Origin: Chitinophaga pollutisoli
GTDB lineage: Bacteria > Bacteroidota > Bacteroidia > Chitinophagales > Chitinophagaceae
Length of the DNA: 64,000 nt
Reading direction: 5' to 3'
NCBI RefSeq assembly: GCF_038396755.1
Contig: NZ_CP149822.1
Span: forward strand, 5,424,001 to 5,488,000
Numbering within the stretch: position 1 is the stretch's first letter; each line of letters starts with the position of its first letter. The notes under the pieces were generated by a model that saw nothing but the letters and a program-made list of their open reading frames with translations, had not been told where the DNA came from and ran no database searches. The position numbers and the translations under genes are program-made. Shown piece after piece: positions 1-64,000 of the stretch.

Positions 1-661
1 CGAAGAGCAGCCAGTACAAGAAGAAGCAGTAATCATGGATGAGATCGTTAGTGGCCGGGTAGGGCAGCGCCATGACAGAGAACCATATCACCGAAGGCAG
101 CATCAGCCAGTATACCCTTTTCCCTTCCGCCAGCCAGCGCAGCTTCTCCGCGAAAGCCTTACCCTTCGGCGATGCCGCCCAGGCGAAGAACGGGGCCAGC
201 AGCAGGTCGTACAGGAACAGATAAACGATGAACCAGAGGTGGTGCCATGAAAAATCTCCTTCCGGGTAGGGCCGGAATTGCAATACCCTGGCATAGAAAT
301 CCCCGAAATTCCCCGTGAAGCCGTTGGCTACGCGTTCCATGTACACCTGCGGCGGCACGATGAGGAACATCCCCGCCACGAGGGGAATGAACAAGCGGCG
401 GAACCGCAGCCCCACGAAAGCGCCGCCGGTGCGTCGCCGCATCATGAACCAGGTTACGGCCCCGGATATGAAGAAAAGGAGGTGCATCCTGAATCGACTG
501 AGCCAGAAAGCAAGCTCTGTCAGCACCTCGCTGCCCGTGGCGTTGTTGACATGCCAGGGATCGTCGACCATGAAAGGCCTGGCGGCGTGGTAGAACAGGA
601 CCCCGGCGATGGCGGCTACGCGGAGCCAGTCGAGGTAACTTTGGCGGGTGGATGTTTCCAT
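1..661 (-). CDS. Membrane acyltransferase, acyltransferase-3/OpgC-like (3' end off the left edge)
   Basis: About 220 N-terminal residues are visible; the reading frame is still open at the window edge. The start ATG at 659-661 is followed by MET-STRQ and the family opening DWLRVAAIAGVLFYHAARPF, with the conserved first-helix His. Further hydrophobic segments follow near residues 50-68 (HLLFFISGAVTWFMM), 80-98 (RLFIPLVAGMFLIVPPQVY), 130-150 (HLWFIVYLFLYDLLLAPFF) and 170-190. This is the pattern of acyltransferase family 3 / OpgC-type inner-membrane proteins, which transfer acyl or succinyl groups to glycans or other extracytoplasmic acceptors. The acceptor cannot be told from sequence. The family assignment is fairly secure. 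Confidence 0.82.
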   Translation of the reverse strand, partial: METSTRQSYLDWLRVAAIAGVLFYHAARPFMVDDPWHVNNATGSEVLTELAFWLSRFRMHLLFFISGAVTWFMMRRRTGGAFVGLRFRRLFIPLVAGMFLIVPPQVYMERVANGFTGNFGDFYARVLQFRPYPEGDFSWHHLWFIVYLFLYDLLLAPFFAWAASPKGKAFAEKLRWLAEGKRVYWLMLPSVIWFSVMALPYPATNDLIHDYCFFLYWLLF

Positions 662-682
662 TTCCGGGAAGGTTTTAGAAAA

Positions 683-690
683 CAAACATA
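683..690 (-). promoter_or_regulatory. Candidate Bacteroidota -7 element for the acyltransferase gene
   Basis: On the minus strand this reads TATGTTTG, a perfect match to the Bacteroidota TAnnTTTG -7 consensus, 21 bases upstream of the ATG. No clear TTTG -33 box was found at the right distance, so the call rests on one box and its position. Confidence 0.4.
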
Positions 691-861
691 TTTGCTTTCC
701 CGCTCCCGGACCCCGCCCGGTTGACCACCGGTACGCCTGGTTTGACCAACCGTCAGGGCTAGCGGACGCATGTTTTTACAAATTATTGTTTATTAGTCAG
801 TTGTGATTAAATTATCATGTAATGCAAATGTGGGGTTACTAAAGGGTAAAGCAGGGGTTAC

Positions 862-905
862 AGTATATCTAAAGTATATCTAAAGTATATCAAGGGTATA
901 TAAAC
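862..905. repeat. Four 11-base tandem units, core GTATATC
   Basis: Units at 862-872, 873-883, 884-894 and 895-905. The first two are identical (AGTATATCTAA), the third differs at its end (AGTATATCAAG), and the fourth is degenerate (GGTATATAAAC). The period equals about one helical turn, as expected for sites of a protein binding one face of DNA. A related two-unit array lies at 60254-60275, preceded by similar flanking sequence. Confidence 0.75.
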
Positions 906-1018
906 AGTGGGGCAACTCTTTGGTAGCCTCGCTTTTACTACATTTATACCCTTTACATACACTTCATTAGCTATTCCTTACCCCCGGGACAACCCCGGTG
1001 TTACCCCCTGTTTTGCAT

Positions 1019-1050
1019 AAAAAAAGCGGCCCCCATGCCCGGGAGCCGCC
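1019..1050 (-). terminator. Rho-independent terminator of the ZU5-like lipoprotein gene
   Basis: Read on the minus strand, a GC-rich hairpin (arms 1026-1033 and 1041-1049, with one bulged base) is followed by seven T. It lies about 25 bases past the TGA stop of the lipoprotein gene. Confidence 0.75.
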
Positions 1051-1075
1051 TTGGTTACAGTTGGAGGTAAATGTA

Positions 1076-2467
1076 TCAGGAACTTCTGAGGAAACGGAAA
1101 GTGACCCGGAATTCATACTCCTGGAAATTGCATTCTACCGCATTGAGCTGGCGGAACACATTCCCGGAGAAGCTGCCTTCGATCGGTTCGCCGGCATTGC
1201 CTACTTTGGTGATTTCCAGCCTGCCGCCGGTGTACCGCGTTACCTGGCGGCCGTCCACGTTCTGGCAGAATCTCGACAGGGCGAAGTTGACGGCGTCGAA
1301 ATGGAATTCTACCGATGCTTCCGTGGCGGTGCCATCCTGCGGGCCGCAGGGCCAGCTACCGGGTTGGGGATGCGTGAGCACCAGCTTGCAGCTCAGGCCC
1401 CCGTTTACACCCGCTTCAAACAGCGCGAATGCGGTGGGATCGTATTCCGCATACATCGGTTGCTCGGGCGCGATGAGGGTTTCTACGCCATTTACGACGA
1501 TTTTCATGAATGTATAGCCTTCGGAGGGTACCAGCCCTATCCGTTTCCGGAGCACCAGCTTGCCCGGTTTGCGGACGCCATCGGGGGCGGAAGGGTCTTT
1601 TACGCCGGGGAGCCCTTCCAGGGTTACTTCGACTTCAGCATGGGAGGGAACGGGCACGTTAGCAGGTGCTTTGTAGACCGCATTGGCTTCCAGGCCATGG
1701 GGGTTCCGGGCCGCGGTAACCGTTCCCGGCCCGTTCAGCACCTTCCACCCGGAAATGCTCCCGGCGTATTTGCCATGCAACATGGCGTACTGGCTCGTGG
1801 CGGGGCGGCCAAAACCGGCATCGTCGACCGGGTGCTGCAGGGGCGCCAGCAGGGAATCCTGGTTAGGGCTGATCTCCTGCACCCCGCAACGCAAGGACAC
1901 TTCCTGCCCGGCCGCAATTTCAGTTTTGGCCGCGAAAAGCTCATACACCTCGTAAAAGGCGATGTCGCAAAAGTGGGTCATGGTAGCGGTAACGGTATGA
2001 TTGGTTTTATCCAGCTTCGTGGCCATGGGCTTCCAGGTGCCGTTGGCGTCCTGGTAGGCAAGCATGAGCATGTCTTCCGCGCCGGGCGTCAGATCCTCGG
2101 GGTTGTACTTGATGGTAACGGTCACCGGTTTGGTGAAGTTGACGTCGTCCGGCAGGATGCGGTAGGCCAGCAGGGGCTTGTCGGGCCGGAGGGTGTTGGA
2201 AACAGCCTGGATGCGGAACGTCCGGTCCTCCGCTACCGCACCGGAGGGCACGGTGAGCGAAACGTTGAGGTCGGTCGATTGCAGGGAGCCGCCGGCGGCG
2301 CCAATTACGGCCCATGCCACCTGGCCCGCCACGGCGCCTTTGGCCGTGGTAAAAGGTTTGCCGGTAACAACGGCCGGTTTGTCGGGTTCGGGCTGGTCTT
2401 TTTTCGATTTTTTAGAACAGGCGAAAAGGGATAAGAGCCCGAAGGCGCATAGTACATAGTATTTCAT
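1076..2467 (-). CDS. Lipoprotein with a ZU5-like domain
   Basis: 463 residues from the ATG at 2465-2467. This start was chosen because it gives a short lipoprotein signal (MKYYVLCAFGLLSLFAC, lipobox LFAC with Cys at residue 17), followed by a Lys/Asp-rich tether. Residues about 50-170 have a ZU5-like pattern: GGSLQSTDLNVSLTVPSGAV, then a run of beta strands and VTVTIKYNPEDLTPG. ZU5-like domains in bacteria are usually cell-surface beta modules. The C-terminal 290 residues are not recognised; they contain several Cys and a VEVTLEGLPG strand motif. It probably sits in the outer membrane. It is transcribed divergently from the small lipoprotein starting at 2656. Function unknown. Confidence 0.75.
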   Translation of the reverse strand: MKYYVLCAFGLLSLFACSKKSKKDQPEPDKPAVVTGKPFTTAKGAVAGQVAWAVIGAAGGSLQSTDLNVSLTVPSGAVAEDRTFRIQAVSNTLRPDKPLLAYRILPDDVNFTKPVTVTIKYNPEDLTPGAEDMLMLAYQDANGTWKPMATKLDKTNHTVTATMTHFCDIAFYEVYELFAAKTEIAAGQEVSLRCGVQEISPNQDSLLAPLQHPVDDAGFGRPATSQYAMLHGKYAGSISGWKVLNGPGTVTAARNPHGLEANAVYKAPANVPVPSHAEVEVTLEGLPGVKDPSAPDGVRKPGKLVLRKRIGLVPSEGYTFMKIVVNGVETLIAPEQPMYAEYDPTAFALFEAGVNGGLSCKLVLTHPQPGSWPCGPQDGTATEASVEFHFDAVNFALSRFCQNVDGRQVTRYTGGRLEITKVGNAGEPIEGSFSGNVFRQLNAVECNFQEYEFRVTFRFLRSS

Positions 2468-2491
2468 GGGGTGTGCATTGGTTCCGGGAAA

Positions 2492-2499
2492 CAAAGTTA
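2492..2499 (-). promoter_or_regulatory. Candidate -7 element for the ZU5-like lipoprotein gene
   Basis: The minus strand reads TAACTTTG, matching TAnnTTTG, 25 bases upstream of the start ATG. No convincing -33 box was seen. It lies in the 188-base divergent spacer between two lipoprotein genes. Confidence 0.4.
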
Positions 2500-2655
2500 G
2501 CAGGTGGCAATGGTGGAATCGATACTGCTTTGGCTGAGTTGGCGGATATGCTTTCCGAACCCTGCGTACTCAGGCCGCAAAGAACGGATATAACCGCCGG
2601 ATATTTCCGACAATGGTATCGCGTGGATGGCAGGGTTCTTGCTGCCGTTTCGTTT

Positions 2656-3264
2656 ATGAAAAACCTCCAGCCATTCCTTGCCCTGGCCGTGCTGGCCGCC
2701 GCCTGCCATGCGGGCCCCGACACCAACAATGCCGACGCCGTGCCGCCCATCGGCGATTCCGTGGTGGTGGAAAACGTTCCGCCCGACAGCCTGGTGGAGC
2801 CGGGTGTGGCCGTGGGGAATGTGAAGCTGGGCGCGGATGCCGCGCCGTTTGTCGCGCGGATGGGCAAGCCCGACAGCGGCGATGCCGCCATGGGCAAAGC
2901 GCTCGCCATCTGGAAGAACAACGGATTTCAAACCGCTTTGTATACCGAACGCAATATGGGGGTAGACGATACCGCCCGCATCCGGATGTTCCGCACTACC
3001 CATCCCGGATACCGTACCGCCGGCAAAGCCGGTTCCGGCGCAGCCCTCGCGGACCTGGCGCGCAGCTTCGACCTGACGCAGACCGCCTGGTACCCCGAAG
3101 GTCCGGATACCATCCGGGTGCTTACCGCGCCGGAGGGGATTTCTTTTGAAGTCAACCAGAAAATGTTCTGCACCGGTCTTATCCTGCACGCGCCCGGAGC
3201 CGATCCTTCCGCATCTTACCTGCCATTCCATCCCAACGCCGTTCGCGCCGGATCGAAGCCATAG
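2656..3264 (+). CDS. Small lipoprotein of unknown function
   Basis: 202 residues from the ATG at 2656. The frame is open further upstream, but this start places a lipoprotein signal (MKNLQPFLALAVLAAAC, Cys at residue 17) at the N-terminus. The mature part begins with an acidic linker. A segment VGNVKLGADAAPFVARMGKP around residues 55-75 resembles the repeated 'signal of start plus small beta' pattern of periplasmic stress lipoproteins, but I do not recognise a family. It is divergent from the ZU5-like lipoprotein, so the two may share regulation. Function not assigned. Confidence 0.65.
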   Translation: MKNLQPFLALAVLAAACHAGPDTNNADAVPPIGDSVVVENVPPDSLVEPGVAVGNVKLGADAAPFVARMGKPDSGDAAMGKALAIWKNNGFQTALYTERNMGVDDTARIRMFRTTHPGYRTAGKAGSGAALADLARSFDLTQTAWYPEGPDTIRVLTAPEGISFEVNQKMFCTGLILHAPGADPSASYLPFHPNAVRAGSKP

Positions 3265-3808
3265 CGCTATACATCGTATAGGTTTCTCCGTTACCCATTT
3301 GTACATCCGCCTGCGGCCGGCGCGCTGCCGTTTTTCCATCAGCAATAAAAAGGAAAAACAGGATAAGCGGTTGGCTTGCGCACGCAACCTGCCGTAGAAT
3401 ATTTGCGATCTGCTAAAAAAAATGAAAGGAGAAGAATGTTGTAACCCGCTACCATAAACGGATTCAGCGACCGGTGCAGGATAGTGCAGGACGGGAGGCA
3501 GGATGGAGCAGGTTGCGGGAGAGAAATTATTCGAGTATTATTGAATTGTTGAATGATAGAACAGATTGACGGATGCGGACTTGATAAGGAAGATAAAAAA
3601 GCCCGGACGCCCTGCAGGTAATGGTTTGACAGCAGAAAAGTAAACAGGGTGGGCAGCATTACGGTCTTTAAGACAGACATGAACATTACCACGCGCAAAA
3701 TACTGTCGCCGCGATTATATCAGCCGAAAACAGATTTGCCACGTATGAAAAACTGTGCGCCATTTTCAGCTAAGGCGGCGACACCGACTATTGCTTATTT
3801 TTTATAGT
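3265..3808. other. Gap of about 540 bases upstream of the first PUL
   Basis: No gene is supported. A small inverted repeat (CTATAC/GTATAG, 3267-3281) follows the lipoprotein stop directly and may be a weak hairpin. The rest is lower in GC than the flanks and probably holds the promoter of the first GH99-like gene, but no TTTG/TAnnTTTG pair at the right spacing was found. Confidence 0.4.
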
Positions 3809-5571
3809 ATGAATAAATCCGCTCTCCGGCAGGCCGCCGGTTTATGTTTGCTATTGTCCTTACTGCAGCCCTTGCGTGCGCAGGAAGCGCTACGCAACTA
3901 TTCCGCTCATCTGCCCGCAACGGATGCCCTCGGCCGGAAGCTCCCCGTGAGCACCGAAACCGGGCCAGAGAAAGCAGGCAAGTTTGTGGGTATTTTCTAC
4001 TGGACCTGGCATTACCACCAGGCGCATCTTTCCCCAAACAATACCACCGCGTTCCTGCAAAAATATCCCGACGCCATTAATGATTACAAAGACCCGCGGT
4101 GGCCGGCCAATATCATGAACTTCTGGAACGAGCCCCTGTTCGGGTTCTATACCAATTCCGACAAATGGGTGATACGCAAGCACGCGGAAATGCTGGCAGA
4201 CGCAGGTGTGGATATGATCATGTTCGACGCCACGAACGGCGACCTGGTCTGGAAACCCGCCTACATGGCGCTTTGCGAGGTATTCACCGAAGCACGCCGC
4301 GACGGCATCCGCACGCCGCAGATCGCTTTCATGCTCGGCTTCGGGCCCAGCAAAGCCACGCTCAGCGCCATCAAACAGATCTACAACGATCTTTATAAAC
4401 CGGGCCTGTATAAAGACCTGTGGTTCCAATGGAAAGGGAAGCCCCTCGTGATGGCATACCCCGACAACATCGAAGACCCCGAGATCCGGGACTTCTTCAC
4501 CTTCCGTCCCGGGCAGCCGGTATACGACAAAGGCCCCCAGCGAAAAGACCACTGGGGCTGGCTGGAGATCTTCCCGCAGCACGGGTTCGCGCAAAATGCA
4601 GACGGCAGCTTCGAACAAATGACCGTCGGCGTTTCCCAAAACTGGACGAAGCACAACGGCCTCAGCGCCATGAACATGCCCGGCGCCTTCGGCCGCAGCT
4701 ACACCGATAAAAACGGCCACGATTCCCGGCCCGGCGCGCATCAGTACGGACTGAACTTCCAGGAACAGTGGGACCGCGCCCTCGGCCAAAACATCGAACT
4801 GGCCTTTGTGACCGGGTGGAACGAGTGGATCGCCGGGCGATATGACGTGTGGATGAAACAACCCAACGCCTTCCCCGACCAGTTCGATACCGAGCACAGC
4901 CGCGACATCGAGCCCATGAAAGGCGGGCACGGCGACAATTACTACTACCAGCTGGTAGCCAACATCAGGAAGTTCAAGGGCATGCCCGCGGAAGAAAAGC
5001 CCTCTTCCCCCAAACCATTAAAATCGACGGGCGCTTCTCCGACTGGGGCCGTGTAACCCCGGTATACCGCGCGCACAAAGGCAACACCGGGCACCGCGAC
5101 CATGACGGTTTCAAAGGCACGCATTACACCAATACCACGGGCCGCAACGACTTGACGGCCGCCCGGGTGGCCCGCGACGCGCAGCATGTGTATTTCTACA
5201 TCGAAACCGCCGCCCCGCTTACCCCACATACCGACCCCGCCTGGATGCGCCTGTTCATCGACACCGATAGCGACGCCAAAACGGGATGGGAGGGATACGA
5301 CCTCGTCGTGAACCGGCAGGCGCCAGGTAAGAAAGCCATCCTCGAAAAACACGCCTCCGGATGGGTTTGGAACAAACTGGCGGAGGTAGCGTACCGGTAT
5401 GAAGGAAATAGGATGGAAATCCGTATACCCCGGAAGTACTTCGGCCTGGGGCCGCTCCGCTTCCAGTTCAAATGGTCCGATAATATGCAGGAAAACGGCA
5501 ACATCATGGACTTTCTCGTGAACGGGGATGTTGCGCCGGCAGGCAGGTTTAATTATGCTTTCTCTGAATGA
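3809..5571 (+). CDS. Secreted GH71/GH99-like protein with CBM9-like C-terminal domain, interrupted by a one-base frameshift
   Basis: The start at 3809 gives the signal peptide MNKSALRQAAGLCLLLSLL ending near LRAQ. The catalytic-type domain (residues about 45-395) carries GKFVGIFYWTWH, KHAEMLADAGVDMIMFDATN, DLWFQWKGKPLVM and FVTGWNEW, the signature of GH71/GH99-like proteins. Reading frame 2 runs to a stop at 5054-5056. The frame starting IKIDGRFSDWG then continues to 5571 with a CBM9-like beta domain (TNTTGRND, VYFYIETAAP, DPAWMRLFIDTD). One extra C in the C5 run at 5007-5011 would join both into a 587-residue protein like the intact-by-alignment paralogue at 15674-17481. The break falls in the linker between domains, so a free catalytic domain could still be made. 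Family members act on alpha-mannans or related glycans; the substrate here is unknown. Confidence 0.8.
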
Positions 5572-5626
5572 TCCCAGGTATATCGTCAACAAATCCACAA
5601 CATGTAAAAGAAAAATTATCCACGTC

Positions 5627-8600
5627 ATGATGAAACTGTATACGCGATTCCGGGCAACATGCTATATGTTCCTGGCGGTGATGCTTTTTGCCTTGCCGGC
5701 CCGGTCACAAAACAAAATAACCGTTTCGGGAACGGTCACCGATTCCGCCAGCGCCACGCCGCTGCCGGGGGTGACGGTGCGCGTGGCGGGCGCCAGTATC
5801 GGCGGGCAAACAGACGAGCTGGGGCGCTTCAGCCTCAGTGTTCCTTCCAACGCCGTGCTCGTTTTCGGCTTTCTCGGCTACCAGTCCAGGCAAGTGGCGG
5901 TAGGCGGAAGGGAGCAGCTGCTGGTGAAGCTTCCGGCCACCAATGAAAACCTGAACGAAGTGGTGGTTGTAGGGTACGGACAGCAAAAGAAGCTTTCGGT
6001 GACGGGAGCGGTGGCCTCCATCACTTCCGAAGACATCCGGATGACGACTTCCGCCAACCTCGCCGTCGCGATGGCGGGCAAGCTTCCCGGCCTTACATCC
6101 ATTCAATCCGCCGGCGGACAACCGGGCCGTGACGACGCCACCCTGTATCTCCGCGGTGTGGCCACCACCAATGGCGCGAGCCCGCTGATCCTGATCGACG
6201 ACGTTCCGCGCGACAACATCCGGACGATCGACCCCAACGAGGTGGCTACCATCACGGTGTTGAAAGACGCATCCGCCACAGCGGCATACGGGGTGAGGGG
6301 CGCAAACGGGGTGATCCTCATCACCACCAAGCGCGGGCAGCCCGGCAAGGCGGAACTGAGCCTCAGTGTGGACCAGAGCTGGGCCTCATTCACGCATGAG
6401 CCGAAGCGGTTGCATTCGGTGGAATACATGCGCCTGCGGAACGAGGCGTCTAAAAACGACGGGATCACCGAGGCGCCTTTCCCGGAAGATATAATCGCCA
6501 AATACGAAAACCCGCTTATCGGGCTGGATCCCAACGATCCGGATTTTGAAGCCAAAGCCAAAGTGCGCAGGTACATGTATCCCGACCATGATTACTACCG
6601 CGAGCTGATTAAACGGTTTGCGCCGCAAACAAGAGTGAACATGGGTATCCGTGGCGGAACGGAGAAAGTAAGCTATTTCGCCAACGCCAACTACCTCCAC
6701 CAGGGCGGTAACCTGAACGTAGAGCCGAAATCGAAGCTGGGTTACGACCCATCGGCGAAGATGGACCGCTGGAGTTTCCGTTCCAATCTCGATTACAAGA
6801 TTTCAGGATCGCTGAAAAGCTTTCTCAATATCGGCAGCTATATAGAAAGGGTGAATATGCCTTCGGCGGGCGTTTACCCGAATAGCAGCACCGACTGGAT
6901 GATTTCCGACCTCATTTACCAGGCGCAGACCATTTTGCCCATCACGCCCGGCCCAACGGCCTTGCCGGGTTTCGGTATTCCGGAAGGCGCGATCATCGAT
7001 CCCGGGTACCTCGACCGTTCGGCATTTGAAGTGATGAACCGCCAGGGCTACCGGCATGAAGTGCGCTCGAACCTCAACAGCTCGCTGGGGCTGGACTGGG
7101 ACCTGGGCAAGTTGATCACGCCGGGTTTGAGCATGCGCGGCATGATCTCGTTCGATTCCCGCGGCACCACGGCCATGCAGGGGAGCAAGCTGGAACCGTT
7201 GTACCTGGCGCAGGTGAACTACGCAACCGATGAGCTGGTGTATTCCATCAAGCGCACGGGGCAGAACCGATTGGGGCTTGCCAAGGGAGCGGATTCCCGC
7301 TACAATATCAACATGCAGGGGCGGATCAACTACGCCCGCCAGTTTGCCCGCAAGCACGACGTGACGGCCATGGTGCTGGCGCAGCGTGATTACTGGGAAT
7401 CTACCGGCGGGGAAATACCTTTCAATGTGATCGGTCTTTCCGCCAGGGCAACCTATGGCTATGATAACCGGTACCTCGCCGAGGTCAACGCCGGTTACAA
7501 CGGATCTGAACAATTCGCGCCCAACAGGCGGTATGGCTTCTTCCCGGCGGCCTCGGTGGGCTGGGTAGTCAGCAACGAAGCTTTCCTGAAAGGCAACAAT
7601 ATCATTACCTCGTTGAAGCTGCGCGGTTCTTACGGTAAAGTAGGAAACGACAAGATGGGCGGCGCACGCTTCCTGTATCAGAGCAATATCACGATGGGCG
7701 GCGGGCCGCTGAGCAGCCTGGGCCTCGGCCAAGGCGTGAGCCAGGGCCTTCTCGGCAACCCGGACATTACCTGGGAAGAAGCGCTGAAGCGTAACATCGG
7801 TATCGATCTCCAGCTTTTCCGCGATCTCTCCATCACATTCGACTATTACACCGAAGACCGCAGCAAGATTCTCATCACCCGCGGCACCATTCCGGCGATC
7901 CAGGGCGTGCCCCTGGGCAATATCCCCAAAGTAAATATGGGTGAGGTCTTTAACAAAGGTCTGGAGATTGAACTGGAATATCATCGCCAGCTCAACCGCA
8001 ACTGGTTCGTCCAGTTCCGCGGCAACTACGGCACCAACAAGAACGAGGTGCGCTTTATCGACGAGGCGATCAACGACGAGTCGTACGTTTACCGCCTGCG
8101 CCGGACGGGGTATCCGCTGGGCCAGCATTGGGGATACCAGATCGACCGTAGCAACGGCAACGGGTTTTTCAATTCCCAGGAAGAGCTGGATGCATACCTG
8201 GCGAAAACCACTTACGGCTTCGGCAGCCCGCGCGTTGGGGATTTCATTTACAAAGACCTGAACGGCGACGGCGTGGTGAACGATAAAGACATGCAGCCGC
8301 TGCGCAATACGCATATTCCCGGTTTCACCTGGGGCGCTACTTTTTCCGCTACGTGGAAGATGGTGGATGTGACACTGTTTTTCCAGGGTGTTGGAAAGTA
8401 TACCGGGCGGTATGCCGACAACGGGGTGTACGAGATTATTAAGCAAGGCACCTATTTCGATATGCACCGCAACGCCTGGACGCCCGAGCGGTACGCGGCG
8501 GGGGAGAAGATCACCTATCCCGCGCTCAGCACCAAATCCAACACCAATTTCACCGCCAACGACTTCTTCATCACCGACAGGGCGTTTACCCGCCTGCGGA

Positions 8601-8800
8601 ATGTGGAAGTGGCCGTGAACCTTCCGAAGTCGTGGATCAGCCCCATCGGGCTGCGTACGGCGCGGATACATGTAGGCGGGCAGAACCTCATCACCTGGTC
8701 CAAAAACTTCGTGATGACGCACCTGGACCCGGAAGGGAACAACGCCATCGGGTATCCGATCACACGGACGTTCAGCGTCGGTTTCAACACCTCATTCTGA
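5627..8800 (+). CDS. SusC-like TonB-dependent outer-membrane transporter (PUL 1, first copy)
   Basis: 1057 residues from the first of two adjacent ATG codons; this start gives a signal peptide ending LPARSQ. Domains in order: carboxypeptidase-regulatory-like beta sandwich (about 25-105, VSGTVTDSASATPLPGVTV), a TonB-box region VVVVGYGQQKK near 115, plug domain with LYLRGVATTNGASPLILIDD and VLKDASATAAYGVRGANGVI, then a 22-strand barrel ending in Phe. A DLNGDGVVNDKD loop near 915 is common in SusC proteins. It begins 55 bases after the GH99-like gene and is followed after 19 bases by its SusD partner, so all are probably one operon. It forms the oligosaccharide import channel. Similar to the SusC starting at 10743, notably at the C-terminal WTPERYAAGE segment. 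Confidence 0.95.
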   Translation: MMKLYTRFRATCYMFLAVMLFALPARSQNKITVSGTVTDSASATPLPGVTVRVAGASIGGQTDELGRFSLSVPSNAVLVFGFLGYQSRQVAVGGREQLLVKLPATNENLNEVVVVGYGQQKKLSVTGAVASITSEDIRMTTSANLAVAMAGKLPGLTSIQSAGGQPGRDDATLYLRGVATTNGASPLILIDDVPRDNIRTIDPNEVATITVLKDASATAAYGVRGANGVILITTKRGQPGKAELSLSVDQSWASFTHEPKRLHSVEYMRLRNEASKNDGITEAPFPEDIIAKYENPLIGLDPNDPDFEAKAKVRRYMYPDHDYYRELIKRFAPQTRVNMGIRGGTEKVSYFANANYLHQGGNLNVEPKSKLGYDPSAKMDRWSFRSNLDYKISGSLKSFLNIGSYIERVNMPSAGVYPNSSTDWMISDLIYQAQTILPITPGPTALPGFGIPEGAIIDPGYLDRSAFEVMNRQGYRHEVRSNLNSSLGLDWDLGKLITPGLSMRGMISFDSRGTTAMQGSKLEPLYLAQVNYATDELVYSIKRTGQNRLGLAKGADSRYNINMQGRINYARQFARKHDVTAMVLAQRDYWESTGGEIPFNVIGLSARATYGYDNRYLAEVNAGYNGSEQFAPNRRYGFFPAASVGWVVSNEAFLKGNNIITSLKLRGSYGKVGNDKMGGARFLYQSNITMGGGPLSSLGLGQGVSQGLLGNPDITWEEALKRNIGIDLQLFRDLSITFDYYTEDRSKILITRGTIPAIQGVPLGNIPKVNMGEVFNKGLEIELEYHRQLNRNWFVQFRGNYGTNKNEVRFIDEAINDESYVYRLRRTGYPLGQHWGYQIDRSNGNGFFNSQEELDAYLAKTTYGFGSPRVGDFIYKDLNGDGVVNDKDMQPLRNTHIPGFTWGATFSATWKMVDVTLFFQGVGKYTGRYADNGVYEIIKQGTYFDMHRNAWTPERYAAGEKITYPALSTKSNTNFTANDFFITDRAFTRLRNVEVAVNLPKSWISPIGLRTARIHVGGQNLITWSKNFVMTHLDPEGNNAIGYPITRTFSVGFNTSF

Positions 8801-8819
8801 TCATTCAAACTAGTCTAAC

Positions 8820-10715
8820 ATGAAATCGATATATGCCTTTCTGCTGATATGCGCCGTAGCGGCCGTATCCTGTAACAAGGCGCTGGATATGGCGCCGGAC
8901 GGGAAGCTGTCTATGGACGAGATTTTCACTGACAACAACAAAGTAGCGGCATTCCTGAATTCCTGCTACGCCAACGTACCCAGCAAGGGATTGGGATATT
9001 TCTTCACCTCCCGCGGGCCGGTGAACCTTACCGACGACGCCTGGGATACCGACGCCGAAGCGGAGCCCACGCTTATTGCCGGCAGGATGTATAATGGCGA
9101 TGCAGCACCCGGCGCCCATCCGCTCGACAATCCCGCATCCATCGACCAAGGCAATGGCAACTACTGGAACCGTTACTGGAACTCCATCGGCAACATCAAC
9201 CTGTTCCTCAGCCGTATCGACACGGCCACGGTAAACGATCCCGCGCACCGCAGCCGCTGGAAAGGGGAAGCGCACCTGCTCCGCGCATTTTACTATACGG
9301 AGCTGCTGCTGTGGTATGGCCCGTCCATCCCCATCGAAAAAGCGCCGCACAAATTCACGGACGATTTCTCCAACCTGAAAAAATCAACCTACTACGAATT
9401 GGCTAAATTCATCATTGAAGATTGCGACGCCGCGTTGGCCACACCGGAAATTCCCTGGCGGATAACGGTAGACGCTGAAAGCGGCCGGTTCACCAAAGCC
9501 CTGGCAACCGCCATCAAAAGCCGGATGATCCTCTTCGCCGCCAGCCCCTTGTACAACCTCGGGCAGGACCACTGGGAAGAAGCCTACAACATCAACAAAC
9601 AAGCCCTGGCCAGCCTGCGCGCCAACGGGTATGAGCTGTATAACAAAGTGAACCTGCCGCACCTTTATCTAGTGGCAGACGCTCACCTCGGTCCCAACCT
9701 CAACCCGCACACCGCGATGTACAACGAGTACTTCACCCAGGCAATGAAATTCCAGGATAACCCGATCGACAAAGAAACCATCTACCAGCACCGCAGCAAC
9801 ACCGGGAATATTTTCCACGTAGACGGCGTTGGCGCGCAGAACGGGTACAAATCCGGCACCTGCCCCACGCAGGAACTGGTGGACGCTTACGAAACCTCCG
9901 ACGGCAAGCCCGTACTCGTGCAGGACAATCCTTACCTCGACGAAAAACATACCCAGCCCAATTACAATCCGGAAAACACGTTGTACGACCCTGCCAATCC
10001 CTACGCCAACCGCGACCCCCGTTTCTACGCCACCATTTACTACAATGGTTCCAAACGGAAAGCGCGCTGGGGTTTTGCGGAAACTACAGAGTCTCCGGAG
10101 AATTTTCCTGCCGGCATCGGCAACCGTACACGCATCATCACAACCTATGTGGGCGAGCCTTTTACCGGCATCCATGCCGCCAGGAGAAGCGCTACCCGGA
10201 CGGGTTATTATGAACGCAAATACCTGTATCCCACTTCGGGAGACGATAACGCGGTGGCGGGTGCTCCGCATAAATGGTACCGCCTGGGCGAAGTGATCCT
10301 GAACTTCGCGGAAGCCGCCGCCGAAGCCGGAAAGCTGGATGAAGCCAGGACCGCGGCAAATGAGATCCGCGCGCGCGCAGGCATGCCCGATCTGCCCACC
10401 GGTCTTACCAAATCGCAGCTCATTACCCGCATCCGTAACGAACGGCGGGTGGAAATGGCGCTGGAAGAAAACCGCTACTTCGATGTGCGCCGCTGGACGG
10501 CCCCGGGCGGCGATCTGGCCAAGACCGATAAATGGGTTACCGCGATGGAAATCACCCGCAACGCGGACGGAAGCTATACCTACAAACGTCGTCCTGTCAG
10601 GGAAGTGGAACGCAAGAATTACACCGCGAAGTTCCTGTATTTCCCCCTGCCGCTGGATGAGGCCAACCGCCTCCGTTCCATCACCGGGCAAAACTGGCAA
10701 AACCCCGGCTGGTAA
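8820..10715 (+). CDS. SusD/RagB-like surface glycan-binding lipoprotein (PUL 1, first copy)
   Basis: 631 residues. The lipoprotein signal MKSIYAFLLICAVAAVSC puts the acyl-Cys at residue 18. An N-terminal SusD-like part (FLNSCYANVP, LLRAFYYTELLLWYGPSIP near 145-165) and a C-terminal RagB part (VILNFAEAAAEAG, ARTAANEIRARAGMPDLP, RNERRVEMALEENRYFDVRRW) are both present, including the conserved ending with TGQNWQNPGW. It forms the lid of the SusC channel at the outer membrane and binds the target glycan. The nearest relative in the window is the SusD at 13895. Confidence 0.95.
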   Translation: MKSIYAFLLICAVAAVSCNKALDMAPDGKLSMDEIFTDNNKVAAFLNSCYANVPSKGLGYFFTSRGPVNLTDDAWDTDAEAEPTLIAGRMYNGDAAPGAHPLDNPASIDQGNGNYWNRYWNSIGNINLFLSRIDTATVNDPAHRSRWKGEAHLLRAFYYTELLLWYGPSIPIEKAPHKFTDDFSNLKKSTYYELAKFIIEDCDAALATPEIPWRITVDAESGRFTKALATAIKSRMILFAASPLYNLGQDHWEEAYNINKQALASLRANGYELYNKVNLPHLYLVADAHLGPNLNPHTAMYNEYFTQAMKFQDNPIDKETIYQHRSNTGNIFHVDGVGAQNGYKSGTCPTQELVDAYETSDGKPVLVQDNPYLDEKHTQPNYNPENTLYDPANPYANRDPRFYATIYYNGSKRKARWGFAETTESPENFPAGIGNRTRIITTYVGEPFTGIHAARRSATRTGYYERKYLYPTSGDDNAVAGAPHKWYRLGEVILNFAEAAAEAGKLDEARTAANEIRARAGMPDLPTGLTKSQLITRIRNERRVEMALEENRYFDVRRWTAPGGDLAKTDKWVTAMEITRNADGSYTYKRRPVREVERKNYTAKFLYFPLPLDEANRLRSITGQNWQNPGW

Positions 10716-10742
10716 GCACGGGATCGTTTTTCTGACCGCAAT

Positions 10743-13700
10743 ATGAATCACATGCAACAAAAAATTCAACATACACTCGCGCTGGCGGCATTGCTTGCCT
10801 GCGCTGCGTTTCCCGCCGCCGCCCAGCAGGAAAAAGGGGATGTGCGTACCGGTCGTGTTACCGACGTACATGGCCGCCCGCTCGCCGGCGTATCCGTGCA
10901 AACGCTGGATGGGCGCAACGGAACCGCCACCGGCGCCAACGGTCAATTCACCCTGCCGCTCAGTACCAGCCAGCTTTCGCTGACGGCCTGGGTGCGCGGT
11001 TACCGCCGCGATACCCTGGAGCCGGGTAACAGTGCCGATATTCACATCGTGCTGCAAAGAGATGTACACCAGCTCGACGAGCCCGTGTATATGGGCTATA
11101 CCTCCCGCGACCGCCGGGGCCTCACCGGTGCCGTGGCCACCGTTTCCGGAGAAGTGCTGGAACGCGCGCCGGTGGCTAACCTGGGTATGACTTTCGCCGG
11201 CCGTTTGCCGGGATTGTATACCCATGAATCCGGCTCCGAATTATCCCGCGCCACTACCGACATGTTCATCCGCGGATTATCATCGGCGCGCCGGCAGGGC
11301 CCGCTGGTGATCATGGACGGAACGCTCGTATCCTTCAACAGCGCGCAAACCCTGGAGTATATCACGCCTGCCGAAATTGAATCGGTTTCGGTGTTGAAAG
11401 ATGCATCCGCACAAGCATTGTACGGCATTCAGGGTGCCAACGGCATTATCGTGGTAACGACCAAAAGGGGAACGAAAGGGCCGTTGAAAGTGGACGTGCG
11501 CCTCGATCAGTCGATCCAGGAAGTAACCACGCGCCCTGTTTACATCGGTTCCTATGAATACGCCACTTTGCGCAACCAGGCGGCGAAGAACGATGGACGG
11601 GGAGATTTCTTTGCATTCAACCAGGCGCAGGTAGAAGGCTTCCGCACGGGATCCGACCGCAACCTGTATCCCGAAAACAACTGGTACGACCGGTACATGC
11701 GGGACCAGGCGAAGATGGAGCGCGTCAATGTAAGCTTGTCCGGCGGCAACGACCGCGTGCAGTTTTTCTCCAACCTGAACGTGATGCACCAGGGCGGGCA
11801 GTGGAACATTGATACCGACAAGTATAAATCAGACGCCAATAACGTGTGGGTGAATTACCGTTCCAACCTGGATATGAACCTGCATAAGCACATCAAGGCG
11901 TTCCTCCGGCTGAGCGGTAATATCAAGCGCGAGCGCACGCCGGGTTCCGGCAACGCCACGGTGTATTCCAGCCTGTTCCAGATGGCGCCTACGGTGTATG
12001 GCCCGCTTACGCCGGCCATCATCGACCCACTGGGCAAGGTGCCTCCGGCGGGAGAGCAGGTGATTACGACCGACAAGATCGGATCGCCCACATACGGCAT
12101 GCTTAACCGTTCCGGCTACTACCGTCATACCGTGGTGAATATCAACTCACAGGTAGGCGTTGAAGCGGATTTGGGATGGTTGACGAAGGGATTGACGCTC
12201 ACGGGCACCTTCGCGTACCAGACCAATTCCGTGGGCAGCCTCAGCACCACGCAGAATTACGAGCGCTGGATGCGTACCGACCGGCGCGATACCCTGGCCT
12301 TCGTAAAGAAAGGCGGGGAAACGAATACGCCGCTGGGATACGGTAAATCAAGCAGTTACTATTACCATCTGACGTACCATTCCCAACTGGATTACAGCCG
12401 CGCCTTCGGGAAGCATCATGTGGGCGCCACGGCGTTCGGGTACTTCCAGAACCTCACCACGGCCGACAACGGCGCGCCGGGCATGTTACCTTACACCCGG
12501 TTGAGCCTGGGCGGGGAAGTGACGTACAACTATGCCGGCAAATATTACCTGCAATTCGACCTGGGCCGTTCCGGCTCGGAGCAATATGCCCGCGATGTTC
12601 GCTTCACCAGTACGCCGGCCGTTTCTGCAGCATGGCTGGTTACCGGGGAACGCTGGCTGGAGGGGGCGGAGTGGCTCAGCCTCCTCAAGCTGCGGGGCTC
12701 CTGGGGTAAAACGGCCAACGACCGGAACGGTCTTTCCCGCTTCGCCTACCTCGACAACGTGACCTTCGGCGGCGGCGGTCCGCTCGGCTACCTGCAATAC
12801 AATATCACCGAAAACCTCGTGGGCAACCCCCTCATAACCGCGGAAATCTCCACCAAACGCAACGCCGGCATCGACATCGGGCTGATCAATATGCTGCACA
12901 TCACCGCCGATGTTTTCAACGAGAAGATGAACAACATGGTAGTGGCGGCGGTGAACAAGATCCCCCAGTACCAGGGGATCCCGCTCGGCAACTATCCCCG
13001 CACCAATATGGGCGTGTTCGAGAACAAAGGCTACGAAGTATCGGCTACCATCAGCAAAGACCTGAATAAGAACTGGGGCTTCTCGCTGGGCGGATGGTTC
13101 GCGTACACGAAAAACACCATCATCAGCTGGAACGAAGCCAAACGCGCGGCGGATTACGCTTACCGCAACTGGGAAGAAGGCTTTTCACTGGGGACGGAAT
13201 TCGGGTACGTGGTAGACCGTTCCAACGGCAACGGCTATTTCAATTCGCAGGAGGAAATCACGGAAAGCGGGCTGACATACGCCTTCGGTACGCCGCGCCC
13301 CGGCGACCTGCGGTATACCGACCTGAACGGAGATAACATCATCGACCAGAAAGACCGTGCGCCCATGGGCTACGGCAACACCCCGCGGCAACAGTACGCC
13401 GTCAACGGCGGTGTAAGGTTCCGTTCGCTGGAGTTGAACTTCCTTTTCCAGGGCACCGGCCAGTACGCCTCTTCCTATTCCGGCATGGGCGTCCGCGAAA
13501 CGGAGTTCGACGGCGTGTATGGTTCCCTCCACCGCAAAGCCTGGACGCCGGAACGATATGCAGCGGGAGAAGAAATCACCTATCCGGCGCTTTCTTTGAT
13601 TAAAACAGTCAACCACGAAACCAATACTTTCTACTTCTACGACCGTTCTTACCTCCGCCTCAAAAACCTCGAACTGATGTGGACGCTGCCCGGCAATTTC

Positions 13701-13862
13701 GCGAAGAAGCTGGCCGCGCAAAGGTTGCGCATCCTCCTGAGCGGGCAAAACCTGCTCACCTGGGATAAGCTGCCGAGTACGGACTTCGGGCCCGAAAGTG
13801 GCGGATACGGCGCATTCCCCGTGTACCGTGTGTACAATGCGGGCGTACAGTTGCAATTCTAA
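10743..13862 (+). CDS. SusC-like TonB-dependent transporter (PUL 1, second copy) with unusual TonB-box region
   Basis: 1039 residues. A signal peptide ends near FPAAAQQ. The regulatory-like domain (TGRVTDVHGRPLAGVSVQTL) covers about residues 35-115, followed by plug (MFIRGLSSARRQGPLVIMDG, VLKDASAQALYGIQGANGII) and barrel, ending LQLQF. The usual VVVGYG stretch is replaced by VYMGYTSRDRRG, which may alter TonB interaction or simply be drift. The C-terminal part (WTPERYAAGEEITYPALS, DLNGDNIIDQKD) resembles the SusC at 5627. It starts 27 bases after the first SusD and is followed by its own SusD after 32 bases. Confidence 0.94.
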   Translation: MNHMQQKIQHTLALAALLACAAFPAAAQQEKGDVRTGRVTDVHGRPLAGVSVQTLDGRNGTATGANGQFTLPLSTSQLSLTAWVRGYRRDTLEPGNSADIHIVLQRDVHQLDEPVYMGYTSRDRRGLTGAVATVSGEVLERAPVANLGMTFAGRLPGLYTHESGSELSRATTDMFIRGLSSARRQGPLVIMDGTLVSFNSAQTLEYITPAEIESVSVLKDASAQALYGIQGANGIIVVTTKRGTKGPLKVDVRLDQSIQEVTTRPVYIGSYEYATLRNQAAKNDGRGDFFAFNQAQVEGFRTGSDRNLYPENNWYDRYMRDQAKMERVNVSLSGGNDRVQFFSNLNVMHQGGQWNIDTDKYKSDANNVWVNYRSNLDMNLHKHIKAFLRLSGNIKRERTPGSGNATVYSSLFQMAPTVYGPLTPAIIDPLGKVPPAGEQVITTDKIGSPTYGMLNRSGYYRHTVVNINSQVGVEADLGWLTKGLTLTGTFAYQTNSVGSLSTTQNYERWMRTDRRDTLAFVKKGGETNTPLGYGKSSSYYYHLTYHSQLDYSRAFGKHHVGATAFGYFQNLTTADNGAPGMLPYTRLSLGGEVTYNYAGKYYLQFDLGRSGSEQYARDVRFTSTPAVSAAWLVTGERWLEGAEWLSLLKLRGSWGKTANDRNGLSRFAYLDNVTFGGGGPLGYLQYNITENLVGNPLITAEISTKRNAGIDIGLINMLHITADVFNEKMNNMVVAAVNKIPQYQGIPLGNYPRTNMGVFENKGYEVSATISKDLNKNWGFSLGGWFAYTKNTIISWNEAKRAADYAYRNWEEGFSLGTEFGYVVDRSNGNGYFNSQEEITESGLTYAFGTPRPGDLRYTDLNGDNIIDQKDRAPMGYGNTPRQQYAVNGGVRFRSLELNFLFQGTGQYASSYSGMGVRETEFDGVYGSLHRKAWTPERYAAGEEITYPALSLIKTVNHETNTFYFYDRSYLRLKNLELMWTLPGNFAKKLAAQRLRILLSGQNLLTWDKLPSTDFGPESGGYGAFPVYRVYNAGVQLQF

Positions 13863-13894
13863 TCACGAGACGTTGACATGTTAAAACAAACAAC

Positions 13895-15652
13895 ATGAAA
13901 AAGATATTCCCCTTCCTCCTCGCCGCCGCCGCACTGTCGTGCAACAAGCAGCTCGACCTGTCGCAAGACGGGCGCATCACGCTGGGAGAAGTATTTAACG
14001 ATTACGATTATACGCGCGGATATTTGAATTCCTGTTACGGATTCGTGCCCGGCCCCCATGTCGACCGTGCTTCCTTTACCGACGAAGCGCAGGACTGCGA
14101 CGATATCACCGCCAATTCCCGCTACCGCGCCTGGTACGCCGGCGACGTAACGGCCACCAGCTACGGCGGCCAGTCGCAGGACGGCCAGCCATGGGCGCGC
14201 CTGTTCGAGGGTATCCGCAAAACCAACGTATTCCTCAACGGCATCCGCACGGCCAACATCGTGGCGCAGCCGGAAGAGCGCAACTCCTGGGTGGCGCAGG
14301 CGCACACCCTGCGGGGATTGTATTATCTCCAGCTCATCAAACGCTATGGCGGCGTGCCCATCTTCGATAAACCGTTGCCGATCGGGCACGACTTTTCCAA
14401 AGACAGCCGCGCGAAGTTTTCCGATGTGGTGGCGTTCATTATCAAGGAATGCGATTCCGCGTTGAGCGTGCCGCCCGGCCGCCCCGGCTTCAACTGGGAC
14501 ATCTACGAAAACCAGTATGGTATCATGACCCGCGCGATAGCGCATGCCGTGAAATCGCAAGCCATGCTGTACGCCGCCAGCCCGCTCTGGAGCGACGGCA
14601 CCTACAGCTGGCAGGAAGTGGCCAATGTAACCGCAACGGCGCTGGGCGAATGCCTCGCCAACGGCTTCAGCCTCTTCAACGAAAATGCCGATCCCGCGGT
14701 GGCGCAGAATGCCTATGCGCTCTATCATTTCATCACTTCCAACGACATGCGTACCCGCGACAAGGAAACCATCCTGCACATTGGCGGTACGATGGCCATG
14801 TGGCAGAACGCCGGATTGCCCACCAATCCGGGCATGTCGAAGGCTGGGCCTAATCCTACACAGGAGATGATCGACCGATACGAAATGGCCAACGGCGAAA
14901 CGCCCATCACCGGATACAGCGATAACGACCGTCTCACGCCTATCGTCAATCCCGCTTCGGGATACGATCCGCAGCAACCTTACGTAGGCCGCGATCCGCG
15001 TTTTTATGCTTCTATTTACTACAACGGCGCAGTGCGTTATCTCAACCAGCCCAACGGTAAAAAAGTGGAAACGTTCGTGGGCGGACTGGAAGGTATTTCT
15101 ACCGACAATCGCCGGTTTACCCGCACGGGATATTACGTCCGCAAGTTCAATAACTGGAAATCGGTACAGAATGGCAACGCCGATGGTTCGGTGCGTCTCA
15201 TCCGGCTGGCCGAGCTTTACCTCAACTTCGCGGAAGCTGCCAACCAGGCTGTTGGTCCCGATGTGAAAGTAACGGTGGGCTCCTTCAGCATGAGCGCCCG
15301 CGAGGCGGTGAACGCCGTGCGCGCCAGGGTGGGCATGCCTGGCTTCCCGGCGGGTATGTCGAAGGGGGACTTCGAGAAGAAATACCGCAATGAGCGCGCC
15401 GTAGAACTGGCTTTCGAAGAACACCGGTTTTTTGACGTGCGCCGATGGAAAATTCTCGCCGAGACGGATAAATTTGTGACCGGCATGCGCATCACTAAAA
15501 ACAACGACGTGCTGACGTATGAGCGTTTCAAATTCGAAAACCGCGAGTCGAACCAGGACCGCTTCCTCATGTATCCGCTCGATCAGAACGAGGCCGACAA
15601 GATCCGGCAGCTGACCGGCGTGAACTGGCAGAACCCGGGCTGGAATGAATAA
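13895..15652 (+). CDS. SusD/RagB-like lipoprotein (PUL 1, second copy)
   Basis: 585 residues with lipoprotein signal MKKIFPFLLAAAALSC (Cys 16). The mature start NKQLDLSQDGRITLGEVFND and GYLNSCYGFVPG resembles the SusD at 8820. SusD landmarks: AHTLRGLYYLQLIKRYGGVP near 135-155, LYLNFAEAANQA, REAVNAVRARVGMPGFP, NERAVELAFEEHRFFDVRRW and the terminal TGVNWQNPGW. It partners the SusC just upstream. Followed after 21 bases by the second GH99-like gene. Confidence 0.95.
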   Translation: MKKIFPFLLAAAALSCNKQLDLSQDGRITLGEVFNDYDYTRGYLNSCYGFVPGPHVDRASFTDEAQDCDDITANSRYRAWYAGDVTATSYGGQSQDGQPWARLFEGIRKTNVFLNGIRTANIVAQPEERNSWVAQAHTLRGLYYLQLIKRYGGVPIFDKPLPIGHDFSKDSRAKFSDVVAFIIKECDSALSVPPGRPGFNWDIYENQYGIMTRAIAHAVKSQAMLYAASPLWSDGTYSWQEVANVTATALGECLANGFSLFNENADPAVAQNAYALYHFITSNDMRTRDKETILHIGGTMAMWQNAGLPTNPGMSKAGPNPTQEMIDRYEMANGETPITGYSDNDRLTPIVNPASGYDPQQPYVGRDPRFYASIYYNGAVRYLNQPNGKKVETFVGGLEGISTDNRRFTRTGYYVRKFNNWKSVQNGNADGSVRLIRLAELYLNFAEAANQAVGPDVKVTVGSFSMSAREAVNAVRARVGMPGFPAGMSKGDFEKKYRNERAVELAFEEHRFFDVRRWKILAETDKFVTGMRITKNNDVLTYERFKFENRESNQDRFLMYPLDQNEADKIRQLTGVNWQNPGWNE

Positions 15653-15673
15653 TGAAAACCATGCAATCGCAAC

Positions 15674-17481
15674 ATGAATAGAACTATCCTCACCGCCTGC
15701 GCCGCCCTGATGGCTGCGCAGGCGGTTTTCGCGCAACAGAAAACAACGCCCGTGGCCGTTTCGCCGCACCGGGCGGATGAATGGGCCGCTACCGACGGAT
15801 TGGGAAGAACCATCGCGCCGGGGAGCTATCCCGCACCCAGGGCCGGCAGGTATGTCGGCATTTTTTACTTTATCTGGCAGGGCGCGCACGGCTACGACAA
15901 GCATGCCGCCGGCGCTCCCGGAGGCGGCGTGATGGCCAAATCTCCCACCGACATGAAGAGCCCTTACGACATTACCGAAATGCTCAAAGCCCATCCCGGT
16001 AACCCGCAGTACGGGCCGGTGCATGCCTTCCATCACTGGGGCGAACCTTATTTCGGGTATTACCTGCCGGATGATGAATGGATCATCCGCAAACACGCGC
16101 AAATGCTCAGCGACGCAGGTGTGGACGTGATTGTTTTCGATGTGACGAACGGGCCGATTTACCTGCCCCAGGTCACGAAAGTCGCCGAAACCTACCGGAA
16201 GCTGCGCGCGTCGGGGGAAGCAGCGCCTTCCATTGCTTTCATCGTGAACAGTTCGCCGAAACAAACGGTCCAAAATCTGTATAACGAAATTTATAAAAAA
16301 GGCCTCTTCAGCGACCTGTGGTTTTACTGGAAAGGCAAGCCCCTGCTGTTATGCCCGCCCGAAGCGGTAACGCCGGAGATCGGCGCATTCTTCAACGTGC
16401 GGCAGTCGTGGGCATGGAGCAAAGGGCAGGAGTGGTTTGCGGATGGGAAAGACAAATGGCCCTGGCTCGATCATACCCCGCAATCATACGGCTGGCATGA
16501 GTCGGAGGATAAGCCGGAACAGATCAGCGTAGCGGTGGCGGAACATCCTGTATCCAACATCGGGCGCAGTTTCCATAACGGGAAGCAGCCCAAAACGCCA
16601 GTCACGGAAAAGGGTTTGTATTTCAACGAGCAATGGAAACGTGCGTTGGAAGTGGACCCGGAATTCGTTTTTGTTACCGGTTGGAACGAATGGGTGGCGA
16701 TGTGTTTCCTGGCGGGAAGCGCCGGACAGGATTTTTGGGGAAGAAAGCCAAAGCAGGAGAAACTTATTTCGTAGATCTGTACGATGCGGAGTTCAGTCGC
16801 GACGCCGAGCCGGCGAACGCCGTAACACAGGACCATTACTATTACCAGATGGCGTCGTTCATCCGGCAGTATAAAGGCGCCCGCCGGCCCCAGGCGGCTT
16901 CGGGGAAAGACAAGATCCGGATAGACGGGGTGTTTGCTGACTGGGCGAAGGTCAAAACCCGGTTCACGGACGACCAGGGCGACGTACTGCACCGCAACCA
17001 TCCCGGTTGGGGCCGGATCCAGGCTTATACCAATACCACCGGCCGCAACGACATCGTGGCGGCAGCGGTGGCTTCAGATGCAGAAAATGTTTATTTCTAT
17101 GTGAAAACCGCGCAGGACATGACGCCGCGCACTGATCCCGACTGGATGCGCCTGTTCATCAAGGTAGAAGGGCAGGAAGGCCCGCAGTGGGAAGGGTTTG
17201 GATTTCATGTAGCACCCTCGCCGCAAAACGCGCAGGCAGCTTCGTTGTTGCGATTTGCCGGAGGGGCCTGGTCGGAAGGGGGAACGGTGCAATGCCGGCA
17301 GCAAGGAGCGGAGATGGAAATTGCCGTGCCGAAAAAGCTGCTGGGCATCAAGGGCGGCAAGTTTGCGCTGCAAGTGAAGTGGGCGGATAACTTCCCGTTG
17401 GGCGCCGGCGCCATGGGATGGCTCGATAAGGGAGACGCTGCGCCGAACGCGCGGTTTACCTGGCGGTACGCGCATCGGTAG
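15674..17481 (+). CDS. Second secreted GH71/GH99-like protein with CBM9-like domain, also interrupted by a one-base frameshift
   Basis: Paralogue of the gene at 3809, closing the PUL. Signal peptide MNRTILTACAALMAAQAVFA. Motifs: GRYVGIFYFIWQGAHGYDKH, KHAQMLSDAGVDVIVFDVTN, DLWFYWKGKPLLL and FVTGWNEW. The first frame stops at 16772-16774, shortly after GWNEW. The second frame picks up at GKKAKAGETYFVDLYDAEFS and runs through DHYYYQMASFIRQYKG into a CBM9-like module (IRIDGVFADW, TNTTGRND, VYFYVKTAQD, DPDWMRLFI). One more T in the T5 run at 16732-16736 (or one more G in the adjoining G4) joins both into 602 residues. Here the break removes the end of the catalytic domain as well as the binding module, so the short form is less likely to work. 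Substrate unknown. Confidence 0.8.
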
Positions 17482-17496
17482 AATAGTATTCTCATC

Positions 17497-17549
17497 AAAA
17501 AATCCCCTTTGCGGCGCGGATGATCCGTGCGCAAAGGGGATTGTTATTT
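17497..17549. terminator. Bidirectional terminator between PUL 1 and the RRM gene
   Basis: A perfect 12-base stem (17501-17512 with 17531-17542), extended inward by an imperfect GC-rich stem, has an A run on the left and a T-rich stretch on the right. It can end transcription from both convergent sides. Confidence 0.85.
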
Positions 17550-17567
17550 GTCAGTTGGAGTACCGGA

Positions 17568-17855
17568 TTAGTAACGACGGTCGCCGCCGCCACGGTCGAA
17601 GCGGTCGCGCTCTACGCGGGGCTTTGCTTCGGAAACGCTGATCTGGCGGCCTTCGATGGCTTTACCTTCCAGTTCGCGGATGGCGGTGAGTGCTTCTTCG
17701 CGCTCGGGCATCTCCACGAAACCGAATCCGCGGGACACGCCGGTGTAGCGGTCTACGATGATTTTGCAGGATTCTACGCGGCCGAAAGGTGAAAAGATAT
17801 CGAAGAGTTCCTCATCCCGTAATTGGGTCATGAGATTGGATACATACAGGTTCAT
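17568..17855 (-). CDS. Single-RRM RNA-binding protein
   Basis: 95 residues with one RRM fold: RNP2 is LYVSNL (residues 3-8) and RNP1 is RGFGFVEM (about 42-49). A short Arg/Gly/Asp-rich tail (RDRFDRGGGDRRY) follows. Single-RRM proteins of this size are common in Bacteroidota and cyanobacteria, where they bind RNA and are often linked to cold or growth-phase response; the RNA targets are not known. It lies 35 bases downstream of the desaturase gene and may be cotranscribed with it, which would fit a cold-response role, but that is inference. Confidence 0.92.
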   Translation of the reverse strand: MNLYVSNLMTQLRDEELFDIFSPFGRVESCKIIVDRYTGVSRGFGFVEMPEREEALTAIRELEGKAIEGRQISVSEAKPRVERDRFDRGGGDRRY

Positions 17856-17890
17856 AGTGAACGTTTTTATGATAAAAAATAAATAAACGG

Positions 17891-18636
17891 TTAATGCGCC
17901 TCCACGGGCTGCAGCTTGTTCATCCGGATAATCCGCATCCAGGCCAGCAGCCTGATAACGGGGTATACCGGGTCCAATTCGTGCCAGCGAAATCCGAAAT
18001 TGACGGCAGAGGGGCGTTTGTGGTGATTGTTGTGGTAAGATTCTCCCAGCATGAACACATCGAGGTGGAACAAATTCCGGGAAGTATTCTTTACCGCGAA
18101 GTTGTTGTAGCCGTACTTGTGTGCGAACCAGTTAATGATGGCGCCATGTACGGCGCCCATGGTGATAACGATGGGCAGCAGCAGGAAGAGCCAGGGCGAG
18201 GATGCCCACAGCACAAAGATCATTGTGTAGATGCCAACCCACAACAGGCGGCTCCAGGCGCTGCCGGCCCAGCGGTCGAACGCAGGCCATTCCGGAACGC
18301 CTTTCAGGAAGCGGTCTTCCACATCGGATTTGTCTCCCACAATATCCAGGTACACGCGGCGGGTGCGCCACATCATGGCGAATACGTTTTGTGAAAACGC
18401 AGGTGAGTGCGGATCCTTTTCCGTATCTGTGTATGCATGGTGCATGCGGTGCATAATCCCGTATGCACGCGGGCTCATGTAAGATGAACCCTGGGTGAGA
18501 TAGGCGAATATGTGGAAGAATTTTTCCCAGAACCGGTTCATATGAAACGCTTTATGCGCAGCATACCGGTGTTGGAAAAACGTTTGTGAAAACAATGACA
18601 AATACCAATGCAGTATAAAAAAAGAAAAATAATCAT
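17891..18636 (-). CDS. Fatty acid (acyl-CoA type) desaturase with a one-base frameshift at the N-terminus
   Basis: The integral-membrane di-iron desaturase boxes are all present: HRYAAH, HRMHHAYTDTEKDPH and HNNHH, separated by hydrophobic segments. The uninterrupted frame begins only with a TTG at 18599-18601, directly before SLFSQTFFQHRY, which would cut off the first helix. Upstream the other frame has an ATG at 18634-18636. Adding one base to the 7-base run at 18617-18623 (T7 on the coding strand) joins them as MIIFLFFILHWYLSLF, the usual family N-terminus, giving 248 residues. So I take 18636 as the true start. The enzyme introduces a double bond into membrane acyl chains. Transcriptional slippage on T7 could also restore the frame. 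Confidence 0.85.
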
Positions 18637-18925
18637 GTTAGGAATCCTGCTGTTTTAACGGGAGGTAAACATTGGAAAAACAGCAAATTCAGAAGATAAG
18701 ACCGTCGTAGAAAGAGAGGGGACGCTGAAAATAACGGTAATAAGAAGAGAATTCAGTGCGTTTCTGACTGCATAAAGGTAGGCTTATTATTGTTAATAAA
18801 AGCACAAAGTAGCGGAATGGCTAAAATCCCCCCATTTTTGTCGTAACCGCACCGCAGTCTTTTCCACGGGATGCGGCACCTTTGTTGTGTTGAACGACGT
18901 ATTGTTTTACCACAAATCCAAAGTC

Positions 18926-19444
18926 ATGAATATGCAAACCTATCAGATCGACATCCAGGCCCCCCGCGAAAAAGTATGGCAGGTACTCTTCGGAGAAGAC
19001 ACCTATCCCCAATGGACCAAAGCCTTCAATGAAGAATCCCGCGTGGAAACCGACTGGCAAAAGGGCAGCCGCGCCCTCTTCCTCGACGCCAAAGGCGACG
19101 GCATGGTTTCCCGCATCGCGGAAAATATCCCCAACGAATTCATGTCTATCGAACACCTGGGCACCCTGATGGATGGTAAAGAAGATACCACCAGCCCCGA
19201 AGTAGCCCAATGGAACGGCGCACACGAAAACTATCGCCTGCAGGATATTGATGGCGGCACCCGCCTGCTCATCGAAATGGAAATCGACGATAACAGCGAG
19301 TATGCTGAGATGTTCGCCGGCATGTGGCCCAAAGCCCTGGAAAATGTAAAAGGCATTGCGGAAAAAACTGATCTGCGTACTTTTTTCACGCAAAAACCGA
19401 CTTTTGAACGATCAAATCGCGATTTGAGTAGCTCTATATTGTAA
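18926..19444 (+). CDS. SRPBCC (START/AHA1-like) domain protein, C-terminal tail suspect
   Basis: The start at 18926 (MNMQTYQIDIQAPREKVWQV) fits the family. The single SRPBCC domain includes EKVWQVLFGEDTYPQWTKAF, SIEHLGTLMDGKED and an alpha helix ending MWPKALENVKGIAEK near residue 149. These proteins hold hydrophobic ligands or act as small chaperone-like folds; no ligand can be predicted. The last 20 or so residues (LRTFFTQKPTFERSNRD) look unlike the family and lie in AT-rich, promoter-like DNA. One extra A in the A6 run at 19372-19377 would create a TGA directly after AEKN and end the protein at its normal length. The annotated end is therefore uncertain: it may be near 19381. Confidence 0.8.
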   Translation: MNMQTYQIDIQAPREKVWQVLFGEDTYPQWTKAFNEESRVETDWQKGSRALFLDAKGDGMVSRIAENIPNEFMSIEHLGTLMDGKEDTTSPEVAQWNGAHENYRLQDIDGGTRLLIEMEIDDNSEYAEMFAGMWPKALENVKGIAEKTDLRTFFTQKPTFERSNRDLSSSIL

Positions 19445-19481
19445 GGATGCGGATGTTTGCCGTCAAAAACAGCCGGACGTT

Positions 19482-20639
19482 ATGCATCAAAAATCCATCC
19501 TTCTTACCTCGCTGCTCATCCTGACCGCCGCCCTGGCGGCAGGGCAGCAGCCTGTCGGCGATAAAGCTTCCCGCCTCCGGGATACCGCATTCATCTTCTC
19601 CTTCCGCCAGAAAATCGAACAGTTCCGGCAGCGGTATCATATCCCGGGCCTCAGCGCGGGGATCGTATACAACGGAAAACTGGCCTGGTGCCAGGGATTC
19701 GGCTTCGCGGATGTCGAAAACGGCATCGTGCCCGACGAACATACCAACTTCCAGATCGCTTCCGTGACGAAGACTTTCGGCGCCATCCTGCTGATGCAAC
19801 AGGTTTATGCCGGAAAAGTTTCCCTCGACGACCCCATTTCGAAGTACCGCATCAACCTGGGCGCCCGCTGGGGCAGCGATCCGCGCATCAAGCTGAAACA
19901 TCTACTCACTCATACCGCCGCCGGCAATGATTTCAACGGCTTCAAGCCCGGGTACAAATTTATTTATAACGGCGGCTGGTACGGCCGGCTGGAAGAAACC
20001 ATCACGCAATCCGCCGGGCAATCCTTCGCGCAATTGCTCCTCGACCGGATCATCCGGCCTTTAGATATGACGCAAACAGCCCCCAGCCCTGACGATACCG
20101 CCGCTTTCCGGTTAACCGGCCTCGATAGCGCAGCTTATGTCAAAACCATGGCCATACCATACGACTGGCTCAAAAAAGGCAATAAATTAGTGCGGGTGAA
20201 AGGTTTCCGGTACGGTTTCGGGCCTGCCGCCGGGATGGTGAGCAATGTAGCCGACCTGGCGAAATACGCCATCGCCATCGATGAGCGCAAATTCCTCAGC
20301 TCCGACCAATGGGATACTATGTGGATGCCCTTCGTAACCCCGAAAGGCGAAAAGATCCAGTACGGCCAGGGTTGGTTTACCATGCGGTACAAGGGAGAAA
20401 GGGTAGTGTGGCACACCGGCTGGTGGATGGGGTATTCGGCATTGTTCCTTAAAGTGCCCGACAGGAATCTGACTTTCATCGCATTGGCCAATTCACAGGA
20501 TCTGAGCCGGCCGTTTTACCATATCGTTCAGCCGATTCCCGGTTTCATCGCCCGGTACGATCCCCTGAAAAAGAACCTCAAAGACCGGGTCGACGCTTCC
20601 GATTTCGGGCGGTTGTTCCTGGAGAGCTTCATGCATTAG
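19482..20639 (+). CDS. Secreted serine hydrolase, class C beta-lactamase/DD-peptidase fold
   Basis: 385 residues with a signal peptide ending LAAGQQ. The SxxK motif is SVTK (Ser94, Lys97), and HTG is present as VVWHTGWWMG. The expected YxN motif reads as FIYNGGW (Tyr161-Asn162); against the usual YSN the catalytic Tyr appears shifted by one residue, so activity is not certain. Members of this family include esterases, D-aminopeptidases and PBP-like hydrolases, so substrate is open. Its stop codon overlaps by four bases the stop of the convergent HD-domain gene. Confidence 0.88.
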   Translation: MHQKSILLTSLLILTAALAAGQQPVGDKASRLRDTAFIFSFRQKIEQFRQRYHIPGLSAGIVYNGKLAWCQGFGFADVENGIVPDEHTNFQIASVTKTFGAILLMQQVYAGKVSLDDPISKYRINLGARWGSDPRIKLKHLLTHTAAGNDFNGFKPGYKFIYNGGWYGRLEETITQSAGQSFAQLLLDRIIRPLDMTQTAPSPDDTAAFRLTGLDSAAYVKTMAIPYDWLKKGNKLVRVKGFRYGFGPAAGMVSNVADLAKYAIAIDERKFLSSDQWDTMWMPFVTPKGEKIQYGQGWFTMRYKGERVVWHTGWWMGYSALFLKVPDRNLTFIALANSQDLSRPFYHIVQPIPGFIARYDPLKKNLKDRVDASDFGRLFLESFMH

Positions 20640-21199
20640 CTTTTCCGTTCCAGCGCGGCGAGCTCATCCATCACCACGGCTTCGGTGCGCGCCTTCAGTT
20701 CCGGGTTTCCTTTGTGCATCAATTTGAGCAGCTGCCGGCATTCCCGGAGGAAAACAGGGGCGAAGTCGGTATCCTGTTCCGACATCCCCTGGCAGTTATC
20801 CAGTATGTCCGCGTATTTAATGGTTTGGGCGTCGGGGCTGTTCTGCAGAATGCGCTTCAGCTCGGCGGATTTCCGCTTGCGGCGGTTCCATTCGGGATAG
20901 TTTTTCTTGATGTATACGTCGGTCAGCTCCACGACCAGCTGCAAAGTGCGTTCAGCTTCGCGGGCGGGCATGATGCTGGAAAGGAAGGATGACAGCTCGC
21001 TTTTTGTGACGGCAGTGTCTTCCAGCACATCGTGCAGGATGGCGGCGGCGAGCACGGGAAGGGATTGCGTGTAGGCTTCGCATATCCGCATCACCCGCAT
21101 GGGATGAACGATGTAGCGGTCCCGCGGCGTGTATTTGCGCATCTGGTCGCCATGCGCCTTGTCGGTGAAAGCTTCAATGGTTTGGAGGATTTCATGCAT
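20636..21199 (-). CDS. Stand-alone HD-domain phosphohydrolase (RelA/SpoT-type HD)
   Basis: 187 residues. Metal-binding motif residues are visible as His in YIVHPMRVMR, the HD pair in AAILHDVLED, and Asp in KYADILDN. This order matches the SpoT/MESH1-like HD hydrolases that remove pyrophosphate from ppGpp or act on other nucleotides. No synthetase, TGS or ACT domain is attached, so it would be a small hydrolase. Substrate is inferred from the fold only. It converges with the serine hydrolase, sharing four bases at the ends. Confidence 0.82.
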   Translation of the reverse strand: MHEILQTIEAFTDKAHGDQMRKYTPRDRYIVHPMRVMRICEAYTQSLPVLAAAILHDVLEDTAVTKSELSSFLSSIMPAREAERTLQLVVELTDVYIKKNYPEWNRRKRKSAELKRILQNSPDAQTIKYADILDNCQGMSEQDTDFAPVFLRECRQLLKLMHKGNPELKARTEAVVMDELAALERKS

Positions 21200-21279
21200 C
21201 TTTCTTTCCGCAGCAAAAAAAATGCCGCAGCGAGCCGGGGATTTGTGTATTTTGAAGAGAACCCAAACAACAGTGAATC

Positions 21280-22221
21280 ATGTCTATCTCCCGTCGCGAT
21301 TTTATGCGGAACAGCCTTGGCAGCGCCGCCATGCTGACAATCCCCGCCGGATCCGCCATCGCCGCCGCCACCGCGCCGGTGGCAGCCCCGGCTAAACCTT
21401 TTAAACTGGCGGTTTCCACGTACAGCTACTGGCATTTCAGGACGCCGAAAGTGCCCATCGAAAAAGTGATCGACGAAGCCGCCGCGCTTTCGGTGGAAGG
21501 GGTGGATATCCTGCATCGCCAGATGGAAAGCGAAGACAACGCCTACCTGCAAAAACTGAAACGCCATGCTTTCCTGAATGGCGTAGACCTGGTGTCTTTA
21601 TCCATTCACCAGGACTTCGTTTCCCCCGATGCGGCCGAGCGGCAGAAAGATATTGATCATACGATCAAATGCATCGAGCTGGCGTATAAAATGGGGATTC
21701 CCTGCATCCGCCTGAATTCCGGGCGCTGGGGCACCATCAAATCGTTCGACGACCTCATGGCGGCCCGCGGCGTAGAGCCCGCCATCCCCGGGTATACGGA
21801 AGACGATGCTTTTAAATGGTGCATCGACAGCATTCAGCAGTGCCTCGACAAAGCCGCGCAATGCGGCGTGGTGCTGGCGCTGGAAAACCACTGGGGGCTT
21901 ACTTCCACGCCGGAAGGACTGCTCCGCATCCGCAAAGCGATCGATTCGCCGTGGATGGGTATTTTGCTCGATACGGGCAATTTCCTGGAAAACCCGTACG
22001 ATAAATTGGCCATGGTAGCCCCGCACGCAAATTTCGTGCAAGCTAAAACCTATTATGGCGGCGGAGAATGGTACACACTGGATCTTGATTATCCCCGTAT
22101 CATCCGCATGCTCCGCGAAGCCAGGTACAACGGATACATTTCCATTGAATTCGAAGGCAAGGAAGCCGCCGAAACGGGTGTCCGCAAAAGCGTGGACATG
22201 CTCCGCAAGGCGATGTCCTGA
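21280..22221 (+). CDS. Tat-exported TIM-barrel sugar isomerase/epimerase-like protein
   Basis: 313 residues. The N-terminus MSISRRDFMRNSLGSAAM is a twin-arginine signal (SRRDFM). The rest is an AP-endonuclease-2/xylose-isomerase-like TIM barrel: STYSYWHF, VEGVDILHRQM, CIRLNSGRWG, VVLALENHWG (metal-ligand Glu), GILLDTGNF (Asp) and GYISIEFEGKE (Glu). Tat export suggests folding with a bound metal before transport to the periplasm. Such proteins are common in carbohydrate loci of Bacteroidota and are often tied to keto-sugar metabolism, but this copy stands alone between unrelated genes. Product not known. Confidence 0.85.
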   Translation: MSISRRDFMRNSLGSAAMLTIPAGSAIAAATAPVAAPAKPFKLAVSTYSYWHFRTPKVPIEKVIDEAAALSVEGVDILHRQMESEDNAYLQKLKRHAFLNGVDLVSLSIHQDFVSPDAAERQKDIDHTIKCIELAYKMGIPCIRLNSGRWGTIKSFDDLMAARGVEPAIPGYTEDDAFKWCIDSIQQCLDKAAQCGVVLALENHWGLTSTPEGLLRIRKAIDSPWMGILLDTGNFLENPYDKLAMVAPHANFVQAKTYYGGGEWYTLDLDYPRIIRMLREARYNGYISIEFEGKEAAETGVRKSVDMLRKAMS

Positions 22222-22223
22222 TC

Positions 22224-22448
22224 CTACTTTTTATCTTCGGGCCGGTCGGGCACATATTCCAGTATGTCGCCCGGCTGGCAGTCGAGGATCTCGCAGATCA
22301 TTTCCAAAGAAGAGAACCGGATGGCCTTAGCCTTTCCGGTTTTTAGAATGGACAGGTTGGAGAGGGTAATATCCATCCGTTCCGATAATTCCGTCAACTG
22401 CATCTTGCGTTTGGCAAGCATAACGTCGAGATTCACGATGATCGCCAT
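22224..22448 (-). CDS. Small Xre/Cro-type DNA-binding protein (YozG-like)
   Basis: 74 residues, nearly all one helix-turn-helix domain: VMLAKRKMQLTELSERMDIT and LSNLSILKTGKAKAIRFSSL, then LEMICEILDCQPGDILEY. This class is regularly found beside DUF2975 membrane proteins. Here it starts two bases after the stop of the DUF2975 gene, so the two are cotranscribed. It probably regulates its own operon. Confidence 0.9.
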   Translation of the reverse strand: MAIIVNLDVMLAKRKMQLTELSERMDITLSNLSILKTGKAKAIRFSSLEMICEILDCQPGDILEYVPDRPEDKK

Positions 22449-22450
22449 AC

Positions 22451-23080
22451 CTATATCGTTAACTGGTTTTCTTTATAAATTTCCACGCCGCGGCGGTACA
22501 CGACTGCCAGCGCCAGCAACAGCAAGCCCATCCAGAAGCTGTTACCCACCTCCATCAATTGTTGGAAATAAGGCGTGAAATATGGATTTGTCATCCTGTT
22601 GAAGATATAATATCCGATCAGTCGCACCACATCTGCCGCGATGAGCAACAAACCGATATTGCGGATACGCACGGCGTTGATTTCCCGGAAAGGTTCCTTC
22701 AGCGACGAATCCTGGAATATCTTCCGCAGCCATCCCATACCCGTTACTACCGCAATGGCGCCCAGCAGCGTGATCACGTAACTGTAAATGCCCAACGGCG
22801 ACCGGCTGGTGGTGCGCAGGGTGTACATGTCTTCTTTCTTTTCCAGCGCCGCGTTTTTCAGGCTGCCATAAATGAGTTTCGGGGGAAGAGTGTCTTTCTT
22901 CGGGAATGCCTTCACGTCGAAGTTGACGGTCAGTTGATGGGAAGTATCTGTGAGTTCCTGCGTACCGATCACCACCGCCATCGTTTTTAATATCACGACC
23001 AGCAGCGCGAGGAGCGCCACTACATAGTAAACCACATTGACCAGTACCCGGACTACATCAAACGTTCTTTGTCCTTGCAT
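22451..23080 (-). CDS. DUF2975 membrane protein
   Basis: 209 residues with four predicted transmembrane segments: about 10-35, 98-118, 140-165 and 180-200. The segment between the first two (about 36-97, including VNFDVKAFP) is predicted outside the membrane. The pattern matches DUF2975. The gene is first in a two-gene operon with the Xre-type regulator. Role unknown; in other genomes the pair is thought to be a membrane sensor and its regulator, an inference from the linkage alone. Confidence 0.85.
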   Translation of the reverse strand: MQGQRTFDVVRVLVNVVYYVVALLALLVVILKTMAVVIGTQELTDTSHQLTVNFDVKAFPKKDTLPPKLIYGSLKNAALEKKEDMYTLRTTSRSPLGIYSYVITLLGAIAVVTGMGWLRKIFQDSSLKEPFREINAVRIRNIGLLLIAADVVRLIGYYIFNRMTNPYFTPYFQQLMEVGNSFWMGLLLLALAVVYRRGVEIYKENQLTI

Positions 23081-23102
23081 GGGGAATTTGTTTTTGTTGG
23101 GA

Positions 23103-23133
23103 CAAAACTAGTGCGCATTTTTCGATTATCAAA
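23103..23133 (-). promoter_or_regulatory. Bacteroidota sigma-A promoter of the DUF2975-Xre operon
   Basis: On the minus strand TTTG (23130-23133) and TAGTTTTG (23103-23110, matching TAnnTTTG) are separated by 19 bases, the expected spacing. The start codon follows 23 bases further downstream. This is the clearest promoter in the window. Confidence 0.7.
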
Positions 23134-23177
23134 ATAAATTTATCGAAAAAGAATAAATAATAGCTGTAAAAGGATGA

Positions 23178-23951
23178 TTAGTTCGTCACAATGCCGCGGT
23201 GTTGCTGCATGTATTGGCTGGGGCTGACGCCGAACTGTTTGATGAAATTTTTACCGAAATGGGTTTGGGATTTATATCCTACCATCATGGCCACTTCATA
23301 GATTTTCAGGTTGCGGCTGGCGAGCAGTTCGGCGGCTTTTTTCAAACGGGTTACGTTGATAAGCTCATGCGGCGTGAGGTCGGAGATGGCTTTGATCTTG
23401 CGATAGAGGCTCACCCGGCTCATGTTTACATGGCGCGACAGGTGTTCCACGTCGAGCTCGGTGTTTTCCAGTTCCTGTAAAATGAAGTGGTGGATGGAAT
23501 TGAGGAAGGATTCGTCTTCGCTGGTATGCGCCATCGCCTGGATGGGGGCTTGCGGCGTGCTGGCGAAGTACTGGCGGATTTTATTGCGGTTGCTGAGCAG
23601 GTTGGCGATCTGGACTTTGAGGAAAGCGGGGGAGAAGGGCTTTTCGATGTAAGCATCCGCGCCGGTTTCAAGGCCTTCGATCTTGGAGCGAAGGGTGTTT
23701 TTGGCGGTGAGGAGCACCACGGGGATGTGGCTGATGGCGAAGGTGGTTTTAACGGTTTTACATAGTTCGAAGCCATCCATGAGTGGCATCATCACATCGG
23801 AAATGATGAGGTCCACATTTTCCTGATGCAGCATGGCGATGGCGTCCCGGCCGTTCTCAGTGCGGAGAATCTGGTATTCGGGCACAAGGATGGAGGAAAC
23901 GAAATCCAGGATTTCTTCGTTATCGTCGGCCAGCAAAATAACAGGTTGCAT
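23178..23951 (-). CDS. Response regulator: receiver domain plus AraC-type DNA-binding domain (HTCS output half)
   Basis: 257 residues. Receiver domain 1-120: acidic pair ADDNEE near 8-13, phosphoacceptor Asp52 in LIISDVMMP, Lys in VVLLTAKN. An AraC/XylS double helix-turn-helix covers about 160-250 (MSRVSLYRKIKAI, IYEVAMMVGYKSQTHFGKNF). Normally this is the C-terminal half of a single hybrid sensor in Bacteroidota. Here it starts five bases after the kinase stop. One additional base in the A4 run at 23961-23964 (minus strand) would fuse both into a 1300-residue HTCS. It is expected to activate the PUL starting at 27415. Confidence 0.93.
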   Translation of the reverse strand: MQPVILLADDNEEILDFVSSILVPEYQILRTENGRDAIAMLHQENVDLIISDVMMPLMDGFELCKTVKTTFAISHIPVVLLTAKNTLRSKIEGLETGADAYIEKPFSPAFLKVQIANLLSNRNKIRQYFASTPQAPIQAMAHTSEDESFLNSIHHFILQELENTELDVEHLSRHVNMSRVSLYRKIKAISDLTPHELINVTRLKKAAELLASRNLKIYEVAMMVGYKSQTHFGKNFIKQFGVSPSQYMQQHRGIVTN

Positions 23952-23956
23952 AGGTT

Positions 23957-26900
23957 TTAATTTTCCAGGTTGATGAATGTCCCAACGGGGATGCTCCAGG
24001 TGAATATATTGAGTCCGTTTTCGGTGGTTACGGAAAGTTCGCCTTTGTGTAACGCGGTGAGCGAGCGGCAGATACTCAGGCCGATGCCGGTGCCTTTTTG
24101 CTTTTCGTTTTCCCGCAGCCGCACGAAGGGGGCGAATATCCGCTCCCGCATGTCTTCCGGGATCAGGGGGCCGTCGTTGGCGACGGTCAGGCGCACCTGT
24201 CCGCCGGAGGTTTCCAGTTTTGCTGCCACCTTCGTCTGCCCGTATTTGATCGCGTTGCTGAAAAGGTTGCTGTAGATTTTGTTGACACTTTCCTCATCGG
24301 CCCACGCCGGCACTTCCACGTCCGGCAGCTGCACGTCGAATTGCAGCTTGCGCTGCTGCGCGGGCAGGCGGAAGTTGTCGTACGTTTCCTGCAGGATCTT
24401 GCGCAGGTCCACCAGTTCAAAATCCAGCCGGAACCCCGACGATTCCGTTTGCCGGAAATCCAGCAGCTGGTTCGTCAACTGCACGAGCCGGTTGGTATTC
24501 CGTTCCATGATCGCCAGGTGGTGCCTGTTTTCCTGCAGGGCACCGGGGTGTTCCATGATCTCTTCCAGTGGCCCTTTGATGAGCGTCAGCGGCGTATTGA
24601 TTTCGTGGGCCACATTGGTGAGGAAGTCGACTTTCGCCTGGTATAATTCTTTTTCTTTTTTCAACTGTAGCGCTTCCATCCGCCGTTTCTGCTTCATGGT
24701 CTGCTGCCGGTGGTACCGCGCGATGGCGTAATACCCGGTGGAGATGAGCGCCAGGGTGTATAACAGGTAAGCCCATGACGTGGCCCAGAACGGCGGCGTG
24801 ATCTCGATCTGCAACATGGCCGCTCCCGGCCGGCGGTTCCCGTTGGCATCGGTGGTGGCAACGTGGAAAGTGTAATGGCCCGGCTTCAGGTCTGTGAAAT
24901 ATACGGTACGGTTGCTTTTCATCCAGATCCAGTCGTTATCGAGCCCTTCCATCCGGTACGCATACGAAATCATATCCGGCGCCGTGAAGCTAAGGGCGGC
25001 GAATGCGATGCTGAAATTAGCCTTGTGGTAGGGAAGGGTGATCTTTTTCGAATAGTGGATATCGCGTTTTTCCTGCGGCCCCATGGTCATATTGCGGACC
25101 TCCATCCCGGTGATGTACACGGGCGCGGCGGAAGTATCCGGCAGGAAATGATCGGGGTTGAAGCGGATCATACCTTTTACGGAGCCGATGTACATGTTGC
25201 CGTCTTTATCCTGGAAACCGGAATTGTAATTGAACTGGTTGTTCAGTAGCCCGTGGCTCGTGGTAAAGATCTTCACCGCGCCGGATTCCGGCTCCAGGCA
25301 CACGAGCCCCCGGGACGTGGTGGCCCAGATCATCCCCCGCCGGTCTTCCAGCAACCGGAAAATATAATCGCTGGGCAAGCCTTCGGCTGTAGTGTACCGC
25401 CGCCAGCGGCCGGAGCCATCGAGCCGGCAGATCCCGCGGCCTTCCGTGCCCGCCCAGATCCGCTGCGCCCGGTCGATCAGCACCGTGTTTACGTTATTCC
25501 CCGACAACGAAAAGGAATCCCGCGGATCGTGGGTGTACATCCCATGCTCGCCCGAATGCTTGCGGTACCATTGTACGCCATTGTCGGACGTCGCCATCCA
25601 CAGCGTGCCGTCGGCCGCTTCGGCGATGCTCCGCTGGCTGGCGTGCGGCACCTCTTCCACCCGCCGGAAACGCCCGGCCGCGGAATCGAAACGCGCCAGT
25701 TCGCTGCCCGTGCCCACAAGCATGTCGCCGTCGCGGGTGCGGTAGAAATAGAGGATGAAGTTGCTGCCAAAGGATTCCGGCCCGGCGGAATAATGTGCAA
25801 CGGTTTGCCCCGTGCGGATGTCCATCACGTCAACACCTTTGTCCAGCGTGCCGATCCAGAGTTGGTTGCCGTCGGCGTACAACCCGTGGATATTCGTATG
25901 GGAAAGGGCTTTACTGCTGTTGTTGCGGGGGGTGTACTGCCGGATTTGCCCCGTCCGAATGTCCACCCGGTTCACGCCGTTGTCTTCCGTGCCGGCCCAG
26001 ATATTCCCGTATCTATCCTGGCATATCTCGCGCACGGCGTTGCCGCTGAGGGTTTGCCCGCTGTTGTCGGGCCAGTATTTTTCGAAGTAGGTATACTGTT
26101 TCGGATAATAGTTCACCCCGCCGAAGTAGCTCCCGGCCCACATGCCGCCTTCACGGTCCTGGTGCAGGCAATAAATCGCGTTATCGGTGAGGGAATAGGG
26201 GTTGTTATATTGTTTGCGGAGGTTGATATGTTTTTTGGTGGCGATATTGACGATATAGATCCCCGATTCGGTGGCGATCCAGTATTCGCTGCCGCTGTGA
26301 TGGGCGATAAAACGGACGTAGACGCCTACGTCGCCGTCGGACCATGTCACCAGGTCTTCATAGGTGTTTTTCTCCGGGTCGAGCAGTTTGAGGCCCTGGT
26401 TGGCGGTGCCTACGAGCAGCCGGCCGTCGGGGATGGAGAGCAGGTGGGTGATGTGGCGGGTGTGGGGTTTGGGGGACCCGCGCCAGACGTCCCATTTGTG
26501 TAGGGAATCGCCCAGCCGGCGGATTTCTCCCTGGGCGTTGGCGATCCAGACGCTGCCTTTTTTGCTGACATGCACGGAGCTCAGATTGCCGGGGATATAA
26601 CTTCCGGTGATGGGCTCGCTAATGTTTTTGGTGGGATTGTAGCGGTAGAGGCGCCCCCAGCTGAGGTACCACAGATTACCCTGCCGATCCGCCCGCAACG
26701 CATTGGCATCCTGTCCGGCGGGCGACGGCGCGCGTTCGAAGCTTTCCGTGGCCGCGTGGTAGCGGTATAATCCATTGCCGGTGCCTGCGTATAATTGGCC
26801 GTTATCGTCTACACATAATGAGAAAATGAAATTATTGCCGATGGCGGAAGAATCGCCGGGCTTTTCACGGAATACGCGGAACTCGCGCCCGTCGAACCGG

Positions 26901-27079
26901 TTGAGGCCGTCTTTGGTGCCCGCCCAGATAAATCCCTGTTTGTCCTGCGCCACGCAAAAAACGGTGTTGTGCGAAAGGCCGTCTTCCACCTGGTAATCGC
27001 GGAAATAGTATTGCTGCGCCCGGGAAGGCGCGGCCTGTAAAAGGCATAGCAAGGCCAGTATGGTACCGATGATCTGCAA
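23957..27079 (-). CDS. Sensor histidine kinase with periplasmic Reg_prop propellers and Y_Y_Y domain (HTCS sensor half)
   Basis: 1040 residues. Signal peptide to about 22, then some fourteen propeller repeats of the type VAQDKQGFIWAGTKDGLNRF making two periplasmic beta propellers (about 25-690). A Y_Y_Y domain follows (YRMEGLDNDWIW, LKPGHYTFHV), then a transmembrane segment (WAYLLYTLALISTGYY), HisKA with His825 in NVAHEINTPLTL, and a HATPase domain with NLFSNAIKYG and GTGIGLSICRSL. It senses an oligosaccharide in the periplasm and autophosphorylates. It is divergent from the SusC at 27415. The lack of a fused receiver is unusual; see the adjoining regulator for a possible one-base break. Confidence 0.92.
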   Translation of the reverse strand: MQIIGTILALLCLLQAAPSRAQQYYFRDYQVEDGLSHNTVFCVAQDKQGFIWAGTKDGLNRFDGREFRVFREKPGDSSAIGNNFIFSLCVDDNGQLYAGTGNGLYRYHAATESFERAPSPAGQDANALRADRQGNLWYLSWGRLYRYNPTKNISEPITGSYIPGNLSSVHVSKKGSVWIANAQGEIRRLGDSLHKWDVWRGSPKPHTRHITHLLSIPDGRLLVGTANQGLKLLDPEKNTYEDLVTWSDGDVGVYVRFIAHHSGSEYWIATESGIYIVNIATKKHINLRKQYNNPYSLTDNAIYCLHQDREGGMWAGSYFGGVNYYPKQYTYFEKYWPDNSGQTLSGNAVREICQDRYGNIWAGTEDNGVNRVDIRTGQIRQYTPRNNSSKALSHTNIHGLYADGNQLWIGTLDKGVDVMDIRTGQTVAHYSAGPESFGSNFILYFYRTRDGDMLVGTGSELARFDSAAGRFRRVEEVPHASQRSIAEAADGTLWMATSDNGVQWYRKHSGEHGMYTHDPRDSFSLSGNNVNTVLIDRAQRIWAGTEGRGICRLDGSGRWRRYTTAEGLPSDYIFRLLEDRRGMIWATTSRGLVCLEPESGAVKIFTTSHGLLNNQFNYNSGFQDKDGNMYIGSVKGMIRFNPDHFLPDTSAAPVYITGMEVRNMTMGPQEKRDIHYSKKITLPYHKANFSIAFAALSFTAPDMISYAYRMEGLDNDWIWMKSNRTVYFTDLKPGHYTFHVATTDANGNRRPGAAMLQIEITPPFWATSWAYLLYTLALISTGYYAIARYHRQQTMKQKRRMEALQLKKEKELYQAKVDFLTNVAHEINTPLTLIKGPLEEIMEHPGALQENRHHLAIMERNTNRLVQLTNQLLDFRQTESSGFRLDFELVDLRKILQETYDNFRLPAQQRKLQFDVQLPDVEVPAWADEESVNKIYSNLFSNAIKYGQTKVAAKLETSGGQVRLTVANDGPLIPEDMRERIFAPFVRLRENEKQKGTGIGLSICRSLTALHKGELSVTTENGLNIFTWSIPVGTFINLEN

Positions 27080-27414
27080 CGTAGTGGAATTATAAGGCTA
27101 CGTAAATATAAAAATATCCTGGAGGAAGAAGACGGATTGAAACGAAATGGCGAAAAATTGAAATGAATCGGCCAATGCTTGCCGATTGTTTTTTCAATCT
27201 TTGGATCGCGTTGAAGAAAAACTGATATCAGCCAGCAATAGTATTACCCACCGCGAAAACCGGTCCCACGGCCGGACAGGGCTTCTATTGCGCAGTGCGG
27301 AGGTATGCACATCACACGTCTAAATGGTTAAGTCGAAAAAACACGGTATGGAAAAACCGGCAATGCCGGAGGATCGAAACAGCATCCTTTAATCACCCAA
27401 AATCCATTTCACGT
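27080..27414. other. Divergent regulatory region between sensor kinase and PUL 2
   Basis: 335 bases without a supported gene. It should hold promoters of both the kinase (minus) and the SusC (plus) and the response-regulator sites. No TTTG/TAnnTTTG pair with good spacing could be picked out, and no clear inverted repeat. Confidence 0.45.
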
Positions 27415-30400
27415 ATGAACGACATTGCACTACAAAAAGTGGCAACGGTTCGTCGCAGTAAACTGATGTTACTGCTGTTGCTCTGCCTTTCCTGGGCAGG
27501 GGCCTACGCCCAAACGGCGGGCCCGCAGAAAGTTTCGGGCTTCGTGCGCGACAGTGCCGGTTCCCCGCTTCCCCAGGTCACCGTTTATGAAAAAGGTACC
27601 CGTAATGGTACGCTCTCGCAGCCCGACGGCCAATTTACCATCAATGTAAAACCCGGCGCCATCCTCGTGTTTACGATGGTGGGCTTCCGCACCCAGGAGC
27701 TCGCCGCCACACCGGGCACGGCCATGCAGGTGGCGCTGCTGTCTTCCGCCACAGAACTCACCGACGTGGTGATCGTAGGGTACGGTGCAGCACGTAAAAA
27801 ATCCCTTACCAACGCGATCTCCAGCGTTTCCGCGCAGGATATCGGCAATGTGCGCGGCGGCGCCACGGTATCTACCACCCTCGCGGGAAAGGTGCCCGGC
27901 GTATCATTCCGCATGCCCGATGGCCGCCCCGGCGCCTCCGCTTCCATCCAGATCCGCAACCTCGGCCGCCCGCTGTATGTGATCGACGGGGTGCAGCAGG
28001 ACGAAGGACAATTCAACAACATTTCACCTAACGACATCGAAAGCATTTCCTTCCTGAAAGACGCTTCGGCGGCTATTTACGGCGTTCGCGCGGCCAACGG
28101 CGTGGTAGTGGTGCAAACCAAAAGAGGCCGCATCGGCAGTCGGAGTTCCATCAACCTCGACGCCAACTGGGGCTGGCAAAGCTGGACGCGCTTTATCGAC
28201 GTGCTCGACAATTCGCACGAGTACATGCGCCTCAAGGCGGAAGCGGAAATGAACCGTTTTCCCAACATCGGCGACAATCCCATCACCACCAACATCACGC
28301 CCGAAGAACTGGAGAAATACCGCCAGGGCACGGAATATGGATATAAAAGTTTCAACTGGCGCGATTTTATCGTGAAGGAAAACACGCCGCTGAACATGTA
28401 TAACCTCAATTTCACCGGTGGAACCGATAAAGTGACATACTACGTTTCCGCAACGCGCACTTTCCAGAATTCGGTGCTGGGCCGGGAATACAAATTCACC
28501 CGTACCAATATCCAGAGCAACGTTTCCGCACGCGTGGCCAACGGCCTGCACGTGGGAACGAGCATCAACGGCCGGGTTGAAACCCGCGACAATCCCGGTG
28601 TTCCCGGCGGGGACGACTACTGGCAGGCGCGCTTCGCCGTGTTGCGGAATACACCCATGGAGCGCCCCTTCGCCAACGACAACCCGGCCTATCTCAACGA
28701 TATCAAACACAACGAAACCAACTGGGGTTATCTGAATACGCAATACGCCGGCAAGTTCAAAAGCGACTGGCGCCAGCTGCAGATGAACCTCGACGCGGAG
28801 TGGGATGTCCCCTTCGTGGAAGGGCTTAAAATCTCCGGCTTATACTCGTATTATATGGCAGACAACGTGCTGAACAACCACGAGTATACTTACGACACGT
28901 ACACTTACAATCCTTCCAACGATACCTACACCCGCACCGGCGGCTCTACCAACCCCTGGCGCGAACGCAACCAGGAAAAGCAGATCAACCAAAGCTCCCA
29001 GGTGAGGATCGGATATGAAAGGAAGTTCGGCGACCACAAGATCAACGCCATGGTGGTGAGCGAGCGCATCAACAACCACCGCCTCCGCAACTGGATCCAC
29101 GCTGTTCCCATTTCGAACCAGCTGCCCCTGATTTATTTCAACACTTCAGATACTTACACCGATCAGGACAACCGCCAGACGCGTACCGGTATCGCCGGCC
29201 GTCTGAACTACGAATATGGCAACAAATACTTCATCGAAGGCCTCATGCGCCGCGATGCTTCCTTCCTGTTCGCGCCCGGCAAACGGGTGGGTTACTTCCC
29301 CAGCGTGTCCGGCGCATGGCGCCTCACGGAAGAGAATTTCATGAAGAAAGTGGTGGGCACCGGTAAAATCCTTTCCGACTTTAAAATCCGCGGTTCCTAC
29401 GGTATCCTCGGCGACGACGGCGAAGCCCTCGGCCTGGCGGAATTCGCTTACTACGAAGGGTACAACTATAACGACGGTATCGCCATCCTCGACGGTGTAG
29501 CCGTGGTAGGCTCCCGCGACAGGGGCGTTCCCATCACCAACATCAGCTGGCTGGAAAGCTCCATCACCAACGTGGGTTTCGACTTCAGCATGCTCGGCGG
29601 AAGGTTGAACGGTGCGTTCGATTACTTCGTGCGCAAACGTAACGGCCTGCGCGGCCGCAAGCAGGACATCCTGCTGCCTTCCGAGCTAGGTTATGCGCTG
29701 CCGGATGAAAACATCAATAAAGACAAACGATTCGGACAGGATTTCTCCCTCAGCTACAATGATAAAGCCGGTAAGCTGAGCTATCGCATCGGTGGTAATA
29801 TTTCCTATTCGAGAGGCCAGTTCGTATCCTCTTACAATCCGCTTTTCTTCAATTCCGTGGATCGCTACTTCAACTCGGCGGAAGGCCGTTTGCAGGGCTT
29901 TACCTGGGGATGGGAGGCGATCGGGCAGTTCAAGTCGCAGGAAGAGATCAACAGCTATCCCGTGAACATCGACGGCAAGGGTAACAGGAGCCTCCTGCCC
30001 GGCGACATCATCTACAAAGACGTGGACGGCGACGGCAGGATTACGGATAACGACCGCCGCCCGATGGGATGGGCCTCCGGCCAGCAGCCCAACATGAACT
30101 TCGGTTTGCAGATCGGTTTGGGGTATGAAGGGTTCGATTTCGCGGCGGATTTCTCCGGCGCCTCACACTATACCTGGATCCAGGAATGGGAAATGAAAGT
30201 GCCTTTCATCAACGACGGTAACCTGAATAAAATCTTCACCGACCGCTGGCACCGTTCCGATATCTACGACCGCAACAGCCAGTGGACTTCCGGCAAATAT
30301 CCCGCGCTGCGGTACAATGACCAGGGCCACAGCAACAACCGGGCGTCTACCTTCTGGAATCATAACATCACCTATTTCCGCGCCCGTACCATCGAGCTGG

Positions 30401-30591
30401 GGTATACACTGCCCACGCCGCTGGTAAACCGCGCGAAGATCCAGAAAGCGCGATTCTATGTGAACGCCTACAACCTTTTTATCCTGGACAACATGAAGGA
30501 ATACAGCACCGATCCGGAAATCACGGATACGAACGGGTTGCAATACCCGCAGAGCAAGGTGTTTAATGTGGGCTGCAGTCTTTCATTCTAA
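27415..30591 (+). CDS. SusC-like TonB-dependent transporter (PUL 2)
   Basis: 1058 residues from the ATG at 27415, chosen because it precedes a signal peptide (LMLLLLLCLSWAGAYAQ). Regulatory-like domain (VSGFVRDSAGSPLPQVTVYE), TonB-box region VVIVGYGAARKKS, plug (SIQIRNLGRPLYVIDGVQQD, FLKDASAAIYGVRAANGVVV) and barrel ending VGCSLSF. The EF-hand-like DVDGDGRITDND loop typical of the family is present near residue 875. First gene of a run of nine same-strand genes opposite the sensor kinase. Confidence 0.95.
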   Translation: MNDIALQKVATVRRSKLMLLLLLCLSWAGAYAQTAGPQKVSGFVRDSAGSPLPQVTVYEKGTRNGTLSQPDGQFTINVKPGAILVFTMVGFRTQELAATPGTAMQVALLSSATELTDVVIVGYGAARKKSLTNAISSVSAQDIGNVRGGATVSTTLAGKVPGVSFRMPDGRPGASASIQIRNLGRPLYVIDGVQQDEGQFNNISPNDIESISFLKDASAAIYGVRAANGVVVVQTKRGRIGSRSSINLDANWGWQSWTRFIDVLDNSHEYMRLKAEAEMNRFPNIGDNPITTNITPEELEKYRQGTEYGYKSFNWRDFIVKENTPLNMYNLNFTGGTDKVTYYVSATRTFQNSVLGREYKFTRTNIQSNVSARVANGLHVGTSINGRVETRDNPGVPGGDDYWQARFAVLRNTPMERPFANDNPAYLNDIKHNETNWGYLNTQYAGKFKSDWRQLQMNLDAEWDVPFVEGLKISGLYSYYMADNVLNNHEYTYDTYTYNPSNDTYTRTGGSTNPWRERNQEKQINQSSQVRIGYERKFGDHKINAMVVSERINNHRLRNWIHAVPISNQLPLIYFNTSDTYTDQDNRQTRTGIAGRLNYEYGNKYFIEGLMRRDASFLFAPGKRVGYFPSVSGAWRLTEENFMKKVVGTGKILSDFKIRGSYGILGDDGEALGLAEFAYYEGYNYNDGIAILDGVAVVGSRDRGVPITNISWLESSITNVGFDFSMLGGRLNGAFDYFVRKRNGLRGRKQDILLPSELGYALPDENINKDKRFGQDFSLSYNDKAGKLSYRIGGNISYSRGQFVSSYNPLFFNSVDRYFNSAEGRLQGFTWGWEAIGQFKSQEEINSYPVNIDGKGNRSLLPGDIIYKDVDGDGRITDNDRRPMGWASGQQPNMNFGLQIGLGYEGFDFAADFSGASHYTWIQEWEMKVPFINDGNLNKIFTDRWHRSDIYDRNSQWTSGKYPALRYNDQGHSNNRASTFWNHNITYFRARTIELGYTLPTPLVNRAKIQKARFYVNAYNLFILDNMKEYSTDPEITDTNGLQYPQSKVFNVGCSLSF

Positions 30592-30609
30592 TCCAAACAA
30601 TCATCCGTT

Positions 30610-32505
30610 ATGAAAAAGTTATTTTCCATCATATTACTGGCGTCCGTATTTGCGGGAGGATGCAAGCCCGAGAGCGAGTTCCTCACCGTAGACCCAACGG
30701 CGATTCTGAATAACGAACAGGCATTCAACGACCCGGCGCTGGTGTTGTCGATGCTGGCGAATTTCTATAACCGGCAAACCGATTTCTCCACCGTGAAGAA
30801 CTGGGAATCGATGGCTGATTTCAGTGAGAGTTTTCCTTCGCAGAACGGTGGCCCCAAATCGATCATCGAGCGTAACCAGTGGGATTTCGGTTTCTGGAGC
30901 ACCTGGGATTACACCCTCATCCGCGAGCTGAACCTCTTCCTGCAAAGGCTGGAAGCGGCTACCAAACTGAAGGACGACGAGAAGAAGCGCTTCCGCGCCG
31001 AGGGCCGTTTCCTGCGCGCGTACTACTACTTTGAAATGGTGAAAAGGATGGGCGGCGTGCCGTTGATCCTCGAGCCTATGGTATGGGATTACAAGGGCGA
31101 CCCCACCTATCTCCGCCACGCCCGCGCCACGGAATCCGCCATGTATGATTTCGTGATCGCAGAAATGCAGGCCATCCGCCCCGACCTCCCCGCCGACGTG
31201 AACGTGAAATCCCGCGCCAGTCGCGGTGCGGCGCTGGCCATGGAGTGCCGCGCGGCCCTGTACGCCGGTTCCATCGCCAAATACGGCAATGTGACGCCTT
31301 CCGTTTCGCTGCCTACCGGCGAAGTCGGTATTCCCGCCAGCAAAGCGAACGACTATTATACCAAAGCCCTCACTGCCGCGGAGCTCATCATCAGCGGGTC
31401 TGCCGGTACCTACGCACTGTACCAGCGCAACGCCGATCTCTCCGAGAATTTCGCGGCGCTGTTTTACGACAAGGTAGGCAACCCGGAAAGCATCTTCATC
31501 GAAGACTTCAAGCTGAAAAGCGGAAAGGTGCACGGTTTTACGCAGGTGAACCAGCCCCGTTTCGGTGCGGAAGAGGAAGAAGGCGGCAGGATCAATCCTT
31601 CGCTGAACCTGGTGCAATCTTTCGAGAAACTCGATAATACATTCGAACAGCTGCCTGTGAAAGACGGAGCGGGCAATCCCATCTATTACGACAATCAGAC
31701 CGATATCTTCGCCGGCCGCGATGCGCGCCTCGGCGGTACCGTGATGCTGCCCGGCACCTTCTTCAAGCGCCGCCAGGTGGATATCTGGGCAGGTTATGTG
31801 CTGGCCGACGGTTCCGTTGTAACAGGCGACGACCGCGGTTCGCAAAAGACCCTGCCGGGGCAAACGCAACCGGTGCAGGTAGTGGGTTTCGACGGTCCCA
31901 TCCATGGTAAGGAACATACCGCGCAATCGGGTTTCTACCTCCGCAAATACCTTGACCCCGTGTCCGGTTCCGGATCGCGCGGTACGGGCAGCGAGATTCC
32001 CTTTATCCGTTACCGCTACGCGGAAGTGTTGCTGAACGCGGCCGAAGCGGCATTCGAGCTGAACCAACCGGGCGTTGCCGCGGGATATATGAACCAGGTG
32101 CGCGCACGCGCGGGGCTTACGACGCCGCTGGGCGCGGGAGACATCAACCTGGGCAGGATCATGCATGAGCGGAGAGCGGAGCTTTCCTTCGAAGGGCACA
32201 TCGTATTCGACCAGAAAAGATGGCGCAACGCGCATGTAGTTTGGGATGGTGTTTCCATGAACGAAGCAGATCTGCTGAGCAATATCGGTTCGCCGAACAA
32301 GCATAATACACAGCCGTTCTCGCTCTGGCCGTATAAAGTGCACAATCCCGGCAGCCCCACGCATGGCAAATGGATCTACCGCATTATCAAATCGCCGTTG
32401 GTAACGGGCACCAACCGCTTCCGGCTCGGCAATTATTATTCGTTCATCAACAACGACATCCGGTCCAACAACCCGAAAATCGTTCCCAACCCGAACCAGG
32501 ACTAA
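30610..32505 (+). CDS. SusD/RagB-like surface glycan-binding lipoprotein (PUL 2)
   Basis: 631 residues. Lipoprotein signal MKKLFSIILLASVFAGGC (Cys 18). SusD features include FRAEGRFLRAYYYFEMVKRM near 130, MGGVPLILEPM, then the C-terminal VLLNAAEAAFELN, YMNQVRARAGLT and HERRAELSFEGHIVFDQKRW. Starts 18 bases after SusC. The C-terminus departs from the usual NPGW ending and extends to RSNNPKIVPNPNQ. Diverged from the two SusDs of PUL 1. Confidence 0.94.
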   Translation: MKKLFSIILLASVFAGGCKPESEFLTVDPTAILNNEQAFNDPALVLSMLANFYNRQTDFSTVKNWESMADFSESFPSQNGGPKSIIERNQWDFGFWSTWDYTLIRELNLFLQRLEAATKLKDDEKKRFRAEGRFLRAYYYFEMVKRMGGVPLILEPMVWDYKGDPTYLRHARATESAMYDFVIAEMQAIRPDLPADVNVKSRASRGAALAMECRAALYAGSIAKYGNVTPSVSLPTGEVGIPASKANDYYTKALTAAELIISGSAGTYALYQRNADLSENFAALFYDKVGNPESIFIEDFKLKSGKVHGFTQVNQPRFGAEEEEGGRINPSLNLVQSFEKLDNTFEQLPVKDGAGNPIYYDNQTDIFAGRDARLGGTVMLPGTFFKRRQVDIWAGYVLADGSVVTGDDRGSQKTLPGQTQPVQVVGFDGPIHGKEHTAQSGFYLRKYLDPVSGSGSRGTGSEIPFIRYRYAEVLLNAAEAAFELNQPGVAAGYMNQVRARAGLTTPLGAGDINLGRIMHERRAELSFEGHIVFDQKRWRNAHVVWDGVSMNEADLLSNIGSPNKHNTQPFSLWPYKVHNPGSPTHGKWIYRIIKSPLVTGTNRFRLGNYYSFINNDIRSNNPKIVPNPNQD

Positions 32506-32523
32506 ACTCAAAAATCTCCGATC

Positions 32524-33231
32524 ATGAAAAAACTTTGTTCATATATCCTTCCCCTGGTGGCCCTGCTGGCCGCGTCTTGCAAGAAAGACAACTTCGATCC
32601 GCCCCAGGCGCGCCTGCACGGCAGGCTGGTGTACCAGGGCGAGGGCATTCCCTTGGAGTTTAACCAGGTGCCGTTCCAGCTGTACCAGTTCGGCTTCGGG
32701 AAGGTGGGCCCCGTGTCCAACACCACTTTCACGCAGGACGGGGCTTATTCGGTGCTCCTGTTCGAAGGGGAGTACAAACTCACCGTTCCCAACGGGCAAG
32801 GGCCTTTCCTCTGGAAAAAGCAGCCCGACGGCCGGCCTGATTCCATTACCGTGCAAATGAAGGGCGATCAGCAGCTCGACCTGGAAGTGACCCCCTTTTA
32901 CATGATCCGCAACGTGCAGATGGCGGCGGCGGCCAACAAGGTGACCGCTACTTTCGGCCTGGAGAAGATCGTGAATGGTGCGGACGGAAAGAATGTGGAG
33001 CGCGTGAACCTGTACATCAACAAAACGGCATTCGTGTCTGCCGGCGGCGATTACAGCATCGCATCCTCGCAACGCGGCGGCGGCGCGATCACCGATCCGG
33101 CGAATATTTCCATGGAAGTAACCGTTCCGGCGCTGGTGCCCGCGCAATCCTACATCTACGCAAGGGTAGGGCTGAAGCTGCAGGGGGTGGAAGACATGAT
33201 ATTTTCTCCCGTCACGAAGATCAACCTTTGA
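32524..33231 (+). CDS. DUF3823 lipoprotein
   Basis: 235 residues, lipoprotein signal MKKLCSYILPLVALLAASC (Cys 19). Two beta-sandwich modules can be seen: LHGRLVYQGEGIPLEFNQVP to LFEGEYKLTVPNGQGPF (about 30-105), and a second from FYMIRNVQMAAAANKVTATF. DUF3823 proteins occur almost only directly after SusD and are thought to be accessory surface glycan-binding proteins. The spacing of 18 bases on both sides supports one operon. Confidence 0.9.
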   Translation: MKKLCSYILPLVALLAASCKKDNFDPPQARLHGRLVYQGEGIPLEFNQVPFQLYQFGFGKVGPVSNTTFTQDGAYSVLLFEGEYKLTVPNGQGPFLWKKQPDGRPDSITVQMKGDQQLDLEVTPFYMIRNVQMAAAANKVTATFGLEKIVNGADGKNVERVNLYINKTAFVSAGGDYSIASSQRGGGAITDPANISMEVTVPALVPAQSYIYARVGLKLQGVEDMIFSPVTKINL

Positions 33232-33250
33232 TATTTTTTAAACGAGTATT

Positions 33251-34315
33251 ATGAAAAGACAGATTGTGCATGTTTGGCTGATATGCCTGGCAGCATTTGC
33301 GATGCCGGCGAAGGCGCAACAGGAAAGGCCCGTGTGGTCGAAAGAACAGGCCTGGAAATGGCATAAGCAGACACCGTGGATGGCAGGCGCCAATTTTTAC
33401 CCGGCAACGGCCATCAACCAGTTGGAAATGTGGCAGGCCGAATCGTTCGATACGGCTACCATTTCGCGCGACCTCGGCTACGCCGCCGGCATCGGGATGC
33501 GGGTGATGCGCGTATACCTCCATCACCTCGCCTGGAAAACGGATAAGGAAGGTTTCAAGCAACGCATGAAAAACTACCTGTCCATCGCAGACCGCCACAA
33601 CATCCGCACCATCTTCGTAATTTTTGACGACTGCTGGAACAACACATACGCCGCGGGACCGCAACCTGCGCCCAAACCGGGTATTCATAACTCGGGCTGG
33701 GTGCAGGACCCGGGGAAGCTCCTTCACGACGATCCCTCACTCATGGCCACGCTCGAAGCGTATACCAAAGACGTGCTGAAAACCTTCGCCAAAGACAAGC
33801 GCATCCTGCTGTGGGACCTCTACAACGAGCCCGGCAACTCCGGCTGGGGCGATAAGTCGATGCCCTTGCTGCAAAATGTTTTCCGCTGGGGCCGCACCGT
33901 GAACCCGAGCCAGCCCCTGAGCGTGGGCGTGTGGAACTTCAACCTGAAAAACCTCACCAAATTCCAGTTGGAAAACTCCGACGTTATCACATACCACGAC
34001 TACACAGACAGGCACCTCATCGTGGCGGACTCGTTGCTCAAGGCAACGGGTAAGCCGCTGGTGTGCACAGAGTACATGGCCCGCACCCGCAACAGTCATT
34101 TCGCCAATTCCCTTCCGGGACTAAAGGAACGCGGCATCATTGCCGTAAACTGGGGCCTGGTGCAGGGCAAATCGAACACCATTTACGCCTGGGACACGCC
34201 CATGAAAGACGGCTCCGAGCCGAAGGTGTGGTTCCATGACATCTTCCGCCCGGACGGGCGCCCTTACGATCCTTCGGAAACGGCGCTTATCCGGCGGTTG
34301 ACGCTGGGCAGATAG
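33251..34315 (+). CDS. Secreted clan GH-A glycoside hydrolase, GH5-like
   Basis: 354 residues with signal peptide ending AMPAKAQ. The (beta/alpha)8 fold shows both catalytic Glu residues of clan GH-A: Asn192-Glu193 in LLWDLYNEPGN as acid/base and Glu274 in VCTEYMAR as nucleophile. ITYHDYTD supplies the His/Tyr pair that normally precedes the nucleophile strand. Family-5-like proteins of this type are often named cellulase or xylanase without proof, so the bond cleaved is not known; the PUL context indicates a beta-linked glycan. No binding module is attached. Confidence 0.85.
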   Translation: MKRQIVHVWLICLAAFAMPAKAQQERPVWSKEQAWKWHKQTPWMAGANFYPATAINQLEMWQAESFDTATISRDLGYAAGIGMRVMRVYLHHLAWKTDKEGFKQRMKNYLSIADRHNIRTIFVIFDDCWNNTYAAGPQPAPKPGIHNSGWVQDPGKLLHDDPSLMATLEAYTKDVLKTFAKDKRILLWDLYNEPGNSGWGDKSMPLLQNVFRWGRTVNPSQPLSVGVWNFNLKNLTKFQLENSDVITYHDYTDRHLIVADSLLKATGKPLVCTEYMARTRNSHFANSLPGLKERGIIAVNWGLVQGKSNTIYAWDTPMKDGSEPKVWFHDIFRPDGRPYDPSETALIRRLTLGR

Positions 34316-34340
34316 CAGGCAGACACTAAAAAATTCAAGT

Positions 34341-35918
34341 ATGGATATGATTTCAACCGCCCCGCCGCAGCCTTCCCAGGTTGCGGCGGACCTGGGCGGC
34401 AGGGACCGCCGTTTGCTCTTCTGGGGCTGTTTTACGGTACTGGTAGCCTCCGCTTTCGGGTTCGTTTTCCGCTCTTTCCTCATGGACGGATGGGGCATGC
34501 AGTTTGGCCTTAGTAAAACCCAGCAGGGGGAAATTTTCGGTGTGAGCTTCTGGCCGTTCGGCATCAGCATCGTGCTGTTCAGTCTCGTGATCGATAAGGT
34601 AGGGTACAAATCCGCGATGCTTTTCGCCTTCGCCTGCCATTGCGCGTCCGTGGTGCTCACCATCATGGCCACGGGTTACTGGATGCTGTATTTCGGAACG
34701 CTGCTCTTCGCGCTGGGCAACGGCGCGGCCGAAGCGGTGGTGAACCCCGTGGTGGCTACCATGTACCCGCGGGAAAAGACCAAGTGGCTCAACATCCTGC
34801 ATGCCGGATGGCCGGCGGGCATGGTGCTGGCCGGGTTGCTGGGGATCGCGCTGATTCATTTCCACGTTCGATGGGAAATCATGATCGGTTGCATTTTACT
34901 GCCGGTAGTGGCATATGGATGGATGATCGCGGGGAAGAAATTCCCGGTGAGCGAAAGGGTGCAGGCCGGCGTGTCGTACCTGGATATGGTGAAGGAAGTA
35001 GGGATTCTCGGCATTCTGCTCATCGTATCGTTATGCGTATTCCAGGCGGGCAGTTTGCTGAACTGGTCGCTGACGGGGAAGATCGCCGTAACCGCCGGTA
35101 TCACGATCGCCGCGGGGTTCGTGGTGCGTTCGTGGGGCAGGCCGATGTTTATTCTCCTGTTGCTGGTGATGGTTTTGCTGGCTACGACGGAGCTGGGCAC
35201 CGACAGCTGGATCACCGACCTGATGACGCCCGAAATGGCTAAAATGGGCCTCCAGGGCGGATGGGTCCTCATTTATACTTCCGTGATCATGGCCGTGCTG
35301 CGCTTTTACGCCGGGCCGATTTGTCATCGTTTTTCGCCCTTGTCGTTGCTGGCAGTGAGTGCTGCGATTGCATTCGCAGGATTGAATTTCCTGTCGTGGT
35401 CGTCTGGCATCATGATCCTCGTAGCGGCAACGGTGTACGCGCTCGGCAAGACTTTTTTGTGGGGAACGATGCTCGGCGTGGTGGCGGAGCAGTTTCCCAA
35501 AGGCGGCGTGCTCGCTCTCAACTTCACGGGGGCCGTGGGTCAGGTGGGGGTTGGTGTGATCGGGGCGGTGATTCTCGGATTTGTACAGGATAAGCAGCTG
35601 GATCATAACCTCGTCCGCTACGACGCCGAAAACCAGACCGCGCTGCATGCCACATATCTCACGCAGGAGCGGAAGAGCCTTTTCGGCGAATACCGCGTGC
35701 TCGACAACGCCCGGCTGGAAACCGCGCCGGTGGAGGCGCAGGAAACTATCCAGGGCGTCCGCGAAGGCGCCAAGAAAGACGCCCTCCGTACGGTATCCGT
35801 TTTTCCCGTTATCATGCTGATCTGCTATGTGGGGATGATTTTGTGGTTCAGAGGGAGGGGAGGATACAAGCCGGTACTGCTACCACCGGCGGAAGGCAAT
35901 CAATCAACAAACACATGA
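34341..35918 (+). CDS. MFS sugar transporter
   Basis: 525 residues with about 12 hydrophobic segments. MFS signs: an acidic/basic loop VIDKVGYKSAML between helices 2 and 3, a helix-4 region YFGTLLFALGNGAAEAVVNP, and a long central loop after residue 200. A hydrophilic insertion near 420-480 (AENQTALHATYLTQERKS) precedes the last helix. It is likely the inner-membrane step that carries mono- or disaccharides released by PUL 2 enzymes into the cytoplasm. Starts 25 bases after the GH5-like gene and ends four bases before the next start. Confidence 0.9.
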   Translation: MDMISTAPPQPSQVAADLGGRDRRLLFWGCFTVLVASAFGFVFRSFLMDGWGMQFGLSKTQQGEIFGVSFWPFGISIVLFSLVIDKVGYKSAMLFAFACHCASVVLTIMATGYWMLYFGTLLFALGNGAAEAVVNPVVATMYPREKTKWLNILHAGWPAGMVLAGLLGIALIHFHVRWEIMIGCILLPVVAYGWMIAGKKFPVSERVQAGVSYLDMVKEVGILGILLIVSLCVFQAGSLLNWSLTGKIAVTAGITIAAGFVVRSWGRPMFILLLLVMVLLATTELGTDSWITDLMTPEMAKMGLQGGWVLIYTSVIMAVLRFYAGPICHRFSPLSLLAVSAAIAFAGLNFLSWSSGIMILVAATVYALGKTFLWGTMLGVVAEQFPKGGVLALNFTGAVGQVGVGVIGAVILGFVQDKQLDHNLVRYDAENQTALHATYLTQERKSLFGEYRVLDNARLETAPVEAQETIQGVREGAKKDALRTVSVFPVIMLICYVGMILWFRGRGGYKPVLLPPAEGNQSTNT

Positions 35919-35922
35919 CGTC

Positions 35923-38900
35923 ATGAAAAGAATATTGATAATACTACTGACAGGAATTATCTCCGCCTGGGCCCCTGCGCCCGGCGATGAGGAGGGAAGA
36001 AGGGCAGAAGCCCTGTTCGTTGGGAGCAGCGGTAACGTGCAGGCCACCTGGCTGGCGACGAAGCTGTTCAAAAGCGGCGTCAACATTACGTATACAGAGC
36101 GGCCGGACGATCTCCAGCCATCCAGGCTCGCGGCATTCGACGCGGTGATCTACTGTACGGCCAAAACGCCGTCGGCCACATCCCAGGCGGCGCTGCGCGC
36201 ATTTGTGGAGGGAGGGAAAGGGTTGCTCGTGTTGCACCATGGCGCGGAAGGCCTCCGCGCGGCGGCTTTCGCGAAACAATCCGGGAACCTGGGCAAAGGG
36301 CGCGTCATCGTTTTGACGGAAGGTAAATCCGATGACGCCTGGAAACAGGTCGCTTTTCTCGATAAAGTGCGCAACAACGTAATGGAAGCCATCGGCGAAG
36401 ATGCAAGAGGCCGCATCGCCGCGGCGAAAATCCCCGACGTCGATATTTACAATTCCGATACCATCGCGGATTATACCAAACGCTACAACGTTCCCAAATT
36501 CCAGGATGCCCTGCCGCCCGCGGAATCCAACAAGCTCACGCAGGTGCCCCCGGGATTCGAGATCCAGCTCTTCGCGCAGGAACCCGATATCACCAAACCC
36601 ATCGCCATGGCATGGGACGAAAGAGGCCGCCTCTGGATCGTGGAAACTATCGACTACCCGAATGATTTTGTGGAAACCGACTCCACCGCCAACGACCGCA
36701 TCAAGATCTGCGAAGATACCGACGGCGACGGCAAAGCCGATAAGTTCACCGTCTTCGCCGACAGCCTCAACATCCCCACCAGCATCGCCTTCGCCAATGG
36801 CGGGGTCATCGTTTCCATGGCGCCGTATTTCCTCTTCCTGCAGGATACCGACGGCGACGATAAAGCAGACAAACGCGAAACGATCTTCACCGGTTGGGGC
36901 AAACAGGATACACACGCCGGTCCTTCCAACCTCCAGTACGGTTTCGATAACAAGATATGGGGCGTAACCGGCTACTCCGGATTCGACGGCACCATCAACG
37001 GCGAACGGCAGAAGTTCCCGCAGGGCGTGTATCATTTCAAACCCGACGGTTCAGAATTCAAATTCCTCGGCCGCACCTCCAACAACACCTGGGGGCTGGG
37101 CTTTACGGAAGACAACCACGTATTCATTTCCACCGCCAACAACACCCATAGCGCCTGGTATTCCATGCCGTTTTGGTATATGCAGCGGAAAATTGATGTG
37201 GGCAACGCCGATCCCGTACAAAAAATCGACGGCCACTACGACGTGCATGCCATGACGCCGAACCTGCGCCAGGTAGACGTTATGGGCGGTTTTACTTCCG
37301 CCACCGGCCACCATTTCTATACTGCCCGCAGTTTTCCGAAGGAGTACTGGAACCGTGTGGCGTTCATCAACGAGCCTACCGTACGCCTTGTGCATAACGC
37401 CGTTATCGAAAAAGACGGCGCAGGTTTTAAGGAGAAAGATGGCTGGAACCTGATGGCCAGTTCAGACGAATGGTTTGGCCCGGTTCATGCTGAAACCGGC
37501 CCTGATGGTGCGGTATGGGTAGCAGACTGGTACAACTTCATTATCCAGCACAACGTGTTCGTGAAGGAACAGGCCCCCCGGGAAACCATCCTTCCCTTCA
37601 CCGAGCAGCCCCATGGAAAAGGCAATGCCTTCGAAAGCGAGCACCGCGACGTATCCCACGGCCGCATCTACCGCGTGGTGTACAAAAACGCCAAACCCTA
37701 CGTTCCCGTAAAACTGGACAGGCAAGACACCGCCTCGTTGCGCAAAGGTCTGCAACACGAAAATATGTTCTGGCGGATGACGGCGCAGCGCCTCATCGTC
37801 GAAGAGCAACTGACGGCGATGGCGCCCTCACTGCGCAGGATCGCCGCCAACAGGAGCATGGACGCCGTGGGGCTGAACAGCCCTGCCGTACACGCCCTCT
37901 GGACGCTCCACGGCCTCGGCCTCGATGCAGATCCTGCCACCTTCTCCACGTTCGTGGCTGCGCTGAAACACCCCGCTTCCGGCGTGCGGAAAGCGGCGGC
38001 AGCGGTACTGCCTAAAAACGCGAAGGGACAGGCGGCATTGCTCAACAGCGGTATCCTCAACGATAAAGATCTGCAGGTGCGCCTGGCGGCTATCAAGGAA
38101 CTGGTGGAATACCCCGCGTCTTCCGCGGCCGGTGCGGCGGTGTACCGCATGAGCACCGTTGCGCTGAACGGAAAAGACCCCTTCCTCGCCAAAGCCCTGC
38201 TGGCGGCGGCGGTGCAACACGAAAAAGGGTTTCTGTCCGCCGCGGGCGCGGCTACCGCACCTGCAGGCGCGTTTACGAAGAAGCTGACAGAAGCTTTATA
38301 TCACGAAGACTATGCTTTAGACCCCCGCGGATTCATGCCCGCCGCTCCCGACGTAAATGGTAAGGAAATAACGATCAGGGCTGCGGTGGGTGCTTCCCGG
38401 GATAATAAAAATCCCTCCGGCACCATCCTCTCACAAGGCAACGCCACCAACGGCTACACGCTCGCCGTGCGCGACGGCAAGCTGCAAATGGACGTGGTGC
38501 AGGCCGGTAAAACCTACAGCGCCGCGTCCACCGAAGCATTGCCCGAAAAGGCAGATGTGGAAGCGCAACTGTTGAAGAACGGCGCCATCCGCCTCCGCGT
38601 GAACGGCGAAGCGGCCGGTTCTGGGAAAGCACCGGGGCTGTTTACCACCAAAACGGACGGCTGGAGAACAGAAGAACGCTTCGCGGGACAGTTGCGCAAT
38701 GTGTCAGTCACACTCGACCGGTCGGCGCCCAAACCCACTGCGGAAGCGGTGCCCGCACTGGTGATCGATCTGAAAGTGGTGAAAGACATCATGCAGTACG
38801 ACAAGAAAAAACTGAGCGTGAAAGCCGGTCAGAAAGTGACGATCCGCCTTGAGAACCCCGACGGGATGCAGCACAACCTGCTCATCATCAAACCGGGGAC

Positions 38901-39132
38901 GCTGGAGAAAGTAGGCGCCGCGGCCGACGCGATGGTCCGCGACCCGAACGCGTCGAAGCTGCAATATGTGCCCAAAGTGCCGGAAGTGCTGCATGCCACG
39001 CGGCTGCTCAATCCCGGAGAAACGGTGAGCCTCACGTTCACGGCGCCGGCCACTCCCGGCGATTATCCTTTCGTCTGCACTTTCCCCGGCCACTGGCGCG
39101 GAATGAATGGAATTCTTCAAGTTGTTAAATAA
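35923..39132 (+). CDS. ThuA-like / PVC-type dehydrogenase / HEAT / azurin-like cupredoxin fusion
   Basis: 1069 residues, signal peptide about 1-20. A ThuA-like domain (about 28-175: AEALFVGSSGNVQATWLATK, GGKGLLVLHHGAEG) is followed by a PVC-type membrane-bound dehydrogenase propeller (about 205-590: VPPGFEIQLFAQEPDI, MAWDERGRLWIVETIDYPND, EDTDGDGKADKFTVFADSL), HEAT-like helices (620-740), a beta domain (770-910) and a C-terminal cupredoxin (930-1069). The last carries type-1 copper ligands: His in GMQHNLLI, and Cys1052, His1057 and Met1061 in VCTFPGHWRGM, the same Cys+5 His+4 Met spacing as azurin. Many PVC-type dehydrogenases have a haem c domain instead; no CxxCH is present. It probably oxidises a sugar in the periplasm and passes electrons to copper. 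Gap to the next gene is six bases. Confidence 0.87.
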   Translation: MKRILIILLTGIISAWAPAPGDEEGRRAEALFVGSSGNVQATWLATKLFKSGVNITYTERPDDLQPSRLAAFDAVIYCTAKTPSATSQAALRAFVEGGKGLLVLHHGAEGLRAAAFAKQSGNLGKGRVIVLTEGKSDDAWKQVAFLDKVRNNVMEAIGEDARGRIAAAKIPDVDIYNSDTIADYTKRYNVPKFQDALPPAESNKLTQVPPGFEIQLFAQEPDITKPIAMAWDERGRLWIVETIDYPNDFVETDSTANDRIKICEDTDGDGKADKFTVFADSLNIPTSIAFANGGVIVSMAPYFLFLQDTDGDDKADKRETIFTGWGKQDTHAGPSNLQYGFDNKIWGVTGYSGFDGTINGERQKFPQGVYHFKPDGSEFKFLGRTSNNTWGLGFTEDNHVFISTANNTHSAWYSMPFWYMQRKIDVGNADPVQKIDGHYDVHAMTPNLRQVDVMGGFTSATGHHFYTARSFPKEYWNRVAFINEPTVRLVHNAVIEKDGAGFKEKDGWNLMASSDEWFGPVHAETGPDGAVWVADWYNFIIQHNVFVKEQAPRETILPFTEQPHGKGNAFESEHRDVSHGRIYRVVYKNAKPYVPVKLDRQDTASLRKGLQHENMFWRMTAQRLIVEEQLTAMAPSLRRIAANRSMDAVGLNSPAVHALWTLHGLGLDADPATFSTFVAALKHPASGVRKAAAAVLPKNAKGQAALLNSGILNDKDLQVRLAAIKELVEYPASSAAGAAVYRMSTVALNGKDPFLAKALLAAAVQHEKGFLSAAGAATAPAGAFTKKLTEALYHEDYALDPRGFMPAAPDVNGKEITIRAAVGASRDNKNPSGTILSQGNATNGYTLAVRDGKLQMDVVQAGKTYSAASTEALPEKADVEAQLLKNGAIRLRVNGEAAGSGKAPGLFTTKTDGWRTEERFAGQLRNVSVTLDRSAPKPTAEAVPALVIDLKVVKDIMQYDKKKLSVKAGQKVTIRLENPDGMQHNLLIIKPGTLEKVGAAADAMVRDPNASKLQYVPKVPEVLHATRLLNPGETVSLTFTAPATPGDYPFVCTFPGHWRGMNGILQVVK

Positions 39133-39138
39133 AACGGT

Positions 39139-39852
39139 ATGAACAGCAAACATTTCTTTCGTCAACTTTTAGCCTTTGCGCTGATGCTGGCCGCCCTGCC
39201 GCTAGCCGCGCAGAAAGCGCCGGTCCGCGTGCTCGTTGTAGGCGGCGGCGGTTCGCATGATTTCAATCGCTGGTATAAAGTGGAAGACGCCGCCACGCTG
39301 GAGCGCGACGGTTTCGCCAAAGTCACCTACACCGACGATCCCTCCACTATCACGGCCCTCCTCCCGGAAGCGGACGTGCTGCTTTTGGCCAACAACCAGC
39401 CCATTAAAGACCCCGCGGCCCGCAACGCCATCTTCGCTCATGCGGATGCCGGAAAAGGGCTCGTGCTCGCGCACGCCGCCATCTGGTACAACTGGAAAGA
39501 CTGGCCGGAATACAATGCGCGCCTGGTGGGCGGCGGCAGCAGGTCGCACGAGAAGTACGGTCCTTTCACCGTCACCCTCAAAGGCAAGCACCCCGTTACG
39601 CGCAAAGTGCCGAAAAGCTTCACGCTCGACGATGAGCTGTATCACTACAACGCCGACCCCGCCGCCGCCAAAATCGCCGTGCTGGCTGAAAGCAGCAACG
39701 GCAAGGGGGTGATCCATCCGGCCGTGTTCATTGTGGAACATCCCAAATCGCGCATCGTGGGCCTGGCGCTGGGGCACGACGATAAATCACATGAGCTGGC
39801 AGCGTACCAGACACTGTTGCGGAACGCCGTTAAATGGGCGGGCCGCCGATAA
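39139..39852 (+). CDS. ThuA-like protein (class I glutamine amidotransferase fold)
   Basis: 237 residues with signal peptide ending LPLAAQK. The ThuA fold shows in VRVLVVGGGGSHDFNRWYK, EADVLLLANNQPI, GKGLVLAHAAIWYNWKDWPE and KSRIVGLALGHDDKSHEL. ThuA is known from rhizobial trehalose/3-keto-sugar metabolism, where it is linked to the Gfo/Idh/MocA oxidoreductase ThuB; its biochemical role is unsettled. Here the next gene downstream is also a Gfo/Idh/MocA protein, so a ThuA-ThuB-like unit is plausible. It is exported, so it acts in the periplasm. Confidence 0.88.
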   Translation: MNSKHFFRQLLAFALMLAALPLAAQKAPVRVLVVGGGGSHDFNRWYKVEDAATLERDGFAKVTYTDDPSTITALLPEADVLLLANNQPIKDPAARNAIFAHADAGKGLVLAHAAIWYNWKDWPEYNARLVGGGSRSHEKYGPFTVTLKGKHPVTRKVPKSFTLDDELYHYNADPAAAKIAVLAESSNGKGVIHPAVFIVEHPKSRIVGLALGHDDKSHELAAYQTLLRNAVKWAGRR

Positions 39853-39879
39853 TTCTTCACCTTAAAAATTCAGGATATT

Positions 39880-40989
39880 ATGAAACAGATCACGGTTGTA
39901 ATTGTAGGGATGGGATTCGGAAAGGAATTTATTCCCATTTATCAAAAGCACCCCGCCATTAAACGGGTGGGCATTTGCACGAGGAATCCGGAAACGCTGA
40001 GAGAACTGAAGGAACGTTTCAACCTCGACGACGATCTCATCTTCACCAATTACGAAGACGTGCCGAAGCGCGCCGACGTAGACGCCATCCACATCGTTAC
40101 CCCCGTTCCCGAGCACGCCCGCATGACGCTGGCCAGTCTCAACGCCGGCAAACACACCGCATGCACTATCCCCATGGCCATGACCGTGGAAGATTGCAAA
40201 GCCATTGTGGAAGCGCGCAAAAAATCGGGTAAAGTATATATGATGATGGAAACCGCGCTCTACACCCGCGAATTCCTCTACGGACTGAAGCTGGCGGAAT
40301 CCGGTGAGCTGGGCCGCATCCAGTTTGTACGCGGTTCGCATATCCAGGATATGAGCATGCCGGGATGGGATGAATACTGGAAAGGATATCCGCCCATGCT
40401 CAACGGCACGCACGCCATCTCACCGCTGTTGCGCATCAACAATACCAAAGCGGAATCCGTGGTATGCCATGGCTCCGGCCGCCTGAGCGAAGACCTTGCT
40501 TCCCGCTATGGAAGCCCGTTTGCTGTAGAAACCGCCACTTTCACCCTGAAGAATTCCGACGTGGTGGCCGAAGCAACCCGCTCGCTGTTCGATGTGGTGC
40601 GCCAGTACCGTGAAAGCTATGATGTATACGGTACGAAGATGTCATTCGAATGGGAGCAGCTGCAGGACGAAGGCCATTCTGTTTTTGATGGCGGTGAAAA
40701 CGCCCGCAGGATGGAATGCCCCGATACCGACGAGATGCTGATTCCGGAAATCGCGCACTTCACCAAGCGGGAGAAGATCGACGATCCCAACCACGTATCG
40801 TTCCTGCAGGGAGCGGGGCACGGCGGATCGCACCCGCACCTGGTGCAGGAGTTCCTCGCGGCGATCGTGGAAGGCCGCGAATCCGCGGTGGACGCACATA
40901 TGGCGGCCAACTACACCTGCGCCGGCATCTGCGCGCACGAATCCGCCATGAACGGTGGCAAACGCATCCAAATTCCTGATTTCGAATGA
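39880..40989 (+). CDS. Gfo/Idh/MocA-family NAD(P)-dependent oxidoreductase
   Basis: 369 residues, no signal peptide. The Rossmann part opens with ITVVIVGMGFGKEFIPIY and includes DVDAIHIVTPVPEHARM. The usual catalytic Lys of EKP is not seen at that place: the sequence reads ACTIPMAMTVEDC, so the EKP motif is lacking. The C-terminal alpha/beta part contains GTHAISPLLRIN with a His, and CAGICAHESAMNGG. It could reduce or oxidise a sugar at C3, as ThuB does. Its end overlaps the start of the isomerase gene by four bases (ATGA), indicating coupled translation. Confidence 0.9.
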   Translation: MKQITVVIVGMGFGKEFIPIYQKHPAIKRVGICTRNPETLRELKERFNLDDDLIFTNYEDVPKRADVDAIHIVTPVPEHARMTLASLNAGKHTACTIPMAMTVEDCKAIVEARKKSGKVYMMMETALYTREFLYGLKLAESGELGRIQFVRGSHIQDMSMPGWDEYWKGYPPMLNGTHAISPLLRINNTKAESVVCHGSGRLSEDLASRYGSPFAVETATFTLKNSDVVAEATRSLFDVVRQYRESYDVYGTKMSFEWEQLQDEGHSVFDGGENARRMECPDTDEMLIPEIAHFTKREKIDDPNHVSFLQGAGHGGSHPHLVQEFLAAIVEGRESAVDAHMAANYTCAGICAHESAMNGGKRIQIPDFE

Positions 40990-41852
40990 TGACAACCAAA
41001 CCCGTAATCCAGACCGGCATCAGCACCTTTGTGTATGCATCCCCGTTTAAAACGGCTGACTTCCACCTGTTGCCGAAGATAAAAGCCGCTGGCTACGATA
41101 TCGTGGAAGTAGCGGTGGAACAGGCGGACCTCATAGACTGGGACCTCCTCGTTTCCATGACGCGCGACCTGGGCCTGCGGATCACGCTGAGCGGCGCCTT
41201 CGGCCCCCGGCGCGACATTTCCTCCGACAACGCCGCCTTCCGCAAAGAGGGGCTGGATTACATCCTGACATGTATCCGGCTGGCGGAGAAGACCGGCAGC
41301 CCGTTGTTCGGCGGGCCCCTGTATTCGGCAGTCGGCAAAACGCGCATTGTGCCAGTGGAGCAGAAGCGGCAGGAGCGTGCCTGGTGCCTGGAAAACCTGC
41401 GCATCGCCGGCAAAGCCGCCGCCGACCACGGGATACTCCTGGGCGTTGAAGCGCTGAACCGTTTCGAAACGGATATGATCAACACAACCGACCAGGCCCT
41501 GGCCCTGATCGCAGAAGTGGATCATCCGGCCCTTCGCCTTTCGTTCGACACTTTCCACGCCAATATCGAGGAAAAGGATATCCCCGCCGCGATCCGGAAA
41601 GCCGGCGCGCTGCTGTTGCACGTGCAGGCCAACGAAAGCGACCGGGGCACCCCCGGCACGGGGCACCTCCCCTGGACGGCCATCCGGCAGGCGCTGGATG
41701 AGATCGGGTACCAGGGCTCCGTGGTGCTGGAAACCTTCGGTGAACCTTCGGAAGAACTGGCCCGCGCGGCCTGCATCTGGCGGCCGCTGGCCGGTAGCGC
41801 TGACGAAATGGCCACCGAAGGCGCTGCATTTTATAAGCGAATTTTTACATAA
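40986..41852 (+). CDS. Sugar phosphate isomerase/epimerase-type TIM barrel
   Basis: 288 residues, cytoplasmic. Similar to the tagatose/psicose 3-epimerase group: VEALNRFETDMIN carries the metal-ligand Glu, LSFDTFHANIEEKD carries Asp and His, VQANESDRGTPGTGHLPW is the substrate loop and SVVLETFGEP supplies the second Glu. This loop order (HxxE...GxGH...E) is the D-psicose 3-epimerase pattern. It is translationally coupled to the oxidoreductase, so the two probably act on consecutive steps of a keto-sugar path. Last gene of the PUL 2 block. Confidence 0.88.
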   Translation: MMTTKPVIQTGISTFVYASPFKTADFHLLPKIKAAGYDIVEVAVEQADLIDWDLLVSMTRDLGLRITLSGAFGPRRDISSDNAAFRKEGLDYILTCIRLAEKTGSPLFGGPLYSAVGKTRIVPVEQKRQERAWCLENLRIAGKAAADHGILLGVEALNRFETDMINTTDQALALIAEVDHPALRLSFDTFHANIEEKDIPAAIRKAGALLLHVQANESDRGTPGTGHLPWTAIRQALDEIGYQGSVVLETFGEPSEELARAACIWRPLAGSADEMATEGAAFYKRIFT

Positions 41853-41901
41853 GAAGCTGTCAAATCATACCTTTGACTGTAACGTAAAGACGTGTGGAAA
41901 A

Positions 41902-41932
41902 GGCCGTCCGGTTTCCCGGACGGCTATTTTTT
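41902..41932 (+). terminator. Rho-independent terminator of PUL 2
   Basis: A nine-base perfect GC-rich stem (41903-41911 with 41916-41924) and four-base loop are followed by TATTTTTT, about 50 bases past the isomerase stop. Confidence 0.88.
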
Positions 41933-41993
41933 GCTAAATATTTAGCGGAATATCTGATATTTGCGCCGGGAAACAGACAAATTCCCGCAGAGG

Positions 41994-42356
41994 ATGATAC
42001 GTTTTACGAAGATCGACCATGTGGCCATCATGATCCCGATGGGCCAGCAAGCCGCCGCCAGACAATTCTACGGAACATTACTCCAGCTTACGGAAATACC
42101 CGGGCAGCACCCGCGCAACGCCATCTGGTACCAGATCGCGGATATTCAGTTGCACCTGGTGGAAGAGGACAAGACGACCGAACTCCTCAGCGGCCGCCAC
42201 CCGGCATTCGAAGTCGAAAGCCTCGAAGCCGCCAAATCATATTTGCAATCCCATGGCGTGGAAATCGCCTATACCTCGAAGATCGAGGGCCGGGAGCGCG
42301 CCTTCTTCCGCGATCCGTTTGGGAACAGGGTGGAGATGATTGAGTTTGATAGGTAG
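41994..42356 (+). CDS. VOC-superfamily (glyoxalase/dioxygenase-like) protein
   Basis: 120 residues from the ATG at 41994 (MIRFTKIDHVAIMIP). Two beta-alpha-beta-beta-beta units are visible; putative metal ligands are His9 in KIDHVAI, the central LHLVEE with its His, and Glu in FGNRVEMIEF. FFRDPFGNRVEM near the C-terminus is the family signature. Its substrate is not known. It stands alone downstream of the PUL 2 terminator and converges with the AraC gene. Confidence 0.88.
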   Translation: MIRFTKIDHVAIMIPMGQQAAARQFYGTLLQLTEIPGQHPRNAIWYQIADIQLHLVEEDKTTELLSGRHPAFEVESLEAAKSYLQSHGVEIAYTSKIEGRERAFFRDPFGNRVEMIEFDR

Positions 42357-42513
42357 TTTGTAAAGGAAGATTGCACTTTTACCTGTTCAGCATCTCAATA
42401 ATTGATTTGTCTGATTAGGTTTTTGATCGGATTCCGCTTTTTCCAATTATGGCGGATTCGCCATAGTTAGCATCTTACCTGATCAATTTTGCATCTCTCG
42501 ATTGAACTTTCAT

Positions 42514-43374
42514 TCAACTTTTCTCCCGAAACCCCTTCGGCGACACCCCCATAATCCCCTTGAAAGTCCTGGAGAAAGTGTACTGATCAGGGTACCCCAT
42601 TTCCTGCGCGATTTCTTTGACCGTCAGGTTTGTTTCTTTCAGCAACTGGCTCGCTTTCTGCATCCGCAACGACGTGAACAGCTGGATGGGAGAGTAGCGC
42701 GTTTTTTCTTTGAAAAGTGCGGAAAGATAGGAGGCCGATAAATGCGCCTGCGCGGCCAGGTCGGCCAGGGTGAGGTTTTTGTCGAGCTGCTGCTTCATGA
42801 GCTGGATGCATTGCTCGATCTGGTTGTCGGACCCCTGTTTCATATAATTGAACACCGACAGCCGGAAGGTGCCCAGGAAACTATAGAACCTGAAGTTCGC
42901 GTAGAGCAGGTTCTCGATGTTGTTCATGAGGTCGAGGTGATGGAGGATGTCCCAGAACTGCGCGATGCGGCCAACCAATGGCGGTGTGGTGTGGATGGGT
43001 TTGCCGTTGGTGAGGTAATCGCAAAGCTCATCGGCCAGGAGCCCCGTGAACTGGGCCGTGTACAAACGCCAGGGATTGCGGGGATCGGGTCCGCAACGGA
43101 ATGGCGTGTTCTTCGCCAGCAGCACGTATTGGTTTGCTTTTACCGGAAACCGCTTTCCTTCCAGTTCATACCAGCCACCGCCGTGGGCGGAATATAAAAG
43201 ACTGTACACCGGTACGCCCTTCGGCTCACCCCATTCCTTTACGTCATTTTCAGGATAAAAACGGATAGCTGTAATGTATAGGTTTCGGCCGAGGGGATGT
43301 ACGTCCAACTTGCGTTGTAGCTGTTCTGGTAATGTCCATGCAGTTGAGTTGTTGGCGTTGTTTTGGCTCTTCAC
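42514..43374 (-). CDS. AraC-family transcriptional regulator with cupin sensor domain
   Basis: 286 residues. N-terminal cupin (about 25-150: GGGWYELEGKRFPVKANQYV, LAKNTPFRCGPDPRNPWRLY) senses a small ligand, and the C-terminal double helix-turn-helix (about 180-284) has LTLADLAAQAHLSASYLSAL and LTVKEIAQEMGYPDQYTFSR. It is divergent from the symporter-lyase pair across 148 bases, so it most likely controls that operon in answer to a sugar or sugar acid. Confidence 0.92.
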   Translation of the reverse strand: MKSQNNANNSTAWTLPEQLQRKLDVHPLGRNLYITAIRFYPENDVKEWGEPKGVPVYSLLYSAHGGGWYELEGKRFPVKANQYVLLAKNTPFRCGPDPRNPWRLYTAQFTGLLADELCDYLTNGKPIHTTPPLVGRIAQFWDILHHLDLMNNIENLLYANFRFYSFLGTFRLSVFNYMKQGSDNQIEQCIQLMKQQLDKNLTLADLAAQAHLSASYLSALFKEKTRYSPIQLFTSLRMQKASQLLKETNLTVKEIAQEMGYPDQYTFSRTFKGIMGVSPKGFREKS

Positions 43375-43522
43375 GGCAGTAATTTAAGCTATTCTTTTCA
43401 TAACATTCAACATTGTTTGGGCGGGAAAAATGTTCCAACTTGCCAAAGATCGGACAAATAGCGCCGGTGATAACAATCCACGTGAGGAATGGAACTGTCA
43501 ACCATTAGATAAGCATTAAGAC
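43375..43522. promoter_or_regulatory. Divergent control region of the AraC regulator and the symporter operon
   Basis: Contains the inverted repeat AACATT...AATGTT (43409-43414 and 43429-43434) and a direct repeat AACATTC/AACATTG (43402-43415), candidate AraC operator sites. No confident -33/-7 pair was found. Confidence 0.4.
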
Positions 43523-45058
43523 ATGCATCAACTGCCTATTACAGACCTGGCGGTAATCGGAGCGTATTTGCTCGGTATGATTCTGATCGGCGTATATTTT
43601 TCAAGAAAGAATAAAAACGCGGCACAATTCACGACAGCATCAGGCACCATCCCCGGATGGGCGCTCGGCCTTTCGCTGTACGCCACATTCCTGAGCAGCA
43701 ATACTTTCCTGGGCGTACCGGGAAAATCGTTCGGCGGCAACTGGAACGCTTTTGTTTTCAGCCTGTCGATGGTGCCCGCCGCCTGGATCTCCGCGCGGTA
43801 TTTCGTTCCGTTTTACCGCAGCAGCGGCGAAGTGAGCGCATACACCCACCTGGAGCACCGCTTCGGGCCATGGGCACGGACCTACGCCATGATCTGCTTC
43901 ATCCTCACGCAACTCGCGCGGATGGGCTCCATCTTCTTCGGCGTGGCGCTCGCGCTGCAGGCGCTCACCGGGCTGGATATGCGCACCATCATGGCCGTCA
44001 CCGGTATCTGCATCATCATCTATACCGTTCTCGGCGGCATGGAAGCCGTGATCTGGACGGAGGTGTTGCAGGGCCTCATTAAAACCGCCGGCGCCATCGT
44101 GATATTATGGCTGGTGATTGACGGGATGAAAGGCGGTGTAGGCGATATTTTCAGCATCGGCGCTTCCGATGGGAAGTTCTCCCTCGGCAGCCTGAGCCTC
44201 TCCGATTTCAGCAGCTCCACCGCATGGGTGGTGTTCCTGTATGGATTTTTCATCAATCTCAACAACTTCGGCATGGACCAGAACTACGTACAACGCTATC
44301 ACGCCGCCCGCAGCCAGAAAGAGGCCGCACGGAGCATCTGGCTGTGCGTGTACTGGTACCTGCCCGTCAGCGCCGTGTTCTTCTTTATCGGCACCGCGCT
44401 ATACGCTTACTTTTTGCAACATCCCGAAATGCTGGATGCTGTGCGGCAACAGGCTGCTACCGAAAGGGGCGTGGCCGCCGCGTCGCTCACGCCGGCCGAT
44501 TACGGCGATAAGATATTGCCGTATTTCATGGTGCAAAAAGTACCGGCGGGATTACTGGGGCTAATCATCGCCGCGATCCTTTCCGCCGCCATGAGCACCC
44601 TCAGCAGCGGGATGAACAGCTCCGCCACGGTGTTTTTGAAAGACATCTGGCAGCGATACGTTCGCCCGAACCCTTCGCCGAAGGAGGAGATGAAAGTATT
44701 GCACCTGGCTACGGTGGTCACAGGCATCCTGGCGATCTTTTTCGGTATCGCCATGATAGGTGTGAAAAGCATACTGGATGTGTGGTGGGAGCTTTCCGGC
44801 ATCTTCGCAGGCGGTATGCTGGGGCTCTTTTTGCTGGGGATCATTTCCAAAGCGAAGAACGCCGCGGCCGTGGCGGCGACCATCACCGGCATCGTCATCA
44901 TCCTGTGGATGAGCCTGTCCAAATACCTGCCGGCAGACCTGGAGTATCTCCGCAGCCCGCTTCATATCAATATGGTAATCGTGGTGGGCACGCTGTCGAT
45001 ATTCCTGGCGGGACTGCTCTTTTCACGGATGCAGCAACGACTTCAATCTCAATCATAA
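43523..45058 (+). CDS. Sodium:solute symporter (SSS family)
   Basis: 511 residues with about 13 transmembrane helices. Family signs: GVYFSRKNKNAAQFTTASGT near residues 25-45, GLSLYATFLSSNTFLG (sodium-site helix 1), ILTQLARMGSIFFGVALALQ, a conserved GMDQNYVQRYHAAR and ILSAAMSTLSSGMNSSATVF with the Ser/Thr run of the second sodium site. It imports a solute with sodium; linkage to a DapA/NanA-type lyase suggests a sugar acid or related hydroxy/keto acid. It begins 148 bases from the divergent AraC gene and ends 15 bases before the lyase. Confidence 0.93.
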   Translation: MHQLPITDLAVIGAYLLGMILIGVYFSRKNKNAAQFTTASGTIPGWALGLSLYATFLSSNTFLGVPGKSFGGNWNAFVFSLSMVPAAWISARYFVPFYRSSGEVSAYTHLEHRFGPWARTYAMICFILTQLARMGSIFFGVALALQALTGLDMRTIMAVTGICIIIYTVLGGMEAVIWTEVLQGLIKTAGAIVILWLVIDGMKGGVGDIFSIGASDGKFSLGSLSLSDFSSSTAWVVFLYGFFINLNNFGMDQNYVQRYHAARSQKEAARSIWLCVYWYLPVSAVFFFIGTALYAYFLQHPEMLDAVRQQAATERGVAAASLTPADYGDKILPYFMVQKVPAGLLGLIIAAILSAAMSTLSSGMNSSATVFLKDIWQRYVRPNPSPKEEMKVLHLATVVTGILAIFFGIAMIGVKSILDVWWELSGIFAGGMLGLFLLGIISKAKNAAAVAATITGIVIILWMSLSKYLPADLEYLRSPLHINMVIVVGTLSIFLAGLLFSRMQQRLQSQS

Positions 45059-45073
45059 AAAACCCTGTTTGTT

Positions 45074-46012
45074 ATGCAAAAGAAATTTGTACCGGTGATG
45101 ATTACCCCTTTCAACCTGAAAGCGCGGATCGACTTGGATATGGTGGAGCACCTGATCGATTTTTACCTGGAGGCAGGCGTGAAAGGCTTTTTCGCCAATT
45201 GCCTTTCTTCGGAGATGTACAGCATCAGTGAAGACGAGCGCCTGGAACTGACACGCCATGTTGTCAACTATGTAAACGGCCGCGTGCCGGTGGTGGCCAC
45301 GGGCTCCTTCGGGCTTACCATCCCCGACAAGGCGCAGTTCATCCGCAATATCCATGCAACCGGTGTGGATGCGGTGATCATGATTACGGGGCATTTCGCG
45401 AATGTGGACGAACCGGATTCCGTGCTGATCGACCGTTTTCATCAAATGTTCGACCTCACGGGCGATATTCCCCTGGGATTATACGAGTGCCCGGCTCCTT
45501 ATAAAAGGGTGCTGCCGGCCGATGTGCTGAAAACCCTGCTGGCTTCCAACCGGCTGATCTATCATAAAGACACGAGCTGCGAGGTGGAAAGCGTACGGGA
45601 GAAATTGTCGGTCATCGACGTGCCGAAATTCGAATTCTATGACGCGCATACGCCCAATGCCGTGGAATCCCTGCGGATGGGCGCGGCGGGGATGTCGTCC
45701 ATCTCCGGCAACTTTTACCCGGAAATCCTCGTGTGGCTCTGCAATAACGCCAACGACCCCTCGAAGGCGGACGACGTGGCCTGGATACAGGAGGAGCTTC
45801 GCCGCGTGGATCCCCTCATCCACATTGCGTATCCCATGAGCGCAAAATATTTCCTCCAGCTCCGCGGCATCCCCGTGCGCACCATCAGCCGCGCGCATGT
45901 GCTGGAACTGACCCCCCAGCAAAAGGAAACGCTCCAGGGCATCCACCGCGATTTCAAAGGATGGTGCCAGCGCCTGGGGATCCGGGAAGCGGCTACTTCC
46001 CACGCGTTCTGA
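45074..46012 (+). CDS. DapA/NanA-family class I lyase
   Basis: 312 residues, one (beta/alpha)8 barrel. The Schiff-base Lys is Lys165 in LIYHKDTSCE and the partner Tyr is Tyr137 in LGLYECPAP, both at family positions. The active-site loop that reads GGTTGE in DapA and GSTGE-type in NanA is here CLSSEMYSIS, so it is neither of the two classic enzymes. It likely cleaves or forms a keto acid such as a 2-keto-3-deoxy sugar acid, or an N-acetylneuraminate-like compound, imported by the symporter. Confidence 0.88.
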   Translation: MQKKFVPVMITPFNLKARIDLDMVEHLIDFYLEAGVKGFFANCLSSEMYSISEDERLELTRHVVNYVNGRVPVVATGSFGLTIPDKAQFIRNIHATGVDAVIMITGHFANVDEPDSVLIDRFHQMFDLTGDIPLGLYECPAPYKRVLPADVLKTLLASNRLIYHKDTSCEVESVREKLSVIDVPKFEFYDAHTPNAVESLRMGAAGMSSISGNFYPEILVWLCNNANDPSKADDVAWIQEELRRVDPLIHIAYPMSAKYFLQLRGIPVRTISRAHVLELTPQQKETLQGIHRDFKGWCQRLGIREAATSHAF

Positions 46013-46108
46013 AGAATTAATTAATGGTTATATAATGGAGATAGGTTGACAAGGCAGCGAAGGGTGATGTAGATTGCATTTCTGATCCTTATTCCTAAAT
46101 TGCGCTTT

Positions 46109-46701
46109 ATGAATACCGGCACCGTTTATCCGCAGCACGACGACAGGTTTCTCTGGGACCGCCTCCGCGAAGGCGACAGGGAGGCCTTCGGCGAAATCTA
46201 CCGGCGGTATTTTCCCCCGTTATTCCGTTATTGCAGCCGTTTTACGCAGGATGCCGGCCTGGTGAAAGATACCTTGCAGGATTTCTTCACCGACCTTTAC
46301 CTCCGCCGGCAGACTTTGCAAACGCCCGAAAAGCCGAAAAGCTACCTCCTGGTCTCCGTCCGCCGGAAACTGGTGCGCGCCCTGGGAAAAGCCCCCGGTC
46401 CCGCGCGCTGCCGGAAGACGAAGCGCACGACTTCTCCCTGGAACTCTCCCCTGAAAGCTACCTGATCAGCCGGCAGTCCACCGCACTGGCGGAGCGCCAC
46501 ATCCAGCAAACCCTGGACCGCCTCACGCTCCGCCAGAAGGAAGCGGTATACCTCCGTTTCTACGAAAGCCTGTCTTACGACGAGATCGCCGAGATTATGC
46601 AGCTCAAAGCTGTAAAGTACGCCCGTACCCTCGTTTACCGTGCCCTTACCGAACTGAAACCTTTGCTGGCGGGGGCGGAAACGCTGCTGTACAGCCGGTA
46701 G
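46109..46701 (+). CDS. ECF RNA polymerase sigma factor, interrupted by a one-base frameshift
   Basis: The region-2 part (FGEIYRRYFPPLFRYCSRFT, DTLQDFFTDLYLRR) is in the first frame, which ends at 46463-46465. Region 4 (LDRLTLRQKEAVYLRF, LSYDEIAEIMQLKAVKYART) lies in another frame and runs to 46701. One additional base around 46384-46396, most simply in the C5 run at 46392-46396, joins them to a 197-residue sigma factor of normal length (linker reading GKAPRSRALPEDE). Without it the protein loses its -35-binding region and would be dead. It pairs with the FecR gene that follows and should drive the SusC with STN domain. Confidence 0.85.
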
Positions 46702-46782
46702 CAAAATATTTTAAAAAAAGGTCCTTTTCCCTGAGGGTATTTCCTCGCTTGTACGCCTCCTTCCTATGTACAAGGCTTAATT

Positions 46783-47756
46783 ATGTCATATCAAGATTAC
46801 GATGCGGCGGACTTTGCGGCGGATGCTTCTTTCCAGTCGTGGGTGCAGCGGACCGATGAGGCGGCTGCCCGCTTTTGGGAGCAATTTGCAGCAGCACATC
46901 CCGAAAAAAGGGAAGCGTTGCGTGAGGCGCAGATGATGGTCCGCTCGCTCCGGTTTCATACCATAACAGTTGACCCGGCCGATATGGATGCTGTGAAAGC
47001 CGCCATCGACGGCGCACTGGATGCGGAAGACCGTAAAAAAACCGGTGGCTCCCGATCCGTAGGATGCTCATTGGAACAGCGGCGGCAGCAGCGGTGATCA
47101 CCGCGATCCTCGTGATGAGGGGTCAGGCTGGCGCTGAAATGCTCACCCTCCGGACAGGTTTCGGGGAAACCACCACGCTGAAATTGCACGACGGCACGGA
47201 GGTTTGGCTCAACGCGAATTCCTCTGTCAGTTATCCCCGCCGCTGGAAAAGCGGGGATGTGCGCACTGTGGAGTTGCAGGGGGAAGCGTTCTTTAAAGTG
47301 AAGCATGCTCCGGAAGGATTGCATCCCAGGTTTGTGGTGCATACCGCCCTCACGGATGTGGAAGTGACCGGCACGGCGTTTAACGTTTACCATCGGCACG
47401 ATTCCGCCGCCATCGCCCTGGAGGAAGGAAGCGTGATAGCGGGAGGGAAGCACATGCGGCCCGGCGACCTGCTCCAGCAAAGCGCCCGCGGTACCACGCT
47501 CACCCAATCGCCAGATGGCGGCTTCTCCGCCTGGATGGAAAAGCGCATGGTGATCAGGGACGGCACACTGGCCACGGTGGCCCTGCGGATGGAAGACATT
47601 TACGGTAAAAGCATACGCTTCGGAAAGCCTTCGCTGGCGTCGCTGCCTTTTACCGGATCGGCAGCCATGGATCAGCCGGAATTATTGCTGAAAGCGGTGT
47701 GCACGGTGCACAACCTGAAGATGCGGGAAGAAGACGATACCATCATTCTCGAATAA
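46783..47756 (+). CDS. FecR-family anti-sigma factor, interrupted by a one-base frameshift
   Basis: The first frame gives the N-terminal sigma-binding part (WVQRTDEAAARFWEQFAAA, SLRFHTITVDPADMD) and stops at 47095-47097. The other frame begins at an ATG at 47064 (MLIGTAAAAAVITAILVM, the transmembrane helix) and continues through FecR (GFGETTTLKLHDGTEVWLNA, VELQGEAFFKV) and a DUF4974 end. One extra A in the A7 run at 47035-47041 gives DRKKNRWLPIRRMLIG, the normal basic stretch before the helix, in a 324-residue protein. A7 is also a classic transcriptional-slippage site. It transmits the signal from the SusC transducer to the sigma factor. Confidence 0.86.
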
Positions 47757-47777
47757 AGATCTTTAAAACTTACACTT

Positions 47778-50700
47778 ATGCAAAAGAGCTTTACGAAGCT
47801 TTGCGCGGTGCTATGCATCCTGCTTGCATGCGCGGAATCGCGCGCACAGGACGCCATGGTGCGGGGGAACGACGCCCGCCGCCATGCCGGCATGATTTCC
47901 CTCAAGGAAATGTTCACCGCACTCGAAAACAAACTGCAAGTGGCCTTCAGCTACTCCGCCGACCAGGTGGAGGGCAAATGGGTGGCCGACCGCTTTGCAC
48001 GCATCCCTGCCGCCCAGCTCGATGATCAGCTGGTCAAAGCCCTCGCGCCCGCAGGCCTCCAGGCCGTGCGCATCTCCCAGCGCGATTACGCCATCCGCAC
48101 CGTTGCGGTTGCCACAGGCGCGAAAACCGTAGACATGCAGGTGACAGGCCTGGTTACCGACGACCAGAACCAGCCGCTGCCGGGTGTGAGCGTGCATGAA
48201 AAAGGCACCTCCAACGGTACCGCCACCAATGCACAGGGCCGCTACACTATCCGTGTGGCCGGCTCATCGTCTGTCCTCGTTTTCCGCTCCGTGGGTTTCG
48301 CGACCCAGGAGAAAGCGGTTGGGAGGGGAGAAGTGAATGTAACGATGGCGCCGGACGTGAAGGAACTGAGCAGCGTGGTGGTAACGGCGCTCGGTATCAA
48401 ACGCGAGGAAAAAGCCCTCGGCTATTCCATCGCTACGCTGAAAGGCGATCAGGTGGCTACCGTGAAAGAAGTGAACGTGGCCAACGCGCTCTCCGGTAAA
48501 GTAGCCGGCGTGAACGTGCGCCAGGTATCATCCGATCCCGGTGCTTCCGTATTCGTGAATATCCGGGGCCAACGTACCCTGGGGACCGATAACTCCCCGC
48601 TGTATGTAGTGGATGGTGTGCCCATCGCTGGCGGCGTCCGCGCTCCGAAAGAGCCCGTAGGCCGTGGTGTGGTGGATTATGGCAGCCCCATTTCCGACAT
48701 CAACCCCGATGATATCGCTACCGTTACAGTCCTCAAAGGCGCCAGCGCTTCCGCGCTGTACGGCACCCGGGCACTCAACGGGGTGATCCTCATCACCACT
48801 AAATCCGGTTCCGGCGCCAAGAAAGGCCTCGGCGTTTCCGTGAACTCTTCGGCCATGTTCGACAAAGCCTGGCTGTTCCCGCAGTTCCAGAATGATTTCG
48901 GCTCCGGCAACCGCCCAGGCTCCAACGAAACGATCTCCACCGCTTCCTGGGGCCCGCGCCTCAACATCGGCACCAAGCATATTCAGTGGGACAGCCCCCT
49001 CGATGGCAATGGCGACCGCATCCCCACCGACTGGGTTTCCTATCCCGACCGGCATAAAGATTTTTACGAGACGGGTTCTACCCTTACCAATAACATCGCC
49101 ATCACCGGCGCCAACAACGAAGGGGATTTCCGCCTGTCATACACCAATCTCAAAAACAGCGGCATCGTTCCCAATACCGACCTCGACCGTAATACCCTCA
49201 ACCTCGCGGCGGGTTACAAGCTGAGCCCGAAGATCCGGATCAGCACGAACGTGGGGTATACCAAGAACCACAGTAACAACAGGCCCACGCACAACCGCGA
49301 AAGCGCCAGCAACATCGTATACACCACCACGCCCAACGTCGATATCAATAAACTGCGCAATTACTGGGTGCCTGGTAAGGAGGGCATCGAGCAATATTCT
49401 CATGTGCCCGGTTCCGTGGATAATCCCTTCTTCGTGGCGTATGAATTCATCAACGGTTACAACCGCGACCGCATCATGGGGAATGTGGAATTGAACATCG
49501 AACTGATGAAGGGCCTTACCCTGATGGGCCGCACCGCCATGGATAACTACAACGAAGCCCGCGAGAGCAAACGCCCCTTTGGCGCCGTGCGCACCAAAAG
49601 AGGCGCATACTCCTACGAAACGGAGCGCCTGCAGGAAATCAACGCGGACTTCCTCCTGTCTTATCGCAAAGACATCAACCAGGACCTGAATTTCAACGTG
49701 TCTGCCGGTATGAACCGGATGCACCGGAAGTTCAAATCTGCTTTCCAGAGCGCCAACGCTTTGTCGGTTCCCGGCATTTTCAGCATCAAGAACGCCGCGG
49801 CAGGTTCTGTTACCAACGATATGTTTGAATGGGAGCAGCGCATCAACAGCGTGTATGGAATGGGGCAGCTCGCGTACCGCAATTACCTCTTCCTCGACGT
49901 GACCGCACGTAACGACTGGGCCAGCACGCTGCCGGCGGATAATGGTTCTTATTTCTATCCTTCCGTTTCGCTGGGCTGGGTGCTGAGCGATATGCTGAAG
50001 ATCAATTCCGGTCCCGTATCCTTCCTGAAGCTCCGTGCCAACTGGGCGCAGGTAGGTGGTGAGCCCGGTGTGATGCAGCTGTTCAATACCTTTAATTTCA
50101 GCGCAGACTGGGGGGAGTACAAACGCGCCGTCCAGGATGCTGTCCTGAAGAACAACCGCCTGAAGCCCTATATTTCCACATCTACCGAAATGGGTGCGGA
50201 TATGCGCTTCTTCAACGGCCGCCTCGGTCTGGATGTCAGCTGGTATAATTCCGAGACAGTGAACCAGACGATGAGGATCGGCACTACGATGGCTTCCGGC
50301 TACAGCACCAAGGTGATCAACGCCGGGCGCATCCGGAACCGCGGTATCGAAGCCACGATCACCGGCACACCCGTGAAAGGAACGTTCCAGTGGGATGTAA
50401 GCGCCAACTTCACCCGCAATAAGAATACGGTACTGGAGCTGGGCGAAGGGATGGAAGCCTACCAGCTCGGCAGCTCCGAAGGCGTAAACTACGAAGCGCG
50501 TGTGGGCGAAGACCTCGGAAACATGTATGCCCGCAGTTGGGCGACCGTACCGGAAGGCCCGCATAAAGGCGAACCGCTCATTACCGATGGTGGTGAATAT
50601 GAACGCGTGAGCGTTTGGACCAAAATCGGCAACTTCAACCCCGATTTCATGGTAGGTTTCAACAACACCTTCAGCTACAAAGGATTTGCGTTGAACGTGC

Positions 50701-51230
50701 TGGTAGATTGGCGCCAGGGGGGTATGTTCCACAGTTATGTGGCCAAGAACCTCCTCAGCGACGGCCGCACCAAAACCACCCTGCCCGGCCGCGACGCGGC
50801 TACCGGCGGACTGGAATGGACCGACGGCTCCGGTGAAAAACGCACCGACGGTAATATCCTCTACGGCTACTACCTTGATGATGCCACAGGCGAATACAAA
50901 CTCAACGACAAAATCCTGGAACCGGAAGCCTATTACGGCGCGTACTACTGGGATTTCCTCAGCCGCTCCACTTTCGATGCATCGTATGTGAAGCTTCGCG
51001 AAGCATCGCTCACATATATTTTCCCGAAGAAGATGCTGGGCAAGCTGCCGGTGCATAACCTCAGCCTATCGCTGATTGGCCGCAACCTCTTCACCTGGAC
51101 CGCCGCCGATATGGGGTATGATCCCGAAACGGCAATGACGATCTCCGGCAGCGGAATCGGACAGGGCGTAGGCAGCTGGTCGCTCCCTTACACCCGTTCC
51201 TTCGGCGCCAAACTTGGATTTAATTTCTAA
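47778..51230 (+). CDS. SusC-like TonB-dependent transducer with N-terminal STN domain (PUL 3)
   Basis: 1150 residues; signal peptide ending near ESRAQ. An STN domain (about 39-105: MISLKEMFTALENKLQVAFS, LVKALAPAGLQAVRI) signals to FecR in the periplasm. Then regulatory-like domain (VTGLVTDDQNQPLPGVSV), TonB-box region VVVTALGIKREEKALGYS, plug (VFVNIRGQRTLGTDNSPLYV, VLKGASASALYGTRALNGVI) and barrel ending FGAKLGFNF. STN plus ECF sigma and FecR upstream is the standard trans-envelope control set. It begins 21 bases after FecR. Confidence 0.95.
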   Translation: MQKSFTKLCAVLCILLACAESRAQDAMVRGNDARRHAGMISLKEMFTALENKLQVAFSYSADQVEGKWVADRFARIPAAQLDDQLVKALAPAGLQAVRISQRDYAIRTVAVATGAKTVDMQVTGLVTDDQNQPLPGVSVHEKGTSNGTATNAQGRYTIRVAGSSSVLVFRSVGFATQEKAVGRGEVNVTMAPDVKELSSVVVTALGIKREEKALGYSIATLKGDQVATVKEVNVANALSGKVAGVNVRQVSSDPGASVFVNIRGQRTLGTDNSPLYVVDGVPIAGGVRAPKEPVGRGVVDYGSPISDINPDDIATVTVLKGASASALYGTRALNGVILITTKSGSGAKKGLGVSVNSSAMFDKAWLFPQFQNDFGSGNRPGSNETISTASWGPRLNIGTKHIQWDSPLDGNGDRIPTDWVSYPDRHKDFYETGSTLTNNIAITGANNEGDFRLSYTNLKNSGIVPNTDLDRNTLNLAAGYKLSPKIRISTNVGYTKNHSNNRPTHNRESASNIVYTTTPNVDINKLRNYWVPGKEGIEQYSHVPGSVDNPFFVAYEFINGYNRDRIMGNVELNIELMKGLTLMGRTAMDNYNEARESKRPFGAVRTKRGAYSYETERLQEINADFLLSYRKDINQDLNFNVSAGMNRMHRKFKSAFQSANALSVPGIFSIKNAAAGSVTNDMFEWEQRINSVYGMGQLAYRNYLFLDVTARNDWASTLPADNGSYFYPSVSLGWVLSDMLKINSGPVSFLKLRANWAQVGGEPGVMQLFNTFNFSADWGEYKRAVQDAVLKNNRLKPYISTSTEMGADMRFFNGRLGLDVSWYNSETVNQTMRIGTTMASGYSTKVINAGRIRNRGIEATITGTPVKGTFQWDVSANFTRNKNTVLELGEGMEAYQLGSSEGVNYEARVGEDLGNMYARSWATVPEGPHKGEPLITDGGEYERVSVWTKIGNFNPDFMVGFNNTFSYKGFALNVLVDWRQGGMFHSYVAKNLLSDGRTKTTLPGRDAATGGLEWTDGSGEKRTDGNILYGYYLDDATGEYKLNDKILEPEAYYGAYYWDFLSRSTFDASYVKLREASLTYIFPKKMLGKLPVHNLSLSLIGRNLFTWTAADMGYDPETAMTISGSGIGQGVGSWSLPYTRSFGAKLGFNF

Positions 51231-51247
51231 ACTGCAAATCAACGGTT

Positions 51248-52714
51248 ATGCAACGCATACGTTTTAAATACCTCGCCTTTGCCGCCATGCTGATGCTCGG
51301 CGCCTGCGGCAAAGACATCGACAAATTCAATGAAGACAAGAACGGCGCGGAGTACATCAACCCGGAATACCTGCTGTCGTCCGTCATCCTCTCCACCGCT
51401 GCAGATTACCAGCGGGACGCGTATATGGACAAGCCCGCATCCGCCGGCCGTTACATCACCATGGTGCGCAATGAAGGGAACGACAAGTTCAACTGGGGCC
51501 CGCAGAGCTGGGACGGCATTTACAGCCGGCTGTCGTATAACAAGAGCCTGTTCGAGATGATCGAACACTTCGACAAGCCGGAATATCTTCCATATGCCCG
51601 GATCATGCGCGCATTCAACTTCGCGTATCTGACGGATCTTTTCGGCGATGTGCCCTATTCCCAGGCGCTGACTTCCAAGACGGACGGCAACATCCGCCCG
51701 GAATACGACCGCCAGGAAACGATTTACCCCGACCTGCTGAAGGAACTCCGCGAAGCTAACGATCAACTAGCTGCGCAGACCCGCGATATCGATAAAAGCC
51801 AGGACGGCCTTTATCAGGCCAATCCCTTGAAATGGCGTAAGTTCGCCAACTCGCTCCGCCTTCGCCTCCTGCTGCGCATGTCCAAAAACTACCCGGCGGC
51901 GTTCACCGAAATGCAGGCCATCGTCGCTGATAAAGCGAAATATCCCATTTTCGAATCCAATGCCGATAATGCCGACGTGCAGTACGCGGGATCGCAGAAA
52001 GACAACAGCTGGCCCGGCGGAACCATGGCCAATGCGTATGAGGAATTCGACAAACGCAAGCCCAGCAAGGAAATCATCGATGCGCTCTACGCCCGCAACG
52101 ACCCGCGCCTCCAGGCCTGGTTCACCGTGGTGAAGACCCGTGGTACCACCGATAACCGGGAGTACGTAGGCGTTCCCAACGCCATCCAGGCGCCATACGA
52201 TTATAACGGCGGGTACGACTATATTTCCCGGCTCGATTCCATGTTCAATGCAGACAAGGGCGCCAAAATCCCCGCTTCGCTCATGACATATGCCGAAGTT
52301 TGTTTTATCCTCGCAGAAGCTGCGCAGGCCGGTAAGATCACGGTAACGGGCAAAACCGCAGAGTCGCTGTACTACGACGGTATCCGTGCCAACATGCAGT
52401 TTTACGGCGTGCTCGCCGATGCGGAAGCCGCCGATTACTTCGACCAGGCTATCGTTAAATACAACGGCACCCTCGAACAGCTGATCAACCAGAAATGGAT
52501 CGCCATGTTCCTGAAAGGATGTGAAGGCTGGTTCGACCACCGGCGCACCGGTTTCCCGAAATTCGTACTGGGCCCGCTGTCGTCTTCGCAAACATTGCCT
52601 AAACGTTATATGTACCCTGACAGTGAAACCAGGACCAACCCGGACGCATACAAACGTGCAGTGGCTGTTTTCGGGGAAGACAAACAAACGACCCTGATGT
52701 GGTATCTCAAGTAA
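51248..52714 (+). CDS. SusD-like lipoprotein of the SusD-like_2 group (PUL 3)
   Basis: 488 residues, lipoprotein signal MQRIRFKYLAFAAMLMLGAC (Cys 20). It has the SusD-like_2 form: KDIDKFNEDKNGAEYINPEY at the start, RIMRAFNFAYLTDLFGDVPY near 120-140, KWRKFANSLRLRLLLRMS, and IPASLMTYAEVCFILAEAAQ at the C-terminal side. Shorter than the RagB-type SusDs elsewhere in the window and clearly of another branch. Partner of the SusC just upstream. Confidence 0.93.
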   Translation: MQRIRFKYLAFAAMLMLGACGKDIDKFNEDKNGAEYINPEYLLSSVILSTAADYQRDAYMDKPASAGRYITMVRNEGNDKFNWGPQSWDGIYSRLSYNKSLFEMIEHFDKPEYLPYARIMRAFNFAYLTDLFGDVPYSQALTSKTDGNIRPEYDRQETIYPDLLKELREANDQLAAQTRDIDKSQDGLYQANPLKWRKFANSLRLRLLLRMSKNYPAAFTEMQAIVADKAKYPIFESNADNADVQYAGSQKDNSWPGGTMANAYEEFDKRKPSKEIIDALYARNDPRLQAWFTVVKTRGTTDNREYVGVPNAIQAPYDYNGGYDYISRLDSMFNADKGAKIPASLMTYAEVCFILAEAAQAGKITVTGKTAESLYYDGIRANMQFYGVLADAEAADYFDQAIVKYNGTLEQLINQKWIAMFLKGCEGWFDHRRTGFPKFVLGPLSSSQTLPKRYMYPDSETRTNPDAYKRAVAVFGEDKQTTLMWYLK

Positions 52715-52721
52715 ACTATCT

Positions 52722-53945
52722 ATGAATATATACTCTGCAGGCAGGTGGCTTCTCGCCACCTGCTTTTTAATCCAGCATGCCAGCGCCCAGCAGGCCCGGC
52801 CCGACAGGATCGTGCTCAACGTAACCGCTGATCCCGCACGTTCCGCCGCCGTTACCTGGCGCACTAACGCCGCTACAGACAGCAGTTACGCCGAAATCGC
52901 CCCCGCCACGCCCAACCCTGCCTTCACCGGCAAGGCGCAGCGCCTGCCGGCCGCTACCACCGCGAAATTGTACGATTCCCTCGATGTGAGGTACCACTCG
53001 GTGGTGTTCGAAAACCTCCAGCCCGAAACCGAATACGCATACCGCGTCGGGAAGGGTGATGACTGGAGCGAATGGTTCGAGTTCCGCACCGCCGGCCTCC
53101 CCGGCCAGCCGTTCTCCTTCATCTACCTCGGCGACGCACAAACGAACCTGCTGTCGCTCTGGTCCAGGGCCATCCGCAAAGCATGGGCCGCCGCGCCGGA
53201 TGCGCGGCTGATCATTCATGCCGGCGACCTCGTGAACCGTGGCAATAACTACAACGAATGGCAGCAATGGTTCGAAGCGGGCAGTTTCATCCACGCTTCG
53301 ATCCCCGGGCTTATGACGCCCGGCAACCACGAATATCATTACCCGAACGACAGCGGCCAGGTATCCGTATTCTGGCGGCCGCAGTTCACCCTGCCGGAAA
53401 ACGGGCCCGCAGGACTGGAAGAAACCTGCTACTACACCGATGTGCAGGGCGTCCGGTTCATTTCCCTCAATTCCCAGGAAATCGAAATCAACGAAAGGCT
53501 CCTCCACCTGCAACGCGAATGGCTGGAGAAAGTACTGAAGGAAAATAAATCCCGCTGGACGATCGTCACCTTCCATCACCCCGTTCTTTCCACCAAAAAG
53601 AACCGCGACAATAAATTCGTCCGCGAACACATCAAGCCGCTGCTGGACAAATACGGCGTGGACCTCGTGCTCACCGGGCACGACCACACCTACGCCCGTG
53701 GCCGGGACGGCAACCAGGGACCGGTGTACGCCGTGTCGGTCAGCGGACCGAAAATGTATGAAGTGGACCCTGCACCCTGGATGGCGAAAACGGGTTCCCA
53801 CCAGCAGTTTTACCAGGTCATCCGTATAGATGGTAATACGTTGCACTATAATTCTTACACTGTGGACGGCCAGTTGCACGACGCATTCCAATTGCGTAAG
53901 CAAACCGGCCGCCAGAATGCGCTGACGAATCTGAAGAAGCCATGA
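52722..53945 (+). CDS. Secreted purple-acid-phosphatase-like metallophosphoesterase
   Basis: 407 residues; signal peptide ending HASAQQ. An N-terminal fibronectin-III-like domain (about 28-125: IVLNVTADPARSAAVTWRTN, NLQPETEYAYRVG) precedes the calcineurin-type metal site: Asp138 (GDAQ), Asp169 (HAGDLVNRG), Asn202-His203 (PGNHEYHY), His285-286 (TFHHPV) and His320/His322 (TGHDHTYARG). The complete ligand set predicts an active two-metal phosphatase. It may act on phosphoester groups of the glycan. The ATG of the next gene overlaps its stop by four bases. Confidence 0.9.
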   Translation: MNIYSAGRWLLATCFLIQHASAQQARPDRIVLNVTADPARSAAVTWRTNAATDSSYAEIAPATPNPAFTGKAQRLPAATTAKLYDSLDVRYHSVVFENLQPETEYAYRVGKGDDWSEWFEFRTAGLPGQPFSFIYLGDAQTNLLSLWSRAIRKAWAAAPDARLIIHAGDLVNRGNNYNEWQQWFEAGSFIHASIPGLMTPGNHEYHYPNDSGQVSVFWRPQFTLPENGPAGLEETCYYTDVQGVRFISLNSQEIEINERLLHLQREWLEKVLKENKSRWTIVTFHHPVLSTKKNRDNKFVREHIKPLLDKYGVDLVLTGHDHTYARGRDGNQGPVYAVSVSGPKMYEVDPAPWMAKTGSHQQFYQVIRIDGNTLHYNSYTVDGQLHDAFQLRKQTGRQNALTNLKKP

Positions 53946-56206
53946 GACAAATCCTGTTGATGCTCTTGCTGTTTCCGCACGTCTGCCTGGCTATCCGTAA
54001 TACGCCGGGTGGACTGTGGAGGCAGGCCGCCATCGTTTGCAAGCCCGGGCATATCGCCGGCACCGTTTTGCAGGAGGAATTATTCCGCCGCACGGGGCAG
54101 CGGTGGCCGCTCGTACACCAGTTGCCCGCTACCGGGGATGCGGTGGTGATGGAAGAGCGCGCCATGGCGCCGGAATCTTATGCCATCCGTTCGGAGAACG
54201 GGAATGGCAGGAAGATCCTCCGCATCGATGGATCGCCGGAAAGAGGGCTGATCTATGGGGCCGGGCGGCTGCTGCGGATGATGGAATGGCGGAAAGGATC
54301 CGTGACGTGGCCGCTTTCGGTGGATGAATCGGCGACGCCGCACAAGGCGCTGCGCGGGCACCAGATCGGTTACCGCAACCTCGCCAACTCTTACGACGGG
54401 TGGTCGCCCGCGCAATACGACCAATATATCCGCGAACAGGTGATTTTCGGCGCCAACAGCATAGAAGCGATTCCGTTTATGCCGGCTTCCCCGCATTTCA
54501 CGGTTTCGTCGCGGGAGATGACGAAGAGGATGTCGGAAAGCTGTCAGCGGTATGATGCTGATTTTTGGGTATGGACGCCGGCTACCTTCGACCTGAAAGA
54601 CGATGCGAAAAGAAAACATTTCCTCCTGCAATTCGATACCCTTTTCCGGGAAAGCCCGCGCCTCGACGCGATCTTCTTTCCCGGCGGCGATCCGGGCAGC
54701 AATCCCCCGGAGCTGGTGATCCCGCTGCTGGAGGAACTGGCCGCACCGTTGAAAAGGCATCACCCGAAGGCCGGCATCTGGTTGTCGCTCCAGGGCTTCG
54801 AGCCGGAGCAATGCCGCTATGTTTACGACTATATCCGCAGCCGGAAGCCGCAATGGCTGGCCGGGCTGGTAGTGGGGCCGGGGAGTCCTTCGCCTGAAGA
54901 TACCCGCGCCGCCATTTCGCGTGATTACCAACTGCGCCATTACCCGGATATCACGCACACGGTGCGTTGCGACTTCCCCGTATCGTGGTGGGACCCGGCT
55001 TTCGCATTCACCCTGGGCCGTGAGCCCGTTAACCCCCAACCGTATTATTATTCCGCGGCCTACCGCGCCATCGAGCCCTATATCGACGGCTTCATCGGTT
55101 ACTCCGACGGCGCCCACGATGATCTGAACAAGATGGTCTGGAACCTCCTGGGCTGGGACCCGCAGGCCGATCCCCGCGAAACCGTACGCCAGTATTCGGC
55201 CTTCTTCTTCGGGGCGGTTGTCCGTGAAGCCGCGGCAGACGGCATACTGGCGCTGGAAAAAAACTGGCAGGGCCCGATTATCGAAAACGGGAGCATCACC
55301 GCCACGCTGAGCCACTGGCAAAAGCTGGAAGCAGCCGCGCCGGCATTGAAAGGCAACTGGCGCTGGCAGATGCTGTTGCTCAGGGCTTACTACGACGCTT
55401 ACACGCGCTTGCGCCAGGAGCGGGAAGACGCACTGGAGAAAGCCGCCTGCAAGGCTTTGCTGGCCGGTCCGCAGGCTATCGGCGAGGCGGAGCGCATTCT
55501 GCGGATGGCGGATTCCTGCGTGATGCCGGCCTGGCGGAATAAGATCGTTTCCCTTTGCGACGCGCTCTTCCGCTCGGTGGCCTTGCAAACGAGCGTTGCA
55601 AAATACAAAGCCTCCGGCGCCGAAAGGGGCGTTGTGCTGGATTTCGTGGACCGCCCGCTCAACAACCGCTGGTGGCTGGAGGATCAGTTCAAACGCATAC
55701 GTACACTGCCGCCGGCGGAACAGCGCCTCGCCATCGATACCATCGCCCGTTGGGAAGATCCCGGTCCGGGTAGTTTTTATGACGATGTAGGGCATGTGGG
55801 CAAGAGCCCGCACGTGGTGCGGGGCGAAGACCTCAACACCGATCTGCTCATGCGCCGCAGCGATAATCCGGGCTTCGACTGGTGGGATGGGGGGATGAGC
55901 CGCAAGCGGTTGTCGTGGATGACGAGCATGCGCTGGCCCACTGCCATGCGCTACGAACGCCTCGATACCACTGCGCAATACACTGTCAGGATCACGGGCG
56001 TGGGCGAAAGCCTGCTGCGTGTGAACGGGCAGCGGCTGGAAGCGACGGTGTATGGAAAAGGGATCGGGGAGATGAAGGAATTCCCCGTGCCAACAACCCT
56101 TAGCCAAACCGGAACGCTCACCCTTACCTGGGATGCCATCGACGAAGAGCACCTCAACTGGCGGCAGCATTCCCGCGTCGCGGAGGTGTGGCTGATAAAA
56201 CGTTAA
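53942..56206 (+). CDS. Secreted TIM-barrel glycosidase-like protein with GH67/GH20-type N-terminal domain
   Basis: 754 residues with signal peptide MRQILLMLLLFPHVCLA. Residues about 25-120 resemble the N-terminal domain of alpha-glucuronidases and hexosaminidases (VLQEELFRRTGQRWPL, RGLIYGAGRLLRMME). A TIM barrel follows: ALRGHQIGYRNLANSYDGW, FGANSIEAIPFMP, DFWVWTPATFD, LDAIFFPGGDPGSN and TVRCDFPVSWWDPAF. The order resembles GH67/GH84/GH20-type barrels, yet I cannot place it in one family or name the catalytic pair. A C-terminal helical region and a beta domain with a DEEHLNWRQHSRVAEV end complete it. Possibly a new glycosidase subgroup. Confidence 0.65.
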   Translation: MRQILLMLLLFPHVCLAIRNTPGGLWRQAAIVCKPGHIAGTVLQEELFRRTGQRWPLVHQLPATGDAVVMEERAMAPESYAIRSENGNGRKILRIDGSPERGLIYGAGRLLRMMEWRKGSVTWPLSVDESATPHKALRGHQIGYRNLANSYDGWSPAQYDQYIREQVIFGANSIEAIPFMPASPHFTVSSREMTKRMSESCQRYDADFWVWTPATFDLKDDAKRKHFLLQFDTLFRESPRLDAIFFPGGDPGSNPPELVIPLLEELAAPLKRHHPKAGIWLSLQGFEPEQCRYVYDYIRSRKPQWLAGLVVGPGSPSPEDTRAAISRDYQLRHYPDITHTVRCDFPVSWWDPAFAFTLGREPVNPQPYYYSAAYRAIEPYIDGFIGYSDGAHDDLNKMVWNLLGWDPQADPRETVRQYSAFFFGAVVREAAADGILALEKNWQGPIIENGSITATLSHWQKLEAAAPALKGNWRWQMLLLRAYYDAYTRLRQEREDALEKAACKALLAGPQAIGEAERILRMADSCVMPAWRNKIVSLCDALFRSVALQTSVAKYKASGAERGVVLDFVDRPLNNRWWLEDQFKRIRTLPPAEQRLAIDTIARWEDPGPGSFYDDVGHVGKSPHVVRGEDLNTDLLMRRSDNPGFDWWDGGMSRKRLSWMTSMRWPTAMRYERLDTTAQYTVRITGVGESLLRVNGQRLEATVYGKGIGEMKEFPVPTTLSQTGTLTLTWDAIDEEHLNWRQHSRVAEVWLIKR

Positions 56207-56221
56207 AACAAAGCAACCAAA

Positions 56222-58360
56222 ATGCATAAAATCCTATTTTGCCTCCTGGCAATTTCAGCACCCGCATGGGCTTCAGGGCCGGATGAACCTTTCTTCCAAC
56301 CCGTTTCCGAAAAATTCCCGCTGCCGCAGGGCATCCATCCCATCAAATTACTGACCGACTATAACAACACCGTGCACGTATTGGCAAAAGAAGGCCTCTA
56401 TTACCTGGCCGGAGATAAAGTGGCCCGCGACGTGCGCTTCCGTCCGCTCGCGGATAAAGTGCCGGCAGACGTCACCGTGCAGGAAACCCACGGGCACCTG
56501 TACTACCTGCTGGCCGACAAGCTCATCACCAACGGATACGCCGGCGTGCCCTACGTTACATTCCCCGCCAACACCTACGACCGCGCGGTGGTCAACGCCG
56601 CCGGCAATGCTTTATTGTCTGGCAGGGGGAAGATGGCCGTTACGGACGGGAAGAACGTGCAGCCCATCGCCGCGCCGGAAGAAGGCGTGAGCGAACTTTT
56701 TGTGAACGATGGCATTTTCTACGCCCTCACGCCCCGTGCATTGTACCGCGTGGCCGGCGGGCAGCTGCAACGCCTGCATACCGGGAAAGACGTGCGCACC
56801 GTGGCTTTTAAAGGGAACGATATCGTATTGGGGACACCTGAAGGCTACTATGCCATCCGCCGTGAGAACGGCGATACCGCGCTTGCCTTGCAGCGCAAAG
56901 TGCCGGTGCCTTCCGTGGCCCGGCTCATGGTGACCGGCGGTAAAATTTGGGCCGGCACCCCGCAGGGCGCTTTTACGGAGAACGGATCGGGGGGATACCG
57001 TTACTTCGCGTCGAAGCGCTGGCTCGACCAGGATGAGGTAAAGGATTTGTCGGCCGACCAGGATGGCAACGTCTGGATCCTCACATCCTCGGGCCTTAAC
57101 AAGATCGCATTCCGCAGGCATTCCCTGGCCGACAAAACCGATTATTTTCAGCGCAAAATCCGCTTGCGGCATATCCGCTACGGATTCATCGCCAACATCC
57201 ACCTGCTCACACCCGGCGACGTCACCACCGCACAAATGGCCGATACCGATAACGACGGCCTCTGGTCCGCCTTCTACCTGGGCAGCCAGGCTTTCCGCTA
57301 CGGCACCACCCGCGAGCCCGAAGCCAAACGCTACGCCTGGGAAGCGTTCGAAGCATTCGAAAGGATATTGTCTGTGAACCAGCTCAAAGGGTTTCCCAGC
57401 CGTACTTTCGAGCGGAAAGGGTATAAGAATTCGGACCCTGAGCGCTGGCGCGATTCGCCCGATCCGGAATGGGAATGGAAGGGGCATACCAGCTCAGATG
57501 AGTTTGTGGCGTATATCTGGATCGCGGCGGTGCTGAACGAGATGGTAGCCGAGTCGGCCGCCGAGAAGCAGCGGGTGGCGGCGTTCATGGACAAGATCAT
57601 GACGCATATCATCGACAATAAGTGGTACCTCGTCGACATCGACAACAAGCCCACCCTTTGGGGCCGCTGGAACCCGGAATACATCAACTGGTATCCCGAA
57701 ACCATCGGCGACCGCCGCCTGGGCAGCACCACCATCGTGGCGGGCCTGCAATTGGCGTATTCCCTCACCGGGAAGGAAAAATACAGGACGGAAGCGATGA
57801 AATTGCTCAATAAACATCACTATCTTCAGAACATCCAGATCGATTACCGCAAGATCGCGCCCACCAAAGGCTATATCCACGACGGCATCGATATGGGCAA
57901 CGGCGGCTGGAACCATTCTGATGACGAAATGGCCTTCCTGACTTATTGGGTGTTGTACAAATACGCGTTCACCGACGATCTGAAGAAAGCCTATGCCGGC
58001 GCCATCCGCAACCACTGGGAAATGGAGCGCCCCGAGAAGAACGCGGTTTGGAACCTTATCACCAAAGGCACTTCCGGCGATTTCGACGAAGAAGCCACGA
58101 TGTGGTTCCTGCGTACGTTCCCGATGGATATGGTGCGGTGGACAATTCGCAATTCGCACCGGAAGGATCTCACCTTCCTGCCGGAAAATTTCCGCGGCCA
58201 GACCACCGAAACCCTCATTCCGCTGGATGAGCAGCCTGTGCACCGCCACAACGCCAATGCTTTCAACCTGGATGGCGGCGATGGCGGCAAGTCCGAACTG
58301 GCGGGAGACGAGTACCTGCTGCCGTATTGGATGGCGCGCTATCTCAAAGTGATTGAATAA
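56222..58360 (+). CDS. Unknown secreted protein: beta-propeller plus alpha/alpha-barrel-like domain
   Basis: 712 residues; signal peptide MHKILFCLLAISAPAWA. The first half (about 35-300) has propeller-like repeats ending LSADQDGNVWILTSSGLNKI. The second half (about 330-712) is helical and Trp/Tyr-rich: DTDNDGLWSAFYLGSQAFRY, VDIDNKPTLWGRWNPEYINW, YPETIGDRRLGSTTIVAGL, IHDGIDMGNGGWNHSDDEMA and HRHNANAFNLDGGDGGKSEL. This looks like an (alpha/alpha) toroid as in polysaccharide lyases and GH88/GH105/GH127-type enzymes. The clusters of Asp, Glu and His suggest a catalytic or metal site. I do not recognise the family. It sits in an operon with phosphatases and a glycosidase. Confidence 0.6.
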   Translation: MHKILFCLLAISAPAWASGPDEPFFQPVSEKFPLPQGIHPIKLLTDYNNTVHVLAKEGLYYLAGDKVARDVRFRPLADKVPADVTVQETHGHLYYLLADKLITNGYAGVPYVTFPANTYDRAVVNAAGNALLSGRGKMAVTDGKNVQPIAAPEEGVSELFVNDGIFYALTPRALYRVAGGQLQRLHTGKDVRTVAFKGNDIVLGTPEGYYAIRRENGDTALALQRKVPVPSVARLMVTGGKIWAGTPQGAFTENGSGGYRYFASKRWLDQDEVKDLSADQDGNVWILTSSGLNKIAFRRHSLADKTDYFQRKIRLRHIRYGFIANIHLLTPGDVTTAQMADTDNDGLWSAFYLGSQAFRYGTTREPEAKRYAWEAFEAFERILSVNQLKGFPSRTFERKGYKNSDPERWRDSPDPEWEWKGHTSSDEFVAYIWIAAVLNEMVAESAAEKQRVAAFMDKIMTHIIDNKWYLVDIDNKPTLWGRWNPEYINWYPETIGDRRLGSTTIVAGLQLAYSLTGKEKYRTEAMKLLNKHHYLQNIQIDYRKIAPTKGYIHDGIDMGNGGWNHSDDEMAFLTYWVLYKYAFTDDLKKAYAGAIRNHWEMERPEKNAVWNLITKGTSGDFDEEATMWFLRTFPMDMVRWTIRNSHRKDLTFLPENFRGQTTETLIPLDEQPVHRHNANAFNLDGGDGGKSELAGDEYLLPYWMARYLKVIE

Positions 58361-58370
58361 ATAACAACAC

Positions 58371-60014
58371 ATGATACAGTTTTTCTTCCGCCGCGCATTG
58401 CCGGCAATGGCCATCGCCCTGATGCTGGCCCCGGCCGTGCAGGCGCAGACGCCGCCCCGCCCGAAGATCGTGGTGGGGATGATGGTGGACCAGATGCGTT
58501 GGGATTTCCTGTACCGCTACGCCGGACGTTATGGCCAGGGCGGGTTTAAAAGGCTCCTGCGCGAAGGGTTCCGGTGTGAGCAAACGTACATTGATTATGC
58601 CCCCACGGTAACCGCCTGCGGCCATACCTCCGTGTATACCGGCAGCGTGCCGGCCATTCACGGGATTATGGACAACGGCTGGTATAGCCGCGAACTGGGC
58701 AGGGACGTGTATTGCACGGAAGACAGCACCGTTCGCCCCGTGGGGATCGTTTCCGAAAAAGGCGGCATGTCGCCCAGGAATATGCTGACCACTACGGTTA
58801 CCGACGAACTGCGCATGGCCACGCAATATCAGAGCAAAGTAGTAGGAGTGGCGCTGAAGGACAGGGGCTCCATCCTCCCCGCGGGCCACGCCGCCAATGC
58901 GGCTTTCTGGTACGACGGCAGCTCCGGCAGCTGGATCACCAGCACCTACTACATGCAGGAACTGCCTGACTGGGCGAAGCGATACAACGCCGCGAAGCGC
59001 CCGGAAAAGCTGCTCGCCGGCGGATGGGAAACGATGTACCCCATCGCCACTTACAAGCTCAGCGAAGCGGACGATAAAAACTACGAAAACAAGTTCAAAC
59101 ACGAATCCGCGCCGGTATTCCCGCACCGCTTCGCCGGGCAGGAAAATGGTTCTATCCGTTCCACACCTTTCGGCAATACACTCACATTCGAATTTGCGAA
59201 AGCCGCCATCGAAGGGTACGGGCTGGGCGCCGGCAAGGCAACCGACTTCCTCGCCGTGAGCTTCTCCTCGCCTGATGCGGTAGGCCATCAGTTTGGCCCC
59301 AACTCCATCGAAACGGAGGACGTGTACCTCCGGCTCGATAAAGACCTGGCGGATTTCTTCTCCTACCTCGACACCCGTTTCGGGAAAGGCAACTGGCTGT
59401 ACTTCATCACCGCGGATCACGGTGTTTCGCATTCTCCCGGTTACCTGGAAGAGCACCGCCTGCCCACCGGAACACTGGATGGCAGTGGGATTGTTAAGTC
59501 GCTGAACGCCGAACTGGAGAAAATGTATGGGGTGAAGAACGCCATCATGGCCACGGCGGCTGACCAGCTCTACTTGGATCGCCCTGGCTTCGCAGCGAAA
59601 AACGCCGATATGAAACAGGTATCCGATCACATCATCAGCCGCCTGCGCTCCGTTCCTGAAATTTCCGATGCCATCTACCTTCCTGAAATCGGCAAAGCCG
59701 GATTGCACCAGCCGCTGCAGACCATGCTGCAAAACGGCTACAATCGCAAGCGCGGCGGAGACATCGTTATCGTCATGAACTCCGGTGTGAAGAACGGCAG
59801 CCGAAACGGCGCCACACACGGGCTTTGGTACCCTTACGATTCCCACATTCCTTTGGTATGGATGGGCTGGGGCATCAAAAGCGGCGGCCGCAGCTACCGC
59901 ACGATGGGCATGACCGACATCGCGCCCACCATCGCAGCCCTTCTCAACATCCAGGTGCCGAGCGGCAACATCGGGCACGTGATCGGGGAAGCCATCCGGG
60001 AGGATAAGCCGTAA
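58371..60014 (+). CDS. PafA-type secreted alkaline phosphatase
   Basis: 547 residues; signal peptide ending APAVQAQ. Metal site Asp40 in GMMVDQMRWD, nucleophile Thr81 in TVTACGHTSVYTG, Asn102 in HGIMDNGW, and Lys163 and Arg165 in ALKDRGSILPAGH match the four phosphate-binding residues of the Elizabethkingia PafA (Thr79, Asn100, Lys162, Arg164). SSPDAVGHQFGPNS and FITADHGVSHS supply the other zinc ligands. PafA is a broad phosphate monoesterase not repressed by phosphate. Last gene of the PUL 3 operon; the gap before it is ten bases. Confidence 0.92.
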   Translation: MIQFFFRRALPAMAIALMLAPAVQAQTPPRPKIVVGMMVDQMRWDFLYRYAGRYGQGGFKRLLREGFRCEQTYIDYAPTVTACGHTSVYTGSVPAIHGIMDNGWYSRELGRDVYCTEDSTVRPVGIVSEKGGMSPRNMLTTTVTDELRMATQYQSKVVGVALKDRGSILPAGHAANAAFWYDGSSGSWITSTYYMQELPDWAKRYNAAKRPEKLLAGGWETMYPIATYKLSEADDKNYENKFKHESAPVFPHRFAGQENGSIRSTPFGNTLTFEFAKAAIEGYGLGAGKATDFLAVSFSSPDAVGHQFGPNSIETEDVYLRLDKDLADFFSYLDTRFGKGNWLYFITADHGVSHSPGYLEEHRLPTGTLDGSGIVKSLNAELEKMYGVKNAIMATAADQLYLDRPGFAAKNADMKQVSDHIISRLRSVPEISDAIYLPEIGKAGLHQPLQTMLQNGYNRKRGGDIVIVMNSGVKNGSRNGATHGLWYPYDSHIPLVWMGWGIKSGGRSYRTMGMTDIAPTIAALLNIQVPSGNIGHVIGEAIREDKP

Positions 60015-60039
60015 CATGATTTTATCCAATTTAGCCACA

Positions 60040-60072
60040 GCCCGCGGAACCTCCCTTCCCGCGGGCTTTCTT
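60040..60072 (+). terminator. Terminator of the PUL 3 operon
   Basis: Stem GCCCGCGG (60040-60047) with CCGCGGGC (60059-60066), an 11-base loop and TTTCTT at the end, 26 bases past the PafA stop. Confidence 0.85.
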
Positions 60073-60253
60073 AATTGCGGAAGTGTTATTCGCATAAAGC
60101 GAATGTACTCCGCCGCCGAATGCCCCATGTATCATAACGCCGTTTTGTCGTGTTTTGTAGCGAAACGTCGTGGTTTGTCATGGTTACAGGTGCCGTTAAT
60201 CCATACTTACTGCTTATTTACTAAGGGTGTAAAGTAGGTTTACTTAGGGGGTA

Positions 60254-60286
60254 ATGTATATCAAATGTATATCAAAGCCATATAGA
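60254..60286. repeat. 11-base tandem units, core GTATATC (second locus)
   Basis: Units ATGTATATCAA at 60254-60264 and 60265-60275, with a degenerate third at 60276-60286. Same period and core as the array at 862-905. The preceding sequence (TTACTAAGGGTGTAAAGTAG against TTACTAAAGGGTAAAGCAGG) is also alike. Confidence 0.7.
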
Positions 60287-60350
60287 TCCGCTACAGTAAA
60301 GGGTTAGATGGTATTTTATATACTTTCAGTAAATCTGAAGCAGATCCGCA

Positions 60351-60382
60351 GCAGGTAACCATTCATTCCCGCCGTTACCTGC
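60351..60382. repeat. Perfect nine-base inverted repeat
   Basis: GCAGGTAAC (60351-60359) and GTTACCTGC (60374-60382) flank 14 bases. It directly precedes the bidirectional terminator and might be an operator or an extra RNA hairpin. Not a terminator itself as no T run follows. Confidence 0.6.
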
Positions 60383-60386
60383 AGAT

Positions 60387-60432
60387 AAAAACAAAACCGG
60401 CGGACCATCCGATTATGATCCGCCGGATTTTT
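60387..60432. terminator. Bidirectional terminator between PafA and GH2 genes
   Basis: Stem CCGGCGGA (60397-60404) with TCCGCCGG (60419-60426), A-rich left flank and ATTTTT right flank. It lies directly beyond the stop of the GH2 gene on the minus strand. Confidence 0.85.
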
Positions 60433-60445
60433 ATACTGCTACCCC

Positions 60446-63154
60446 TTATTTCAGTAACGACTGCACCTGCTGTTCGGTCAGGGCAACTTTCGGCTGGAAG
60501 CGCGCTCCGTGCATGTAAGCCAGGAGGCTGCGCCTGAGCTGTGCCACAGCGGGACGTTTGTCTTCGTCGGTCGAAAGGTCGGCGGATACGAGCATCAGTT
60601 TGCCGGTACCCACTTTCGCTTCGATTACATTCGCCATTTTCCGGTTCTTGAAGAAATTGTCGATCACGCGCACAACGGGGTCGATGGCGGGCAATTCGTC
60701 GAGGATCATGGTTTTGGAAGCCGTGATAAGGTGCCACCACTGCCAGTCGGACCAGGCTTCCGTGGGGAAATCGGCCAGGGCGGGGTGTTTGGGATTGCAG
60801 AGGATGCCCATCGTGCCCGGTTGGTTCGGGAAGTGGACCGGGCTCCAGAATACAGGCGCAAAGCGGCCGTCGACCCCGCGGATTTGCGCGGTATCGGGGT
60901 TGAGGAGTACCTTTTTCCCATCCCGCAGCAAGCCCATCGCTTCGGAAATGCTACGGGTATAATGTACGCCTGCATATTCACTTTGTTGTTTTTCGGGATA
61001 CACCCAGATGTGCCACTCATTGCGGCGCTCGCCGAGGCGAAGGGTGATCGTCAGCGCCGTGGCGCGGGAAATCCCTGCCAGCGGAAAAGAGAATTCGCCC
61101 AATTGCTGGCCGGTTCCCTCCGCGATGTTTTGCTGTGCGAGCTTTCCGCTGAACAACAGCTTACCCGCGGCAGTTTTGACCGTCCATTCGGGAATGATAT
61201 GCTGTAAAACACCTCCGCTGAAATTGGCGGTTTCCGCGGCGGCTTTGAATGTTTCGCCATTGGTGTAGGTGGCTTTTTCGAAACGGAGCAGCGGCACGGC
61301 GGGCTGGCAGTACATCCGGTGCTGTTCGGGCGATACCAGGCCTTTGCTGTCCCAGAAGGCGTCGAGGATGCCGATGAGGGCGGTGCCCTGGCCGGGGAAG
61401 TCGTGCAGGTCCAGTAACTGGAAGCCGCTGAAATATTTGGTCTTCATCGCCCGTTCGATTTCTTCCTTGTACAACAGCGCCGCGAACTTACCGCTCGATT
61501 GCAGGAAAGCGGGCGCAAGGTGCAGGAGGTTCTTCCGTTGCATGTCGTTGCGGATGGCTTTGAAGTTCAGCGGATCGAGGACGCCGGTGTATTTTTTGAT
61601 CTCTTCCATATTCGGGAAAACGGAATACTGCCCGATCTCATGCGTAATGATGGGTACATTCAGCCCTTCCGTTTCTTTCGTATAATCGTTGTTGAAAGAT
61701 GGCGCGATGGTGTTGAAAATCCCTTGTCCGCGAACCCATCCTTTTTTCGTCCATTGGGTGATGAAGAATTCATCGCCCGGTTCGAGCCAGGCGCCGTGCT
61801 CGGCCTGGAAGGTGAAGGATGTGGTGGAATACAGGTGCCTCGGGTCTTCTTTCTTCAGCTTCGCCACCATTTCTTCCAGCCAGTTGAAATCTCCTTCGAG
61901 TTCGTTGCCCATGCTCCAGAAGCAGAACGAGGGGTGATGGCCGTATTCGCGGCTGATATGTTCCGCTTCGAGCGCCAGCCAGGCGTTCATCGCGGAGTCT
62001 TTTCCGGCATTCTTGTTCCAGAAAGGCAATTCCGCCTGGAGGTAAAAGCCCATCGAATCCGCTACGGCAAAGGCTGCTTCCGGCGGGCACCAGGAGTGGA
62101 AACGCAAGTGGTTCAAACCGTAGGCTTTAGCGGAATTAAAGACTTTCGCCCAGCCTTTGCGGTCCATCGGTGGATGGCCGGTAAGGGGGAAGATGGCGCA
62201 TTCCAGGGTGCCGCGCAGGAACATGCGCTTACCGTTGACCTGCAAATGCGCGTTGTGGTTGGTGATCTCGCGCCATCCGAAACGGAGCTGCCGGCGATCT
62301 GCCGAGGCGGGTGTTTTCAGATCGGCCGTAAGTGTGTGCAATACGGGCCTGAACTCGTCCCATTCCGCGAAGCCCTCCGGCACGGGAAGCTCCGCTTCTA
62401 CTTTATTTTCCCCTTCCTGCAACTGCAAAGGCAGGCTTTTTTTCAGTTTGCCGGTTTGCAGTAAGAGGGACCCGGCCGAAACGGGCCCCTCGTTTATCAA
62501 CGTAATTGTTATACGAAGTATGCGTTTCTTTTTGTCGGGCCAGGTCTGCAGATCCGCGATGCGCGCGGCGGGACGGGCCTGCAGTTCCATCTTGCCCAGG
62601 ATGCCGTTCCACATGATCTGCGTGCCGTCGGTATAGGCATGCGCCATGTCGGACGCGCTCATGTCGTACTGCTTGCGGTTGTCGACACGGATCACGATGC
62701 GGTGTTTGCCCGGGGTCAGTTTTCCCAGGTCGTAACGGTGCGGCGTGCTCACGAGGTTGCGGGTGCCGAATTCCTTCCCGTCGATCCAGACGTGAGTGGT
62801 CCAGAGCACGCGCTCCAGCAGGAGGGAAGCGTGCTTCCCGTTAAAGTTTTGTGGTACGGTGATCTCGCGCGCATACCAGGCTGGCCCCACGTAACGGTGT
62901 TTCCGGGTGAGCATGAGCAGCACTTCACGGGTGAGGGAATCCGCAGAGATCGCGGGTTTGCGGCCGATGCCGGCGTCGTCGAGCGTGCCGGGAAGGCGGA
63001 GCGTAGGCTTAAATTGCTGATGTTGCCATCCCTGCTTGATCCCTTCGTCGAGCGAGTCGATGGCGTATTGCCAGTTGCCGGATAGCGGGAGCGACTGCGC
63101 ACCGGCGCCAATGGCGATACAGATAAAAAGTGTTGTGATATATATGCTTCGCAT
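60446..63154 (-). CDS. Secreted GH2 family glycoside hydrolase
   Basis: 902 residues; signal peptide to about 19. N-terminal sugar-binding jelly roll (AWYAREITVPQNFNGKHASL, VWIDGKEFGTRN), an immunoglobulin-like domain (about 200-295) and the TIM barrel with acid/base Glu418 in SMGNELEGD and nucleophile Glu506 in ITHEIGQYSVF. The C-terminal 300 residues form extra beta domains ending in an arm with ISEAMGLLRDGKKVLL. GH2 covers beta-galactosidase, beta-glucuronidase, beta-mannosidase and others; the specificity is not clear. It follows the DUF5107/TPR gene by 15 bases, so both are probably one operon converging on PUL 3. Confidence 0.92.
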   Translation of the reverse strand: MRSIYITTLFICIAIGAGAQSLPLSGNWQYAIDSLDEGIKQGWQHQQFKPTLRLPGTLDDAGIGRKPAISADSLTREVLLMLTRKHRYVGPAWYAREITVPQNFNGKHASLLLERVLWTTHVWIDGKEFGTRNLVSTPHRYDLGKLTPGKHRIVIRVDNRKQYDMSASDMAHAYTDGTQIMWNGILGKMELQARPAARIADLQTWPDKKKRILRITITLINEGPVSAGSLLLQTGKLKKSLPLQLQEGENKVEAELPVPEGFAEWDEFRPVLHTLTADLKTPASADRRQLRFGWREITNHNAHLQVNGKRMFLRGTLECAIFPLTGHPPMDRKGWAKVFNSAKAYGLNHLRFHSWCPPEAAFAVADSMGFYLQAELPFWNKNAGKDSAMNAWLALEAEHISREYGHHPSFCFWSMGNELEGDFNWLEEMVAKLKKEDPRHLYSTTSFTFQAEHGAWLEPGDEFFITQWTKKGWVRGQGIFNTIAPSFNNDYTKETEGLNVPIITHEIGQYSVFPNMEEIKKYTGVLDPLNFKAIRNDMQRKNLLHLAPAFLQSSGKFAALLYKEEIERAMKTKYFSGFQLLDLHDFPGQGTALIGILDAFWDSKGLVSPEQHRMYCQPAVPLLRFEKATYTNGETFKAAAETANFSGGVLQHIIPEWTVKTAAGKLLFSGKLAQQNIAEGTGQQLGEFSFPLAGISRATALTITLRLGERRNEWHIWVYPEKQQSEYAGVHYTRSISEAMGLLRDGKKVLLNPDTAQIRGVDGRFAPVFWSPVHFPNQPGTMGILCNPKHPALADFPTEAWSDWQWWHLITASKTMILDELPAIDPVVRVIDNFFKNRKMANVIEAKVGTGKLMLVSADLSTDEDKRPAVAQLRRSLLAYMHGARFQPKVALTEQQVQSLLK

Positions 63155-63169
63155 GGTCTTGAATTTGAT

Positions 63170-64000
63170 TTAAGCGGATGCCGTTTTGGTGGCTTCCTGG
63201 ATGAACGACAAGTGCGCACTGGCACCGAAGTGCATATCTTTTTCCAGCACTTCGCGGAAAGCGGCGGTTGCTTTCGCGGCATCCCCGAGGCCAAGATAGC
63301 CCAGTCCTTGCAGAAATACGCAATGCAGGCGGTTCCTTTCCGTGAGGTCGTCTTCGAAAATGAGCAGGTCGGGCAGCGAAACGGCGAAGTACTCGATGCG
63401 CACGGGATCTTGCCCGTGTTCTTTCCCGTATGCGATCAGTTTCCTGAAAATGGCGTCCGACTTGTCTTTCTCCCCGAGCGCCGCCCAGGCGAGGCCCTGG
63501 TAGAAGATCTTTTCGGGCGGGGCATCGTTGTAGTACATGGCGGCTACCGGCTCAGAGGAGCCTTCAGTGGCTTTTTTGAAATATTGCGCGGCTTCGGCAG
63601 GCTGGTTCATCGCTTCGAGGGCTTTGCCCATCCAGTAATGGATGTCGTTTTCGCGGATACCGAACAATTTGCCTTCTCCCAATGAATCCGGCCATTCCTG
63701 CGCCCTTGGCAGTTTTGCGATCGCCGCTTTGGGTTGGTTGGCGGCGAGGTCTTTGCGCGCCAGCGCCGTCAACGCAAACACGTATTGCCCGGATACCTTC
63801 CCTTCGCCGCCTTCCCAGGGGTGGAATTTGCGGTCGACGAGGAGCTGCAATGCCTTTTCGTGTTCGCCGAGGAAGTTAAACAGTGCGGCGCGTTCGAGAT
63901 AGAGGTCGTCGCGCCATTCCACGGCGCTGAGGTGGCGGTTGAGCCGGTCGAGGCGCTCCCGGGCGGGAGACCCCAGCCGTTTATGCAGCTGGTCCAGCTC
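63170..64000 (-). CDS. DUF5107 / TPR-repeat protein, C-terminal part (5' end off the right edge)
   Basis: The 276 visible residues are the end of a larger protein; the frame is open through the edge. LVDRKFHPWEGGEGKVSGQY and LYLERAALFNFLGEHEKALQ are typical of the C-terminal TPR section of DUF5107 proteins, which are often above 1000 residues and have an N-terminal beta domain. Several TPR-like helix pairs follow (IHYWMGKALEAMNQPAEAAQ, FYQGLAWAALGEKDKSDAIF). Such proteins are commonly linked to glycosidase genes; the function is unknown. Confidence 0.88.
   Translation of the reverse strand, partial: ELDQLHKRLGSPARERLDRLNRHLSAVEWRDDLYLERAALFNFLGEHEKALQLLVDRKFHPWEGGEGKVSGQYVFALTALARKDLAANQPKAAIAKLPRAQEWPDSLGEGKLFGIRENDIHYWMGKALEAMNQPAEAAQYFKKATEGSSEPVAAMYYNDAPPEKIFYQGLAWAALGEKDKSDAIFRKLIAYGKEHGQDPVRIEYFAVSLPDLLIFEDDLTERNRLHCVFLQGLGYLGLGDAAKATAAFREVLEKDMHFGASAHLSFIQEATKTASA

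Follow-up and report, generated by a model that had tools for sequence, protein, structure and literature searches.

The window, i.e., the whole stretch of 64,000 nucleotides of DNA from the soil bacterium Chitinophaga pollutisoli analysed here, holds a block of genes of interest. At somewhat less than even confidence, we read this block as a conserved module for sugar oxidation that is part of a SusCD operon and in which cleavage would fall to a GH109-like enzyme. This reading draws on a propeller-copper fusion resembling sugar dehydrogenases and on a Gfo/Idh protein that resembles an oxidoreductase less than it does an uncommon type of sugar-cleaving enzyme acting via a short-lived keto-sugar.

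Operon organization and borders

Open reading frames and family searches placed the genes in the order given by the preliminary description (SusC-SusD-DUF3823-GH5-like-MFS-fusion-ThuA-Gfo/Idh-AP_endonuc_2), next to a divergent regulatory pair:

23178..23951, - strand: separate response regulator with AraC-type HTH (type read from sequence)
23957..27079, - strand: HTCS-type sensor histidine kinase, oriented divergently to the operon (type read from sequence; ORF start as listed)
27415..30591, + strand: SusC/RagA TonB-dependent transporter (TIGR04056, 747 bits)
30610..32505, + strand: SusD/RagB lipoprotein (PF07980, 123 bits)
32524..33231, + strand: DUF3823 protein (family search)
33251..34315, + strand: GH5-like glycoside hydrolase candidate (PF00150, 27.5 bits, weak against the cut-off of 23.5)
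34341..35918, + strand: MFS transporter (family search)
35923..39132, + strand: fusion protein of a shortened ThuA-like part, DUF7133 propeller, HEAT-like, LamG-like and cupredoxin parts, 1069 aa (family, alignment and structure)
39139..39852, + strand: stand-alone ThuA protein (PF06283, 97.1 bits, reaching the curated score)
39880..40989, + strand: Gfo/Idh/MocA-fold enzyme, GH109-like (family, motifs, trees and structure)
40986..41852, + strand: TIM barrel of ketose 3-epimerase type, AP_endonuc_2 (family search and alignment)
41902..41925, + strand: terminator-like hairpin after the last gene (10-bp stem and T-run)

The SusC frame opens at a GTG at 27295, and the ATG at 27415 is its likely start. 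The coupled translation proposed for the Gfo/Idh and TIM-barrel genes was borne out by an ATGA overlap at 40986-40989, and the remaining intergenic gaps in the block measure 4 to 27 bases. Judged by eye, the GH5-like candidate and the stand-alone ThuA protein have signal-like N-termini, and the Gfo/Idh and TIM-barrel proteins have none; a PDB sequence search with the GH5-like candidate returned no match. The putative control by an HTCS needs refining: the divergent kinase reads as HTCS type, but kinase and regulator are two ORFs and not one polypeptide.

The hairpin, starting 50 bases past the final base of the last gene, is the best terminator-like one in the scanned region; 21 such sites turned up there, where 13.1 were expected, and the majority are weaker and intragenic. 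Beyond it lie VOC, AraC (on the opposing strand), SSF and DHDPS-family genes; we excluded all of them as members of the module, since they are past the hairpin and since VOC, SSF and DHDPS were found near the module solely in Chitinophaga loci. The Bacteroidota promoter pattern had two matches in the window (0.86 expected), neither of which precedes the operon. Because SusCD, the glycosidase candidate and the MFS transporter all belong to the operon, the departure from the import logic of a PUL that was claimed earlier is overstated.

Recurrence of the module and related clusters

The block recurs in other genera, as seen in the homologous loci of the fusion (80 kept of 193 matching stretches), with the MFS transporter as an occasional partner (12/80). 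When the search was begun from Gfo/Idh, a fusion homologue adjoined it in seven of the eight non-own matches (counting L127 and L061, probably from the same genome, as two), and the eighth contig starts 1.2 kb upstream. On both grounds, the block is not a chance arrangement.

DUF1080, the Pfam 3-keto-disaccharide hydrolase family, is matched by 14 stretches of the genome, all of them outside the window, and a search of the 80 homologous loci found no copy (tblastn with the L111 and L135 ORFs as the two queries, E 1e-4). GMC C-terminal matches occur in the genome only at 571-574 and 3330 kb, none in the block. Because the DUF1080 and GMC matches lie outside the block, which has no EKP-type Gfo/Idh dehydrogenase either, the canonical 3-keto-glycoside pathway (LacABC/BT2157 type) was rejected as stated. 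Elsewhere in the same genome, at 2496-2506 kb, a parallel cluster fills the same roles with a ThuA-GSDH-cytochrome c fusion and ThuA beside DUF1080, TIM, Gfo/Idh and MFS genes, and a further DUF7133-ThuA-MFS cluster includes MR_MLE.

The propeller-copper fusion

Within the fusion we distinguished the following parts:

35998..36252, + strand: N-terminal ThuA-like remnant, about residues 26-110 (family search and alignment)
36547..37692, + strand: propeller, residues 209-590 (structural match to sugar/aldose dehydrogenases)
36715..36741, + strand: acidic DTDGDGKAD loop, calcium-site-like by eye (invariant D265, D269, G270, D273)
36844..36870, + strand: second acidic loop, DTDGDD, calcium-site-like by eye (invariant D308, G311, D312, D316)
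38758..39126, + strand: type-1 copper (azurin-like) domain (ligands H984, C1052, H1057, M1061)

The whole protein scores 405.8 bits with DUF7133, 259 bits with TIGR02604 (an N-terminal domain; cut-off 122) and 51.5 bits with Copper-bind, and its HEAT and LamG assignments lie under their Pfam cut-offs. The ThuA-like stretch (residues 43-109) gave 31.5 bits on the whole fusion, under the cut-off of 33.4, and 37.4 bits when excised; this N-terminal part is longer in most of the aligned homologues (42 of the 80). The His, Cys, His and Met copper ligands are kept in 38 of these 42 rows, and in the other four, which are without the domain, the next gene carries it. A lipoprotein expression matched 28 of the 42 rows, some with a plain cysteine being missed. 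No CxxCH haem motif occurs anywhere in the protein, and a haem-type PVC dehydrogenase was rejected on this ground.

A search of the fusion at E 1 returned, instead of the PQQ sugar dehydrogenase family PF07995, DUF7133 with weak NHL, TEN_NHL and DUF6802; a PDB sequence search with the propeller gave weak WD40 repeats and nothing else, and its profile comparison with GSDH failed (probability 2.9%). As sequence search and profile comparison had failed, the structural match carried the dehydrogenase argument. Among the 935 chains compared, out of the 1000 ranked highest by Foldseek, the best matches of the propeller in the fusion model are sugar/aldose (glucose) dehydrogenases, and the propeller was assigned the soluble PQQ sugar dehydrogenase fold. 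The top 50 matches include no ThuA, HEAT, LamG or copper-part structure, a listing that barely tests these parts. Identity of the propeller to the soluble PQQ aldose dehydrogenases (3a9g, 3das, 2g8s) is 11-13%, and, unlike them, it shares its chain with ThuA-like, HEAT-like, LamG-like and copper domains. A search for PqqE gave nothing over the cut-off. What the evidence supports is a protein akin to sugar dehydrogenases that carries its own electron acceptor and has a signal-like N-terminus; that the fusion is a copper-bearing binding or lactonase-like propeller with no dehydrogenase activity, in a module serving another sugar change, seems very unlikely to us.

Sugar/aldose dehydrogenases oxidise C1. 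Because the propeller matches enzymes of this kind, the C3 oxidation outside the cytoplasm put forward in the preliminary description is not supported in that form; what stands of its keto-sugar pathway is a sugar-dehydrogenase-like fusion beside keto-sugar-pathway families, with the parallel DUF1080 cluster in the genome. The same structural match speaks for oxidation at C1, whereby the PUL glycosidase would release a free aldose for conversion to an aldonolactone by the fusion, ThuA or others would open the ring, and Gfo/Idh and the TIM barrel would process the aldonate along the lines of inositol or keto-gluconate routes. Pointing the same way are the TIM barrel's score with the 5-keto-L-gluconate epimerase model (133 bits, under the cut-off of 300), an enolase-superfamily protein added in six Parapedobacter loci, the MR_MLE of the DUF7133-ThuA-MFS cluster, and the DHDPS-family gene downstream of the block. 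We nevertheless hold C1 oxidation to be unlikely: the DHDPS and SSF genes sit past the terminator-like hairpin and the opposing AraC gene, no operon protein scanned had a match to any lactonase family, and the GH109-like features of Gfo/Idh would be left unexplained.

The Gfo/Idh enzyme and the TIM barrel

In all 28 rows of the Gfo/Idh alignment (28 of 78 homologues; loci L037 and L097, whose contigs end early, gave none), the EKP lysine is absent, T-I/V-P replacing E-K-P. The catalytic triad of Gfo/Idh/MocA dehydrogenases is K (of EKP), D and H (excerpts of PMC7535918); here the Asp position reads as N (21) or Y (7), and H is kept in 28/28. The missing lysine weakens the case for a plain Gfo/Idh dehydrogenase, and the enzyme leans to GH109. 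The Gfo/Idh fold is common to the GH109 NAD-dependent N-acetylgalactosaminidases (6t2b, 2ixa) and the GH188 sulfoquinovosidases, of which GH188, unlike the enzyme here, retains a lysine at the C3-OH (excerpts of PMC10755693, which also give the catalytic roles of the GHGG-loop and second histidines of GH109). Both GH109 catalytic histidines are aligned in 28/28 rows (H314 in GAGHGG, with its GHGG loop, and H178 in THxxxP), the EKP lysine is missing as in the GH109 rows, and the enzyme was assigned the GH109 fold, GH109 ranking 30th and 35th by Foldseek alone. Trees, one built on 8 of the 28 rows and another with four long-branch rows dropped, grouped it with GH109 with support of 96/92 and 95/92, but on long branches and with an AU p of 0.10 for a rival. 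Unlike GH109, it forms its own clade, its matches at E 0.001 do not include the GH109 C-terminal family PF21252, and the position of Tyr226 is probably taken by His154. Motifs, trees and structure thus lean to GH109, with ties and caveats.

The missing lysine also bears on the sequence of events first proposed, in which the fusion would carry out a periplasmic oxidation of a disaccharide or glycoside at C3, cleavage would follow through ThuA or by spontaneous elimination, and Gfo/Idh would reduce the 3-keto sugar. In favour, two relatives by sequence, DgpA and levoglucosan dehydrogenase, work at C3, and the parallel cluster pairs a comparable fusion with DUF1080; excerpts of PMC9007349 report periplasmic C3 oxidation by LacABC in Caulobacter, and a putative Pedobacter lactose dehydrogenase that matters for lactose use, with no DUF1080 phenotype there. 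We find it improbable, however, given the missing lysine, the absence of DUF1080 from window and homologous loci, the GMC matches lying elsewhere, and a propeller resembling C1 dehydrogenases.

The metal site of D-tagatose/D-psicose 3-epimerase we take to be Glu152, Asp185, His211 and Glu246. In the TIM barrel (24 of 70 homologues aligned) E155, D188 and E249 are present, and the His211 position is Q214 in 24/24. With 180.4 bits it stays under the cut-off of 300 of the D-tagatose/D-psicose 3-epimerase NCBIfam equivalog; on this score and the metal-ligand change, a genuine D-psicose 3-epimerase was rejected.

Proposed pathway and known systems

In our preferred reading, that of a sugar-oxidation module with a GH109-like cleaving enzyme, the fusion would be exported and would oxidise its periplasmic substrate, a sugar or glycoside. 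The electrons would leave a PQQ-like cofactor of the propeller for the type-1 copper and then enter the respiratory chain. Still in the periplasm, the oxidised product may be acted on by ThuA, and the MFS transporter would bring it into the cytoplasm. Using NAD as in GH109, Gfo/Idh would then cleave or remodel it in steps of oxidation at C3, elimination, hydration and reduction; the C3 ketone would be mainly a transient on this enzyme, and the TIM barrel would work on the released keto-sugar. The GH109-like enzyme would take the cleavage role that DUF1080 would have in the parallel cluster.

In the rhizobial ThuAB system, a ThuA family protein adjoins a Gfo/Idh protein; here, in contrast, Gfo/Idh is without the dehydrogenase lysine and ThuA has a signal-like N-terminus. 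The LacABC and DUF1080 route to 3-ketolactose (of Caulobacter, while Pedobacter and Indibacter have related clusters; excerpts of PMC9007349) is alike in its extracytoplasmic sugar oxidation, followed by proposed cleavage of the oxidised glycoside, and in its Bacteroidota cases, but it has a LacABC oxidase and DUF1080 where the present module has a propeller-copper fusion and no DUF1080. A combination of Gfo/Idh and TIM-barrel proteins like the one here, acting on 3-keto sugars, is described for the levoglucosan pathway LgdA/LgdB1/LgdB2/LgdC, whose LgdB1 and LgdB2 are PF01261 (excerpts of PMC10066097), and for OGE/HYD/Gfo of A. tumefaciens (excerpts of PMC10628242). By comparison, our TIM barrel is nearest to ketose 3-epimerases, and the excerpts of both papers mention no propeller-copper oxidant.

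It is possible, though rather doubtful, that the module represents a branch of its own in the oxidative breakdown of glycans by Bacteroidota, in which extracytoplasmic oxidation of a glycan-derived sugar by a ThuA-propeller protein is wired straight to its built-in type-1 copper, a new GH109-related NAD clade replaces DUF1080 in breaking the oxidised glycoside, and a ketose epimerase with an altered metal site follows. If true, polysaccharide uptake loci would be linked to respiratory sugar oxidation via a fused copper domain, DUF7133 and ThuA would gain testable roles, and the enzymes related to GH109 would gain a clade that is unusually strongly constrained, with the parallel DUF1080 cluster of the same genome offering a direct comparison for which enzyme cleaves.

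Operon structure and regulation

The window (positions 5424001-5488000 of a one-contig genome of 6.08 Mb) bears out the gene set that the preliminary description had placed after the SusCD pair, namely DUF3823, a GH5-like enzyme, an MFS transporter, the fusion, a ThuA protein, a Gfo/Idh oxidoreductase and a TIM barrel, and it does so on one strand:

27.4 to 41.9 kb, single strand: SusC, SusD, DUF3823, weak GH5-like, MFS, fusion, ThuA, Gfo/Idh, AP_endonuc_2 TIM barrel
23178-27079, divergent: HTCS-like kinase and response regulator, two ORFs with 5 bases between

A single transcript across the SusC-to-TIM genes is likely, judging from sequence features, since the intergenic distances are 4 to 27 bases, the two final genes overlap in an ATGA, and beyond the last gene there is a hairpin with a stem of 10 bp and a run of T; this hairpin has the longest stem among the sites scanned, the scanned region holding 21 terminator-like sites against 13.1 expected. 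The ATGA overlap also agrees with the coupled translation of Gfo/Idh and TIM barrel proposed earlier. Control by a hybrid two-component system (HTCS) had been proposed as well, and a divergent regulator is indeed present, but its kinase and its response regulator are encoded as two distinct ORFs, both types being read from sequence.

Conservation of the module

In the present study, we compared 80 of 193 fusion homologues together with their flanks, and a Gfo/Idh gene was present in 78 of these 80 loci. Its first form (at least 84% identical) occurred in 62 of the 80, accompanied by a stand-alone ThuA in all 62, by the TIM barrel in 53 and by SusC relatives in 51, with the order fusion-ThuA-Gfo-TIM kept in 50. 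The second form (49-53% identity) was found in 16 of the 80, where the TIM barrel was present in 16/16, and the stand-alone ThuA and SusC relatives each in 0/16. MFS relatives appeared in 12 of the 80 fusion loci. Furthermore, a protein of about 700 aa follows the module in 21 of the 80 loci (L071:16502-18601 and relatives), and the one representative scanned gave no Pfam match.

With the Gfo/Idh as query (E 1e-80), 8 of 117 genomes of the family were positive, the C. pollutisoli genome included, and two same-genus genomes among the 117 lacked it; at the level of the phylum it was present in 24 of 395 genomes, again including this one. Among the eight matches from elsewhere, one of which probably comes from the same genome as locus L061, seven adjoined a fusion homologue, four a TIM barrel, three an MFS gene and two SusC. 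In five between-genus pairs the Gfo/Idh protein was 84-88% identical and its four-fold sites just 17-43%, whereas the fusion, ThuA and TIM barrel of the same pairs reached 41-64%, a pattern that points to unusually strong purifying selection on the Gfo/Idh.

The fusion and its partner proteins

The closest named relatives of the fusion belong to Chitinophaga, and an uncultured Chitinophaga MAG supplied a match of 96% identity. In the window, the fusion shares an internal shortening of its ThuA-like domain (window:35923-36252) with other Chitinophaga rows and with four rows from Parapedobacter; 32 of the 42 aligned rows have the long form. A lipoprotein-type cysteine, recognized by eye in many fusion rows, is absent from the window copy. 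As for the carbon that the fusion would oxidise, structure favours the C1-type enzymes, whereas context favours keto chemistry; PQQ is, by fold only, its putative cofactor.

The TIM barrel is closest to D-tagatose/D-psicose 3-epimerases, at 130 bits by sequence match and at 180 of the 300 bits of the family cut-off. Its residues E155, E161, D188, H191, R220 and E249 are conserved in 24/24 rows, and in the same 24/24 rows Gln214 replaces His211, a metal-binding residue in the epimerases. By profile score, the stand-alone ThuA is an ordinary member of its family; among the ten PDB sequences listed for it at E 1, the two below 1e-6 are one putative ThuA-like and one hypothetical protein.

Neighbouring genes and further copies

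In other genera the module is neighboured by GH43, sulfatase and GH5-like genes, in six Parapedobacter loci by an enolase-superfamily gene, and in Algoriphagus by UPF0261/PEP-hydrolase genes. These neighbours do not converge and point to no common substrate.

Two further loci of the C. pollutisoli genome carry related genes:

L107:4067-9587 (286-292 kb): second module copy with fusion, TIM barrel and second-form Gfo/Idh, the last split over two overlapping frames (apparent frameshift or sequencing error); an AraC-like gene adjoins
L109:1166-13346 (2088-2100 kb): DUF7133-CxxCH protein with ThuA, MFS-like, MR_MLE, 2-hydroxyacid dehydrogenase, myo-inositol oxygenase and SSF-like genes

Known keto-sugar routes and a parallel cluster

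In the levoglucosan and phlorizin routes, Gfo/Idh proteins act with TIM barrels on 3-keto sugars (PMC10066097, PMC10628242). Our search of the non-subscription literature on DUF7133/TIGR02604, cupredoxin/propeller dehydrogenases and keto-sugar PULs found no title or abstract on the module; for DUF7133/TIGR02604 the one listing was PMC5342196. A 2024 Nature paper reportedly deals with a 3-keto route.

DUF1080 (PF06439) contains the 3-ketotrehalose hydrolase BT2157; 3-ketolactose is a further substrate proposed for the domain, though one member has endo-xanthanase/lichenase activity (PMC9007349). The C. pollutisoli genome holds 14 stretches matching DUF1080, of which none lies within the 64-kb window, and tblastn with two DUF1080 proteins as queries found none in the 80 fusion loci. 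Two neighbouring DUF1080 stretches with differing frames were seen at G000:C1:5674176-5674744. The same genome also carries a parallel cluster:

L111:1372-10496 (2496-2506 kb), one strand, in a row: MFS, EKP-type Gfo/Idh, PF01261 TIM barrel, DUF1080, ThuA, ThuA-GSDH-PKD-cytochrome c fusion

Its roles match those of the window block one by one, with cytochrome c, GSDH and an EKP enzyme (EKP being the catalytic-lysine motif of Gfo/Idh dehydrogenases) where the window block has copper, DUF7133 and a GH109-like enzyme, and DUF1080 is the extra member of the parallel cluster. Given this role-for-role mirror within one genome, the simplest reading, by analogy, is that the window block would carry out a related chemistry without DUF1080, in which the GH109-like enzyme may provide the cleaving step.
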